Part shown: in pieces, positions 1-64,000 of the stretch
How the letters are laid out: each line of letters begins with the position of its first letter
How positions within the stretch are numbered: the stretch's first letter is position 1
Origin: Halichondria panicea
Lineage: Eukaryota > Porifera > Demospongiae > Suberitida > Halichondriidae
Reading direction: 5' to 3'
Assembly: GCF_963675165.1 (NCBI RefSeq)
Contig: NC_087391.1
Span: 1,011,001-1,075,000, forward strand
DNA length: 64,000 nucleotides
Notes under the pieces: model-generated
What the model saw: the letters and a program-made list of their open reading frames with translations, nothing else
What the model was told of the DNA's origin: nothing
The model's database searches: none
Made by a program: the position numbers and the translations under genes

Positions 1-430
1 CTATTCCAACAATTGCTCTCTGTCCAGTAAATAACTTTTCATCCACTTAACAATGTACTCATTGACGTGCATATACTGAAGGTGCTTCAAAAGAGCAACA
101 TGTGGGACGGAGTCAAAAGCTTTTTTGACATCAAAAAATACAATACATACCTCATATCCCCCGTCGACAGCCCTGCTCCAGTCATCAATCACTTGAATGA
201 GAGCTGACATGCACAATTGAACGTGACGACATAAAGCCCCATTGCCTTGGGGAAATTGGTGAATGTAATTTCATGTGCTCCTCCAGTAGTGCTTTCACGT
301 GTTTTCCAGGGTCTTGCTTACAACTGGTAGTATTGATATTGGCCGGTAGTTGTTGACAAGTGATGGATCACCACTCTTGGGTACGGGAACAACTCGTGCC
401 TTTTTCCATGCTGAAGAGTAGTTGCAAGAA
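1..430 (-). mobile_element. Decayed non-LTR retrotransposon, reverse transcriptase fragment
   Basis: Read on the minus strand, 430 to about 290 encodes the RT stretch KKARVVPVPKSGDPS followed by NNYRPISILP. After at least one frameshift, 216 to 1 encodes FFDVKKAFDSVPH. These are the conserved early RT blocks of non-LTR (LINE-type) elements, where the D of FFDVKKAFD is one of the metal-binding residues. The catalytic YADD block is not in the window. The open frame is broken and the element runs off the left edge, so it is a dead fragment. The clade cannot be assigned from this piece; the NYRPIS and KAFDSV blocks suit the CR1/Jockey/L2 groups. Confidence 0.85.
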
Positions 431-759
431 TGTGCCATTTGTACAAAATTTTACATGACATGATAGACTTTCCCAACCCACCGGTTGAAAGAAGAGTGAT
501 TGTCTACAATAGCCGCTCAGTTAATGGTCTCTCCCTGGTACCAATTAGATTTCGAACATCAATGTACCAATACTCATTCTTCCCACACGCTATAACTTTA
601 TGGAATAAACTTGTTAGTAAGTACAATATAGAAGATATTGTCACTGTCAGTGTGTTTAAATATTTTCTGTTTAGGGTGCACTTTACATCTAGCTATATTA
701 GCTAATTGTGTACATCCTATGCTATATGCTGAATTATTATAAAAAAAAAAAAAAAAAAA
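430..759 (+). mobile_element. 3' end of a second non-LTR retrotransposon with poly(A) tail
   Basis: A 91-codon frame (430-705) contains RSVNGLSLVPIRFRTSMY and SFFPHAITLWNKL, the typical post-RT C-terminal tail of LINE ORF2 proteins. A 19-base A-run (741-759) follows the stop. The poly(A) tail abuts the middle of NLR-A exon 1, so this 5'-truncated insertion sits inside that exon and is what removed the NLR-A promoter and start codon. The tail points right, while the RT fragment at 1-430 points left, so they are two different insertions. Confidence 0.8.
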
Positions 760-832
760 CAATGGAACACTTATTGTGGTGCTGGGCTTGTTGTACATTG
801 CAGTGGTCTTATTATCATTGTTAATATTGTCT

Positions 833-859
833 GGATATGTTGAATTGAACCCTGGTCCT
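833..859 (+). other. 2A-like motif, altered (GYVELNPGP), NLR-A
   Basis: The codons read GGA TAT GTT GAA TTG AAC CCT GGT CCT. Copies B, C and D have GAT where this copy has TAT (836-838), so the first Asp of the D-V-E-x-N-P-G-P consensus is replaced by Tyr. That Asp is strongly conserved in active 2A sequences, so ribosome skipping is expected to be weak or absent here. Confidence 0.85.
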
Positions 860-884
860 GGTAATACACCAGATAAAGAAACAG

Positions 885-2209
885 GTAGGCTATAAAAGCT
901 ACTAGTAATAATTATACTATTAGTTTAATATAGCATAATGATGGATTATATCTATTGTAGGCTAGGCCACACCAAATCTACTTGTTTCTCATTCAATGCG
1001 GTCTGGCAGCCGATATAATAATGTGTAACAATTATGTCATTTCCTTACAAAAAAAGCACAGAGCTATTACAAGACTATAATATAGTATATATAGTGGAAT
1101 CTTTGTTGGAACAGAACAAGGTAAACTACACACACTGACAGTGAAAAGAAAAGTCATTCACAATTAATTATATAATTATCATTAATAAATAGTGTTTAGA
1201 TCATTGTTTAGTAAGGCCAAGAGTATATGATAGAGAAAAGAGTATCGAACTTAGTACATCAGATGTATATATGCGGAAGAAATTAGATTACATCACCCAC
1301 GCTTGGATTGGTCAGTGTGCAAATTCCAAGCTTGTGACAGATACAGGAAGTCACATTACTCTCCGCATACATCTGCCAAGCCAACTTATTACATGCTTCA
1401 CGGGTTTCTTTTTGTGAAAGTCAAAACAACGAACCCACAACCATCCACTCCATACCCTTGTAAGGCTTATTTGTTACCACAACATACCAGTGCAGTTCGG
1501 GGAAGCCTAACAGACAGAAACTACCGTATATACAAATGTAGCAGGTAATTTTCAGTTATTTTCGTGGGAAAGCTGACCTCCACAAAAATGTTTCCCTGCG
1601 AAAACATAGGCGTGGTTTACCAGAACGCATGCAATGCAGTGCAAGCAATAAAGTCAAACAAAATTTTTTACTCACACATTTTTTTTACTACACGAAAATT
1701 ACCCGCTATATATGGTAGTTATTTCATGGATATTATTGCTGCTTGCACTGCAGGTAAAGGTAGTCGAGGTTGTTTCAGTCGTGGGTAAATATTCGTTGTC
1801 CAGTGTTCAACCACGAATATTTTGCCCCTAGGAAATTACCAGCTATATACTGTATCCACTCTCCCTTAATTTTTATAATTATTTTTTTACCGGCCTGCCT
1901 GGTCCATAAATTAGAAAGTTTGTGAAACGTGGAATTAAGTTAGCTTGGCCTACTTAATAATAGAACGTTGTGAACAGCTTCCTTATATACCTTGGATGGA
2001 GGTGTATGACATGTGTGTTCTGCACGGTCAATTTTAGTGGTGTTAAAAATCAAATGCTAGTGCGCAGCGCAGTAAGAAAATTTGCCTTCTAGGATTAATG
2101 CACAAGGGAAGAAATAGCAGTAGGATGGGAAACAAAAAATTAAATTTTTGGAGTGACCTAATACCTTGTGAAGGAACAAATTCAAAAACTGCTACCTTTA
2201 TTATTACAG
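885..2209. repeat. NLR-A intron 1 with MITE remnants
   Basis: This is the long first intron, shared in content with NLR-D intron 1 (43041-46867). It holds a partial copy of a palindromic MITE (about 1217-1380; the complete form is at 43351-43557) and a second inverted-repeat element (about 1539-1846) whose arms begin GCAGGTAATTTTC and end GGAAATTACCAGC. The short frames inside it are MITE sequence and show no protein similarity I recognise. The point near 1846 is the empty site of the palindrome inserted in NLR-D. Confidence 0.65.
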
Positions 2210-5200
2210 ATAAAGGAATTATTTTAAGTCTCGCAAACTTGAAAGACGTCATCAATCAGTTGTGGGATGCTCGTACTGAATGGTTCCAGATGGGAGTTAA
2301 TCTTGGGTTGAAACCAGTGGATCTGAAAGCCATTGAAATGAAGCATCGAGCTAGTCCTGACTTGAGTTTTCAAGATATGTTAAAAGTTTGGTTGAAAAAC
2401 ACCGAAAATGTAACGACGTGGAAAGACCTTTCGAATGCTTTACATGCTGTTGGAATGGTTAGAATGGCTACCGAGATAGAAAGAAAATACAATATCGTTC
2501 CCTTGAAAGAAATAGGTGAGTTGATTTATAGTAACACATCGTACTTAATTATTTTTATATAGGTCCCATAGTGGAAGATCATCTAATAAGCTCAGTGCGA
2601 GAGATAGTTCATTTGCCAATGGACGACTGGTTTGAAGTTGGGCTGAAACTTCAGCTTAGTGAGGAAGCTCTTAAGCAGATTGAGAGAGACTATTCCCAAC
2701 ATGAGAGGAGGAAAACAGAAATGCTATCAAGATGGTTTCAGTCCCACCCAGACGCATCATATGAAGAACTGATAAAAGCTCTTGCTTCAACTGGTAACAA
2801 GTCTGTGGCTGAGGAGCTTTGTTCCAAACAAGGTAAAGTACACATGTATAATTATAGTACGCCTGTAATGATGGCAGATGGTAGTGCATGTAGTAATTGA
2901 TTGTGTGATCATTACTTTTGTAGGTATTCCAGCAGAAATAGCAAAATATGAAATTGTTTCAAGGTATATAATGGAATACACTAGATACCTTAAAGAAATG
3001 TACTTAAGTGAGCCTATTATGCAAGAAGATCCATGGCCGCCTCCTCCAAGCGAGAAATTTACTAAACTTACTCTTATCATAAAAAGCCCTCTTACCAAAA
3101 AGGGAGAAGTTGGCAATAAGCTGGATTTGGAAAATATTTTCAAAGGCTTGGAGAAACCTTTTAAGATACTCATAGATGGAGATCCTGGCTCAGGAAAGTC
3201 AACTTTATGTAGGAAGATTGTTCACAATTGGTCTAAAGAGAAAATGGCTCAAGATTTTAACTTAACTGTTCTCGTCCCTTTAAGAGATCCAGAGATAGTT
3301 AACTCAAATAGAATCGACGATCTTTTCTACCACGATGATTCTGATCTTCAAATGAAAGTAGTGGAGCATGTTAGGAAAAATCAAGGTGCTAATGTTCTCC
3401 TCATATTTGATGGCTATGATGAGCTTTCTCACAAACAAAGAACGAAACACTCACTATTTCTACAAATCTTGCAAGGAAAAAAACTAGCGAAATGCTCTGT
3501 ACTTGTAACTTCCCGCCCTCATGCCTCACAAAAATTAGAGAGCTTGCATACTCTAAATCAACACATTGAATTATGGGGGTTTAGTGAATGTGACATCATG
3601 AGCTGTATTTCTTCATCAATACATGGCGAAGAAGGAAATAAACTGCAGTATCTGTTACGTTTTGAGAAGCCTGAGCTACTAAAAGTTTGTGAGAATCCTT
3701 TAATTTGTGCCATTATCATTTTTGTGTATAAACAAAAGAAATATGACTTACCACTAACCCTCACCGGAACTTATGAGTGCTTTATTTCGAATGTTCTCAC
3801 CAGGGAAGCAGACATACAAGGCATTGAATGTAAATCAATGCTCGAACCAGACCTTTTAAATTTATGCAAGCTTGCATATGAGAATAGCGTAAATGACAGA
3901 ATTGTACTTGAGGATGAAGAAATCAGAAAACTTATTGGTCAAAATTTTAAATCACTAGGACTACTCACTGCCTCTAAAGGCTTTATGAGTCGTGGCCGAA
4001 AACTGAATTATACTTTCACTCACCTGACGGTACAAGAATATCTAGCTGCTAAATGGATTCACGAAACGCTATCCCCAATGGATGCTAGTAATTTTTTAGC
4101 TTATAATGTGATGGATGATCGCCTTAGGTACACACTGCTTTTCCTAGCTGGTCAATCCAAACTACATCATCTGTCTTATGAAAAAGTCATTTGTGACAAA
4201 CAGCTAGATTTATTGACATTCAAGGAAACAACAGATCATAAGGCTTTTGTAACAAAAATAATGTTGATATATGAAGCTCAGAATACTGTATTGTGCCCTC
4301 TTTTATCATCAATGATTAAAGAGAGAGTACTAAAGATAATGGCATCTGGACTTAATGAAAAGTTATCCGCTTCTTTAGCTTTCTTCATTGACAAGAGTTG
4401 TTGTACGTGGGAGGTCGTTAATCTGATGCTCATTCATTCAAATTTTGTACAGTTTGTAAGGAATTTTAAAAGCACTAACAAGTTGACAACTGTAAAAAGC
4501 CTTGTTCTAAGGCACGAACCCATTTTCAGGGACTATGGCTGCTGTACTATTAACGACATAAATAGATTGTTATACCAACAAGCGTTCCGTAATGTGAACA
4601 GCTTGTCAGTTACAAGTCCAGTTGATGAAGAGGACTGTGTTAATTATCTGTACGTTGAGGAAAAACAATCTGCAGCAGTATTAATACTGCTAATAATGAT
4701 GGGAAAAATAAAACATTTATCTCTACAAGGAGTAGTTGGTGCTACCAGTGATATACTACCGCTTCATCGTTTAATCGCTAATAGTATGAACTGTCTTGAG
4801 TCTCTGGATATTAAGTCACCTGAGCTCAGCCTTGAAATCATTATGGCGTTGGGTCTAGCAGCTCTTAGACGCTTTCAAACCATGAAAAGTATGTCATTGC
4901 AAATAGTTCTCCCATCTGAAAAAGAACATGACGTCGGCACCACAATAGAAAATATCATTGGAAACTTTTTCTACCTTGACTCTCTCGTTTTAAGATCATA
5001 TCGTAATACAAAGGATATTTATGGTATTTATAATTTCAGCCCAACATTGTCTCATTTTTTATATGGGATTGCTATAAACCGTACTTTGCAAAGAGTAACC
5101 CTAGGAGATATGGATTTTGATCCAAAAGGTGTGTCTTATATTCTTCAAAACAACCACACATTACACACGTTTAATCTCATCTTTGTTGAGCTGACTAAAG

Positions 5201-6121
5201 AACTAATTTTCTCACTAAGCACTGGCTTAAAGAAGAATAATACCTTAAGAAATCTTTGTCTTATAGATTTTCAAGATCGGACTGTTAGATTAGGCACTGC
5301 TATATCTTTTGCAACCAGCAATGCTAGATTCGCTGCTGCATTAGCACGCGTTTCTGATTCAGAAATGGATATCGAAGCAAAACCCGAAAATCCCTATCAT
5401 CTTCTTCTGGATTCAATTGTTACCAGTAGATTGCAGTCAGTAATATTAGATTTTGAACCTGGAAAATTCACCTATAATTCTGCCGAATTTTTTAAGAATT
5501 TAATCCGAATGCTCATCAAGGACAAAACCTTAACACGATTCACTCTAAATGACTCGTACTACTCTGAAGAACATTTAGCTGAAATTGCTCGAGCTCTTGT
5601 GATCAATGGAAGAAGAAATGAAATTGATCTTACACTTGGGAATAGTCTAACGCCATCTATTTATTCCAGAACTTCTCATTCACCATTGCTGACAATGGTT
5701 GGAAATAGACGTATTGGGGATTACAATCTCCCTATAGTACAGGACCAAGAGTTGCTAATTCAACAAAACGTGGACGAGTTTAAGGAAATTATGTTGAAAA
5801 ACATGCTAAAGACACTTGTGTTTATTTTGGCCATACGTAAACAAAAACAAGATAAAATTTTAGAGCAACTAAGCTTTGATTTGTTAACGTATTCTATTCT
5901 GAAAGTTCTTCATAAACGCATCCACAGACAAACGGTATTCCTCGATATGTGGAAAGAAACGAGGATGCTAAGAAGTCTGCTGAACACTCTCTCATTCATT
6001 CTAATGCTGCGTAAACAGAGACAACAAGTATTCCTTGATACCCTTAGGTACCATGTCATGTACATTCCAGAATAGATCATTAAAAATTGTATTCAAAGTT
6101 TGTGTGTATAAACATGTATAA

Positions 6122-7595
6122 TTAGTTTGTCTTTGGAGGTGTGTTCGGCTGGTTGTCAGGGTGTGACTTGTGATAGGCCTCCAGAGTCTCCAAAGCAGAG
6201 CACACTCTAGTGATGGTCGGGTACACACTCATCTCAACTTTGAACTTGGGAGGGGGGTGAATTGATGTTGGACGTTGGCTGTTAAGCAAACAAAGAACTA
6301 TAGCCATGCATAATTTAGAACCAAGGGAGCTAGTAGATCCATGCACTTTCTGTTTATATACCCTTGACAGAATGTACTGTATACTTATTATTGAATAATA
6401 TAATAATTATGGCATAAACTTTCAATTCATTTTTCCTGCTCAGGCAATAATATAGGATATAGGAAAGAGTCACTCATCTATAGGCTTAAGAACTAGGAAT
6501 GGCAAGTTAAAAAAGATGCACGTACCTTTTAGCGTTATTCACTTGAGGGACAAGACAGACGTCCGCCATTGTCACCTGAGGGGATACACAGTTCCCTATC
6601 AGTGGCAGTGTAAACACACTCACCTCATCCCCCACACAATACTTCCCAGCCGTCTTCTGAAGCACCAGCTCCAAACCTGTACGTGAATGTGATTAAGAAA
6701 TAGGTCTATCGATCATTACTACCACTCCTGTTACTATGCATACATGCACAATCATAATGACTACACTAAAACTAAACTCACTGTCAAATCCTTTGGTGAT
6801 CCAGTGCTTGCCCCACTCTGATTTATTTTCATCTCCAACATACCTTAGATTCTAAGATTATAACATAGTTTAATTTAGTAACCATAAATACTTGTATCGG
6901 CTGGATCCCACCAGCAATAATATTATTAATATTAATATTAGTAGTTATTGGGTATTGACCTGACTTGAGAAAACACATGGATACCAATAGGGGTGCCCAT
7001 GCATAGTATAGTATGTAAGAAGAGAAAAGTGTTGAACTACTGATAACTCTACACACACAAAGTAACATGACTCGCACGTGATGAAGTATTCTAGTAATTT
7101 CTTAGTAAATGTTAACCGTGAGGATGTGGTAATTTACATATGATTCTAGCTAGTCGTTGCATTCAACGTTCAGAGCTGCTCACTGCACACTGATAGGAGA
7201 CAAATCATCTAAATAGAGACAATACTCGGGTTAGTTGGTCCTCTTCACTTGCATTCTTTATTCACTGTTAACAAATTCTATGCGTTGTGTAATGGATGTG
7301 CAACTACAAGCTTGTGCAAACGTCATCAATTCCGAGTTGCGCATGTGCCAATTGACTGGATGTAATGTTACTTTGTGTACAGTTTTCGTGTAGAGCTATC
7401 AGTAGTTCGACACTGATTAATATTACAATGGTCACCTCACCTTTGCTCTCTTGGCAGGGTATCTGTGGGGAACGAGGTACGGTGGGCCTCTCGTCTCATC
7501 AAGGTACTCGATAATGACCAGCTGGGTGGGTGAGGGGATGAACGTGATATAGTATAAATGAGTAGTTAACGTACAGACTCTGTGAGGACTAGTTA
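6122..7595 (-). pseudogene. GSTZ1-A: truncated maleylacetoacetate isomerase copy
   Basis: Minus-strand exon relics match the intact GSTZ1 at 53270-54880. The C-terminal exon (about 6245-6122) ends HPDNQPNTPPKTN. Exon 9 ([11 protein letters not shown]) lies near 6570-6525, exon 8 ([17 protein letters not shown]) near 6677-6623, exon 7 near 6850-6782, exon 5 near 7515-7440, and a stub of exon 4 (LVLTES) near 7590. Exons 1 to 3 are missing. The acceptor of the last exon changed from CCCAG|G to CCCAAG, which removes one base from the frame, and exon 6 is disrupted. It is convergent with NLR-A, 47 bp from its stop codon. Confidence 0.85.
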
Positions 7596-7599
7596 CTTC

Positions 7600-7794
7600 T
7601 TCTAGCTCTGTTTAGCGAGGCAGTTCAAGGAGGCCCTCCAGACAGCTATATATAGGTGCCAGCTATATAGGAAGCTTAAGAGTGGTAGATTTTTCTTATA
7701 CATTAGAGTGAATAACTTCCCGAGTGTCGAGTCTAAGCATTAAAAACTTGAGTGATCATTATAACTAGGGTGACACAAGGTGTCATGGGGCGAG
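7600..7794. other. Unit spacer, no gene seen
   Basis: This sequence follows the GSTZ1 truncation point and is shared with 30845-30990 and 38600-38760 (CTAGCTCTGTTTAGC, then GAATAACTTCC). It is part of the duplicated unit. I see no coding signal. Confidence 0.6.
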
Positions 7795-8370
7795 CGTGAG
7801 CGCAGTACAGGTGGTTCACATCTATGTGTTGTGAATACCTATGCCTGTCTTGTTCCAAGCGTGCCTGTCTGGCCTCAGGAGTCTCTGTAGAAAAAAAAAC
7901 ACTGGCTTATCATCATGAACGCCACTTGTCAGTGGCACTTGCCCGAGGCTCTGCTGGTTTGAGTTGAAGCAGCCATTTGATGTAGGCGTGCCTGTCTGGC
8001 CTCAGGAGTATCTCAGTGTAATGAAAATTACACTGGCTTATATCACCTATACGCCGCCTGTACTTACCTGAAGCTCTGCTGGTTTGGGTGGAAGCAGCCA
8101 TTTGCTGTAGGCGTGCCTGCCTGGCCTCAGGAGTCTCTGTGTCCCGTCTCAGTTGCTGGGATGCATCCGGTTACCTTGAATCTTGAGTGCCCTGTGCTTT
8201 TCTCTGCGTTTGGCTAGCCTGACTTTTTTCTCTACAGCTGTTTCTTGGGCTCTTGCTTGTCTGTGTCGATCCCTCCTTATTCGAAGTCTTTCTTGTTTGC
8301 TTTCGTTGTCAGGATTCATTTTACGAAACTTTTTCTTATGCCTCCAGTGCAAAATACACGAGGAATACAC
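7795..8370 (-). pseudogene. Decayed gene fragment with STPR-like 23-residue repeats
   Basis: The 5' part (8370-8149) encodes a very basic segment, QERLRIRRDRHRQARAQ, then VRLAKRREKHRALK. Downstream, three related pieces encode TPEARQARLQQMAASTQTSR, TPEARQARLHQMAA and ETPEARQARLEQDRHRYSQ. The ETPExRxARL...R pattern resembles STPR (score-and-three peptide) repeats, which occur in DNA-binding proteins and in many transposon-encoded proteins of invertebrates. The pieces are in different frames, and AG and GTAAGT sites flank some of them, so they may be duplicated exons or one decayed frame. I do not assign a function. Confidence 0.45.
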
Positions 8371-8426
8371 TAAATTGGTAAGGATCGCGTGTGTAAAAAC
8401 CGGCTATCAGGCCGACCGTACCATTA

Positions 8427-10182
8427 GGCCACTCCAAGTGATACGCTGGTTTCTGGTCCACCGCCCGCATCAGATTTTATTCTTGGATTTCTATCCCATT
8501 ATCATTAGCACGGTAGTGCTAATAGTAGGGTTGGGTCGAAAACAGCAAAAAGGCCCCCTCTGGATCTCACCCAAGACACAAGACACAGTTATTTTGAGTT
8601 TATATATCTGTTGCCCATATCATTTGTGACATTTGTGTGAAATATGAACTAAATTGAACATTGTATGAAAAAGTTATAAAAACAGCAAAAGTAAAAAAAC
8701 AACAACTTTTTGTCATTCTTCTCCTCACGTTCTTCCGCGAGATAATGTAGAGAACTGTAGCTCCACAGCACAAACTAGACACATATCAGCCGTCTTGGGT
8801 ACGTCCCGAACTAATCGCTTTCCTTCGAAGTTAAATTTGCTAGGGTGTATGATATGGCTTCTTTAATAGGTGCAGAGGTCAGTTCGCCATTGTTTTCCTA
8901 CTGAGCATGCTCAGACATAGCAGACAGCATGGCCACACCCCTCTTATCTTAGCAACCCTTGAGCAGTTAAGGTCTATAGCAACAGTAGTGTTTTGCACTG
9001 TCGATTCTTACCGCTCCAGTTAATGCTCGCAAGTGAAGCTCTTCATTGCATTCTGAGCGTGCCTGCTCTGAGCTAGCTTGTGATAATAAATTATTGTATG
9101 CATAAGACCAAAAAACTTCATGAAAATTATCATAACAGACACAAACTGCAACAGTGCAAATAAAAATTCAGTACAGTTAGCTAGATCTAGCTCTTTTTTA
9201 TCATAGTAAAGGTGGATTGCCACCTACTGAAGATATTTGATCTATATATGGTACCTGTGAAGAAAAAAGTGTAGATACAAACAAGTGTAAAAAAACATTT
9301 GTGAAAAAAATTATGGTGAGAAGTAGGGTAGCATGTTGGATGAGCTGCTCAAAAGGATGTGAACAAGATGGGTAACCCTAAAAGGAACGCCCATTAGAAT
9401 AGACACAAAACGTAATTACTTAAAATATTGTATGTGGTTTCCCAGGACTATTTATAAAATAACGCATGCATGCAGTGAAAAAATTTTACAAACAAGTGCA
9501 AAAAACATTTTGTGAAAAAATGGGGAAGAGTAGGGTTGGAAGAGCATGTGCACTGAAGTAACAAAAAGTTCGAAAACAAGATTGTGGGTTGGTATAGTCT
9601 TGCATGCTCCAACTAGTTGAGGGTGGGGCACGATCTTTAACAGTTGGGTCCAGCACTACTTCGAGTTTTGGGTGGGCAGGGCTCATCTCAATTAATTTTA
9701 CACCTAGTGTTTCGGTGCTGTAACAGAAAGAAACGTTAATTTGAAAAAGCCTCATTCAAAGCGTCATTATGTAGAAACACATACAAGTTGATGGTCAAAT
9801 AGGTGATCGAGCGTCTCAAATAAAGAAAGAGGTGTAACGAGAAGTAGTGCTGGACCCAACTGTTAAAGATCGTGCCCCACCCTCAACTAGTTGGAGCATG
9901 CAAGACTATACCAACCCACAATCTTGTTTTCGAACTTTTTGTTACTTCAGTGCACATGCTCTTCCAACCCTACTCTTCCCCATTTTTTCACAAAATGTTT
10001 TTTGCACTTGTTTCTACTACGCATGCGCATAATGGTCCATGCGGTACAAAATAATGATATTCATTTGCAAAATAATGAGTTCATAAAGTGAAATTGATAA
10101 TGACATAATGAGAAAAGCCGCCCGCCCGCATGCAATTAGAAAAACTTCAGGACCAGAAACCAGATTGTCACTTGGAGTGGCC
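8427..10182. mobile_element. PIF/Harbinger-like non-autonomous element (TTA target duplication)
   Basis: The ends form terminal inverted repeats of about 33 bp starting GGCCACTCCAAGTGA and differing at about four positions. TTA flanks both sides (8424-8426 and 10183-10185), which is the 3-bp target duplication of PIF/Harbinger elements. No transposase frame is visible inside. The interior holds a nested inverted repeat at 9491-10013. Confidence 0.7.
9491..10013. repeat. Nested foldback element, arms about 172 bp
   Basis: The left arm (9491-9662) and right arm (9841-10013) are near-perfect reverse complements around a spacer of about 180 bp. The arms begin AACAAGTGCAAAAAACATTT and end at CAGCACTACTTC. 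Identical short frames read from both arms are a consequence of the palindrome. A diverged third copy of the arm start lies near 9280-9345. Confidence 0.8.
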
Positions 10183-10190
10183 TTACCATA

Positions 10191-10224
10191 ACATACATAC
10201 ATACATACATACATACATACATAC
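10191..10224. repeat. (CATA)n microsatellite
   Basis: About eight tandem CATA units lie directly after the right end of the TTA-flanked element. Confidence 0.9.
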
Positions 10225-10249
10225 AGAGAAATTGTCTACCGAGGTCACT

Positions 10250-10759
10250 AAGATAAGGCTCGCTACGCTCGCCCCAATTATAGCTTCTTTATTTTCAGCA
10301 ATGTAGAACAAAAAGGCAAGACTTTGTAGCAGATGATATGCCTGGTCCATATTATCACACTAACAACCCACAAGAACACATCATGTAACATCTGTAGCCT
10401 AATTACAGTGTAGTGTGTTGTCAGCTGCTTATCTCTAATGACTTGGCTTGACACAATAAAGGGCGTAAGCCAAAACAGGACTCAGTCATCTTTGCGGCAC
10501 ATAGCCTCGTTCCCAGGCCGACTTGTCTCTAAAATAACGCTAGGTCGGGACCTAGTTGGGCGTAGTCCAACTAGTCGTGACCTAGCATTATTTGCACAAT
10601 GATGTAACATGGACTGTATACAATTTCAGAATAAAAATAGTAGGCCTGTACGTGTTTATTGACAGTATCCACATATATACGGATTACCCCCCTTTTTTGA
10701 CTCGGTAATGTATGTGCACCAAGCGACTGATCTGAGTTTCGAGGGCGGCCTTGAATTGA
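10250..10759. other. Unit spacer leading to the LC3-like exon
   Basis: This stretch (from about AGCTTCTTTATTTTCAGC) is nearly identical to 30990-31490 and related to 38760-39780, so it belongs to the duplicated unit. It ends at GGCCTTGAATTGA, where the 10760-15871 block interrupts it. No gene is seen. Confidence 0.65.
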
Positions 10760-11165
10760 CTCATTGCATCTTCGCTATGTATGGGAGGTGACCAGTGCCA
10801 AAACCTCCAGCTCTTTTTATTTAGTACTAAAATCATTTGCATAGTGAAGTTCTACATACAAATGACGCGCTCTCTCTTACTTGCATGGTGAAGTTCTACA
10901 TACAAATGATACTCTCGCATTTGCATAGTTAATTTGCTAGACTGGAAACTACTCAGTCCCCTTTTCACCTAAGAAAAGGCTCAGGGGAGAGAGAGTAATC
11001 TTTTTTAACTCCGTTATTGGACACGCCCACTTATGTGACCAAAAAGGATTGCCACATGAGCGAACGTGTCCAACACGTACTAGTTGATATGTTAATTAAA
11101 ATGTCCGTCTATACTATAATTAGATCATGTTTGTCATAAATACTGCAATCTGATTGGTTAGAGGA

Positions 11166-11262
11166 AATGTTCTATCCAATTTAGAAAATCATGTACTTCA
11201 ATAGAAAATCATGTACTTCAATAGAAAATCATGTACTTCACTTAGAAAATCATGTAGCAAAG
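11166..11262. repeat. 20-bp tandem repeat
   Basis: The unit TAGAAAATCATGTACTTCAA is repeated three times, with a partial fourth copy. It lies inside the foldback element. Confidence 0.85.
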
Positions 11263-11324
11263 ATTAGATAAGAACATTCAAATCTGATTGGCTAAATACT
11301 CATGGTTGCTATGATCTAAAATGC

Positions 11325-11460
11325 TTAGACACTGTTTAGGAAGTTTCCACATGATTTAGAAGTCCTCAGGGCTAGTAGAACCCTCACTGCGTTCGGGATA
11401 CTACAACCAGCCCTTTGGGCTTCTAAATTATGTAGAAACTTCCTAAACAGTGTCTAACTA
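11325..11460. repeat. Hairpin of about 49-bp arms
   Basis: TTAGACACTGTTTAGGAAGT on the left is answered by ACTTCCTAAACAGTGTCTAA on the right, with a few mismatches farther in. The loop is about 38 bp. Confidence 0.8.
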
Positions 11461-11508
11461 TTATGTATAGGATAGACTACACCTAAGAGTAGAATATGCG
11501 TCTATGTA

Positions 11509-13403
11509 CACAGCCAAAAATCCACGGGCCGTTTCATGCCTGTTACGGGCCCGTTACAGGTATAAATCCACGTGGTGTATTCAACTGTTTGGTTAGGTAC
11601 TGTTTAGCAGCCTGTGGATTTCAGCATGTAATCAGCCGTGGGACGGGCTGTAAGCAGCCTGAGCACGGCCTGTAAGCAGCCCTGTGTTCTCAGTTAGTTC
11701 CGGTTTGCTTTTATACAGTTAAAAGCTGAGTTTGGCATGAATAATTCAACGAAGTGTTAAAATTTTTAAGAAACAAACATAGCCAGACAGTTCGACAGTT
11801 TACAACACTAATAGGAATGTTTCTTCTAGTGCTTGTGCTGCTCGAGTGTGTCACTGTGTGTATAAAGAAGACACGTGAATAATGGTTGGAAAGAAAATAA
11901 TGTTTCTTACATTTATAAATTTTCTGTTTGACTGTTTGTACTACCAGCCATGTCCTCTGTCACACTGTGTGTATAAAGAAGACATGTGAATGTCGTTGCA
12001 AAGAAAATAATGTTTCTTACCAATATAATGTGTTGTTCGACTGTTCGTACTGTCCACAGACCAGCCATGTCCTCTGTCACTGTGTATATAGTGAATATCG
12101 TTGCAAAGAAAATAATGTTTCTTACCATTATACATTTTTTGTTTGACTGTTTGTACTGTCACAGACCAGCCATGTCCACAGCCAGTAACTTAACTAAAGC
12201 AAAACACAAACAAAGTTTTTATAATTATTATGAATGATTGCTTACCTGCCAAATTCTGATAGTTCCTAAAGTATAGGTGTGTCCACGATGCTGTAATTAG
12301 ACCAACCAATGTAAACGACAATAATTATTATTGTAAAATACCTTCTGGTCATGATGGGTTGAAATCATTGATGGCATGAGCATTCCAATTTATATATGTA
12401 CATCTGTATGTGTGCATCAGTACACGAGTTTAAAGTGAGTTAAATAATTATTAATTGGCTCACATTCTCAAGTAGTGTGACAAGGAACCTCAATCTCGAG
12501 CTCAATCAGTACAGTAATGATGACATAGACACAGGTACATCTGTGTGTGCATACGTACGTAAACGAGTTCGAGTAAGTGAGTCAATAATAGAACCTGAAT
12601 CTCGAGCTCGTAAAGTAATGATGACACAATATCATAGGTATACATTTTATATACCTCGTACTCACTTATATAGTAGTCGTTGTAGAGGTCCTTTTTAGAT
12701 GTGTATTCCTATACATAAGCAGCATATTGACCAACATTTTAAAAACCAGCTGAGCACTCACTTATATTAAACGTTGTAGAAGAAGTCAACAACCTGCGTC
12801 AGAGGCAACCAGATCTGCAATATGAAATAACTCCGTCAACATAATTATTTATACATTACCACATAAGCACACCTTGTAGCCTATAGAGCTAGACTCCTAG
12901 AGACAGTGAAAGAATAATTGCAGAGACATCTAGCAGCTGACAAATGGACAGAAGTGAGTATTAATTAGACCTACTATACTAGCTCCTTATTTAGACTCTA
13001 CTTACTTCCTCTCTCTCTCTTTTCTTGCTAGCTGGCCTTGGCAGTCAGCTCCATAAATAATATAATTACTCCATCCATCCTTTAAAGCTGCAACTGAACG
13101 AGAACATCAACTGAAGCACCTTTTCAGTCTCTTGGTGGATTTCGTAGCTAAGCAACTTTCTCTCTGCGCATGCGCATACACTGGTTGCACAGGCTGTAAG
13201 CAGGACGTGGGTGGTACAGGCTGAAACAGGCCTGTTATTTACGGTCCGTATTCAGGACAGGATGTACGTGCTGTAACAGGCCTGTGGTTCCAGGATGTAA
13301 GCGGGCCGTGGGCGATTACATCCGCATACAGGCCCGTATTCCGGCCTGTATTCAACTGATTTTCCCCACGGGCCTGAAACAGGCCTGTGGATTTTTGGCT
13401 GTG
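11509..13403. mobile_element. Nested TIR element, TA target site
   Basis: The ends are CACAGCCAAAAATCCACGGG on the left and, reversed, CACAGCCAAAAATCCACAGG on the right, flanked by TA on both sides (11507-11508 and 13404-13405). It is 1895 bp. The interior contains GC-rich degenerate repeats of GGCCTGT type near both ends, a tandem array at 11850-12180 and no recognisable transposase. It sits inside the foldback element, so it is a later insertion. Confidence 0.7.
11850..12180. repeat. Tandem repeat of about 110 bp, three copies
   Basis: Each unit carries CACTGTGTGTATAAAGAAGA, then GAAAATAATGTTTCTTAC, then GACTGTTTGTACT. Short frames on both strands read through the array only because of the repetition. 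Confidence 0.8.
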
Positions 13404-14019
13404 TAACCTCCGCGGTTACGGTTAGCCCGAGGCGCAAAGCCGAGGGAATCTAACCGTAACCAAGCATATTCTACAAGTGGGTGTGGTCTATCTAACTTGG
13501 ACTTCATTGCGCATGCGCGAGGCGTGGTTATAAAAAGCCAGGTTTGGTGCGTAGCAACAGAAATTGAATTTGTGCGAGCTGGACAAGCTGGAGAGCTGTG
13601 AGAGACACCAGTTGACAGAAAAAGACAAGAAGACGGCTTCAAAACAATGAAAAACTACAGTAAGACTTAGTAAAGCTTGTGAAACGCTTCCTGAAGATAC
13701 TGGAAAGAACAGACAAGTAAAAAGAATCTAGAACTATGCTAGAACCGACTGCAACACTACAAGAAGAAGAATGAAGCTCTGTGGTGGAGTAGAGGGGGGT
13801 ATAGAGCAGACTGGACCGGCATGGAACCTTAAAAAACTCAATAGAAAGTATCAAGCGACTGCTAAAGTGTTTTTAATGCTTCCTGGCCCCCCTTGCCCAT
13901 GCCCAACTGGAAAAAGCAAAGCAAGAATGGATATTGACTGAACAAACTATCGCATTCTGTGTTTTTTATAATGTTTTTGTCATCTTCTTGTCACTTTCAC
14001 TAAAAATTTCATTCCAACT

Positions 14020-14135
14020 TTTGAGAACTTCCTGCAAATTATTTGTCACTTCCTGTAGAATATGCGTCCATTTCCTGTAGAATATGTGTACACTTCCTGT
14101 AGAATATGTGCCCATTTCCTGTAGAATAAGTACCT
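14020..14135. repeat. 20-bp tandem repeat (CTTCCTGTAGAATATG)
   Basis: About four to five degenerate copies of CTTCCTGTAGAATATGTG, inside the right half of the foldback element. Confidence 0.75.
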
Positions 14136-14997
14136 TCTTGTAGATTATGCTTCCATGTAATCTACTGTTTTTAGCCAATCAGATTAATTACAGATGATGT
14201 AATGTAGTCTAATTGTGTCCTCCTTCAATATGCCGCTATAAATTTACAGTTGTCCTAGGGGCATGCGTGAAGAATGTCACGCTCCCACAATGTTAACGTC
14301 CTAACAACTTGCGTGCCACCACTCACGCATGATTGTACTATTTCTGTTGCTATATAGCCTCGAGTATAAAATACATTTCTGACGGTCTGGGATCAAAGCT
14401 GAATAAACACCCACACATTATGTAGTTAGTGGTTTGTTCTAATTGTATTCCAACCTTCCCTTTTTCATCCGAGCCCTTCCCTATAGATGAAAAAGGGAGT
14501 GGTTTCAAATATAATTATATGAGAGTGTCATTGTAAAACTAACAAAGCTTATCATTTGCCATGCAGCATTATTTGTATGTAGAACTTCTCATTTGTATGT
14601 AGAATTTTCATTCGTATGTAGAACTTCACCATGCAAATAAGAGTATCATTTGTATGTAGAAAATCACCATGAAAATAAGAGTGAGCGTGTCATTTGTATG
14701 TAGAACTTCACCATGCAAATAAGAGTATCATTTGTATGTAGAAAATCACCATGCAAATAAGAGAGAGCGTGTCATTTGTATGTAGAACTTTACCATGCAA
14801 ATAATTTTAGAAAGAACTGGAGGTTTTGGCACTGATCACCCCCCATAGATAGGGAACACCCCAAGGACATGTGTATGCAGCTGCTCCCCCTTTACAATCA
14901 ACCATGCGATGACATGTAAAAGAGGAGGATTCCCCATTTATTTATATTTATGAGACATAACGAAATCTGCTAATCTGCTGTCTCAAGTCTGCTATAA

Positions 14998-15563
14998 TGT
15001 GGCAACAGAACCGCCCCTACAGCCTCTGAGTGGAAAAACCTTCGCCTACAGATCAGCGATTGTTGGTGACGAGGCTCACCTTGACATCAAAGCACGTGGT
15101 TTCTGGAACCCAACACAAAACGCTTTCCTGAATGTGAGAGTATATTTCACCCAAATGCGCCATGCTATCGCTCCAAAGACACCGCCACCAAGCAACATGA
15201 GGCAGCCAAAAAAAGAGAATACAATCAAAGAGTTCAAAACGTAGAACATGGTGTGTTTACACCTCTCGTATTCTCAACTACAGGCAGTATGGGAAAGGAA
15301 GGAACAACGTTCTACAAAATACTAGCAGACATGCTATCAAGAAAACAAGAAAAACCATACTCTATTGTCATGGGATGGATAAGATGTCGGCTAAGTTTTG
15401 CCATCATTCGATCAGCAATTATGTGCATACGAGGAACCAGATCTGCTTTTGCTAAACCAATTTACGAAGGGAACCTGACCCTGGCAGCTGCCGAAGGTCT
15501 AGCCTCGAATCCAGGCCGATTAAAATTGGCGTGGCCTCGAGGCTACCGAAGGTCAGACCCCTA
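14998..15563 (+). mobile_element. C-terminal coding tail of a non-LTR retrotransposon
   Basis: Two adjacent frames (14999-15244, then 15253-15564 with a one-frame shift) contain SAIVGDEAHLDIKARGFWNP and, downstream, FTPLVFSTTGSMGKE, YSIVMGWIRCRLSFAIIRSA and RGTRSA. From memory this is the conserved tail found after the RT domain in many retrotransposon proteins of marine invertebrates and fish. The RT core is absent, so the copy is 5'-truncated, and it is frameshifted. Its poly(A) tail is 15859-15873. Confidence 0.7.
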
Positions 15564-15879
15564 GGGAAGAACTTTGAACTTTATGTGTACACATGTGTAT
15601 AAAATTTTAATTTAGATCTATATAACTATAACACCATAAATTATAACTATAACACCATAATTATTTTTCTTTCTTAATTTAAATGAAATGCTCAAGAAGT
15701 AGAATTGAACTAAGACATTTAATTATGTAATCTAGCTAGATTCTATACACTCAAGATCCCTAGCCTGGATTCTAGATTCTAATTTTTCCTGTCCTGATCT
15801 ACTAGATATACAAACACCCCATAATTATGGTTTTGAATGAGGAGATCATTTCCATATTAAAAAAAAAAAAAAATTGAGG

Positions 15880-15999
15880 CTGGTGAATAACAAGAGTCTA
15901 GCCAACATGGCCACCACCGTGAGCCAGATCTATGACCAGGAGAGGGACGAGGATGGATTCCTGTACATGGCCTATGCCTCTCACGAATTCTTTATCTGA
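15880..15999 (+). pseudogene. LC3/Atg8 last-exon fragment, upstream of NLR-B
   Basis: The 39 codons encode LVNNKSLANMATTVSQIYDQ then ERDEDGFLYMAYASHEFFI and a stop. The order LVNNKSL, IY, DEDGFLYM.YAS is the C-terminal half of MAP1LC3 proteins, closest in my memory to LC3C. LC3 ends ...YASQETFG, and the Gly is needed for lipidation; here the end is ASHEFFI, so the Gly is gone. The ubiquitin-like fold's N-terminal half is not nearby. It recurs in two other units, so it was copied with the array. Confidence 0.75.
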
Positions 16000-16261
16000 A
16001 CAGTTATAGTTATTAGCATTGTCGGCTGATTTTAGGACAGCTTCACACAAAGATGTTATTTTGCTCACTCTTTGTTACCTTATCACGTTTGACTCTGATA
16101 AGTAATACTGAAGTATGCACTTCTTGTGTAGCTGTTATGACTGTGTTGTGCCAATAGATCACCTCATAAAAAAAAGCGTGTTGATTTCAAAATTTACACA
16201 AATTAATAGTGTCCAACCACAAAATGTATATGGGCTGTACAATTCATGTACTGTACATGTA
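16000..16261. other. Unit spacer, no gene seen
   Basis: Nearly identical to 31610-31880, between the LC3-like exon and the NLR promoter. No coding signal. Confidence 0.6.
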
Positions 16262-17786
16262 CCAGTCAAATGGCCAAGGCACCGGAAGTCCATGTAAATG
16301 CCTAACGGTTAATTTAATATGCATTTCCAATACATGTTAGAGAGTAAACAAAAACGAGGGCTTGAGTTTGAGGCCAGTTTAGTTAGTCATATGGTAGGAA
16401 ATAGCACTACAAACTGGAAGGGCATCACCTCAGCTACAGGTGGATATCAAGTTTGTGGATTTTAATCATGCTTGAGCTTGGCAACAAGCCAGTATGTGGA
16501 TCAAGTGTCTTTTGGGTGTCTTTACTTCTGCTTCTGCATTATCAGTTCCCCACCAGTTCACAACTTTGCAGTTGGTTATCTTGTACAGGTAGGTCTATTC
16601 TATGTTGTGAATGATTATCTAGTTGTTCTCACCGTTTCTGTGGGTTTTATGCAGCTTGAAAATTTCATGGTTTGTCAAGCTGTACAGTGTGTAGCAAGAT
16701 GGAATAAAAAACAGTTTGTGTCCCAGTTTTAAATTAGGTCTGTCAGGTCTATAGCTAAGTTGTTAATGTGCTTTATATAATGAGAAAATCAGGCTTATAG
16801 GCATGCAAACAGTACAAGGTACCACACAATCATCTGGGTGAGTGGGCGTACAGTAATCAATGCTTGTACATGTGTTTAGTGTTTAGGTCATAATTCTGGC
16901 GCTCTAAACACAGGACGTTTTTGCTGTAGTTTACAGAGCAACTCACAGTCATGTTTTACATTATTTTCATGCAGGGAAAAATTGTAACTTTAACAGTAAA
17001 ATCTGGCTGTGTATTGAAAGACACTCAGCGGCCAGTACCAGGATTTGAGGTGGGAGTACTCGGAGGCATATGAAGAATGGGGGGGGAGACTAAAGACTGG
17101 AGAACACTACTCAGGGGACAATTCTGATCTATTCAATAGATATCCCTTTTACAGAAGGTCTTTTCTGCATAGAGCATTTGATTCGTCTGGATTGTGGACA
17201 GTGGATGTCACATGCTCTTTTTTGAGTGAAAACGTCTCTTAACAGAACTCATTTTGATTCCCCTGTGTATTTTAACTTCCCCATTGTATTAGGTTTTGTT
17301 GTTTGTACATGATGTAGATCTATGTGCGTTGTTACAAAGCTGGACAACATTTCAATTCATGTGGTTAGTGTGTAAAATCATGCCCAACTTTTGTATGCTC
17401 TACCGGAATGATTATACAGTAGAACAGCTTAAATTTTGAAATACAATGGTATTAACCTGTAAACAAGCGATATACCACGTTTGGAGTTGGTATGGGGTGG
17501 GGAACTGATTTTGCATCAGCTAATGTACAGGTAAGTCAAAACCCCCCCAAAAAAAGCTTCTGCTACTAAGCAAGGCTCTGTGTTGAACTTGTGATATAGA
17601 TATTGTTATGAAGAGGATGCAATAAGAATAAAGAATATAAAATTATATATTTAGTACCTTCAAGGAATAAAATGTTACACTATGCTAAAGTTTGTACAAA
17701 AATTGAGCTTGAAACCGCATATCCAAATGACAACAGGAAGTACTTCCGGTCTGAGAAATAAATTTCTGCCTTGGCCATTCGACTGG
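16262..17786. mobile_element. 1.5-kb TIR element inserted upstream of NLR-B (TA target)
   Basis: Inverted termini CCAGTCAAATGGCCAAGGCA (left) and CCAGTCGAATGGCCAAGGCA (right, reversed) are flanked by TA at 16260-16261 and 17787-17788. The parallel unit is uninterrupted at TGTACCCTTATTAATT (31879 on) and gives the empty site. Short frames inside (for example 16472-16732) show no transposase motif I recognise, so it is probably non-autonomous. TA targets suit Tc1/mariner-type elements, but that is inference. Confidence 0.85.
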
Positions 17787-17830
17787 TACCCTTATTAATT
17801 AACATCAACATCCGGTAGTAAAACTTAGTG

Positions 17831-17838
17831 TGACGTCA
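17831..17838. promoter_or_regulatory. CRE palindrome TGACGTCA upstream of NLR-B
   Basis: A perfect 8-bp cAMP-response-element palindrome in the block AACTTAGTGTGACGTCATAG, 71 bp before the NLR-B start codon. The same block precedes NLR-C and NLR-D. This is the consensus for CREB/ATF-type bZIP factors; use in this animal is inferred. Confidence 0.6.
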
Positions 17839-17909
17839 TAGTCAGATTTAGGCTTGCTGAGCTGAGCTGATTCATGAGACTGTGCTTGATGCTAGTGCAG
17901 TGCTGAGCA

Positions 17910-20900
17910 ATGGATGATATTTCAACCTGGAGAGCTCGAATTGGTCTCTATTGTATCAGGCTGCGCAGTAGAGGCCTGAAGAATAGGTCACCCAGGTCTT
18001 CTAGATCTGCTCCAAGAGGAGGGCTTTATAGTGATGGAACTGGAACACTTATTGTGGTGCTGGGCTTGTTGCACATTGCAGTGATCTTATTATCATTGTT
18101 AATATTGTCTGGAGATGTTGAATTGAACCCTGGTCCTGGTAATACACCAGATAAAGAAACAGGTAGGCTATAATTATAGGCATTAGTACTAATTTGTTCC
18201 TACAAGTCATTAACTATCATGCCTCGTGAAGGAATTATCGTATTCAACATAAAATTTTATGTTTTGGTCAATTATAATGCTACGAAAATGTAACGCGATT
18301 CATCTTATTTCCTCGATTAAACGGCGCGATTTCAATGGGGATTGTACAGGCCTCAAATAAAGGCCAATATTGTGCGGTACAAATTATTTTATGCATAATT
18401 ATGGTATAGGTATACAGTATTAGTTATGCATACATTTCTAGCACTACGCTTAATACAGGTAAAGGAATTGTTTTAAGTCTCACAAACTTGAAAGACGTCA
18501 TCAATCAGTTGTGGGATGCTCGTACTGAATGGTTCCAGATGGGAGTTAATCTTGGGCTGAAACCAGTGGATCTGAAAGCCATTGAAATGAAGCATCGAGC
18601 TAGTCCTGACTTGAGTTTTCAAGATATGTTAGAAGTTTGGTTAAAGAGTATCGAAAATCCAACTACGTGGAAAGACCTTTCAAATGCTTTACATGCTGTT
18701 GGAATGGTTAGAATGGCTACCGAGATCGAGAGAAAATACAATATCATTCCCTTGAAAGAAATAGGTGAGTTGATTTATAGACACGAGTCATACTTAAACA
18801 TAATTATAATAGGTCCCATAGTCGAAGATCATGTAGAACATCTAATAAGCTCAGTGCGAGAGATATTTCATTTGCCAATGGACGACTGGTTTGAAGTTGG
18901 GCTGAAACTTCAGCTTAGTGAGGAGACTCTTAAGCAGATTGAGAGAGACTATTCCCAACATGAAAGGAGGAAAACAGACATGCTATCAAGATGGTTTCAG
19001 TCCCACCCAGATGCATCATACGAAGAGCTGATAAAAGCTCTTGCTTCAACTGGTAACAAGTCTGTGGCTGAGGAACTTTGTTCCAAACAAGGTAAAACTC
19101 TGTTGGATGTAGTACACCTGATGGCAGATGGTGCATGGAAGAATACCAATTGTACTTGCAAAAGTGTGTGTAGTAAATTGATTATGTGATCATTATACTT
19201 ATTAGGTATTCTAGCAGAATTGGCAAAATGTGAATTTATTTCAAGTTGTGTAAAGGAGTACGCTAGATACCTTAAAGAAATGTACTTGAGTGAGCCTATT
19301 ATGCAAGAAGATCCATGGCCGCCTCCTCCAAGTGAGAAATTCACTAAACTTACTCTTATTATTAAAGACCAAAAATGGAAACGATAGCAATGAGCAAATA
19401 GATTTGGAAAATATTTTCAAAGGCTTGGAGAAACCTTTTAAGATACTCATAGATGGAGATCCTGGCTCAGGAAAGTCAACTCTGTGTAGGAAGATTGTTC
19501 ATAACTGGTCTAAAGAGCAAACGGCTCAAGATTTTAACTTAACTGTTCTCATCCCTTTAAGAGATCCAGAGATAGTTAACTCAAATAGAATCGACGATCT
19601 CTTCTACCACGATGATTCTGATCTTCAAATGAAAGTAGTGGAGCATGTTAGGAAAAATCAAGGTGCTAATGTTCTCCTCATATTTGATGGCTATGATGAG
19701 CTTTCTCACAAACAAAGAACGAAACACTCACCATTTTTACAAATTTTGCAAGGAAAAAAACTAGCGAAATGCTCTGTACTTGTAACTTCCCGCCCTTATG
19801 CCTCACAAAAAATAGAGAGCTTGCATACTTTAAGTATACACGTTAAATTATTAGGGTTTAGTGAAAATGACATCATGAGCTGTATTTCTTCATCGATACA
19901 TGGCGAAGAAGGAAATAAACTGCAGAATCTGTTATGTTTTGAAAAGCTTGAGCTACTAAAAGTTTGTGAGAACCCTTTAATTTGTGCCATCATCATTTTT
20001 GTGTATAAACAAGAGAAGTATGACTTACCACTAACCCTCACCGGAACTTACGAACATTTTATTTCAAATGTTCTCACCAGGGAAGCAGACATACAAGGCA
20101 TCGAATGTAAATCAATGCTCGAACCAGACCTTTTAAATGTGTGCAAGCTTGCATATGAGAATAGTTTTAATGACAGAGTTGTACTTGAGGATGAAGAAGT
20201 CAGAAAACTCATTGGTCAAAATTTTAAATCACTAGGACTACTCACCGCATCTAAAGGCTTCATGAGTCGTGGCCGAAAACTGAATTATGCTTTCACTCAC
20301 CTGACGGTACAAGAATATCTAGCTGCTAAATGGATTTACGAAACACTGTCCCCCTTGGACGCTAGTAATTTCTTAGCTTGTAATGTGATGGATGATCGCC
20401 TTAGGTACACACTGCTTTTCCTAGCTGGTCAATCCAAACTACATCATCATTGTTATGAACATGTCATTTGTGACAAACAGTTAGATTTGTGCATGTTCGA
20501 GGAAACAACAGATCATAAGGCATTTGTAACAAAAATAATGTTGATATATGAAGCTCAGAATACTGTGTTATGCCCTCTTTTATCATCATTGATTAAAGGG
20601 CGAGTACTAAAGATAATGGCATCTGGACTTAATGAGAAGTTATCCGCTTCTTTAGCTTTCTTCATTGACAAGAGTTGTTGTACGTGGGAGGTCATTAATC
20701 TGACGCTCATTCATTCAAATTTTGTCCAGTTCGTGAGGAATTTTAAAAGCACTAACGAGTTGACATCTGTAAAAAGCCTTGTTCTAAATCACCAACCCAT
20801 TCTCACGGACTATGGCTACTGTACTATTAATCACATAAATATATTGCTATGCCAACATGCGTTCTGTAATGTAAACAGCTTGTCAGTTACCAGTCCAGTT

Positions 20901-22373
20901 GATGAAAATGAATGTGCAGACCAGCTGGATGTTCGGGACAAAAAAATGTTAGCAACGGTATTAAGAATTCTAATAATGATGGGGAAAATACAACATTTAT
21001 CTCTACAAGGAGTAGTTGGTGCTACCTATCGTTTACTACAGCTTCAGGATTTAATCGCTGATAACATGAATTGTCTTGAGTCTCTGGATATTAAGTCATC
21101 TGAGCACCGCCTAGAAATATTTGTGGCATTGGGCTTTGCAGCACGTGAACGTTTGCAATTAATGAAAAGTATGTCATTGCAAGTAGATCTACGTCTCCCA
21201 GCTGAAATAGAACATGAAGTTGACACAGTATTAAGATTTACTGTCACAGAAACCTTTTTTAACCTTGAATCTCTCATTTTAAGATCATGTTTTAATACAA
21301 AGGGTCCCTTGGATTTTAGTTCCAGCCCAACATTATCTCAATTGTTATATGGGATCGCTATGAATCGTACTTTACAGAGGGTAACCCTAGGAGATATGGA
21401 TATTGATCCAGAAGGTGTGTCTTACATTCTTCAAAACAACCACACATTACACACATTTAATCTCGTCTTTGTTGAGCTGACCAAAGAACTGATTTCCTCA
21501 CTAAGCTGTGGATTAAAGAAAAATAAAAGCTTAAGAAATCTTTGTATTATAGATTCTCAAAATCAAACTGTTGGATCAACCGTTGCTGCATTTATGGCTG
21601 CATTTTCCGCTGCATCATCACACATTAACAATGACTCAGATTGGGACTCAGATTCAGAAATGGATATCGAAGCAAAACTCAAAAATCCCTATCATCTTCT
21701 TCTGGATTCAATTGTTACCAGTAGATTGCAGTCAGTAATACTAGATTTTGAACCCGGAAAGTTCTCCTTTAATTCTGCTAAATTCTTTAAGCATTTAATC
21801 CGAATGCTCATCAAGGACAAAACTATAACACAATTCACTCTAAATGACTCGTGCTACTCTGAAGAACATCTAGCTGAAATTGCTCGAGCTCTTGTGATAA
21901 ATGGGGGAAAAAATGAAATTGATTTCACACTTGGGAATAGTCTAACGCCGTCTATTTATTCCAGAAGTTCTCTTTCACCAATCATATCAGCAATGACTGA
22001 AAATAGACGTGTTGGGGATGATAAAATCCCTATAGTACAAGACCAAGAGTTGCTAATTCAACAAAAAGTGGACGACTTTAAGGAAATTATGTTGAAAAAC
22101 ATGCTAAAGACACTTGTGTTTATTTTGGCCATACGTAAACAAAAACAAGATAGAATTTTAGAACAAATAAGCATTAGTTTGTTAACGTATTCTATTCTGA
22201 AAGTTCTTCATAAACGCATCCACAGACAAACGGTATTCCTCGACATGTGGAAAGAAACGAGGATGCTAAGAAGTCTGCTGAACACTCTCTCATTCATTCT
22301 AATGCTGTGTAAACAGAGACAACAAGTATTCCTTGATACCCTTAGATACCATGCCATGTACATTCCAGAATAG
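17910..22373 (+). pseudogene. NLR-B: 2A-Death-Death-NACHT-LRR gene with one frameshift
   Basis: Exons: 17910-18162, 18459-18764, 18813-19091 and 19206-22373, all joined in phase 1. Exon 1 encodes MDDISTWRARIGLYCIRLRS, an Arg-rich stretch, the hydrophobic segment IVVLGLLHIAVILLSLLIL and the 2A motif. Exons 2 and 3 encode two Death domains (WFQMGVNLGL, then WFEVGLKLQL). Exon 4 has Walker A GDPGSGKST, Walker B LLIFDGYDEL, degenerate LRRs and the helical tail. Near 19360 this copy has CTTATTATTAAAG where C and D have CTTATTTTAAAG. The extra base puts a TAG in frame within about 10 codons, just before NACHT, while the next frame stays open to 22373. Summed exon length is one more than a multiple of three. 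It is either a recent null allele or an assembly or read error. Intron 2 (48 bp) has no in-frame stop, so its retention would add 16 residues. Confidence 0.85.
18111..18137 (+). other. 2A-like ribosome-skipping motif GDVELNPGP, NLR-B
   Basis: The codons give LSGDVELNPGP directly after the hydrophobic segment. This fits the 2A consensus D-(V/I)-E-x-N-P-G-P, at which the ribosome omits the Gly-Pro bond. The break would fall after residue 75, releasing the leader. Similar motifs near the N-terminus of NLR proteins have been described in sea urchin and in a sponge (from memory). Confidence 0.85.
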
Positions 22374-22416
22374 ATCATTAAAAATTGTATTCTAAACAAC
22401 ACTGTTGAATGTATAA

Positions 22417-22535
22417 TTAGTTTGTCTTTGGAGGTGTGTCCGGCTGGTTGTCAGGGTGTGACTTGTGATAGGCCTCCAGTGATGGTCGGGTACACACTCA
22501 TCTCAACTTTGAACCTAGGAGGGGGTGAATTGATG
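22417..22535 (-). pseudogene. GSTZ1-B, last exon piece
   Basis: This is the last exon of a GSTZ1 copy, convergent with NLR-B. A deletion of about 26 bp (within the stretch encoding RVCSALETLE in the intact gene) breaks the frame. The rest of this copy lies beyond the 7-kb insertion, at 29779-30840. Confidence 0.8.
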
Positions 22536-22844
22536 TTGGATGTTGGCTGTTAAGCAAACAAAGAACTATAGCCATGCATAATTTAGAACCAAGGGAGTAG
22601 ATCTATGCACTTTCTGTTTATATACCCTTGACAGAATGTACTGTATACTTATTATTGTTATGGCATAAACTTTCATCCATGTCCAAAGACGCCAAGACAT
22701 GTCCATGTAATCCTAAGTTGCCCATGAGTATGTACAATTATAGTATTATCCCAGGATGTCCCAGCACCATGCAACACAGCCCAGGATCAACCATAAGGAT
22801 CAACCATAAGGATCAACCCGGGGTGACCAGGCGTATAGCTATAT

Positions 22845-24030
22845 GTGTGTCTAAGTATCCCAGGAGTACTAGATACCTTGCTACCATCCCAGGATCAACC
22901 CGGGATGACTAGGCGTATATAGCTATAGGTGCTTGTCCAAGTATCCCGGGAGTACTAAGTATCACGTTACCATCCCAGGATCAACCCGGGATGATCAGGC
23001 GTATAGCCACATGCTTGTTCAAGTATCCTGGGAGTACTAAGTACCGCGCTACCATCCCATGTTCAACCCGGGATGACCAGGCGTATAGCTATATAGGTGC
23101 TTGTCCAAGTATCCCGGGAGTACTAAGTATCGCGCTACCATCCCAGGATCAACCCGGGATGACCAGGCGTATAGCTATATAGGTGCTTGTCCAAGTATCC
23201 CGGGAGTACTAAGTATCGCGCTACCATCCCAGGATCAACCCGGGATGACCAGGTGCATTGCGTGTCCAAGTATCCCGGGAGTACTAAGTATCACGCTACC
23301 ATCCCAGGATCAACCCGGGATGATCAGGTATATAGCCACATGCTTGTCCAAGTATCCCGGGAGTACTAAGTATCACGTTACCATCCCAGGATCAACCCGG
23401 GATGATCAGGCGTATAGCCACATGCTTGTCCAAGTATCCCGAGAGTACTAAGTATCACGCTACCATCCCAGGATCAACCCGGGATGACCATGCAGGCGTA
23501 TAGCCACATGTTTGTCCAAGTATCCCGGGAGTACTAAGTATCGCGCTACCATCCCAGGATCAACCCAGGATGACCAGGCGTATGTAGCCACATGTTTGTT
23601 CAAGTATCCCGGGAGTACTAAGTATCGCGCTACCATCCCAGGATCAGCCCGGGATGACCAGGTGCATAGCTATAGGTGCTTGTCCAAGTATCCCGGGAGT
23701 ACTAAGTATCACGCTACCATCCCAGGATCAACCCGGGAATACCAGGCGTATAGCCACATGTTTGTCCAAGTATCCCGGGAGTACTAAGTATCACGCTACC
23801 ATCCCAGGATCAACCCGGGATGACCAGGCGTATAGCCACATGTTTGTCCAAGTATCCCGGGAGTACTAAGTATCGCGCTACCATCCCAGGATCAACCCGG
23901 GATGACCAGGCGTATAGCCACATGTTTGTCCAAGTATCCCGGGAGTACTAAGTATCGCGCTACCATCCCAGGATCAACCCGGGATGATCAGGCATATAGC
24001 CACGTGCTTGTCCAAGTCTCCCGGGATGCT
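22845..24030. repeat. Left satellite array, 75-86-bp units
   Basis: About 14 units, each with CAAGTATCCCGGGAGTACTA, then CTACCATCCCAGGATCAACC and CGGGATGACCAGGCGTATAG. CATCCC...GGGATG within each unit can form a short hairpin. Frames such as SKYPGSTKY repeat because the sequence repeats; this is not treated as coding. Confidence 0.95.
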
Positions 24031-24309
24031 CCTGGTATAATTAATGTGGTATTGTGCAAGCACAATAATTTATTACAAGAATCAACATAATTATGCGTAT
24101 ATACAACTAACAGACTATCAACACAACAATTAAGATAAATGTACTTGCAGACTGAAAGTGGGTAGATGTTGCTGCACAGTCAAAGTTCATGGCAAGATGT
24201 CCCAGTGGCACTATTATAGAGAAAGTGCACATGCACGCAATAAGATGATCATTATTATCGTGACATGTCATGTTTAACTGGAATGTATCATTTTGTAAAC
24301 GTGAACTGT

Positions 24310-25925
24310 TTTAGATTATTACCTCTATCTGTCGGGAGTTGTTGGTGTCTCTTGTTCTTGTTCCTGTGACCTATATTCACACATGCACGCATTGCATAGA
24401 ATAATTACTATACACATAAAACTGGGACATTAAAAATGCCCTATATTAAATTGCTGGTAAAATTGCTGTAACATTATAATCTTGCAGTTATAATTATACA
24501 TACCTCATTGGATGCTTTGTGGGTGTGCCTATTGAGCTGGCTGAGATCTTCCTATTATAATAATTATATTGCTTAACGTTGCTGCATCCTCAAAGTGAAG
24601 GGTTAGTACTGTAACATTTATATACGACGCCTATACCTTTTTCTTGGACTTTTCCTGGGCGTCCGGTTACCCGCATCACTTGATGCCTCCTCTCTCTTCA
24701 TTTCATTACCACTATAGTTATACAAGTGTATGATTAGTAGCTAGGTCAAAAGTTGTATTGCGGCTATAGGTTATCTACTAAGACATTCCACCAGAACAGA
24801 ACCATAATTAGCACAGGCACACATTATATCGTTCCAACACTATATACAGTACGACATTTTCGAGGGGCTTAATTCGTTGATTTCGTGCATGGGTTAGCAA
24901 TCCAACATGAAAATTAACTCCACGGAAATTGTTTGGTTAAAGACGTGGCTTCTGGCAAGCAGTCATTCCACAAACATTGTGCAACAAAATGTTTTTAGAG
25001 GCCATTCCACCAAATAGAAGTGCCTCGAAAATTTCGTTGCATGTACGGTATATATATACATATCTGCACTGTAAAAAGAAACTTACGATGTTATTTCTTC
25101 CTCTTGAAGACTTTCCGCATATCTACTGAGGGACACTTGGAATGACAGAAGCTTTGAAGCCCTTTTCTCTACCTCTTGCAGATCTGGTAGAGCGATCTTC
25201 ACGAACTTGTATTTCTGTATATATATAGACATAAATTAGTTGATCCTGCAATCGCCACAAATTTTATACACTTACAAAACTTGTGCCTCGCTTGGATTTT
25301 GTGGTTAGAACTTCTCCCAAACCTTCCCTTTCTAACAGGTTAATGGCATTGATGGCACTTTCTTTGTTTCCCTTGTTTCTAAACCTTTTAGCTGCCAGAA
25401 GTGGGCTGATGTAGAGAGTGCTCCCTGGTAATAGCAATGTGTATTTAACTAGTTCCTTATCCTCCGAGTGATGTCCATCACTGAGCGCAGAGGCTTTAAA
25501 AGATAAAAAGTTACAAACGCTGTTATAAGCATGCGATATAAAGTATTCGAGGTATCAATAAAAAGGGTTTATGTACAGTTCCATAGTCATGATACCAAAG
25601 GAAGTCACATACACATGTGTGGGCGTGTTACCTACTATAATGTTTAGAAATGTAGCACCTTATAGGTGTTAATATAATAAAGCATTTGCATTTAACCTCA
25701 GTTTAATACGTATTACATGCAACGTTCAATAACCTTTCTGAACTTCTGAAATAGCCATGATATCTCCCCTTCCACCCAGGTATGCAGCATGTTGCAAACA
25801 GAAGTCCACAAAACGATCTGCAGCTTTTATTGCAGATTCAGAGATTTGTTGTGGTATCGCCTGTGGGTTTTCCATATGGAACAACACGTGCATAACCGCT
25901 GCCACTCTGAGTATCTGGCCCTTAG
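24310..25925 (-). CDS. Multi-exon gene fragment inside the 7-kb element, unrecognised
   Basis: Exons on the minus strand join in frame: 25925-25734 (QILRVAAVMHVLFHMENPQ ... RFVDFCLQHAAYLGGRGDI), 25493-25276 (ELVKYTLLLPGSTLYISPL ... NAINLLEREGLGEVLTTKS) and 25214-25087 (KYKFVKIALPDLQEVEKRAS ...). Small possible exons follow near 24700-24655 (basic, RKSPRKR), 24545-24500 and 24360-24310. The donor after the first exon (GTTATT) is weak. The 5' end stops at the satellite array, so no start codon is seen. The helical ILRVAAVxHVLFH block recalls the C-terminal part of DUF3987-type proteins, but this is an untested recollection. It may be the element's own gene or a captured host fragment. Confidence 0.5.
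24846..25055. repeat. Small inverted-repeat element
   Basis: CAGTACGACATTTTCGAGGG on the left and, reversed, CCGTACATGCAACGAAATTT on the right suggest a MITE inside an intron of the fragment at 24310-25925. Confidence 0.5.
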
Positions 25926-25926
25926 A

Positions 25927-27783
25927 CTATAGCTATATGCACCTGGTCATCCCGGGTTGATCCTAGGATGGTAGCGTGATACTTAGTACTCCCGGGATAC
26001 TTGGACAAGCACCTATAGCTATACGCCTGATCATCCCGGGTTGATCCTGGGATGGTAGCGCGATACTTAGTACTCCCGGGATACTTGGACAAGCATGTGG
26101 CTATACGCCTGGTCATACCGGGTTGATCCTGGGATGGTAGCGCGATTCTTAGTACTCCCGGGATACGCACCTATATAGCTACATCCCGGGTTGATCCTGG
26201 GATGGTATAGCGAGGTACTTAGTACTCCCGGGATACTTGGACAAGCATGTGGCTATATACCCGGGTTGATCCTGGGATGGTAGCGTGATATTTAGTACTC
26301 CCGGGATACTTGGACAAGCACCTATAGCTATACGCCTGATCATCCCGGGTTGATCCTGGGATGTTTGCGCGATACTTAGTACTCCCGGGATACTTGGACA
26401 AGCTATATGCACCTGGTCATCCCGGGTTGATCCTAGGATGGTAGCGTGATACTTAGTACTCCCGGGATACTTGGACAAGCACCTATAGCTATGCACCTGG
26501 TTTGATCCTGGGATGGTAGCGCGATACTTAGTACTCCCGGGATACTTGGACAAGCACCTATAGCTATACGCCTGATCATCCCGGGTTGATCCTGGGATGT
26601 TAGCGCGATACTTAGTACTCCCGGGATACTTGGACAAGCTATATGCACCTGGTCATCCCGGGTTGATCCTAGGATGGTAGCGTGATACTTAGTACTCCTG
26701 GGATACTTGGACAAGCACCTATAGCTATGCACCTGGTCATCCCGGGTTGATCCTAGGATGGTAGCGCGGTACTTAGTACTCCCGGGATACTTGGACAAGC
26801 ACCTATAGCTATACGCCTGATCATCCCGGGTTGATCCTGGGATGGTAGCGCGATACTTAGTACTCCCGGGATACTTGGACAAGCATGTGGCTATACGCCT
26901 GGTCATCCTGGGTTGATCCTGGGATGGTAGCGTGATACTTAGTACTCCCGGGATACTTGGACAAGCATGTGGCTATACGCCTGGTCATCCTGGGTTGATC
27001 CTGGGATGGTAGCGTGATACTTAGTACTCCCGGGATACTTGGACAAGCACCTATAGCTATACGCCTGGTCATCCCGGGTTGATCCTGGGATAGTAGCAAG
27101 GTATCTATAGTACTCCCGGGATACTTGGACAAGCACCTATAGCTATACGCCTGGTAATCCCGGGTTGATCCTGGGATGGTAGCGTGATACTTAGTACTCT
27201 CGGGATACTTGGACAAACATGTGGCTGTACGCTTGGTCATCCCAAGTTGATCCTGGGATGGGGATACTTGGACATGCAAGCATGTGCCTATAGCTATACG
27301 CCTGATCATCCCGGGTTGATCCTGGGATGTTAGCGCGATACTTAGTACTCCCGGGATACTTGGACAAGCTATATGCACCTGGTCATCCCGGGTTGATCCT
27401 AGAATGGTAGCGTGATACTTAGTACTCCCGGGATACTTGGACAAGCACCTATAGCTATGCACCTGGTCATCCCGGGTTGATCCTAGGATGGTAGCGCGGT
27501 ACTTAGTACTCCCGGGATACTTGGACAAGCACCTATAGCTATACGCCTGATCATCCCGGGTTGATCCTGGGATGGTAGCGCGATACTTAGTACTCCCGGG
27601 ATACTTGGACAAGCATGTGGCTATACGCCTGGTCATCCTGGGTTGATCCTGGGATGGTAGCGTGATACTTAGTACTCCCGGGATACTTGGACAAGCATGT
27701 GGCTATACGCCTGGTCATCCTGGGTTGATCCTGGGATGGTAGCGTGATACTTAGTACTCCCGGGATACTTGGACAAGCACCTA
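25927..27783. repeat. Right satellite array, inverted relative to the left array
   Basis: About 22 units that are the reverse complement of the 22845-24030 unit. Blocks recur at higher order: the series starting AAGCTATATGCACCTGGTCA near 26640 is repeated near 27367 with the same following units, a shift of about 728 bp, consistent with unequal exchange or slippage. Confidence 0.95.
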
Positions 27784-29268
27784 CACAGAGAAAAGAGGTG
27801 TGCTGTTTTAGACCCTGAGCGTGTGCTATATTAGCACCGCAGTGTGCTAAACAGTGATTCAGCACACTACATGTGCTGTTTTGTAGGCATATAGCACAGC
27901 CTACGTGTTGTATTGGTGTGCTTTTTCATGGCTTGTAATTTTGATGTTCGATTACATGTGCTAAATGGACTGTGCTAAATGTAATGGGTGTGCTGAAACA
28001 GGTAAACATGCTAATTCAGCACAGTGTGCTGTTTTCAGTACCAAATAAGGGCATGCAGTACAACAGATGTGCACCTGCAGCTGCATAGCAACAAAGATTT
28101 TTTTTTTTTGCTGTTCTTGCAAAGAAGAAAAGAAGTTGAGTTTAGACATGGTTTGAGAGCTGTTTGAAAAAACTGTGGAACTAGGTAAGTTTCCCTCAAC
28201 ATGCTGAACAATGCTGTACAATGTAATTGCACCGCTATTGTATTGTAGCAGGTGTCGTACAGTACACAAGCGAGCATCTGTACAATGTAATTGCACAGCT
28301 ATTGTATTGTACCAGGTGTCGTACAGTACACAAGGGAGCATCTGTACAATGTAATTGCACAGCTATTGTATTGTACAAGATGTCGTACAGTACACAAGGG
28401 AGCATCTGTACAATGTAATTGCACAGCTATTGTATTGTGCCAGGTGTCATACAGTACACAGGGGAGCATCTGTACAATGTAATTGCACAGCTATTGTATT
28501 GTACAAGGTGTCCACCATTGCTTTTCCTTATCAGCATTGTTAGTATTGTTATTGTTGTATCTCAAGTGACTGTGGTTACATGCAATAGTGAGTTTGCCTC
28601 CTGTGTACAGATTATTGGTGTTGCGTACGGTGTTGCGTACTCTTCCTCTTGGTCTTACCTGTGTTATATGACTCTTTCTGTAGCTAGAATTCTTTGCTTT
28701 CGGCTCATGTACTTTTCATGCACTGGCATTTGTCATGGATCACAGCAAATACTTTTCTTATTTCGCCCCATAATAATTATAAGTTTCATCGCAATGCATA
28801 CTTTGTTCATGCTATGACTGATGTTATGTACCTAATCTATACGCACTTAATTATTCTTATACTTGGTTATAATTCTACTGGCTTTTATGTGACATATTTT
28901 TCTACTTCGCTCATGCAGGTGATGCTGAGAAGTCAAAGGCAGTATCTTGCAATTGCAGTGATCTGAGTGCAGACTTGCTATGTTTAACTATGTTAAAAGA
29001 AACCTTTCACTTTTGTATATCCTTATCGTTTGTTTAGATACAATTTTAATACTGAATTGATGTATTGTTGTTTTTAATGTTTGAAATTAATTTAGCACAA
29101 TACAATCAGCACAGATGTTTCAGCACATTAGAATTTAGCACATGTGCCGGTTTTGACACAGTAAAAATGACATATATTAAATTTGACACCCGTGTTAGTG
29201 TGTTAATTTTTGGGAAAGCAGTTTGACACGCGTTTGCATGCTAAATTGACACCTTTCATTTATGTGTG
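27784..29268. mobile_element. TA-flanked element nested in the satellite array
   Basis: The satellite sequence CACCTATAGCTATACG is split. CACCTA precedes the element and TATAGCTATACG follows it, so TA was duplicated. The termini are CACAGAGAAAAGAGGTGTGC and, reversed, CACACATAAATGAAAGGTGT. The interior has repeated TGTGCT motifs and a 64-bp tandem array. No transposase is seen. The CACA termini and TA target recall the element at 11509-13403. Confidence 0.75.
28211..28520. repeat. 64-bp tandem repeat, five copies
   Basis: The unit contains TGTACAATGTAATTGCACAG, then CTATTGTATTGTACCAGGTG and GTACAGTACACAAGGGAGCA, repeating every 64 bp with few changes. Overlapping frames in this region are repeat artefacts. 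Confidence 0.95.
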
Positions 29269-29560
29269 TATAGCTATACGCCTGGTCATCCCGGGTTGAT
29301 CCTGGGATAGTAGCAAGGTATCTAGTACTCCCGGGATACTTGGACAAGCACCTATAGCTATACGCCTGGTAATCCCGGGTTGATCCTGGGATGGTAGCGT
29401 GATACTTAGTACTCTTGGGATACTTGGACAAGCATGTGGCTGTACGCTTGGTCATCCCAGGTTGATCCTGGGATGGGGATACTTGGACAAGGATGTGCCT
29501 ATATGCGCCATGCGCCTGGTAATCCCGGGTCGATCCTGGGATGGTATAGCGTTATGCCTT
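29269..29560. repeat. Distal part of the right satellite array
   Basis: About three and a half more inverted satellite units beyond the nested element, followed by about 110 bp of unique terminal sequence up to 29673. Confidence 0.9.
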
Positions 29561-29778
29561 CATGCTTTGGTGGTCTAGTGGTCTGTCTATACATGCATGC
29601 ATGTGTGCACTATGTACAACATTTAGGAACTAGGGACTTAGTGGACATGTCTCGGCGTCTCTGGCCAACCCTCTAAACTTTCAATTCATTTTTCCTACTC
29701 AGGCAATAATAATTATAGGAAAGAGTCACTCACCTATAGGCTTAAGAACTAGGAATGGCAAGTTAAAGATGCACGTAC

Positions 29779-30840
29779 CTTTTAGCGTTATTCACTTGAG
29801 GGACAAGACAGACGTCCGCCATTGTCACCTGAGGGGATAAGCTTACACAGTTCAGTATCAGTGGCAGTGTAAAACACTCACCTCATCCCCCACACAATAC
29901 TTCCCAGCCGTCTTCTGAAGCACCAGCTCCAAACCTGCATGTGAATGTGATTAATAAATTGGTCTATCAATCATTACCAGCATACACAATCCTAATGACT
30001 GTATTAAACACTGTCAAATCCTTTGGTGATCCAGTGCTTGCCCCACTCTGATTTATTTTCATCTCCAACATACCTTAGATTCTAAGATTATAACATAGTT
30101 TAATATTTAGTAACCATAAATACTTGTATGGCTGGATCCCACCAGCAATATTATACTGGATATTGCAATACCTGACTTGAGAAAACACACGGATACTAAT
30201 AGGGGGGGTCCATGCATGCGTAGTATAGTATGTAAGAAGAGAAGAGTGTCGAACTACTGATAACTCTACACACACAAAATAACATGACTCGCACGTGATG
30301 AAGTATTCTAGTAATCTCTTAGTAAAATAATGTTAACCGTGAGGATGTGGTAATTGACATCTGATTCTAGCTAGTCGTTGCATTCAACGTTCAGAGCTGC
30401 TCACTGCACACTGATAGGGACAATTAATCTCTTCACAAAAATCATCTTAATAGAGACAATAGTCGGGTTGGTTGGTCCTCTTCACTTCCACTCTTTATTC
30501 ACTGTTAACAAATTGTATGCGTTGCGTAATGGATGACATTGTGCAACTGCAAGCTTGTGCAAACGTCATCAATTCCGAGTTGCATGCTCATGTGCCAATT
30601 GACAGGATGTAACGTTACTTTGTGTACAGTTTTTGTGTAGAGCTATCGGTAGTTCGACACTGATTAATATTACAATGGTCACCTCACCTTTGCTCTCTTG
30701 GCAGGATATCTGTGGGGAACGAGGTACGGTGGGCCTCTCGTCTCATCAAGGTACTCGATAATGACCAGCTGGGTGGGTGAGGGGATGAACGTGATATAGT
30801 ATAAATGAGCAGTTAACGCACACACCCTGTGAGGACTAGT
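29779..30840 (-). pseudogene. GSTZ1-B, remaining exons, 5' truncated
   Basis: This continues the copy begun at 22535. Exon 9 lies near 29830, exon 8 near 29935-29880, exon 7 near 30080-30015, exon 5 near 30760-30690, and the exon 4 stub (LVLTES) near 30840. The copy stops at the same point inside exon 4 as copies A and C, and exon 6 is damaged. Confidence 0.8.
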
Positions 30841-30844
30841 TACT

Positions 30845-31489
30845 TTTTCTAGCTCTGTTTAGCAAAGACGCAGTTCTGTTCAAGGAGGCCTTCCAGACAG
30901 CTAGGAAGAGTGGTAGACTCTTCTTATACATTAGAGTGAATAACTTCCTGAGTGTCGAGTCTAAGCATTAAAAACTTGAGTGATCATTAGCTTCTTTATT
31001 TTCAGCAATGACTTATTGTAGAACAAAAAGGCAAGACTTTGTAGCAGATGATATGCCTGGTCCATATTATCACACTAACAACCCACAATAACACATCATG
31101 CCTTTCCTATAACATCTGTAGCCTTACAGTGTAGTGTGTCGTCAGCTGCTTATCTCTATATTGACTTGGCTTGACACAATAAAGGGCGTAAGCCAAAGCA
31201 GGACTCAGTCATCTTTGCAGTAGATCTACATAGCCTCGTTCCCGGGCCGACTTGCCTCTAAAATAACGTTAGGTCGTGACCTAGTTGAGCGTAGTCCAAC
31301 TATAGTCGTGACCTAGCATTATTTGCACAATGATGTAACATGGACTGTATACAATTTCAGAATACAAAATAGTAGGCCTATACATGTTTATTGACAGTAT
31401 CCACATATATACGGATTATCCCCTTTTTTGAGGTAATGTACGTGCACCAAGCGACTGATCTGAGTTTCGAGGGCGGCCTTGAATTGAGG
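30845..31489. other. Unit spacer, no gene seen
   Basis: Shared with 7600-7790 and 10250-10759. It lacks the TTA-flanked element and the STPR-like fragment that lie between those two parts in the first unit. Confidence 0.6.
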
Positions 31490-31609
31490 CTAGTGAATAA
31501 CAAGAGTCTAGCCAACATGGCCACCACTATGAGCCAGATCTATGACCAGGAGAGGGACATGGATGGATTCCTGTACATGGTCTATGCCTCTCACGAATTC
31601 TTTATCTGA
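31490..31609 (+). pseudogene. LC3/Atg8 last-exon fragment, upstream of NLR-C
   Basis: Same as the copy at 15880, with SQIYDQERDMDGFLYMVYAS and ending HEFFI then stop. DED has become DMD. The lipidation Gly is absent. The upstream sequence GGCCTTGAATTGAG replaces the true exon start, so it has no splice-competent 5' end of its own. Confidence 0.7.
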
Positions 31610-31910
31610 ACAGTTATAATTATTAGCATTGTCGGATGATTTTAGGACAGCTTCACACAAAGATGTTATTTTGCCCACTCTTTGTTACCTTATCACGTTT
31701 GATAAGTATATGTAATACTGAAGTATGCACTTCTTTGTGTAGCTGTTATGACTGTGTTGTGCCAATAGATCACTTCATAAAAAAAAGCGTGTTGATTTCA
31801 AAATTTACACAAATCAGTTAATAGTGTCCAACCACAAAATGTATAATTATGGGCTGTACAATTCACGTACTGGTACATGTACCCTTATTAATTAACATCC
31901 ACATCCGGTA

Positions 31911-32093
31911 CTGGAGTTTGCAGAGTCTTTGCAACACACCAGTAAAAGCGTAGAGCGTTACCCGTTCCTTATATGGATTTTGTGTACACACTGTGGTCTG
32001 TTTTACTACTTAAATGTATGAGCATTTCCCACATAAGGAACCACAGTGCTCAACACTTTTATTCATGTGTTGCAAAGATTCTGCAAACTCCAG
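31911..32093. mobile_element. 183-bp MITE in the NLR-C promoter region (TA target)
   Basis: Termini CTGGAGTTTGCAGAGTCTTT and, reversed, CTGGAGTTTGCAGAATCTTT lie between TA (31909-31910) and TA (32094-32095). NLR-B has the empty site ATCCGGTAGTAAAACTTAG. The insertion is 15 bp upstream of the CRE palindrome. Confidence 0.9.
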
Positions 32094-32108
32094 TAGCAAA
32101 ACTTAGTG

Positions 32109-32116
32109 TGACGTCA
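32109..32116. promoter_or_regulatory. CRE palindrome TGACGTCA upstream of NLR-C
   Basis: Same conserved block as in NLR-B, 56 bp before the start codon. Confidence 0.6.
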
Positions 32117-32172
32117 TAGTCAGATTTAGGATTGCTGAGCTGATTACTTGCATGCTAGTGCAGTGCTGAGCA

Positions 32173-35100
32173 ATGGATGATATTTCAACTTGGAGAGCTC
32201 GAATTGGTCTCTATTGTATCAGGGTGCGCAGTAGAGGCCTGAAGAATAGGTCACCCAGGTCTTCTGTCCCGAAAGGAGGGCTTTATAGTGATGGAACTGG
32301 AACTCTTATTGTGGTGCTGGGCTTGTTGCACATTGCAGTGGTCTTATCATCATTGTTAATATTGTCTGGAGATGTTGAATTGAACCCTGGTCCTGGTAAT
32401 ACACCAGATAAAGAAACAGGTAGGCTATAATTATAGGCATTAATATGGTATATACTAATTTGTTCCTACAAGTCATTAGTTTAATTAACTATATATCATG
32501 CCTCGTGAAGGAATTATCGTATTCAACATAAAATGTTGTGTTTTGGTCAATTATAATGCTATGAAAACGTAATGCGATTCATCTTATTTCCTCGATTAAA
32601 CGGCGCAATTTCAATGGGGATTGTACAGGCCTCAAATAAAGGCCAATATTGTGCGGTACAAATTATTTTATGCATAATTATGGTATAGGTATACAGCATT
32701 AGTTATGCATACATTTCTAGCACTACGCTTAATACAGGTGAAGGAATTGTTTTAAGTCTCGCAAACTTGAAAGACATCATCAATCAGTTGTGGGATGCTC
32801 GTACTGAGTGGTTCAAGATGGGAGTTAATCTTGGGCTGACACCAGTGGATCTGAAAGCCATTGAAATGAAACATCGAGCTAGTCCTGACTTGAGTTTTCA
32901 AAATATGTTAGAATTTTGGTTGAAGAATACCGAAAATCCAACTACGTGGAAAGACCTTTCGAATGCTTTACATGCTGTTGGAATGGTTAGAATGGCTACC
33001 GAAATCGAAAGAAAATACAATATCATTCCCTTGAAAGAAATAGGTGAGTTGATTTATAGTAACGCGAGTCATACTTAAACATAATTATATAGGTCCCATA
33101 GTCGAAGATCATGTAGAACATCTAATAAGCTCAGTGCGAGAGATAGTTCAATTGCCAATGGACGACTGGTTTGAAGTTGGGCTGAAACTTCAGCTTAGTG
33201 AGGAGACTCTTAAGCAGATTGAGAGAGACTATTCCCAACATGAGAGAAGGAAATCTGAAATGCTATCAAGATGGTTTCAGTCCCATCCAGATGCATCATA
33301 CGAAGAGCTGATAAAAGTTCTTGCTTCAACTGGTAACAAATCTGTGGCTGAGGAGCTTTGTTCCAAACAAGGTAAAACTATATTGGATGTAGTACACCTG
33401 TGATGATGGCAGATGGTGCATGGAAGAATACCAATTGTACTTGCAAAAGTGTGTGTAGTAAATTGATTATGTGATCATTATACTTATTAGGTATTCCAGC
33501 AGAATTGGCAAAATGTGAATTTATTTCAAATTGTGTAAAGGAGTATGCTAGATACCTTAAAGAAATGTACTTGAGTGAGCCTATTATGCAAGAAGATCCA
33601 TGGCCGCCTCCTCCAAGTGAGGAATTCACTAAACTTACTCTTATTTTAAAGACCAAAAATGGAAACGATAGCAATGAGCAAATAGATTTGGAAAATATTT
33701 TCGAAGGCTTGGAGAAACCTTTTAAGATACTCATAGATGGAGATCCTGGCTCAGGAAAGTCAACTCTATGTAGGAAGATTGTTCATAACTGGTCTAAAGA
33801 GCAAACGGCTCAAGATTTTAACTTAACTGTTCTCATCCCTTTAAGAGATCCAGAGATAGTTAACTCAAATAGAATCGACGATCTTTTTTACCACGATGAT
33901 TCTGATCTTCAAATGAAAGTAGTGGAGCATGTTAGGAAAAATCAAGGTGCTAATGTTCTCCTCATATTTGATGGCTATGATGAGCTTTCTCACAAACAAA
34001 GAACGAAACATTCACTATTTCTACAAATCTTGCAAGGAAAAAAACTAGCGAAATGCTCTGTACTTGTAACTTCCCGCCCTCATGCCTCACAAAAAATAGA
34101 GAGCTTGCATACTTTAAGTCAACACGTTAAATTATTAGGGTTTAGTGAAAGTGACATCATGAACTGTATTTCTTCATCAATACATGGCGAAGAAGGAAAT
34201 AAACTGCAGTATCTGTTAAGTTTTGAGAAGCTTGAGCTACTAAAAGTTTGTGAGAATCCTTTAATTTGTGCCATTATCATTTTTGTATATAAACAAGGAA
34301 AATATGACTTACCAATAACCCTTACCGGAACTTACGAACATTTTATTTCGAATGTTCTCACCAGGGAAGCTGACATACAAGGGATCGAATGTAAGTCAAT
34401 GCTCGAACCAGACCTTTTAAATTTGTGCAAGCTTGCATATGAGAATAGTTTTAATGACAGAGTTGTACTTGAGGATGAAGAAGTCAGAAAACTCATTGGT
34501 CAAAATTTTAAATCACTAGGACTACTCACCGCCTCTAAAGGCTTCATGAGTCGTGGCCGAAAACTGAATTATGCTTTCACTCACCTGACAGTACAAGAAT
34601 ATCTAGCTGCTAAATGGATTTACGAAACACTGTCCCCCTTGGACGCTAGTAATTTCTTAGCTTGTAATGTGATGGATGATCGCCTTAGGTACACACTGCT
34701 TTTCCTAGCTGGTCAATCCAAACTACATCATCATTGTTATGAACATGTCATTTGTGACAAACAGCTAGATTTGTGCACGTTCGAGGAAACAACAGATCAT
34801 AAGGCATTTGTAACAAAAATAATGTTGATATATGAAGCCCAGAATACTGTATTGTGCCCTCTTTTATCGTCATTGATTGAAGGGAGAGTACTAAAGATAA
34901 TGGTATCTGGACTGAATGAGAAGTTATCCGCTTCTTTAGCTTTCTTCATTGACAAGAGTTGTTGTACGTGGGAGGTCATTAATCTGACGCTCATTCATTC
35001 AAATTTTGTCCAGTTCGTGAGGAATTTTAAAAGCACTAACGAGTTGACATCTGTAAAAAGCCTTGTTCTAAATCACCAACCCATTCTCACGGACTATGGC

Positions 35101-36666
35101 TACTGTACTATTAATCACATAAATATATTGCTATGCCAACATGCGTTCTGTAATGTAAACAGCTTGTCAGTTACCAGTCCAGTTGATGAAAATGAATGTG
35201 CAGACCAGCTGGATGTTCGGGACAAAAAAATGTTAGCAACGGTATTAAGAATTCTAATAATGATGGGGAAAATACAACATTTATCTCTACAAGGAGTAGT
35301 TGGTGCTACCTATCGTTTACTACAGCTTCAGGATTTAATCGCTGATAACATGAATTGTCTTGAGTCTCTGGATATTAAGTCATCTGAGCACCGCCTAGAA
35401 ATATTTGTGGCATTGGGCTTTGCAGCACGTGAACGTTTGCAATTAATGAAAAGTATGTCATTGCAAGTAGATCTACGTCTCCCAGCTGAAATAGAACATG
35501 AAGTTGACACAGTATTAAGATTTACTGTCACAGAAACCTTTTTTAACCTTGAATCTCTCATTTTAAGATCATGTTTTAATACAAAGGGTCCCTTGGATTT
35601 TAGTTCCAGCCCAACATTATCTCAATTGTTATATGGGATCGCTATGAATCGTACTTTACAGAGGGTAACCCTAGGAGATATGGATATTGATCCAGAAGGT
35701 GTGTCTTACATTCTTCAAAACAACCACACATTACACACATTTAATCTCGTCTTTGTTGAGCTGACCAAAGAACTGATTTCATCACTAAGCTGTGGATTAA
35801 AGAAAAATAAAAGCTTAAGAAATCTTTGTATTATAGATCCTCAAAATCGAACTGTTGGATCAACCGTTGCTGTATTTATGGCTGCATTTTCCGCTGCATC
35901 ATCACACATTGACAATGACTCAGATTGGGACTCAGATTCAGAAATGGATATCGAAGCAAAACTCAAAAATCCCTATCATCTTCTTCTGGATTCAATTGTT
36001 ACCAGTAGATTGCAGTCAGTAGTACTAGATTTTAAACCATTAAACTTCTTCCACAATTCTGCCAAATTCTTTAAGCATTTAATCCGAATGCTCATCAAGG
36101 ACAAAACCTTAACACGATTCACTCTAAATTTTTCGTACTACTCTGAAGAACATCTAGCTGAAATTGCTCGAGCTCTTGTGATAAATGGGGGAAAAAATGA
36201 AATTGATTTCACACTTGGGAATAGTCTAATGCCATCTATTTATTCCAGAACTTCTCTTTCACCAATCATATCAGCAATGACTGGAAATAGACGCCCTGGG
36301 GATGATGAACTCCCTATAGTACAGGACCAAGAGTTGCTAATTCAACAAAAAGTGGACGAGTTTAAGGAAATTATGTTGAAAAACATGCTAAAGACATTTG
36401 TGTTTATTTTGACCATACGTAAACAAAAACAAGATAGAATTTTAGAACAATTAAGCTTTGATTTGTTAACGTATTCTATTCTGAAAGTTCTTCACAAACG
36501 CATCCACAGACAAACGGTATTCCTCGATATATGGAAAGAAACGAGGATGCTAAGAAGTCTGCTGAACACTCTCTCATTCATTCTAATGCTGCGTAAACAG
36601 AGACAACAATTATTCCTTGATACCCTTAGATACCATGTCATGTACATTCCAGAAATAGATCATTAA
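32173..36666 (+). CDS. NLR-C: 2A-Death-Death-NACHT-LRR receptor, intact by eye
   Basis: Exons: 32173-32419, 32738-33043, 33093-33371 and 33491-36666, giving 1335 residues. The start is MDDISTWRARIGLYCIRVRS, shared with B and D. The leader has one hydrophobic segment before GDVELNPGP. Death domain 1 lies in exon 2 (LWDARTEWFKMGVNLGLTPV ... TWKDLSNALHAVG), and Death domain 2 in exon 3 (WFEVGLKLQLSEETLKQIE). Exon 4 has NACHT with Walker A GDPGSGKST, Walker B LLIFDGYDEL and the sensor VLVTSRPHA. Degenerate LRRs follow (for example IQHLSLQGV, LESLDIKSS, LQRVTLGDM). The C-terminal tail has two related helices (ILTIRKQKQ and ILMLRKQRQ). One extra base at the end replaces the usual stop, adding IDH. 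By family this is a cytosolic sensor that signals through Death-domain contacts; ligand and partners are unknown. Confidence 0.88.
32368..32394 (+). other. 2A-like ribosome-skipping motif GDVELNPGP, NLR-C
   Basis: Same sequence as B and D. In C the leader is two residues shorter (RSSVPKGG in place of RSSRSAPRGG of B), so the predicted break falls after residue 73. Confidence 0.85.
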
Positions 36667-36705
36667 AAATTGTATTGTGTATAAACAACACTGTTGAATG
36701 TATTA

Positions 36706-38600
36706 TTAGTTTGTCTTTGGAGGTGTGTCGGGCTGGTTGTCAGGGTGTGACTTGTGATAGGTCTCCAGAGTCTCCAAGGCAGAGCACACTCTAGTGATGG
36801 TCGGGTAAACACTCATCAACTTTGAACCTGGGAGGGGTTGAATTGATGTTGGACATTGGCACTGTAGCCATGCACGCATACGAAGGAAGTCTCTTTATAC
36901 TCCCTTGACAGAATGTACTGTATATATACTTATAGTTATGGCATGAACCAATTAATTTTTCCTGCTCAGGCAATACCTAGGATATAGGAAAGAGTCTCAT
37001 CGAGAACTAGGAATGGCAAGTTAAATATGCACGTACCTTTTAGCGTTATTCACTTGAGGGACAAGACAGACGTCCGCCGCGCCATTGTCACCTGAGTGGA
37101 TACATTATACAGTTCCCTATTAGTGGCAGTGGTACACAGACTCACCTCATCCCCCACACAATATTTCCCAGCCGTCTTCTGAAGCACCAGCTCCAAACCT
37201 GCATGTGAATTAGATGGGCGTGGCCCGCTTCCAAAAGGGAGACGGACGGGTTAAGGTTGCAGCAGAGGATCTAGGAGGTACGACAGGCGCGGTGCAGCTC
37301 AGGCAATTAACAATAATTATCCGCCCACGTCGTATGTTTTTGCTGAGAGTAATCTAATCAGAGGCTAGCTGCACCGCGCCTGTCGGACCTCTTTTGGGTT
37401 GCAGCCCTATCTAGCATTCGTTCTGCTGCACCGCGTACTAACTATAATATTAGCCGCGCCTCTAACCACAAAGCTCAGTTTGCTGCTGAGAAGGGGAGAG
37501 GCTGGGAAGCCAACAAATGCATTACGTAAGGGCTATACAATCTGATTGGTGCTAATGCATTCCTGAATGCAAACTACTTACGTAATGTAAGCAGTCTGCA
37601 ATCTGATTGGTGCTGCATGTTTTTCTGCACAAGAACGAATGCTATAGATAGGGCTGCAACCCGTCTCCCTTTTGGAGGCGGGCCACGCCCATCTACATGT
37701 AAATGTGATTAAGAAACAGGTCTAGCGCCCATTACTACGCATACACAATCATAATGACTGTATTAAAACTGAACTCACTGTCAAATCCTTTGGTGATCCA
37801 GTGCTTGCCCCACTCTGATTTCTTTTCCGTCATCTTCAAAATACTTTAGCACTTTTAGATTCTAAGATAAAAACTGATTATAACATAGTTTAATTTAGTA
37901 ACCATAAATACTTGTATCGGCTGGATCCCACCAGCAATATTGGACCTGACTTGAGAAAACACACGGATACTAATAGGGGTGCCCATGCATAGTATAGTAT
38001 GTAAGAAGAGAAGAGTGTCGAACTACTGATAACTCTACACACACAAAGTAACATGACACACACGTGATGAAGTATTCTAGTAATCTAATAATGTTGACCG
38101 TGCATGAGGATATGGTAATTGACATCTGATTCTAGCTAGTCGTTGCATTCAACGTTTAGAGCTGCTCACTGCACACTGATAGGAGACAATTAATCTCTTC
38201 ACAAAAATCATCTAAATAGAGACAATAGTCGGGTTGGTTGGTCCTCTTCACTTCCACTCTTTATTCACTGTTAACAAATTGTATGCGTTGCGTAATGGAT
38301 GACATTGTGCAACTGCAAGCTTGTACAAACGTCATCAATTGCGAGTTGCTCATGTGCCAATTGACAGAACGTTACTTTGTGTACAGTTTTTGTGTAGAGC
38401 TATCGGTAGTTTGACACTGATTAATATTACAATGGTCACCTCACCTTTGCTCTCTTGGCAGGGTATCCGTGGGGAACGAGGTACGGTGGACCCCTCGTCT
38501 CATCAAGGTACTCGATAATGGTCAGCTGGGTGGGTGAGGGGATAAATGTGATATAGTATAAATGATAAGTTAATGCACAGACTCTGTGAGGACTATAGCT
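36706..38600 (-). pseudogene. GSTZ1-C: truncated copy
   Basis: Minus-strand relics of exons 10, 9, 8, 7, 6 and 5 and a stub of exon 4. In the last exon two bases are lost from the stretch encoding FKVEMSVYP, which breaks the frame. The intron between exons 8 and 7 carries the MITE at 37211-37695. The 5' breakpoint is the same as in copies A and B. Confidence 0.8.
37211..37695. mobile_element. MITE with about 38-bp TIRs and 8-9-bp target duplication
   Basis: Termini TAGATGGGCGTGGCCCGCTT and, reversed, TAGATGGGCGTGGCCCGCCT. The flanks are CATGTGAAT (37202-37210) and CATGTAAAT (37696-37704). Copies A and B are uninterrupted here. An 8-bp duplication suits hAT-type elements. An inner inverted repeat (GACAGGCGCGGTGCAGCT, about 37283-37390) suggests nesting. 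Confidence 0.85.
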
Positions 38601-38989
38601 AGTTACTTCTTCTAGCTCTGTTTAGCAAAGAAGCAGTTCAAGGAGGCCTTCCAGATAGCTAGAGTTGCCAGCTAAAAAGAGTGGTGGACTCTTCTTATAC
38701 AGTGGAGTGAATAACTTCCCGAGTGTCGAGTCTAAGCATTAAAAGCTTTCAGAGTGATCATTAGCTTCTTAGCAATGACTTATTGTCAAACAAAAAGGCA
38801 AGACCCACAAGAAAACATCATGCAACATCTGTAGCCTTACAGTGTAGTGTGTCGTCAGCTGCTTATCTCTAATGACTTGGCTTGACATACAAGTAATAAA
38901 GGGCGTAAGCTAAAGTAGGACTCAATCATCTTTGCACATATAGCCTCGATCGTTCCCGGGCTGGCTTGTCTCTACTAGGTCATGACCTA

Positions 38990-39540
38990 GTTCGGCCTGT
39001 CACCTCGCTTGCGCATGCGCACCGAGGCATAATTAATGGCTGCATTTATAGCAGAGGAGAGGCTCATTCACTTGAACCTACTTCCACTCGATCATGTATC
39101 ATTTGGAGCTATTGGATCTTGTATTTTTTGTGACATCTTTTTCGTTTTGACATCAGTAAGTATGTCTCTATCTCTACTGGGAAAACTATAGGAGCTCAGA
39201 CAAAACAACCATCAAATATAAGTTTGCCAGTTCAAGTAAACACCATCACTTCTACTTTAACAGGATATCCCGATTATGGAACAATTTACCTTCGACGGAC
39301 TTAACACTTTCACCCTCAACAATTAAGCACAATCTGAAACAATTCTTCTGGTTTCACTTTATCTCAAACTTTAACTCGGACAGCCCTTGTTCATATCATT
39401 TATAATCAAAGCGCTAGCTAGTAAACATAAAATAATTAGTTTTTGGTAACCTGTTGCATGAATCAGGATTACCCTCAGCATCACTTATTTTATGTCATTT
39501 TTTCAAATCTATCACTGTGTCTATTGCGGCTGTAAAATCA

Positions 39541-39571
<31 letters not shown>
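38990..39571 (+). mobile_element. 5'-truncated non-LTR retrotransposon with (ATTG)n tail
   Basis: The frame 39193-39405 encodes HHHFYFNRISRLWNNLPS and IKHNLKQFFWFHFI, a LINE ORF2 C-terminal tail. The 3' end is a TGAT/ATTG microsatellite (39542-39570), as in CR1/L2-type elements. It splits the unit sequence at CCTAGTT...TAGTTGGGCG. Its left end is fused to a 31-bp 3' fragment of the element family found at 40244, 45725 and 61176. Confidence 0.75.
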
Positions 39572-39861
39572 AGTTGGGCGTAGTCCAACTAGGTCACGAC
39601 ATAGCATCATTTGCACAATGATGTAACATGGACTACAATTTCAAAATACAAAATAGGTTTTACTGACAGTATCCATAAATATACGGATTACCCCTTTTTG
39701 AGGTAATGTACGCGAATGCGCACACAATACCAAGTCACTGATCTGAGTTTAGAGGGCGGCCTTGAATCGAGGCTAACTTTGTAGTTGCGTGTATCCATTA
39801 GGTGTGTAGTTTCACCAACTGTACACACACACAGAAACCGTATGGGCCTTCTCATACCCAA
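39572..39861. other. Unit spacer before the LC3-like exon
   Basis: Matches 10560-10759 and 31290-31480, with extra sequence at 39780-39861 (ACACACACACAGAAACCG region) that precedes the LC3-like exon only in this copy. No gene is seen. Confidence 0.55.
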
Positions 39862-39984
39862 GCTTTCTACCTGCTGGTGAATAACAAGAGTCTAGCCAAC
39901 ATGGCCACCACCATGAGCCAGATCTATGACCAGGAGAGGGATTTCCTATACATGGTCTCTGCCTCTCACGAATTCTTTATCTGA
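39862..39984 (+). pseudogene. LC3/Atg8 last-exon fragment, upstream of NLR-D, most complete
   Basis: After a possible acceptor (CCCAAG) the frame reads FYLLVNNKSLANMATTMSQI and ends YMVSASHEFFI with a stop. FYLLVNNKSL matches the start of this region in LC3C as I remember it, so this copy keeps more of the exon than the other two. It has lost the DEDG residues and, like the others, the terminal Gly. Confidence 0.7.
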
Positions 39985-40243
39985 ACCGTGGCAGTTATAA
40001 TCAGTTAAGCATAATTGTCGGTTGATTTTATGTCAGTTTCACACAAAGATGTTATTTTACTCACTCTTTGTTACCTTGTCACGTTTGATAATTAAAGTGT
40101 GCACTTCTTGTGTAGCTGTCATGACTGCATGTTGTACTGGTCATCATTTCTATCCAATAGATCACCTCATAAAAAACTTGTTTATAGATTATGAATCTCA
40201 AAATTTACAACATCGACTGTATGGGCTTGCATAGATACTATAA

Positions 40244-42652
40244 ATGAAAGCACCGCAGGTGCTGATGCCTCGGTGGAGGTGCCAAAGCTACATAACATAA
40301 AACTACTAATAGCTAGCTTTTATTATACACACATTGATTATGATGAATTTTGCTGCATGCAATCAACCGAATAGTGGGTAATGATCGACCATGATTGTTG
40401 TTAAAAACGATCGATGCCAAAAGTTCAAGTCTAAAATTAATGGCTGCAAGTCAGCAGAGCCTTGCAGCTCTCTGCTTAGCCTCTACACAGGCTCTCCTTT
40501 TTCTGTTCTTTATCACAATCGTTCAATAAGATAAAATACTGTATTATTCGTTCAATGAGATAAAATACGGTATTAATTGGAGGAATAAAGAAAGAAATAG
40601 ACGTAAAGTTAGGAAAAAGGAGTGCATCGGGAAGTCGTGTGAGGGTAGAAGGGTGGTAGAAGGGTGAAAATGAGCGTGGGCATACTGAGCTACAGTGCAA
40701 CAACCAAAGAGAGTAGATTTTTTTTTATATTATTTTTTTTCACATTTTGTGGCATATCTTCTAAAGTAAAAGTGATCTGATCTATTTGAGTGCTGCAGGT
40801 ACTGAAAGTTCATTTATTGGCGCTTCCATTGGACCACCACCTGTTACATCATATGACATCATCACTATGAAATGGCTGTCTGAAGATGTGTACCTCCGAA
40901 AATATGTTAGGAATAGAAGTAGCTTATTTGTTTGAGTTAAGATCTGAAATTTATTGTGTATGATGTACCTGACTATATTGCTCATCTTTTGAGCTTCAAC
41001 GGAATTCTTTGCTAGAGCGGCCCTTCTTGTCAAAAATGGTGATTTTGCTCCGTTTTGCTACTTTTGCTGACGTATGCAATGATATTCATTGATTTGTGAC
41101 ATCACAAATCATCTTGTTGTTATTTGCTACATCCAAAGGTCATGTGATGTCTACCTGCAAATACACAGTTGGTGTTGGTCATTCTGTGTCACAGGGGCGT
41201 GGTAATTGAGCTTACTACGTAGCCAAATCGCCCCAAAAGTCATAAAAAGCACTGTTTTTGACAAGATGGGCCGCTCTAGCAAAGAAGAGGCTAGCCTTAC
41301 TCCTGTAAGTTAGTACAGATGAAAAGTACACTATTGTAGTACATGCTGCTCAAAAATCAGACCTTAACTAATATAAAATCGAAAGTTGTATTCCTAACAT
41401 ATTTGCCACCAAAAAACAACAAAATGCAGTATTTCTCAGAACTTACTAGTAGCCCAGACTTCCCTTGAAGCTCAAAAGATGAGCAATATACTCAGGTACA
41501 TGCACAACATATTTCAGATCTTAACTCAAACAAATAAGCTACTTCTATTCCTAACATATTTTCGGAAGTACACATCTTCAGACAGCCATTTTATACTGAT
41601 GATGTCATGTGATGTAACAGGTGGTGGTCCAATGGAAGCGCCAATAGTTGAACTTTCAGTACCTGCACTCAAATAGATCATATCACTTTTACTTTAGAAG
41701 ATATGCCACAAAATGTAAAAATATGTACCAAAAAAAAAAAATCTACTCTCTTTGGTTGTTGCACTGTAGAGATGTTGGACTGCCCACGCAGAGGTCTACG
41801 ACTAATAAAACTTTGCCTGCAGCAAGCTGGACATGGACTTGGAACTGGAAGTTTGCAAGCACTATAGCTAGCTATACCTTAGGCTTAGCTAGATGATCTA
41901 CTAGTCTAGATTGTGTGTTTAGATTCTATCACTATTACCTTTTCTTGTGTCTTTCTACATGCTATAGTAGAATAGCTTAGTCATCATTATCATATAGCAG
42001 GTAGCTACTGCCACCAGAGCTGGCCACGCTGGTTCTCTGATCTGACTGCAGCACAGCTTGGTGGTTGTCTCAGTGCAGTGCAGTACAGTACAGTCTTACT
42101 CTGAATGCGTGGCAGAATACCTTACGTCACGATTGTGGGCTACATATCGCCCACGTTCATAAAAATCCTTGTGGATCACGCGATTTCCCAAACCAGGCCT
42201 TACTTTTTCTTAACTGTACGCCCATTTCTTTCCTTGCTGCCTCACTATGTCTTGTTTATGGATGAACAGTGACAACAGCAAGAAAAAGTAAGGCCTGGGA
42301 ACGAGGCTACTCTCTGCTCACTCTTGCAGCTACCAATAGCTAGCGTTCTAGTGCAGAGCTAACTACTAAGTAGAGTAGTAACACTCGGTGAACAAGTTTT
42401 GCTACGGACTCTTCTGAAAAGGCTGCAATAGCATTCCAAGTAAGCAAAACTAGGCATAACTCGAGAACGAAGCATTATTTTGCAAATCCACGAATTAAAA
42501 TCCAAGTAAACATGACTAGAAGCCTATAGAAACTCTTACTTGCACTTGATTCATCCTTGAGCAGCTGTAGCGGTCTACACACACACACACACACACACAG
42601 ACACACAGACACACTACCGTATACCTCGCTTGCGCATGCGCACCGAGGCATA
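40244..42652 (+). mobile_element. Repeat family X, copy 1, with nested insertions
   Basis: Starts ATGAAAGCACCGCAGGTGCT, ends GCGCATGCGCACCGAGGCAT. Outer parts match the 517-bp copy at 45725-46241. About 1.9 kb of other sequence interrupts it, including the element at 40690-41769 and a hairpin at 42193-42295. An (AC)n run lies at about 42577-42605. Confidence 0.7.
40690..41769. mobile_element. Foldback element, arms about 310 bp
   Basis: CTACAGTGCAACAACCAAAG on the left is answered by CTTTGGTTGTTGCACTGTAG on the right, and the homology runs about 310 bp inward. Short frames on each arm are mirror images. A second inverted pair (TTCTTTGCTAGAGCGGCCC, about 41007-41289) is nested in the centre. 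Confidence 0.85.
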
Positions 42653-42735
42653 ATTAGTGTAATTTATAGTATCTATGGGGCTTGTATGCAAAGGATGGAA
42701 TTCATGCACCCCACATCTGTTAGCAAAACTTAGTG

Positions 42736-42743
42736 TGACGTCA
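42736..42743. promoter_or_regulatory. CRE palindrome TGACGTCA upstream of NLR-D
   Basis: Same conserved block as in NLR-B and NLR-C, 44 bp before the start codon. About 60 bp of upstream homology survives here before unrelated repeat sequence begins. Confidence 0.6.
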
Positions 42744-42787
42744 TAGTCAGATTTAGGGGCATTGCTTACTCGATCTAGTGCTAAACA

Positions 42788-45700
42788 ATGGATGATATTT
42801 CAACCTGGAGAGCTCGAATTGGTCTCTATTGTATCAGGGTGCGCAGTAGAGGCCTGAAGAATAGGTCACCCAGGTCTTCTAGATCTGTTCCAAGAGGAGG
42901 GCTTTATAGTGATGGAACTGGAACACTTATTGTGGTGCTGGGCTTGTTGCACATTGCAGTGGTCTTATTGTCACTGTTAATATTGTCTGGAGATGTTGAA
43001 TTGAACCCTGGTCCTGGTAATACACCAGATAAAGAAACAGGTAGGCTATAAAAGCTACTAGATCTAGTAATAATTGTACTATTAGTTATAGCATAATGAT
43101 GGATATAATTATTATATCTATGGTCCGGTAGGCCACACCAAATCTACTTGTTTCTCATTCAATGCGGTCTGGCAGCCGATGTAATAATGTGTAACAATTA
43201 TGTCATTTCCTTACAAAAAAAGCACAGAGCTGTTATAGCGGAATCTTTGTTGGAACAAAACGAGGTAGACTACACACACTGACAGTGAAAAGAAAAAGTC
43301 ATTTACAATTATTATAGATCATAGTGTTTAGATCATTGTTTAGTATAAGGCCAAGAGTATATGATAGAGAAAAAAGTATCGAACGTAGGCATACTGTACA
43401 TCAGATGTATGCGGAAGAAAGTAGATTACATCACCCACGCTTGGATTGGTCAGTGTGCAGCTTGTGACAGATACAGGAAGTCACGTTACTCTCCGCATAC
43501 ATCTGATACACAGTATGCCTACGTTCGATACTCTCTCTCTCTATCATATACTCTTGGTAAGGCCAAGCCAACTTGATTACATGCTTCACGGGTTTCTTTT
43601 TGTGAAAGTCAAAACAACAAACCCACAACCATCCACTCCATACCCTTGTAAGGCTTATTTGTTACCACAACATACCAGGGAAGCCTAACAGGCAGAAACT
43701 ACTGTATAGCAGGTAATTTTCTTGAGGTAAAAACATTCGTTATTTTCGTGGGCAAGCTGACCTCCACAAAAATGTTTCCCTGCGAAAACATATAGGCGTG
43801 GTTTAATGCAAGCAATAAAGTCAAACAAAATTTTTTACTCAAACATTTTTTTTACTACACAAAAATTACCCGCTATATGGTAATCATTTCATGGATATTA
43901 TTTTCATGGTTGCTGCTTGCACTGCAGGTATAAAGATAGTCAAGGTCGCTTCATTTGTGGGTAAAATATTTGTTGTTCAGTGTTCAACCACGAATATTTT
44001 GCCCCTCGGAAATTACCAGCTATAGAGTAAACAACCGATTATCGAACACGTACTATTTTCTAACGCTTGTTCTCAAGGATAACGGCTCAGAGCACTAAGC
44101 TGATAATACCTAGGTATAGACAAGGTAAATCTCTATTCAAGTCCAAACTCAGGGCGGCCAACAAAAAGCTTCTTCAGCGGAGTGACAGGGCCAAACACTC
44201 AACTAATGGAACAGATTTAGTTCGAACATAGCCACCATTCTTCGAACTCTCTCTCTCGTATCAACAGAAGGCTCTAAGCAGCTAGCTACAATGCATGACC
44301 GTAATCTACAACTAGTAAACTATGTACAGCTCTGATTTCGAGGTCTGACTGCAAACCGTTAGATAATGGTGGCCTCTTGAAAAAGTCCAGTATTGCCATC
44401 AAAAAATCCAAACGATTAATACCTTTTTATTCATAATCTCCATTTTTTCCCTAAAGTTGCATTCTTACGTCATGGCTACACTGGAGATTATAAAGAAAAA
44501 AGCAATAATCGTTCGGATTTTGATGGCAATACTGCACTTTTTCAAGAGGCCACCATTATCTAACGGTTTGCAGTCAGACCTCGAAACCAGAGCTGTGCAT
44601 AGTTTACTAGTTGTATTACGGTCATGCATTGTGCTTAGAGCCTTCTGTTGATACGAGAGAGAGAGAATTTGAAGAATCGTGGCTATGTTCGAACTAAATC
44701 TGTTCCAATACCCTGTCACTCCGCCGAAGAAGCTTTTTGTTGGCCGCCGTGAGTTTGGACTTGAATAGAGCTTTACCTTGTCTATACCTAGGTACTATCA
44801 GCTTAGTGCTCTGGGCCGCTGTCCTCGAGAACAAGCGTTCGAAAATAGCACGTGTTCGATAATCGGTTGTTTACTCTATACTATATCTCCACTCTCCCTT
44901 AATTTTTATAATAATTTTTTTACTGGCCTGCCTGGTCTATAAATTAGAAAGTTCGTGAAACATGGAATTAAGTTAGCTTGGCCTAAGTATAGGATATACC
45001 ACACCTAAGAGGAGGCCGAGTAGGTGTGGCATATCTGACTTATACCACGTGACCGCAGCACTATAAAAGGACCTCCCCCTAGCAACAATTCAATCACGAT
45101 GCAGACTGCAAAAAGAACAAGACTATGCCGGATTTTGCAGCCATCAAAGAGCTAGTTGAGCAACATGTTGACTCCTACAGATGCTCAAGAGCTTCCTTGG
45201 TCCAAGCGTTGACCATTCGACGTCCCTTACTGGAGTTGCAAGCTCTTCTTGGATAAAATGTATCTAAACCGCGCCCATGGACCCATGGAAGCTTAGCCAT
45301 CTTGTTGGAGAGCACCTTCCGTGTTTCTGCCGTCGCTTTGAGTCTTAATACCGTCAAGCATGGCTCTCTTCTCTTTGCTTACTTTCTTGAACAAATGAAA
45401 AAACTAAAAAAACAACTTGCATGCCTGGGGCTGTATGCTAATATTCTATATATCCTACAGCTGTTGACCAATGAGATCAATTTGTGGTGACGTAAGTGTG
45501 GTATAAGTTTAGTTATTTTGTTACTTAAGGTTACGGTAAACCGTTTGCTCATTAATTATTCATAAGCTAGATCTAGTGATCTTTTCCAGCTAGAATAAGC
45601 TGCATGGAAGTCCAGCTAAAACGCAGTAGTCGTTTCATGGCTCGAATAGACATTTTTAATAGATAGCTTAGATGCAGTCTACTGTAGCTGAAGTATATGC

Positions 45701-48700
45701 AGGGCCACACGAAGAGATATTAAAATGAAAGCACCGCGGGTGCTGTGATGCCTCGGTGGAGGTGCCAAAGCTATACATAATATAAAACTACTAATAGCTA
45801 GCTTTTATACACACATTGATTATGATGAATTTTGCTGCATGCAATCAACCGAATAGTGGGTAATGATCAATCATGATTGTTGTTAAAAACGATCGATGCC
45901 AAAATTAATCCAAGGCTCTCTGCTCACTCTTGCAGCTACCAATAGCTAGCGTTCTAGTGCAGAGCTAACTACTAAGTAGAGTAGTAACACTCGGTGAACA
46001 AGTTTTGCTACGGACTCTTCTGAAAAGGCTGCAATAGCATTCCAAGTAAGCAAAACTAGGCATAACTCGAGAACGAAGCATTATTTTGCAAATCCATCCA
46101 AGTAAACATGACTAGAAGCCTATAGAAACTCTTACTTGCACTTGATTCATCCTTGAGCAGCTGTAGCGGTCTACACACACACACACACAGACACACAAAC
46201 ACACTACCGTATACCTCGCTTGCGCATGCGCACCGAGGCATGAAAAGGTTACTGAAAGCTCACAAGAGGCTGTTTTCCTTGGCTCTGTCAGCCATTTTAA
46301 GTTTTATTTTGTGAGAGTTTCCTGGCCTGGAACGAAAAAACGCTTCGTGTAGCCCTCCAGAATGGTAAGAAGTATCCTATAAGAGCAAGAACACAGAGCT
46401 AGAAGTATTTTTGGAAGCATAAAATGACTACTAGTTTGTGTTGTTTCTAGAGCTTCCACTGAAAGATATTTTGAAGATTGATCCTGATTGATACACCGAT
46501 ATATTTATCATGTGTGTGCTTCAAACTTCTCTCGTGGCATTTTATAGTTTCACAAAAATCATTATAAGAAATCATGAATATATTCATGAGCAAACTGTTT
46601 ACCGTAACCTTAATAATAGAACGGTTGTGAACAGCTTCCTTACCTTAGAGACGATGGATGTGTATGACATGTGTGTTTTGCATGGGCAATTTTAGTGGGG
46701 TCAAAAATCAAATGCTAGTGCGTAACGCAGTAAGAACATTTGCCTTCTAGCACAAGGGAAGAAATAGCAGTAGGATATATGAGAAACAAGAAATTGAATT
46801 TTTGGAGTGACCTAATGCCTTGTGAAAGAACAAATTCAATAACTGCTACCTTTATTAATAATTACAGATAAAGGAATTATTTTAAGTCTCGCAAACTTGA
46901 AAGACGTCATCAATCAGTTGTGGGATGCTCGTACTGAGTGGTTCCAGATAGGAGTTAATCTTGGGCTGACACCAGTGGATCTGAAAGCCATTGAAATGAA
47001 GCATCGAGCTAGTCCTGACTTGAGTTTTCAAGATATGTTAGAAGTTTGGTTGAAAAACACCGAAAATGTAACGACGTGGAAAGATCTTTCGAATGCTTTA
47101 CATGCTGTTGGAATGGTTAGAATGGCTACCGAGATCGAGAGAAAATACAATATCGTTCCCTTGAAAGAAATAGGTGAGTTGATTTATAGTAACACATTGT
47201 ATAATTATTATTTTTATATACATGTATACATGTAGGTCCCATAGTCGAAGATCATCTAATAAGCTCAGTGCGAGAGATAGTTCATTTGCCAATGGACGAC
47301 TGGTTTGAAGTTGGGCTGAAACTTCAGCTTAGTGAGGAAGCTCTTAAGCAGATTGAGAGAGACTATCCCCAACATGAGAGAAGGAAATCAGAAATGCTAT
47401 CAAGATGGTTTCAGTCCCACCCAGACGCATCATATGAAGAACTGATAAAAGCTCTTGCTTCAACTGGTAACAAGTCTGTGGCTGAGGAGCTTTGTTCCAA
47501 ACAAGGTAAAGTACACACATATATAGTACGCCTGTGATGATGGCAGATGGTAGTGTGTGTATATATTAATTGATTGTGTGATCATTACTTATGTAGGTGT
47601 TCCAGCAGAAATAGTAAAATATGAAATTGTTTCAAGGTATATAATGGAATACACTAGATACCTTAAAGAAATGTACTTGAGTGAGCCTATTATGCAAGAA
47701 GATCCATGGCCGCCTCCTCCAAGTGAGGAATTCACTAAACTCACTCTTATTTTAAAGACCAAAAATGGAAACGATAGCGATGAGCAAATAGATTTGGAAA
47801 ATATTTTCGAAGACTTGGAGAAACCTTTTAAGATACTCATAGACGGAGATCCTGGCTCAGGAAAGTCAACTCTATGTAGGAAGATTGTTCACAATTGGTC
47901 TAAAAAGAAAATGGCTCAAGATTTTAACTTAACTGTTCTCGTCCCTTTAAGAGATCCAGAGATAGTTAACTCAAATAGAATCGACGATCTTTTCTACCAT
48001 GATGATTCTGTTCTTCAAATGAAAGTAGTGGAGCATGTTAGGAAAAATCAAGGTGCTAATGTTCTCCTTATAATGGATGGCTATGATGAGCTTTCTCACA
48101 AACAAAGAACGAAACACTCACTATTTTTACAAATCTTGCAAGGCAAAAAACTAGCTAAATGCTCAGTACTGGTAACTTCCCGCCCTCATGCCTCACAAAA
48201 ATTAGAGAGCTTGCATACTCTAAGTCAACACGTTAAATTATTAGGGTTTAGTAAAAGGGACATCATGAGCTGTATTTCTTCATCAATACATGGCGAAAAA
48301 GGAAAAAAACTACAGTATCTGTTACGTTTTGAGAAGCTTGAGCTTCTAAAAGTTTGTGAGAACCCTTTAAGTTGTGCCATCATCATTTTTGTGTATAAAC
48401 AAGAGAATTATGACTTACCACTAACCCTCACTGGAACTTACGAATATTTTATTTCGAATGTTCTCACCAGGGAAGCAGACATACAAGGCATCGAATGTAA
48501 ATCAATGCTCGAACCAGACCTTTTAAATTTGTGTAAGCTTGCATATGAGAATAGTATCAATGACAGAGTTGTACTTGAAGATGAAGAAGTTAGAAAACTC
48601 ACTGGTCAAAATTTTAAATCACTAGGACTACTCACTGCCTCTAAAGGCTTCATGAGTCGTGGCCGAAAACTGAATTATGCTTTCACTCACCTGACGGTAC

Positions 48701-50730
48701 AAGAATATCTAGCTGCAAAATGGGTTCACGAAACACTGTCCCCCTTGGACGCTAGTAATTTCTTAGCTTGTAATGTGATGGATGATCGCTTTAGGTACAT
48801 ACTGCTTTTCCTAGCTGGTCAATCCAAACTACATCATCAGTCTTATGAACATTTCATTTGTGACAAACAGTTAGATTTGTGCACGTTCGAGGAAACAACA
48901 GATCATAAGGCATTTGTGACAAAAATAATGTTTATATATGAAGCTCAGAATATTGTATTGTGCCCTCTTTTATCATCATTGATTAAAGGGCGAGTGCTAA
49001 AGATAATGGCATCTGGAATTAATGAAAAGTTATCTGCTTCTTTAGCTTTCTTCATTGACAAGAGTTGTTGCACGTGGGAGGTTGTTAATCTGATGCTTGT
49101 TCATTCAAATTTTGTCCAGTTTGTGAGCAATTTTAAAAGCACTAACAAGTTGACAATTGTAAAAAGCTTTGTTCTAAATCACGAACCCATTATCACAGAC
49201 TACGGTTGCTGTACTATTAACGACATAAATAGATTGTTATGCCAAGATGCGTTCTGTAATGTAAACAGCTTGTCAGTTACAAGTCCAGTTGATGAAAAGG
49301 AATGTGCTTATTTTTACGTTGAGGAAAAACAATCAGCAATGTTTTTAAGAATGCTAATAATGATGGGAAACATACAACATTTATCTCTACAAGGAGTAGT
49401 TGGTGCTACCAATGATACATTTCATGATTTTATTGGTAATAACATGAACTATCTTGAGTCTCTGGATATTAAGTCATCTCAGCAGAGCTTGGAAATCCTT
49501 TGGGCATTAGGCTTTGCAGTTCGTGGACGTCTTCAAGTCATGAAGAGTTTGTCATTGCAGGTACTACTCCCATCTGAAATAGAACATAAAGTTGACACAA
49601 GATTAGGATTTACTGTCAAAGAAAACTTTTTCAACCTTGACTCTCTCATTTTAAGATCATGTTGGAATACAAAGGATCTCTTTGGTTCGAGTTTCAGCCC
49701 AACATTGTCTAACTTTTTATATGGGATTGCTATGAACCATACTTTGCAAAGGGTAACCCTAGGAGATATGGATCTTAATCCAAAAGGTGTGTGTTACATT
49801 CTTCAAAACAACCACACATTGCACACATTTAATCTCGTCTTTGTTGAGCTGACGAAAAAACTGATTTCCTCACTAAGCATTGGCTTAAAGAAGAATAAAA
49901 CCTTAAGAAGTCTTTGTCTGATAGATTTTCAAGATCGGACTGTTGGAGTAGGCTCTGCTATATCTTTTGCAATCACCAATGCTAGAACCGTTGCATTAAC
50001 ATGCGTTTCTGATTTAGAAATGGATATCGAAGCAAAACCAGAAAATCCCTATCATCTTCTTCTGGATTCAATTGTTACCAGTAAATTGCAGTCAGTAGTA
50101 TTAGATTTTGAACCCGGAAAATTCTCTTTTAATTCTGCTAAATTCTTTAAGCATTTAATCCGAATGCTCATCAAGGACAAAACCTTAACACGATTCACTC
50201 TATATTATTCGTACTACTCTGAAGAACACCTAGCTGAAATCGCTCGAGCTCTTGTGATAAGTGGAAAAAGAAATGAAATTGATTTCACACTTGGGAATAG
50301 TCTAACACCATCTATTTATTCCAGATTTTCTCATTCACCAACGTCAATATTGAATGGAAATAGACGTCCTGGGGATTACCAAATCCCTATAGTACAGGAC
50401 CAAGAGTTACTAATTCAACAAAAAGTGGATGAGTTTAAGGATATTATGTTGAAAAACATGCTAAAGACACTCGTGTTTATTTTGGCCATACGTAAACAAA
50501 AACAAAATAAAATTTTGGAGCAACTAAGCTTTGATTTGTTAACGTATTCTATTCTGAAAGTTCTTCATAAACGCATCCACAGACAAACGGTATTCCTCGA
50601 TATATGGAAAGAAACGAGGATGCTAAGAAGTCTGCTGAACACTCTCTCATTCATTCTAATGCTGCGTAAACAGAGACAACAAGTATTCCTTGATACCCTT
50701 AGATACCATGTCATGTACATTCCAGAATAG
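42788..50730 (+). CDS. NLR-D: 2A-Death-Death-NACHT-LRR receptor, intact by eye
   Basis: Exons: 42788-43040, 46868-47173, 47236-47505 and 47597-50730, giving 1320 residues. Domain order is as in NLR-C. Residues 1-75 form the basic leader and hydrophobic segment up to NPG; Death domains occupy about 90-185 and 190-275, and NACHT begins about residue 340. Walker A is GDPGSGKST; Walker B is LLIMDGYDEL, with Met for the usual Phe. The leucine-rich part differs most from the other copies (for example NDTFHDFIGNN). Intron 1 is 3.8 kb and full of nested elements, while B and C have about 300 bp. Exons 2 and 3 and the intron resemble NLR-A more than B or C. Confidence 0.88.
42989..43015 (+). other. 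2A-like ribosome-skipping motif GDVELNPGP, NLR-D
   Basis: Identical to the motif in B and C and placed right after LSLLILS. The predicted break lies after residue 75, between NPG and P. Confidence 0.85.
43351..43557. repeat. Palindromic MITE in NLR-D intron 1
   Basis: CCAAGAGTATATGATAGAGA and the reversed right end CCAAGAGTATATGATAGAGA match exactly. The arms continue through ATCGAACGTAGGCATACTG. NLR-A keeps a shortened copy (about 1217-1380). Confidence 0.85.
44025..44876. mobile_element. Long palindrome (852 bp) inserted in NLR-D intron 1
   Basis: GAGTAAACAACCGATTATCG on the left mirrors CGATAATCGGTTGTTTACTC on the right, and the homology runs almost to the centre near 44450. TATA flanks both ends (44021-44024, 44877-44880). 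NLR-A intron 1 has the uninterrupted sequence CCAGCTATATACTG. No protein is encoded; mirrored short frames are artefacts. Confidence 0.88.
44979..45524. repeat. Foldback-type element, family of the inner arms at 11470/13467
   Basis: It begins GTATAGGATATACCACACCT and ends with an imperfect inverted match (GTGTGGTATAAG). Similar arms occur in the composite insertion at 11462-13500. A minus-strand frame (45357-45175) has no similarity I recognise. Confidence 0.5.
45529..46609. mobile_element. TTAA-flanked (piggyBac-like) non-autonomous element
   Basis: Termini GGTTACGGTAAACCGTTTGC and, reversed, GGTTACGGTAAACAGTTTGC lie between TTAA (45525-45528) and TTAA (46610-46613). NLR-A intron 1 has a single TTAA in the matching context (CCTACTTAATAATAGAAC, near 1955). 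TTAA is the piggyBac target. Family X copy 2 is nested inside. Confidence 0.8.
45725..46241 (+). mobile_element. Repeat family X, copy 2 (517 bp)
   Basis: This is the least interrupted copy. The 5' end ATGAAAGCACCGCGGGTGCT contains a small hairpin, and TGCCTCGGTG near the start is answered by CACCGAGGCA at the 3' end. The 3' end also holds a 25-bp hairpin (CCTCG..GCGCATGCGC..CGAGG). An (AC)n run precedes the 3' end. No coding capacity. Confidence 0.7.
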
Positions 50731-50796
50731 ATCATTAAAAATTGTATTCTATATATAATTATAAGTTTGTGTATAACAACACTGTTGAATGTATAA

Positions 50797-52954
50797 TTAA
50801 TTATTATTTGTCTTTGGAGGTGTGTCTGGCTGGTTGTCAGGGTGTGACTTATGATAGGCCTCCAGAGTCTCCAAGGCAGAGCACACTCTAGTGATGGTCG
50901 GGTACACACTCATCTCAACTTTGAACCTAGGGGGGGGGGGTGAATTGATGTTGGACGTTGAGTGTTAGTAAATTAAAAAACTATAGCTATGCATATAGTT
51001 TAGAACCAAGGGAATAGATCCATGCACTTTCTGACAGAATGTACTGTATACTTATTGTACATAATAATTATAGCATAATCATTTTTCCTGCTCAGGCAAT
51101 AATATAGGAAAGAGTCACTCACCTAAAGGCTTAAACTAACCCTACCTTTTAGCGTTATTCACTTGAGGGACAAGACAGACGTCTGCCATTGTCACCTGAG
51201 GGGATATACGCAGTTCAGTATCAATGGCAGTGTAAACAGACTCACCTCATCCCCCACACAATACTTCCCAGCTGTCTTCTGAAGCACCAGCTCCAAACCT
51301 GTACGTGAATGTGATTAAGAAATAATGGTCAATCGATCATTACTACCACTCCTGTTACTACGCATATACAATCATAATGACTAAACTGAACTCACTGTCA
51401 AATCCTGTGGTGATCCAGTGCTTGCCCCACTCAAATTTCTTTTCATCTCCAACGTACCTTAGCACTTTTAGATTCTAAGATTATAACGTGGTAGCTTAAT
51501 TTAGTAATCATACAATTAAATCTTACCTGTATCGGCTGGATCCCACCAGCAATGTTACTAGATATCGTCCTGACCTGAGAAAACACAGTAAGCATGATGG
51601 ATACTGATAGGGGTGCCCATGCATAGTATAATTATTATTAAGAAGAGAAGAGTGTTGAACTACTGATAACTGTACACAAAAAACATAACTCGCACATGAT
51701 GAAGTATATTGTAGTAATCTCCTAGTAAATGGTAACCGTGACGTTTTAGGGGTGCTGTAATTGAACAATGACATCTGATTCTAGCTAGTCGTTTGTGTTC
51801 AACGTTCAGAGCTAACGGATAGGAAACAATCTTTTCACAAAAATCATAGTCGGGTTGGTCTTCTTCCCTTGCACTGTTGCAGTTCGCGACCAATTATACT
51901 CTTGGTATTACAATTGTTCACGCTCAATGTACCTTACTTTAAATTAGCATTTATTAGAACCTTATTAACACCTTAATAAATACTACTACCTTAACCATGA
52001 TTTGATGTTGATGTTGATATCATACTCTTCTCTAACAATTCTCATTGTTAGTGCTCCACTTCCTCCCTTTGTTGTTGTGCGAGCCTCTGGGGCCCTGCTC
52101 CACGTATTTAAGGTTTTGTTTACCTTTTTTGCCTTACTTCACTTTAACTTCGTTTTACCCTGTATTGTCAGTTGATGTTTTGCTTCTCAATCTGGTTAAG
52201 CTACACTGTGAAGTCAATTTGTCTATAACTAGTTGTTGTTGCCTATAGCTAGGAGCCTGTCTCTAGCTAATTTGTCTAGCCTGTCTAGAATCCCTCTACA
52301 CCAAGATAAGAGCTCAACAACAATGGCCCCCTCACCCGTGCTCTCTTGGCAGGGTCTCCGTGGGGAACGAGGTACGGTGGACCCCTCGTCTCATCAAGGT
52401 ACTCGATAATGGCCAGCTGGGTGGGTGAGGGAATGAATGTGATAGTATAAATGAGCAGTTAACGTACAGACTCTGTGAGGACTAGTCCGTCTATCTCCAA
52501 GGTAGGTACCACACACTGAGGATTCAAAGCTTTGTAGGTGTCAGTAAACTGTCAAAAAAACGTCTCATAATTAAATTTTACACATAAATCATTAATTACC
52601 TGCTGTCCGCCATCTTTCACCAGATGAACAGCCTTGTACTCATACTCTATACCTTTTAGCGCAAGAGCTGCACTGAACAAGATAACATTAAAACAGGGGC
52701 CGTGGGCTTGACTATGTCTAGGGATAGCGGGTGGACCAGTAATTATTAGGTAGCTAGACTATTACCCTCTCACCAAATCTCACTCTCCAGGAGCAGGAGC
52801 TGGGGTAGAACGAGTGGAGGATGGGCTGGAGAGGGGTATACAGGTGTAAGGTCTATGTACGTCAGACGATTCAATGAATATGTGTGTTTACTATAATTAT
52901 ATTGACTAGACTGAGCATTAGTTTGTACCATACCCTGATAGTTTGAGCTGCCAT
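50797..52954 (-). CDS. GSTZ1-D: second complete GSTZ1-like gene (maleylacetoacetate isomerase)
   Basis: Ten minus-strand exons parallel those of the gene at 53270-54880. Exon 1 is MAAQTIR (52954-52934), then [142 protein letters not shown] and FKVEMSVYPTITRVCSALET, ending KTNNN. All frames and splice sites look intact. The glutathione-activating SSCSW motif is kept, but the residue before it is Pro where the neighbour and human GSTZ1 have Arg. Expected activity is glutathione-dependent isomerisation of maleylacetoacetate in tyrosine breakdown. It is convergent with NLR-D, 66 bp from its stop. Intron 5 carries about 400 bp of extra sequence (about 51890-52320). Confidence 0.8.
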
Positions 52955-53269
52955 CTTTTAATATTGTCTGTGTCTCACACACACCTTCCTTGCAGCTAGT
53001 GTCACTGTGGATTTCAAGAGGTGTTCCAAGCCAAATCAATGCTTATTGCTGACTCAACAAACAATACCATACATTCTTCATAAAACCTCAAATGTAAAAA
53101 TAATAATGGACCGTCACCAAAGAGTTTAGTTCGTCTTTTTATATACTGTTAGGTTATACTATTTCCACACTCACATTCACTCAACATCACAACGTAATTA
53201 TTAAAACCTAAAATGTCAAAAATAACAATGGGCAGTCGCAGTCAGTCAGTCAGTCGCCAAAGAGTTTAG

Positions 53270-54880
53270 TTATGTCTTTGGAGGTGTGTCGGGCTGGTTG
53301 TCAGGGTGTGACTTGTGATAGGCCTCCAGAGTCTCCAAAGCAGAGCACACTCTAGTGATGGTCGGGTACACACTCATCTCAACTTTGAACCTGGGAGGGG
53401 GAGGGGGGGTGAAAAGGATAAATAAAAGGTTGTGCAAAACAGCTAGCAGATACTATAAATAGATGGTAGCAATTGAAATATTGGAGCTATAGCTAGCTAA
53501 GCTATAGATCTACATTGATCGCTATAAATTATATATAGAATTCTAGTGGAAGGAATATTTGATTTCATGTACATATACCTGTTAGCATTATAGAGCTGTG
53601 GTACTAGACAGAGGTCAGCCATCGTCACCTGAGAAGAGGTGCTACATGTAGTCGTTGGTTACTAATATACAGACTCACCTCATCCCCCACACAGTACTTC
53701 CCTGCCGTTTTCTGAAGCACCAGCTCCAAACCTGTGAAAGTGATGAACACTACTTTGAAAGAAAATCCTACTACACAGAAATAGTACAGCGTATGTTATA
53801 ACCTAACAAAAGCCATACACAAGCTGCAGCTGTTCCTAGAAATTGCTTAACCAGTATTAAAGAGAAACATTATATAGCGAGGTGAGACGACAAAGATACA
53901 AAAAGGACTACAAAGACCTCTTGAAATAAGAGCAAACCATGCATTTATCAACATGCAAGCAATTGTATACATTAGAGAACCACCGTACTGTCAAATCCTT
54001 TGGTGATCCAGTGCTTGCCCCACTCAAATTTCTTTTCATCCCCAACATACTTGAGCACCCTCAGGTTCTGAAATTGCAAATCCAATATAAACAGCAGGAG
54101 CAGATTATTTTACACCTGTATTGGCTGAATCCCAGCAGCAATGTTGTTGGATATCGACCTGACCTGAGAAATGAATATCGACCATTAAAATAATGTAGGA
54201 CAACAGTATACATTCCAACAAATGGTCACCTCACCCGTGCTCTCTTGGCAGGGTCTCCGTGGGGAACAAAGTACGGTGGGCCTCTCGTCTCATCAAGGTA
54301 CTCGATAATGGCCAGCTGGGTGGGTGAGGGGATGAACGTGATATAGTATAAATGAGCAGTTAACGTACAGACTCTGTGAGGACTAGTCCGTCTATCTCCA
54401 AGGTAGGTACCACACACTGAGGGTTCAAAGCTTTGTACGAGTCTGCAAACTGAACAATAATGAAAAATCAACAAACACAGACGTCTAAAATTGTTTGGAT
54501 GATCGTAAACATACCTGTTGTCCGCCATCTTGTACCAGATGAACAGGTTTGTACTCGTACTCGATACCTTTCAGTGCAAGAGCTGAAGGAAGACGTACAC
54601 AAATATTTAATTATTCAATAGACGACTGAATTAATTAGCAACGAAAATTGTACGATACTATGGATCTCACCAAATCTCACTCTCCAGGAGCAGGAGCTTC
54701 TGTAGTAAGAGTGGAGGATGGGCTGCATGAGGGGGTGGGGTGCATGAGGTTGCTGTCAGAGACAGAGGGTATATTCTACAGTGCAGTGTTGGGTGGATGA
54801 GGCGTGCCAAAGGCAGCTGTGCGTTCCTAGCTTATGGATGAACTTGGTTTTACTTGTTAACTCACAGTTTCAGCTGCCAT
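53270..54880 (-). CDS. GSTZ1: GSTZ1, maleylacetoacetate isomerase / glutathione S-transferase zeta
   Basis: Ten short exons give 215 residues, against 216 in human. The start is ATG at 54880 (MAAET, donor GTGAGT); exon 2 begins after CAG with PILHSYYRSSCSWRVRF, carrying the zeta-class SSCSW motif whose Ser and Cys contact glutathione. Later exons give [102 protein letters not shown] and HPDNQPDTPPKT. ATG at 54728 is a weaker alternative start. The enzyme converts maleylacetoacetate to fumarylacetoacetate in cytosolic (and possibly mitochondrial) tyrosine catabolism. It is head to head with POMT2 (270 bp between start codons). This is the likely parent of the four other copies in the window. 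Confidence 0.93.
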
Positions 54881-55150
54881 CTCTTCAGAAGTGCCTCTCA
54901 AGCTCAACAGCAAAAGGGTCTCTTGTTTGAGTTCTGTTTTCTCCTTACGTTGTAATAAAGAAAAATTGGGTTTCAGATTGTGTGCGGCTAGTCAACGAGA
55001 CGGGCTAAATAGCCACATGGCTGTAAATAGACCCTGCCACACCTCTGTTTTCAGATAACTGAAAGTCATTTAGAGACCATCTATCAAGTCAAGCTTCAAC
55101 ACAGCCACAACCTCATACAAATCATTACCTATCCCCTAGCAACCATCTCT
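54881..55150. promoter_or_regulatory. Shared divergent promoter region of GSTZ1 and POMT2
   Basis: Only 270 bp separate the two start codons, so promoters and 5' UTRs of both genes must lie here or overlap. No TATA box at a convincing position and no CpG-rich stretch is evident. Confidence 0.6.
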
Positions 55151-57195
55151 ATGGCATCCCCTGAAGAGAGAGAGCCTCAGAGTGAAGACTATCACTCGAA
55201 CTCCGATTCCCCTGTTACCAAGACTCCGGACCTGGGAGTACCGTCTTCCTCACATTACTGTGGTCGTCTCTATAGCTCTCCATTAAATGACTCGGATGTG
55301 GCCTACTATGTTGGACTGGCTGTCATCACTCTGGCGTCCATAGCAACTAGACTGTATAAAATAGACGAGCCGTACCATGTAGCGTAAGTCACCCTCACAA
55401 TAAGTATTTGGAATTTGTTGATTGATATTCGGCTAGGCTGTGTAGAAAGGTTGTATTACTCAATTGAGATTATAGAATATTCCACAATGATTATATACCA
55501 GTAACGGTTCTGTATGGTTTATGGTTTGGTGATATATTTTCCACACACTTTCCACACACTTCAGGTGGGATGAGACCCACTTTGGTAAGCACGCCAGCTG
55601 GTACATTCAAGGAAGGTTCTTCTTTGATGTCCACCCTCCACTAGGAAAGGTGAGCCATGGTTTGCTTAGGGTAATGGTGTGTGGAGCTTGTTGTAAATAG
55701 ATGATTACGACAGGAAATGCCAATGATATTTCAAGGTGATACTTTACCCATACATGTCTCCCCCTCTGAATCAACTGTCTGTCTGTACATGCTGTATGTA
55801 TGCACAATTAGTGGCTTAACTCTTGTGAGAAGAATGTTACAGTACTGACAATTCTGTTCCCACATAATTTTTATTATGAATATTCAAGTCTTGTTGCTGC
55901 TACACTTTCATAGTTTATCGTATGTAGCCCATAATTGTTTTTAATTCCTCTTGCTTGTAATTCTCACGCAATAGCTGGTCATAGTTATTGTAATGTGCCA
56001 CTGCTATTACATTGCCATAGCTACTACTGTACAGTATGTACTTTCTGGGCCAAACAGATTATGTAGTAATAATTATGTCTTTTTGTTGGCCTTACACTAC
56101 GCAACCAATCTTTACTCTTGCCCCCCTCTCCCCCACCACCAGTTGATTATAGCGGTAGCTGGAGTGCTCACTGGCTACAACGGTTCCTTTGAGTTTGAGG
56201 AGCCAGGGCAACAGTACAAGGACACTCCTTACGTCGGCATGAGAGTGGTACGTGCATACACTCTGTGTACAGCATTAGATTAGAGCGTGTTTGAAACTAT
56301 CTCTGAATATTGGTTTCACTGGTATAGTTACAAGTTAGAGGCTGAGCATTTGTAATACTCTCGTAGATTAGGTGATAACAAGGTGTGGGTGTAATCACTG
56401 CCGTACATGTAGGTTGAGTTTGGAATGTTGTAATCGTATATACCTATATTTATGTACATTTCTAAGTGATGTGTACGTAACCATTGATCATAATACCTAA
56501 GTCTTCATAGTCACCACCGTATTTGTACTTCCCCCTGTGCAGGCGTGTGCTGTGTTGGGCCTCCTAGTAGTGCCCCTAGGCTATCTCACAGTCTGGGAGC
56601 TGGTCCGCTCGACCACAGCTGCTCTGTTGGCCGGCGTCATGCTTCTCTGTGAAACGGGCACTCTAGTACTCTCACAGTACATACTTCTAGACCCTCCATT
56701 GATCTTCTTTATCATGGCCGCCTCTTTCTGTACGGCAAGATTCATCAACTGTAGAAACGAGTGAGTTAATGATGTCTCTCTCTCTCTATTCTCTGTGCTA
56801 ATTATTCACCGCTTGTCTTCTCTTGTTACTACAGACCATTTGATATGGAGTGGTGGTACTGGCTGTCACTCTCAGGGATGTTCATAGGATGTGCCTTCAG
56901 GTGAGCCCCGGTTCTTTTGCCTTAATTATTCATTGACCCTTTTTATGCTTTTAGGGGTAAACCTTTTTGTTCATGTTCTAGTTAACATGTGCTACACACT
57001 GATATTTTTTTTTCTAAAGCTAGCCTTTCTTCCTTCTTTACGACCTGTAATCAAGGCTAGTCCATTGTATTGTTTGTAATGCTCCTTTTTCTCTGTTCTA
57101 GTGTAAAGTGGGTGGGGCTGTTTGTGATTGCTCTGGTTGGCCTGACGACACTCAAGGACCTCTGGGACCTCTGGGGAGACCTCACCCTCACAATG
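55151..57195 (+). CDS. POMT2: POMT2, protein O-mannosyltransferase 2, N-terminal part only
   Basis: Exons: 55151-55383, 55565-55649, 56143-56247, 56543-56760, 56835-56900 and 57102-57195, about 267 residues in frame. After a Ser/Pro-rich cytosolic start come the first membrane span ([15 protein letters not shown]) and the luminal loop with [13 protein letters not shown] and [10 protein letters not shown]. The acidic pair DE here is essential in this family. Further spans carry [18 protein letters not shown] and [13 protein letters not shown]. The enzyme works with POMT1 in the ER membrane to attach mannose to Ser/Thr of proteins such as dystroglycan. Human POMT2 has 750 residues, with three MIR domains in the missing part. 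The last exon ends [10 protein letters not shown] with a donor, but no following exon is visible before the opposite-strand gene ending at 57900. Confidence 0.88.
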
Positions 57196-57899
57196 GTGGG
57201 TGGGTGCATGCCACTGTCGTAGGAAATAATGCCATAAAAAATTAGGTGTCTTTAGTGCACAAAATACGGAGGAATTTGTGAGCTTTAGCTGGCGCTTCAT
57301 TAGAGTGGGGGCCACATTTATTTGCAAGGATTAGAGTGCTAAGATTAGGGTGGCACTTTTTAGACTGTTTACAACATTTATATAAAAAGAGTGGCCCACT
57401 CTTTGTAATGGCTCATGTAAGTTTTTGGTTTGGTGATGTGTTGAGTATAGCTAGTGTATACAGTGACTGTAAGAAAGAGATGGCCTGCTAACACAGATTG
57501 AACACATGCTATGGAGACTTTGGGGCTTATTAACTTACAAATGTATAGCAGTATTAATTATGGATGGTTAGTTAGTTAGTTGACTTGTTTATAAGGTGAT
57601 CCATGATAGTCACGTTTGACTTCACAGTCAAATAAATTATACTTATTCTTGTGTCTGTGTAAATATGAACTACTAGTTATTATTGTCATTAGCAGCGCTA
57701 GAGTATTCCCATGCGTTCTCACTCCTAAGATCTTCAATCCAAGCCATCAGAGGAGCTCATACCCATGCATGTTGAATGATCTTCTTCCCTAGTATAGTCA
57801 ATATAGTAATCACAGTGGTAATTAATGTACATTACACATGTTTATTCTCGTGTCTGTGTGCATAATAGCTATAATAATAATAAGTTGTTTGATGTTGAC
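57196..57899. other. Gap after the last visible POMT2 exon
   Basis: I searched by eye for the next POMT2 exon on the plus strand and found none. The sequence is AT-rich with no obvious repeat family. It ends at the stop codon of the minus-strand membrane-protein gene. Confidence 0.5.
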
Positions 57900-60331
57900 T
57901 CACACTTGAATATAATCGTATTCCGGTTGCTGCTCATTTCTTGTTGGGCCCAGACCATCGTTCTCATAGTAGTCAGCTTCAATATTAGTAGCATTGGTTG
58001 CACTGTACACAGGGTTCTGATTCATTTCAATGGGTGTGTCCACAGTCTCGTGCTGGTGGGTGTGGTTAGCTTCGTGGTCCGTAGTTGGTGTTTCAGTTGT
58101 ACTCATACTGTACACGGGATTTTGGTTCATTTCTATGACTTCCCTATCTGTATGGAGTTAAATTTTAAAAGTGGCCGTCAGACTGTATAATTATAGCTAC
58201 ATGTAGTACATGTGACAATGCTTCAACAGTACTGCATCTAGTCATAGATTAGTTTACACATGACTGATTTGTGCAGCATGTACGTACTTGTATTAACTCG
58301 AACTGTAATCTAACTCTGCTTTTGTTGGCAGTCATCTACAGCATATACTGAGATTAGCTAGATGTGTCTAGTGCTTCACCTGTAGTAGTGGCAGTACTGA
58401 TGTCTTGGTTACCACTCTTTCTGATATGGACTGTAAGTAGGATGAGGAGCACGGCCATTACTAGAATGATGAGCAGCAAAACTCCACCCACTCCTCCAGC
58501 GATACCACCCACCACTCCCACACTTAGTGAAGAGTCTGTAGTAGAAATAAGTACACTCTGTGTAGACTATATAGGTTGATTAGCACTCACCAGGTTCACA
58601 GTTACTGCCAGTGAATCCAGACAGACAGGTCGTACATCTTGTGGATATGTTTCGTCCAGATAAACACACTGCACAGTCACGGTTACTATCATAGCCTAAC
58701 AGGCAACTTGAGCATTTAATGTTCAGATCGTAGTTAGCCACACACTCAGTGCAGGTAGGATTGAAGTTATCCAAGCATGTTTGACAGAGTGTTGCTGGGT
58801 CCCCTCCTGGTAGAGCACACACACTGCAGTCTGTATCAGTGAACCTGTCTGGTTGTAGGCAGAGGGAGCAGTTGGTGACTGGGTCTCTGTTGGGTAGGCA
58901 ACTAGTGCAGTCTGAGGTGATGTCCCAGCCTGGTAGGCACTGGGTGCAGTTGGTAGAGGGATCTCTGTTGGGTAGACACTGGGTGCAGTCAGTAGAGGAA
59001 TCTCTGTTGGGTAGGCACTGGGTGCAGTCGGTCGAGGGATCTCTGTTGGGTAGGCACTGGGTGCAGTTGGTAGAGGGATCTCTGTTGGGTAGGCACTGGG
59101 TGCAGTTGGTAGAGGGATCTCTGTTGGGTAGACACTGGGTGCAGTCGGTAGAGGGATCTCTGTTGGGTAGACACTGGGTGCAGTTGGTAGAGGGATCTCT
59201 GTTGGGTAGGCACTGGGTGCAGTTGGTAAAGGGATCTCTGTTGGGTAGGCACTGGGTGCAGTCGATAGAGGGATCTCTGTTGGGTAGGCACTGGGTGCAG
59301 TCGGTAGAGGGATCTCTGTTGGGTAGACATTGAGTGCAGTTTGTTAGTGTATCATAAAACTTAAGACAGGCTGTGCAATTGGTGGTTGGGTCATAGTTGG
59401 TCTGTACACAAGTGGAGCAGCCAGTAGTAATATCCAGGTTGTAGAGGCAGTCGCTGCAGGCTACAAGAGGTGAAGGGTCTAATCGATTATCAGTACATCT
59501 TAGAGTGCCATCATCTTGACATGTCGCCACTTGTGGATTTTTCTGATGTGTGGTGGTACAGTCAGGTCCACAGAAACCAGGAGAGCACTCGACTCTGAAA
59601 CTCATGGTCATGTGAGATATGTTGTGGAATCCAGTGAACGTCATCTCCTCTGTGAAGTCTGCTCCAAGTTGGAGGTTGTCCAGGTCAATCAACAGACTGT
59701 CTATTATGTTCGGGAGTTCGCTGTCCAATGCTTCGATAAAGAACTGAATTCGCCCCTACAGAGCCACGTAAGAATTTATGTCAAAAACCATGCACTACAT
59801 GTAGAAAAACACAATCTTACCGTCCACACATTAAAGTCTGTTCTTGAAACAGGTAGAGGATTGTGTGCTACTCCCAGTAGTGCTGTTGGACCTTGACCGA
59901 ATGTTATGCTCATTTCAATGAATGGGCAAGTGCTGGGGGACATTGTACAGTCTGTGAAGAAGTACCCCATGCTGGGTCTTGTCTCCAGTGATGCTCCGAA
60001 TGGTCTGATGGCCCAACGGAACCTGGTGTCACATCTCTCCTCTCCTGTATTGGTACAGTTGGTGTTTCTGAATGGTAGCTCATCACAGCACACTGGTATT
60101 ACACTAGCACATTCAGCACATAGTCCGGTTGGGTTGGTGTAGTTGACCAAGTTGACTGTCAGTACAAAATCAGCTCTCACCTGTAGTAATAATAGTGAAG
60201 TGTATAGTAGCTAGTGGCCTTCTATTCAGTGTAATATGCCCTACATTAATATGTTACTCGTAACTCACCGATGGGAAGCTTTTACACACACAGACTGCCA
60301 AACTCCAAAGTAGTACAATCTTAGCTTTCAT
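57900..60331 (-). CDS. Notch-ligand-like (MNNL/DSL-like) type I membrane protein with cysteine repeats
   Basis: Exons: 60331-60269 (signal peptide MKAKIVLLWSLAVCVCKS), 60180-59821, 59755-58591, 58535-58380 and 58147-57900, about 663 residues. Exon 2 has an MNNL-like region (DFVLTVNLVNYTNPTGLC, CDTRFRW), continued in exon 3 by FFIEALDSELP. A DSL-like core follows (RVECSPGFCGPDC ... TCQDDGTLRC) but lacks one of the usual six Cys. Next come at least ten 13-residue repeats TQCLPNRDPSTDC and variants, then more CxxC units ending CLSGFTGSNC. Exon 4 is a Gly-rich lead into a membrane span (LLLIILVMAVLLILL). The cytosolic tail has two NPVY motifs and ends YDYIQV. The protein probably acts at the cell surface; a Delta-type role is inferred from the N-terminus only. 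A tandem paralogue follows at 62243. Confidence 0.75.
58918..59340 (-). repeat. 39-bp coding minisatellite
   Basis: About eleven tandem 39-bp units encode 13 residues each (TQCLPNRDPSTNC type) within exon 3 of the gene above. Units differ mainly at the D/N before the last Cys. The plus-strand frame through this region is a shadow of the repeat. Confidence 0.9.
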
Positions 60332-60453
60332 GTTGAGCCTAGCCTGAGGCGTAGCATGTGTTGACCTTTCAGTTATGTCGTACACTAATCACGTGACATC
60401 ACTAGCCACAAATGTTTATACTAGAGGTGCTTTACCATCATAGTGTTAGGATT

Positions 60454-61008
60454 CAGAGGAGGTCGAACACCACTTGACCTTTCTGCTAATTATGACCATT
60501 TAGCTTTGATCCTTTTCACTACCCACGCTCTGCTAGATTCGCCCATAGAACCGCCCAACTATAGTACAATAGTAGCTGTGGTACCACTCGAGGCTAGACT
60601 TTGGAGACTACCATAGTATAGCCTAGCCTCTCGATCTTCTAGCTTTAGAGTCTCAGAGTTCTGTTCATCGGTACTTTCCAAGCCAGAGTTTATTTTCGGT
60701 CTGTTTGTTTCTCTGTTTCCAAACAATGGCCTGTTGTGTGCTATATTCTGACTGTAGACTAGTGAGGAGTGAGGACCAGGTTAACAGGTGATTAGAGGAA
60801 CTGGCAGAGCTATAAGATCAAGAGGCTAGGCTAGCCTACTGTGGGTCGTCTCCTGAGTCTAGATCTAGTGTTGCCTCGAGTGTTGCCACGACCACTATTG
60901 TAGTACTAGTTGGGAAGTCTAGCAGAGCGTGGGTAGTGAAAAGTGAAAAAGATCAAAGATAAAAGGTCATAATTAGCAGAAAGGTCAAGTGGTGTCCGAC
61001 CTCCTCTG
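60454..61008. mobile_element. Foldback element upstream of the membrane-protein gene
   Basis: CAGAGGAGGTCGAACACCAC on the left and, reversed, CAGAGGAGGTCGGACACCAC on the right; the arms extend about 200 bp through TCTGCTAATTATGACC and CACTACCCACGCTCTGCTAG. It lies about 120 bp upstream of the gene's start codon and could affect its promoter. Confidence 0.85.
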
Positions 61009-61175
61009 GTTAAGATTAGGGTTTCAAATTTAATTGTTCATTACACGGCTGGCTTACTACACCATGCTATTGGTTCGTGCAATGTTTTTTATAGTAATAA
61101 TAGATGGTGGCTATTCAATCCTGCATGAAACACACAATGATAGTCTAACATCTTTAGGCCTATGCGGTGTATTAT
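61009..61175. other. Short spacer, no feature seen
   Basis: AT-rich sequence between the foldback element and repeat family X copy 3. No coding signal. Confidence 0.5.
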
Positions 61176-61946
61176 ATGCCTCGGTGCACTTGCGCACAGT
61201 GGCATACGGTAGTGTGTCTGTCTAGACTGCTGTATAACTGCTCAATGATCAATGTAAGTAAGAGCCTTCTAGTCATTGTTTTCTTGATTAGCAAATAGTA
61301 CTTTGTTTTTGAGTTCTGGCTATAGTTTTACTTTGAATGCCATTGCAGACTCTTCAGACTCATGCGTAGCAAAATCTGTTGATATAACTTAAATTAGCTA
61401 TGCTATACTTAGTACTTAGCTCTGCACTACCATTGGTCAGCAGCAAGAATAAGAAAAAAACCCGGCATGATGCAACCATTAATAATTATGGACTTTAAAC
61501 TTTTGGTATCCTTTCTAGCAACGGTTATTTTCCACTCTTTTGCACCATTCCCTGCATGCAAATTAATGTATAAGAGGTATAGTATTCAGAATTGTATTTT
61601 GCGCCATCCAAAAAATGGGGTGGGTGGGGCTCATTCTAAGGCACATTAAAATATCAATTAAATGGGTGGGGTTAGAGGTTAGAACAATTATTGTTGTGCT
61701 AAGAAGAATTGTAGACCAACTTTAGAGAGCTCTTAACTGCTAACTCAATGAGACATTGTCAGTTATTTTATACGAGATAAAAGTTCAATGTCATTATCAG
61801 ATTGTATCATTTCACTTGCCTGCCAGGTCCAAAATTTGGCTAAAAATCCGTGAAACAGATTGGTCTGGCCTAGTAGTCAGCTAGTACTTTCATGTCGTAA
61901 AGCTTTAATGCCTCCACCGAAGCATCAGCACCCACAGTGCTTTCAT
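61176..61946 (-). mobile_element. Repeat family X, copy 3, inverted
   Basis: On the minus strand the 5' end is ATGAAAGCACTGTGGGTGCT (61946 on) and the 3' end is GCACCGAGGCAT (61176), matching the copies at 40244 and 45725 in reverse. The middle (about 61380-61880) is different and may be another insertion. Confidence 0.65.
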
Positions 61947-62103
61947 TTGTATGTAGAGTGGTTGGTACCAACCACTGACCAGTATTGACAGGTGGTTGTG
62001 ATTGACTCATTAGTAGTGTGTCTTTACTGATAGCGTAATATGAGCAATTGTTACATCATCAAAGTGTCATTTTTGAATAGTCAGAAATGAATCAACTACG
62101 TAT

Positions 62104-62142
62104 CACACACACACACACACACACACGCACATGCACACACAC
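62104..62142. repeat. (CA)n microsatellite
   Basis: A run of CA dinucleotides with two interruptions, downstream of the second membrane-protein gene. Confidence 0.9.
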
Positions 62143-62242
62143 TAATATCTACATTTATTTTGACTAAATGCCCGAAAACAATTTATTAGAACCATTCATT
62201 AGTTTGTCTGTGTATAGCTATAAGTTGTTTGATGTACGTAGT

Positions 62243-64000
62243 TTACACTTGAATATAATCGTATTCCGTTTGCTTCTTTTTTCTTGTTGGGCCCAGACCA
62301 TCGTTCTCATAGTAGTCAGCTTCAATATTAGTAGCATTGGTTGCACTGTACACAGGGTTCTGATTCATTTCAATGGGTGTGTCCACAGGCTCGTGCTGGT
62401 GGGTGTGGTTCATTTCCATGACTCCTGTAACTTCCTTATCTGTATGGATTATTAGCGTAAACGGTCAGTCAGCTGCAAGGCTGTTTCTAAGACTTTCAAA
62501 GGTATAGTTACTGAATGGTTGACTATAGTAATTATGGCTTATAACCAACCAATGCCGATCGAGGGCGTAGCCTGAGGCTGAGGTCAGTTATAAGCCATAA
62601 TCTAGGCAACCATGCAGTACTGCAAAATAGCAAAATGGTTCATTTTAACATCAATGGAGACAGTCAAGCTTGCTCTCACAGCCCCTTCTGCCTCCGAATA
62701 TGCAGTTAGACCAGTTACAGCTGTCAGGTATGAGAGCTAGCTACTTCTCCAATGGGCCAAGCAGCTTGGTTTTTTGTTGGAAGCCATAAACTTTGACCAG
62801 ACCAGCCCACTAATTATTAGTGGCTGCCGTTTTGCACTCCACAAGTTTATCAATCAACAATACTACCTGTACTCCTATACATGCTTCTGAGCCACAGCCG
62901 GCCTTGACTATAGAAAGCATAGAGCAAGTGCATTGTTTCATACCTCATGAACATGTAATAAGTAGCTTAGACATCTAGCTAGCTCAGCACAAAACAGAGT
63001 CTACACAAACTTTCATTGCGTCTGTATTGCTATTTTGCTATATGTATGTATACAAATGGTTAGCAAATCTTGCTGTAGGAAGTAAAAATATGATCCCTGG
63101 AAGTAAAATATGGCTCATACTCACTGGACATCACCTGGAATACAGAGTGAATCAGTAAATAAACCATGAAAAAAGCATGAAAAAGCGCTCTGTGAGAACC
63201 TCTAGCTACTTCACGACAATCAAGATTCGTTTCCAATTGATACCTACTATCAGGGAGCATGTGATTCAGTAATGGGGGTAGCTCTGAGATGTATGCATTG
63301 GACAGAATAAGTTTCCCGGGATTTTGTGGGAGTTATGAAGAGATACACGGATGGTCCCAGAGCCACTACTTATACTTCATTGTAAAACATCACGTGAATC
63401 ACCAATCCCTCTCTACACTATCTATGGGCCCAGGAAGTTCATGGTCAATTATGGCTTCATTTAATATGCTTTATGTGGTTGACAAGTATGCCAGAGACTT
63501 CTGCATGTATATACTTTTAGCTGGTTGAATTGAAGCTTAATTATCAGATAATAGATAGAAGCGCTTTTTAACATGAAATTCATATAATTTCAGTGAAGTA
63601 TATCAAAGTTATGACAACATTAATAAAGGTCAACCTCAACACAGGTTGACTTGACTATATAGACTTTAGTACATGTGTCTAGTGTTTCACCTGTAGTAGT
63701 GGCAGTACTGATGTCTTGGTTACCACTCTTTTTGATACGGACTGTAAGTAGGATGAGGAACACGGCCATTACTAGAATGATAAGCAGCAAAACTCCACCC
63801 ACTCCTCCAGTGATACCACCCACCACTCCCACACTTAGTGAAGAGTCTGTAGTAGAAATAAGTACACTCTGTGTGTTGACTATAGTATTGTATAGCACTC
63901 ACTAGGTTCACATTTACTGCCAGTGAATCCAGACAGACAAGTGGTACATCTTGTGGATATGTTTTGTCCTAGGAGACATACTGTACATCCACTATTAATA
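62243..64000 (-). CDS. Second MNNL/DSL-type membrane protein paralogue, 3' part
   Basis: Visible exons: part of the cysteine-rich exon from the window edge to about 63906 (TRCTTCLSGFTGSKC), the membrane exon 63846-63691 (156 bp, same length as in the first copy) and the tail exon 62439-62243, ending YDYIQV. The membrane exon has VGVVGGITGGVGGVLLLIIL followed by RIKKSGNQDIS. The tail is shorter than in the first gene: one NPVY motif is lost and NHTHQHE is kept. The donor of the cysteine exon reads A|GTGAGT instead of G|GTGAGT. The N-terminal half lies outside the window. The 1.25-kb intron between membrane and tail exons holds a hairpin at about 62530-62605 and nothing else I can name. Confidence 0.75.
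62530..62605. repeat. Hairpin in an intron
   Basis: ATTATGGCTTATAACC on the left is answered by TTATAAGCCATAAT on the right, with a GC-richer loop. It is probably a small MITE. Confidence 0.7.

Follow-up and report, generated by a model that had tools for sequence, protein, structure and literature searches.

Leader exons ending in a canonical 2A motif precede Death-domain receptor genes in the sponge Halichondria panicea: a predicted two-product arrangement

Introduction

The stretch of Halichondria panicea DNA analysed here (64 kb, referred to as the window) carries four Death-NACHT genes in tandem (copies A-D), and raises the question of why the first exon of such receptors should encode a hydrophobic run followed by a 2A ribosome-skipping motif. 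The answer that we consider likely is that exon 1 forms a leader complete in itself, which ends in a canonical 2A and is connected through a phase-1 intron with NLR-type Death exons, and that the gene yields two products; judging from the sequence, one mRNA would probably give a small membrane peptide and a separate cytosolic receptor.

Results

Exon 1 of the window receptors

The sequence-only reading of this locus had claimed that exon 1 of copies B, C and D joins a hydrophobic run to GDVELNPGP, and this was confirmed: the exon has a MDDISTWRARIG... start, a hydrophobic run of about 22 residues and then GDVELNPGP (the leader start ahead of the hydrophobic run being spelled MDDISTWRARIGLYCIR...), and in copy D it spans exactly 42788-43040. 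The leader features of the window are the following.

42788..43040, + strand: leader exon 1 of copy D (84 codons + 1 nt, phase-1 donor)
42806..42823, + strand: WRARIG motif, D leader residues 7-12
42920..42985, + strand: D leader, hydrophobic helix at about residues 45-66 (hydropathy, AlphaFold2)
42992..43015, + strand: 2A octapeptide DVELNPGP of copy D
17910..18162, + strand: leader exon 1 of copy B (2A octapeptide at 18114-18137)
32173..32419, + strand: leader exon 1 of copy C (2A octapeptide at 32371-32394)
758..883, + strand: leader remnant of copy A, N-terminal half missing (YVELNPGP at 836-859)

Exon 1 of copy D runs from the ATG at 42788 to a donor at 43040/43041 (...ACAG/GTAGGC), and a second GT, likewise in phase 1, lies 24 nt before this donor. 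An in-frame stop is present two codons 5' of the ATG in each of B, C and D, so that each ATG is the first in its own frame. Counted to the Gly of NPG, the leaders measure 75, 73 and 75 residues (B, C and D), in agreement with the 73-75 residues proposed earlier. No known family was matched by the leader in Pfam.

The leader of copy A keeps the hydrophobic half only and reads GYVELNPGP, with Tyr replacing Asp; GYVE recurs in a frameshifted extra copy that lies outside the window (C15:970.5 kb). The 2A Asp is reported to contact rRNA, and its change to Ala to abolish activity; some other residues are active at this position in their own contexts, Tyr not being among those named in the accessible part of that source (PMC12846837). 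Given this role of Asp, the 2A of copy A and of the C15:970.5 kb copy may be inactive.

2A sites across the genome

The pattern GDVExNPGP gave 20 matches genome-wide and 0 for its reversed control; D(V/I)ExNPGP occurs at 116 sites (97 + 19; 131 Mb, 39 contigs), with 0 + 0 for the reversed patterns. Because the reversed-pattern controls are empty, the window motif is not a chance occurrence. The site counts are not independent, many being young tandem duplicates and 41 of the 116 lying in one C14 array. A silicatein-like probe matched the same genome 35 times: the three best matches were ordinary cathepsin-L-like sequences with Cys, and among four shorter ones that were read, three carry Ser in its place and one keeps Cys. 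Ser at this position is characteristic of silicatein, and silicatein of demosponges, in keeping with a probable demosponge source.

A Death-type exon follows at least 75 of the 116 sites, taken as the union of two tests. The first, based on 150 Death-exon matches from one query (150 scored among 551 candidates), found a same-strand match no more than 2 kb downstream at 57 of the 116 sites, with 2 upstream and 0 antisense; 200 trials of random placement averaged 0.5 and never exceeded 3 (the extents of three contigs being approximate), and shifting the 2A sites by 4-6 kb left 1-3 with a Death-exon match. The second covered 51 entries whose downstream DNA extends for 900 bp or more; 31 of them were positive (30 of 50 sites, one site being doubled), which added 18 sites: 12 on C5, C6:4772811, C10:6504586, C13:4058165 and the window's 3.

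The other 41 sites were sorted by hand. In nine, all read, the 2A abuts Death-type sequence within one exon or open frame (the joined exons of L036 pass the Pfam cut-off for Death with E 5.7e-5; those of L029, at 0.05, do not). Eleven C2 sites (three read) and two C1 sites have a different downstream domain, one of the C1 sites with a NACHT 1.8 kb further on. Four are C5-type leaders whose downstream DNA lay outside the test, C11:4571341 has a Death match below threshold, and six were unclassified. The remaining eight are retroelement-like: PHD and endonuclease were identified by Pfam in L003, L007 and L026; L004, L006 and L065 are alike in sequence, and L005 and L067 are less clear.

Seen from the receptors, 102 NACHT matches were scored out of 265 candidates, and a 2A lay within 8 kb upstream of 13; therefore many receptors do without a 2A. 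Six Death-type exon regions (L121-L126) contain no NPGP in any frame. Dozens of Death-type exons on C1, at about 0.1-8 Mb, have no 2A from the site list in their vicinity and form a natural leaderless comparison group.

Some 2A sites showed features of their own. Eleven are clustered at C2:7744905-7837796 and use the Val codon GTG; in the three of C2 that were read (L111-L113), the 2A is encoded by a short exon that has an acceptor-like AG on its upstream side and is followed by a domain of another type. Two neighbouring sites, C16:2730885 (L037) and C16:2740084 (L046), lie in frames of 826 and 849 codons, which gave no Pfam match above the cut-off. The upstream frame of some C14-type 2A leaders (L066, L098, L099; C13, C14) contains a fragment of an EHD (EH-domain-containing ATPase) G domain, identified in L099 by a PDB match (E 7e-13) and in L066 and L098 by eye.

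Predicted splicing to the Death exons

A GT-donor-like word was found by a simple search within 45 nt in 95 of 108 site entries, in phase 1 in 91 of the 95; some loci are counted twice among these entries, and retroelement entries, where the GT word is no donor, are included. In all 14 representatives with a located motif, the predicted donor that follows the 2A and the predicted acceptor that precedes the Death domain are both in phase 1 (16 were tried; the two without the motif by the search expression were both found by the Death profile described below). A phase-1 AG lies shortly before the Death motif in every one of the 14, and several have AGs in other phases further up. The reading frame of the 2A is thus open on both sides with matching predicted splice phases, and at the fused sites the 2A and the Death-type sequence share one exon. 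From these sequence data, exon 1 is predicted to be spliced onto the Death-domain exons.

Domains of the receptors

Downstream of the leaders, the window contains the following features.

43041..46867, + strand: predicted intron 1 of copy D, phase 1 (3.8 kb)
46868..47232, + strand: first Death-domain exon of D (phase-1 acceptor; its end is that of the open frame)
47205..47534, + strand: open frame with the second Death domain of D
47554..50727, + strand: NACHT exon of D (open frame of 1058 aa; NLRP3-like NACHT)
18459..19186, + strand: Death-domain region of copy B, two domains in a single open frame
19290..22370, + strand: NACHT exon of copy B
32689..33400, + strand: Death-domain region of copy C, two domains in two open frames
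33475..36663, + strand: NACHT exon of copy C
2047..2559, + strand: open frame with the first Death domain of copy A (Pfam score slightly below the cut-off)
2872..6072, + strand: NACHT exon of copy A, still open (1067 codons) despite the broken leader

NACHT was identified by Pfam in all four copies (E 4e-25 to 6e-23), and the NACHT of D matched NLRP3 structures (E 7e-18). Both Death frames submitted to Pfam gave Death, with E 2e-15 for B and a score under the cut-off for A (E 4e-4). A local, window-seeded and iterated Death profile, which covers C and D, returned 38 rows for domains lying 3' of 2A sites, of which two are insignificant side rows, while reversed decoys yielded none; a profile built from eight such Death-type exons matched the Death domains of PIDD and FADD in the PDB (E 6e-7 and 2e-6). 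The claimed connection of the leader with Death-NACHT exons is supported by sequence, by matching phase-1 splice sites and by the selection described below. No LRR was detected in the window receptors (Pfam, E ≤ 0.1), and an AlphaFold2 model made for this question was too poor for its fold to be read (pLDDT only 42.7). Other architectures also follow 2A leaders: at the C5 locus L032 the Death-type exon is followed by ankyrin repeats (Pfam E 4e-46), and L027 combines Death with a P-loop GTPase-like exon (Pfam Gtr1_RagA, 6e-5).

Elsewhere in the window, two long tandem-repeat arrays of about 82-84 bp (22809-24026 and 25928-27783) have consensus units in mutually opposite orientation, the second creating spurious long open frames; a Cys-rich open frame on the - strand (58580-59755) has a 39-bp tandem repeat encoding TQCLPNRDPS units and a Pfam Mucin-like match (E 1e-9).

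Anatomy and hydrophobicity of the leaders

Fifteen leaders from five groups, picked by a loose WRARIG motif plus 2A, can be aligned from the N-terminus to R17 and again from the helix to the 2A, the stretch between being variable in length. The WRARIG leaders read have 73-146 residues, some with extra hydrophobic segments; in C5- and C1-type leaders further hydrophobic stretches lie upstream, as judged by eye. For the D leader, AlphaFold2 gave helices at residues 4-20 and 44-72 (mean pLDDT 69.6), the second being the confident one. A tail-anchored protein has one membrane helix within about 30 residues of its C-terminus; a single predicted helix at 44-72 of 75 residues corresponds, as a sequence layout only, to this arrangement.

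Hydrophobicity was compared as the best 19-residue mean hydropathy, near-identical copies being dropped and the groups being labelled by simple rules (at least one C2 locus was placed with the C11 type). The medians were 3.06 for the window/C13 leaders (n=4), 2.98 for C11-type (n=14), 2.71 for C1-type (n=2), 2.48 for C5-type (n=18) and 2.17 for C14-type (n=40), 1.44 for the fused-Death family (n=6), 0.82 for retroelement 2As (n=8), 1.21 for five unclassified loci and 1.55 for two rest loci. The window leaders are thus of transmembrane grade, far above the retroelement 2As of the same genome. On the free-energy scale, the C14-type median was marginally membrane-grade (+1.9) and that of the fused-Death family not at all (+9.2). 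The possibility that WRARIG forms an amphipathic membrane-binding helix was rejected, the hydrophobic moment being below the shuffle mean in 6 of the 6 leaders tried.

Conservation and selection

The loose pattern W-R-(A/V)-R-x-G gave 66 genome matches against 49 for its reversed control and therefore proves nothing alone. The exact WRARIG was not found outside 2A genes: its 34 occurrences comprise 29 with a canonical 2A within 600 bp and 5 decayed leaders. The 2A is kept in 27 of 27 unbroken WRARIG Met-to-2A frames versus 2 of 7 broken ones (Fisher p 7.5e-5, with duplicates that are not independent and the five 2A-less leaders read by eye); the decayed leaders have NPEP, NLEP, NHGP or GYVE, or have lost the motif altogether.

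In 17 C5-type leaders, pN/pS was 0.38 overall, 0.27 in the first 30 codons and 0.17 at GD(V/I)ESNPGP, the 2A changes being undercounted since these leaders were gathered by motif. The ratios were weaker in 46 C14-type leaders (0.63 overall, 0.39 at the 2A), where the test is a weak one: the array is young, the copies were gathered by motif and the 2A invariance is partly by construction. When a C14-type leader was the query of a protein search, 51 matches were obtained: a canonical site is present in 49, and GNVEANPGP in the other two; Asn at the Asp position is reported to be active in RNA-virus contexts (PMC12846837). Within the window, dN/dS was alike in the leader (0.11-0.52, few changes) and the NACHT exon (0.44-0.53). 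Between D and its C13 paralogue, identity was 47% in the leader (dS about 2.8, silent sites saturated), 41% in the first Death frame and 33% in NACHT; the leader is thus better conserved than the NACHT exon in this one distant paralogue, and the WRARIG codons differ between C13 and C15. The interpretation of the motif as a 2A was sustained by its canonical form against empty reversed controls, by the splice phase and by this selection.

Discussion

How the leader could work

Most ribosomes would skip the Gly-Pro bond at the 2A of the leader, and two proteins would result. One would be a leader of 73-75 residues, in which the conserved basic N-terminus is followed by one membrane helix and a C-terminal tail of roughly 9 residues; the other would be a soluble receptor of Death-Death-NACHT layout whose first residue would be Pro. 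The ribosome exit tunnel is reported to hold 30-40 residues (PMC2978324). With NPG in place, the D helix would still be inside the tunnel, some 10-31 residues away from the peptidyl-transferase centre, as skipping is decided. SRP should thus not yet see it, and the released leader would resemble small tail-anchored proteins in its behaviour, the WRARIG end facing the cytosol. If skipping failed, the helix would become exposed to SRP and, as a signal-anchor with a basic N-side, would take the fused receptor to the ER. This geometry suggests that the skipped leader is a tail-anchored membrane peptide, dual targeting being a by-product or a fine-tuning, and we infer that the leader is more likely a separate membrane peptide than a cleaved-off signal.

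We propose more tentatively, at the scale of the genome, that 2A co-produces WRARIG membrane leaders and Death receptors of several architectures at a 1:1 ratio, and that the leader, rather than a disposable signal, is a gene product of its own that acts as partner or regulator of the receptor at the membrane.

Other explanations

It is unlikely, although this explanation survives best among the others, that the dual-targeting switch of the sequence-only reading and of Roulston et al. applies, the leader being chiefly a signal-anchor and selection maintaining an unskipped secretory fraction. Sea urchin SpNLR2A6 is reported to show about 80% recoding in vitro, and its recoding-dead mutant to reach the Golgi and the medium in HeLa cells (PMC4981915); 2A can be inhibited when the translocon engages the upstream sequence (PMC2978324), and the hydrophobic run of the leaders goes well beyond that of the retroelement 2As. 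In C5-type leaders the first hydrophobic stretch would fall roughly in the zone of translocon inhibition, where targeting could tune skipping, and it is possible, as the sequence-only reading had it, that skipping efficiency sets the split of the receptor between cytosol and membrane. Against a signal-anchor as the main role, a Death-NACHT receptor would have no obvious partners in the ER lumen, the conserved WRARIG N-terminus would be superfluous for a signal, C5- and C1-type leaders have extra hydrophobic stretches upstream, and the fused-Death family lacks a membrane-grade helix.

It is less probable still that exon 1 is a rare alternative first exon or a separate short transcript, with receptor mRNAs mostly starting elsewhere. 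Copy A combines an open NACHT frame of 1067 codons with a broken leader, so that receptors may do without the leader or use a different first exon, and the predicted intron 1 of D is long (3.8 kb); on the other side, phase-1 donors and acceptors agree in the 14 representatives read, and in the fused family the 2A exon extends into the Death domain and encodes its first half. Least probable is a relic, in which the leader would not skip and would be kept as a plain signal-anchor or derive from a retroelement: about 8 of the 116 sites are non-LTR-like and give the genome a 2A source, but these PHD/endonuclease-type sites (Pfam in 3) form a class of their own, which led us to reject a retroelement origin for the motif in the window, the leader frames inspected showed nothing resembling PHD or endonuclease, and both the unbroken WRARIG leaders (27 of 27, with decay to NPEP, NLEP, NHGP or GYVE in broken copies) and the C14-type matches (49 of 51) keep the canonical site.

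Comparison with known systems

2A in non-LTR retrotransposons was reportedly described by Odon et al. in 2013; the core motif is the same, and in this genome too it lies ahead of PHD/endonuclease frames. The retroelement 2A sites differ from the leaders in having no Death-type match downstream, among those examined over at least 900 bp, and a much less hydrophobic upstream region. With viral 2A/StopGo (picornaviruses), the sponge sites share the GD(V/I)ExNPGP core and an L-rich upstream tract (PMC12846837), but they are placed in tandem host receptor genes with spliced exons. As in the NLRs of the demosponge Dysidea avara (PMC12909245), the Death-NACHT receptors are expanded; the accessible text of that study contains neither 'signal peptide' nor 'skipping' and describes no leader. 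StopGo/2A has been described as never or rarely used by cellular genes (PMC12846837). With 2A leaders before at least 75 Death-domain exons, 2A would become a commonplace tool of innate immunity in animals, with use in two distant animal lineages, and the sponge would offer a natural system for the coupling of skipping and membrane targeting.

The closest precedent is the sea urchin, where 2A signal sequences of NLRs (26 residues) were described by Roulston et al. 2016, with 2A-like sequences on 85 of 241 NLRs and dual targeting by the leader in mammalian and plant cells (PMC4981915). A signal with 2A at an NLR N-terminus and dual targeting is therefore already published. Of the earlier statement that 2A motifs precede NLRs in sea urchin and in a sponge, the first part is documented there; for the second, no sponge report was found in the literature searched, most subscription papers being out of reach. 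Sponge leaders and SpNLR2A have in common an N-terminal 2A on Death-NACHT receptors, a hydrophobic signal-like stretch and a large family; in SpNLR2A the 2A is itself the signal, within 26 residues (PMC4981915), whereas the sponge WRARIG leaders have 73-146 residues. Unlike SpNLR2A, 2A leaders of the sponge are also found before a Death-ankyrin gene, and some directly adjoin Death domains and have no membrane helix. The sponge case thus differs in the WRARIG leaders of 73-146 residues, a defined and testable new peptide, and in the use of 2A leaders on Death-ankyrin besides Death-NACHT receptors.

What the first reader, a model, noticed from the sequence alone, without database searches (positions are those of the whole stretch)
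53270..57195. GSTZ1 and POMT2 head to head, as in human
Seen: GSTZ1 (-) and POMT2 (+) start codons are 270 bp apart. From memory, human GSTZ1 and POMT2 are adjacent and divergent at 14q24.3. The two enzymes share no pathway, so conservation from sponge to human would suggest an ancient bidirectional promoter that cannot be split easily.
Basis: partly seen in the sequence, partly recalled or inferred. Interest (0 to 1): 0.75.

Follow-up and report, generated by a model that had tools for sequence, protein, structure and literature searches.

The report
Ancient head-to-head GSTZ1–POMT2 gene pair
In this sponge a tyrosine-breakdown gene and a protein-sugar-coating gene start back to back, the arrangement remembered for humans, and the starting block is duplicated so that two copies of the front half of the second gene seem to share one back half.

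Summary
The window lies in Halichondria panicea (100% protein match on a contig exactly as long as C15). An intact 215-aa GSTZ1 (complement 54880..53270) and POMT2 (from 55151) diverge with exactly 270 bp between start codons.

The tail, found once, starts 62.6 kb downstream. The head-to-head block recurs 41 kb away, and both copies look constrained. POMT2 therefore looks two-headed with one tail; no RNA evidence was available.

Antiquity is supported at chromosome level. Four of 4 tested markers of human 14q24.3 (list partly recalled) map to C15, against 0 of 4 controls. GSTZ1 and POMT2 share a contig length in 12 of 15 species, this one included. Amphioxus proximity is published (PMC3087553). 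Head-to-head order in intermediate lineages could not be tested.

"Cannot be split easily" is weakly supported: an intact tandem GSTZ1 lacks a divergent POMT2, 3 of 15 species differ, and the 270 bp are not more conserved between copies than introns.

The parts
53270..54880 (-). GSTZ1 copy A (maleylacetoacetate isomerase), 10 exons, 215 aa, intact
   Evidence: identical to NCBI protein P0001 of Halichondria panicea
54881..55150 (.). 270-bp intergenic region between the two start codons, presumed divergent promoter
   Evidence: 93.3% identical between copies A and B with 15 gap columns; CpG o/e 0.34; inverted CCAAT and TTACGT present in both copies, no Sp1, ETS, NRF1, TATA or CTCF consensus
55151..57195 (+). 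POMT2 head, copy A: exons 1-6, residues 1-267 of 738
   Evidence: the same 267 residues begin NCBI model P0121
57196..64000 (+). start of the presumed POMT2 intron 6 (62.6 kb from copy A to exon 7 at C15:1130765)
   Evidence: no exon-7-like match before 1130765 in the 164 kb searched
57900..60330 (-). first member of an array of Cys-rich transmembrane receptor-like genes inside presumed POMT2 intron 6 (39-bp coding repeat; Pfam Mucin-like); borders approximate
   Evidence: 14 N-terminal-domain matches of 100 aa or more between head A and the tail, all minus strand
50797..52954 (-). GSTZ1 copy e: second intact tandem GSTZ1, 220 aa, without a divergent POMT2
   Evidence: open frame, 193 of 210 aa identical to copy A (exons 2-10), dN 0.038, dS 0.349
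36706..38595 (-). GSTZ1 fragment d (part of exon 4 to exon 10)
29776..30840 (-). GSTZ1 fragment c (part of exon 4 to exon 9); its exons 5 and 7 fit NCBI isoform X3 best
22417..22525 (-). GSTZ1 fragment b (exon 10 only); exact match to the end of NCBI isoform X3
6122..7593 (-). GSTZ1 fragment a (part of exon 4, exons 5, 7-10)

Best explanation
This is an ancient divergent GSTZ1-POMT2 pair, most likely transcribed from one compact divergent promoter in the 270 bp, on a chromosome that corresponds to the human 14q24.3 neighbourhood. In this sponge the pair's start region (GSTZ1, intergenic DNA and POMT2 exons 1-6, ending about 30 bp past the exon-6 splice donor) was duplicated in tandem about 41 kb apart. 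Both copies have been kept under purifying selection, probably with help from gene conversion. The single POMT2 tail would then be spliced to head B over 21.5 kb or to head A over 62.6 kb, across an intron filled with a minus-strand gene array. Shown: gene structures, duplication, coding constraint, one tail, chromosome linkage. Inferred: shared promoter, use of both heads, gene conversion, same orientation in intermediate animals.
For: Intact genes and 270-bp spacing. Second block at C15:1105189-1109245, 92% nt identity. POMT2 exons 1-6: 9 synonymous and 0 non-synonymous codon differences; GSTZ1: 6 and 1. If one copy were neutral, 7.1 and 15.1 non-synonymous changes would be expected from intron divergence, P about 8e-4 and 5e-6. 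The tail is found once, in order, in the stretches searched, and genome-wide PF16192 rings only there and on C10, where the second PMT gene lies. Phase fits: exon 6 ends in phase 0 and exon 7 begins KVIAQHFLARV. NCBI models one 738-aa POMT2 that joins head and tail. No N in the 164 kb. Linkage: globin, Aha1, SNW and TMED8-like GOLD markers all on C15, chance about 4e-6 if independent, against 0 of 4 control loci. Amphioxus POMT2 and GSTZ1 close to the Ngb orthologue (PMC3087553).
Against: No transcript data: neither start sites nor the exon 6-7 junctions were seen. NCBI models can be computed joins, and heads A and B give the same protein, so P0121 does not say which is used. The intergenic region (93.3%) is not more conserved than POMT2 introns (97.7%) or GSTZ1 introns (94.0%). 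GSTZ1 copy B has lost its intron-5 acceptor AG and is readable only if both splice sites shift by 5 nt. Same contig does not mean adjacent; 3 of 15 species differ. That the four markers stand for NGB, AHSA1, SNW1 and TMED8 themselves was not tested beyond the domain.
Confidence: 0.6

Rival explanations
1. The pair is ancient, but head A in the window is a non-functional or dying partial duplicate; only head B (nearest the tail) makes POMT2, so the live GSTZ1 and POMT2 promoters may already be on different copies.
For: Head B is 41 kb nearer the tail and its exon-6 donor is nearer the consensus (gtgagt against gtgggt). Three further POMT2 exon 1-3 copies at C15:1.91-1.97 Mb are frameshifted relics. 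GSTZ1-B has a changed intron-5 acceptor.
Against: No frameshift, stop or amino-acid difference between the heads in 801 coding bases, against 62 gap columns in the introns; P about 8e-4 if one head were neutral.
Confidence: 0.25
2. Copies A and B are two haplotypes or an assembly error, not a real duplication.
For: On the POMT2 side identity is 96.8-100% in 9 of 9 windows of 200 bp from 55100 to 56899, a range that alleles of a variable animal could show.
Against: No N in the 164 kb. The flanks are not collinear. The neighbouring GSTZ1 copies (e and g) are only 83% identical and g carries an inverted piece. The tail occurs once.
Confidence: 0.12
3. The head-to-head order arose separately in sponge and vertebrates, by chance, inside a conserved chromosome.
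For: Head-to-head genes within 1 kb are common in Amphimedon (11,379 genes; PMC4773876), and the two genes share a chromosome in most species compared.
Against: With roughly 840 genes on C15 (7 per 50 kb, a density taken from a passage of PMC4773876), a given partner in a given orientation is expected about once in 1,700. Amphioxus also has them close together (PMC3087553).
Confidence: 0.07
4. The pair is kept by inertia or by some other regulatory element (for example an enhancer lying in a neighbour), not by a shared promoter.
For: No excess conservation between copies, no CpG enrichment, and none of the Sp1, ETS, NRF1, TATA or CTCF consensus motifs in the 270 bp. An intact solo GSTZ1 exists.
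Against: An inverted CCAAT box and a TTACGT element lie in the 270 bp of both copies (no chance level computed). The duplication kept both starts together in both copies, while 3 of 3 POMT2 start copies found without GSTZ1 are relics. The sample is small and confounded.
Confidence: 0.35

Closest known systems
Human and amphioxus NGB-POMT2-GSTZ1 neighbourhood (14q24.3; B. floridae scaffold 245; PMC3087553, passages read)
   Same: GSTZ1 and POMT2 are neighbours, and globin, Aha1, SNW and TMED8-like domains are on the same sponge contig
   Different: The sponge globin is 3.9 Mb away, not beside POMT2, and the sponge block is duplicated with a split POMT2
Trichoplax and sea urchin POMT2-globin adjacency (PMC3485006, abstract and passages read)
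   Same: POMT2 keeps an ancestral neighbour in very distant animals
   Different: That paper concerns the globin side and does not hold the word GSTZ1; it found no such co-localisation in its other genomes, Amphimedon among those analysed
Conserved microsyntenic pairs of unrelated animal genes (Irimia et al. 2012; recalled, the paper is not held)
   Same: Two genes of unrelated function kept adjacent over very long times
   Different: Whether this pair is in their list was not checked
Clusters with several alternative 5' parts and one shared 3' part (UGT1A, clustered protocadherins; recalled)
   Same: Several heads, each with its own start, upstream of one set of tail exons
   Different: Here the heads encode the same 267 residues and each carries a divergent partner gene; use of both is not shown

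Membership tests
GSTZ1 / maleylacetoacetate isomerase | Passes the curated family cut-off over full length | tested here: met
   TIGR01262 274.1 bits, cut-off 171.05, positions 2-210 of 211
GSTZ1 / maleylacetoacetate isomerase | Zeta-class SSCxWRVR motif near the N-terminus (motif recalled) | tested here: met
   RSSCSWRVR in copy A, aligned to 1fw1; copy e reads PSSCSWRVR
POMT2 (PMT2 subfamily) | PMT, MIR and 4TMC domains in one protein | tested here: met
   P0121, 738 aa, PF02366, PF02815, PF16192; the window itself holds only PF02366
POMT2 (PMT2 subfamily) | Closer to PMT2 than to PMT1/PMT4 | tested here: met
   yeast Pmt2 177 bits against 173, 158 and 129 for the other three sequences matched, a narrow margin on residues 1-267; full protein 61% identical to the Amphimedon POMT2-like protein; no tree was made
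Bidirectional promoter | Divergent starts within 1 kb | tested here: met
   270 bp between start codons; transcription starts not mapped
Bidirectional promoter | Both transcripts start in the shared region | not testable with these tools
   no transcript data
Bidirectional promoter | CpG-rich region with Sp1/ETS/NRF1 sites (recalled for vertebrates; Sp1-like and Nrf-1 motifs also reported for Amphimedon in PMC4773876) | tested here: not met
   CpG o/e 0.34 against 0.53 for the window; those consensus sites absent; present are an inverted CCAAT, TTACGT, a CANNTG, an RFX half-site and a YY1-like site over the GSTZ1 start codon (no chance level)
Ancient microsyntenic pair | Same chromosome in distant phyla | tested here: met
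Ancient microsyntenic pair | Same adjacency and orientation in intermediate lineages | not testable with these tools
   no animal genome other than the window's own was searchable here; amphioxus 'close proximity' from PMC3087553
Gene with alternative heads and a shared tail | More than one intact set of 5' exons upstream of one 3' set, phases compatible | tested here: met
Gene with alternative heads and a shared tail | Transcripts from more than one head reach the tail | not testable with these tools
   no RNA data; proteins from the two heads are identical

The most novel reading that the evidence does not exclude
A bidirectional promoter unit inherited since before the sponge-human split has been duplicated as a unit, giving a two-headed POMT2: two GSTZ1/POMT2 starts, identical in POMT2 protein, feed one tail across 21.5- and 62.6-kb introns that host an expanding receptor-like gene array. 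In mirror image, one GSTZ1 head (copy e) is spliced to the tails of other tandem fragments, as NCBI isoform X3 suggests.
Probability: 0.45. Interest if true: 0.65.

Novelty: new member of a known kind. Interest (0 to 1): 0.5.

Why it matters
If the head-to-head order is shown in a few intermediate animals, this becomes a clean case of a gene pair with unrelated functions kept together since before sponges and other animals parted, which makes the question of what holds such pairs together testable. The sponge adds a natural experiment: the unit exists twice, a solo GSTZ1 exists beside it, and POMT2 is split into duplicated heads and one tail. Comparing expression of A, B and e would show whether the divergent arrangement is needed.

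Tried and rejected
Considered and set aside: (1) that GSTZ1 copy B is certainly broken. Its intron-5 acceptor CAG reads CAT, but a donor and an acceptor both 5 nt downstream exist in the sequence and restore the same residues (RVRS), so it may still be readable. (2) That POMT2 is simply truncated in the window: a tail exists 62.6 kb away. (3) That the 1.9-Mb POMT2 pieces are further heads: all 3 cover exons 1-3 only and each has frameshifts; no GSTZ1 match lies there (best candidates only, 10 kb around each). (4) Looking for a CpG/Sp1/ETS/NRF1 promoter in the 270 bp: not found.

Limits: the protein lists show the best 120 rows of 6846, 1753 and 1753 proteins. An earlier table gave 7 of 9. The chance level for the four markers assumes independent, uniform placement, and the markers were picked by me from recalled 14q24.3 genes; no fifth marker was searched.

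Literature: the searches that named GSTZ1 or POMT2 listed 6, 2, 3, 2 and 2 papers. Of these I read passages of PMC3087553, PMC3485006, PMC8434712, PMC4243390, PMC11285508 and PMC3491394, and saw the others as listings only. In what I read, none describes the pair in a sponge or a shared GSTZ1/POMT2 promoter. PMC8434712 reports one human methylation region annotated to both genes; PMC3491394 lists POMT2 among promoters activated through a CTCF site. Searches were searches on sponge promoters, microsynteny and the species; from them I read passages of PMC4773876 and PMC5560861. Only open-licence papers are held.

Full report
Observation. GSTZ1 is intact on the minus strand at 54880..53270: ten exons, all introns GT-AG, 215 aa, above the curated cut-off of the maleylacetoacetate isomerase model and closest to glutathione transferase zeta 1fw1 among solved structures. 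POMT2 begins on the plus strand at 55151; six exons up to 57195 encode residues 1-267, a PMT domain closest to yeast Pmt2. The start codons are 270 bp apart. The window is part of a 5,981,790-base contig (C15) of a 131-Mb genome; an identical protein is named Halichondria panicea and lies on a contig of the same length.

POMT2 is not complete in the window. Its tail is found once, in order, at C15:1130765-1147335, in the 164 kb and the three distant 10-kb stretches searched; genome-wide, the C-terminal domain PF16192 rings only there and on C10, where the second PMT gene lies. The phase of exon 6 fits exon 7. The NCBI model P0121, 738 aa, begins with the same 267 residues and continues with the tail. 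From the window's head the gene would span 81 kb with a 62.6-kb intron 6.

The head-to-head block is duplicated. Window 53169-57225 aligns to C15:1105189-1109245 at 92%. The second block has all ten GSTZ1 exons and POMT2 exons 1-6 without gaps. Between copies, POMT2 shows 9 synonymous and 0 amino-acid codon differences and GSTZ1 shows 6 and 1; introns are 97.7% and 94.0% identical with 62 and 118 gap columns. If one copy were drifting, 7.1 and 15.1 amino-acid changes would be expected (P 8e-4 and 5e-6). The neighbouring GSTZ1 copies (e beside A, g beside B) are only 83% identical and g is rearranged, so the duplication looks old and the block looks held together by selection, probably with gene conversion (inferred). 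There is no N in the 164 kb examined. This points to two working heads and one tail; transcript proof is missing.

GSTZ1-B has lost the AG of its intron-5 acceptor, but donor and acceptor sites 5 nt further on give the same residues: a possible case of intron sliding.

Other copies. GSTZ1 copy e (52954..50797) is open over 220 aa, 193 of 210 residues identical to A in exons 2-10, dN 0.038 and dS 0.349; it has no divergent POMT2 and lies 315 bp below the end of copy A. Fragments a-d lie further left. NCBI isoform X3 (P0009) begins with the residues of copy e's head, has an exon 5 that fits fragments a and c exactly, an exon 7 that fits c best, exons 8-9 that fit c or d, and ends with residues found exactly only in fragment b. 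So head-tail splicing between copies is modelled for GSTZ1 too. Three POMT2 exon 1-3 copies at C15:1.91-1.97 Mb carry frameshifts and have no GSTZ1 beside them.

Surroundings. To the left lies a NACHT-domain open frame (47554-50730). To the right, between head A and the tail, 14 matches of 100 aa or more to the N-terminal domain of a Cys-rich transmembrane protein lie on the minus strand, with a few shorter pieces.

Antiquity. Markers of human 14q24.3 (NGB, POMT2 and GSTZ1 from PMC3087553; AHSA1, SNW1 and TMED8 recalled): the only globin match, Aha1_N, SKIP_SNW and a GOLD_2 domain as in TMED8 are all on C15, 4 of 4. C15 is 4.6% of the genome; chance about 4e-6 if independent. Controls: three Nop-domain loci and the second PMT gene are on C6, C2, C17 and C10, 0 of 4 on C15. 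Across species, the GSTZ1 and POMT2 proteins come from contigs of identical length in 12 of 15 species with both values (the sponges Halichondria and Corticium; Nematostella, Dendronephthya, Xenia; Glandiceps, Ptychodera, Antedon; Tubulanus, Mytilus; Latimeria, Mugil) and differ in Geodia, Exaiptasia and Argonauta. Amphioxus orthologues of POMT2 and GSTZ1 lie close to the neuroglobin orthologue (PMC3087553, passages). In Trichoplax and sea urchin POMT2 is adjacent to a globin (PMC3485006, abstract and passages). So linkage is ancient; adjacency in the sponge fits an ancestral pair, but head-to-head order in intermediate animals was not tested here, and human orientation is recalled.

Mechanism. 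Most likely one compact divergent promoter serves both genes. Nothing in the 270 bp proves it: between copies they are 93.3% identical, less than POMT2 introns, CpG is depleted, and Sp1, ETS, NRF1, TATA and CTCF consensus sites are absent. An inverted CCAAT box, TTACGT, one CANNTG and an RFX half-site are present in both copies, and a YY1-like site covers the GSTZ1 start codon; no chance level was computed for these. Divergent genes within 1 kb are common in Amphimedon (PMC4773876, passages).

Verdict. A real, probably ancient divergent pair; the claim that it cannot be split is weak; the unexpected part is the duplicated head with a single POMT2 tail.

Noticed in passing
C15:1106147-1106216 (GSTZ1 copy B, intron 5): The acceptor AG has become AT, but splice sites 5 nt downstream at both ends give the same protein: possible intron sliding.
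   Followed up: partly
window 57900-64000 and C15:1070821-1130016: Array of minus-strand Cys-rich, mucin-like transmembrane genes inside presumed POMT2 intron 6; 14 N-terminal-domain matches of 100 aa or more; the first member has a 39-bp coding tandem repeat at 58932-59341.
   Followed up: partly
window 47554-50730: 1058-aa open frame with a NACHT domain (NLR-like); DNA from 50500 onward, taking in GSTZ1 exon 10, recurs at window 5845, 22143 and 36427, so such genes and GSTZ1 fragments may have been duplicated together.
   Followed up: partly
C15:1033454-1063954: NCBI GSTZ1-like isoform X3 (179 aa) seems to join the head of copy e to exons of other fragments (c or its neighbours, and b) up to 30 kb away.
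   Followed up: partly
C15:1908151-1909584, 1930453-1931742, 1966389-1967846: Three decayed copies of POMT2 exons 1-3, minus strand; beside the third a copy of the mucin-like gene was found.
   Followed up: partly
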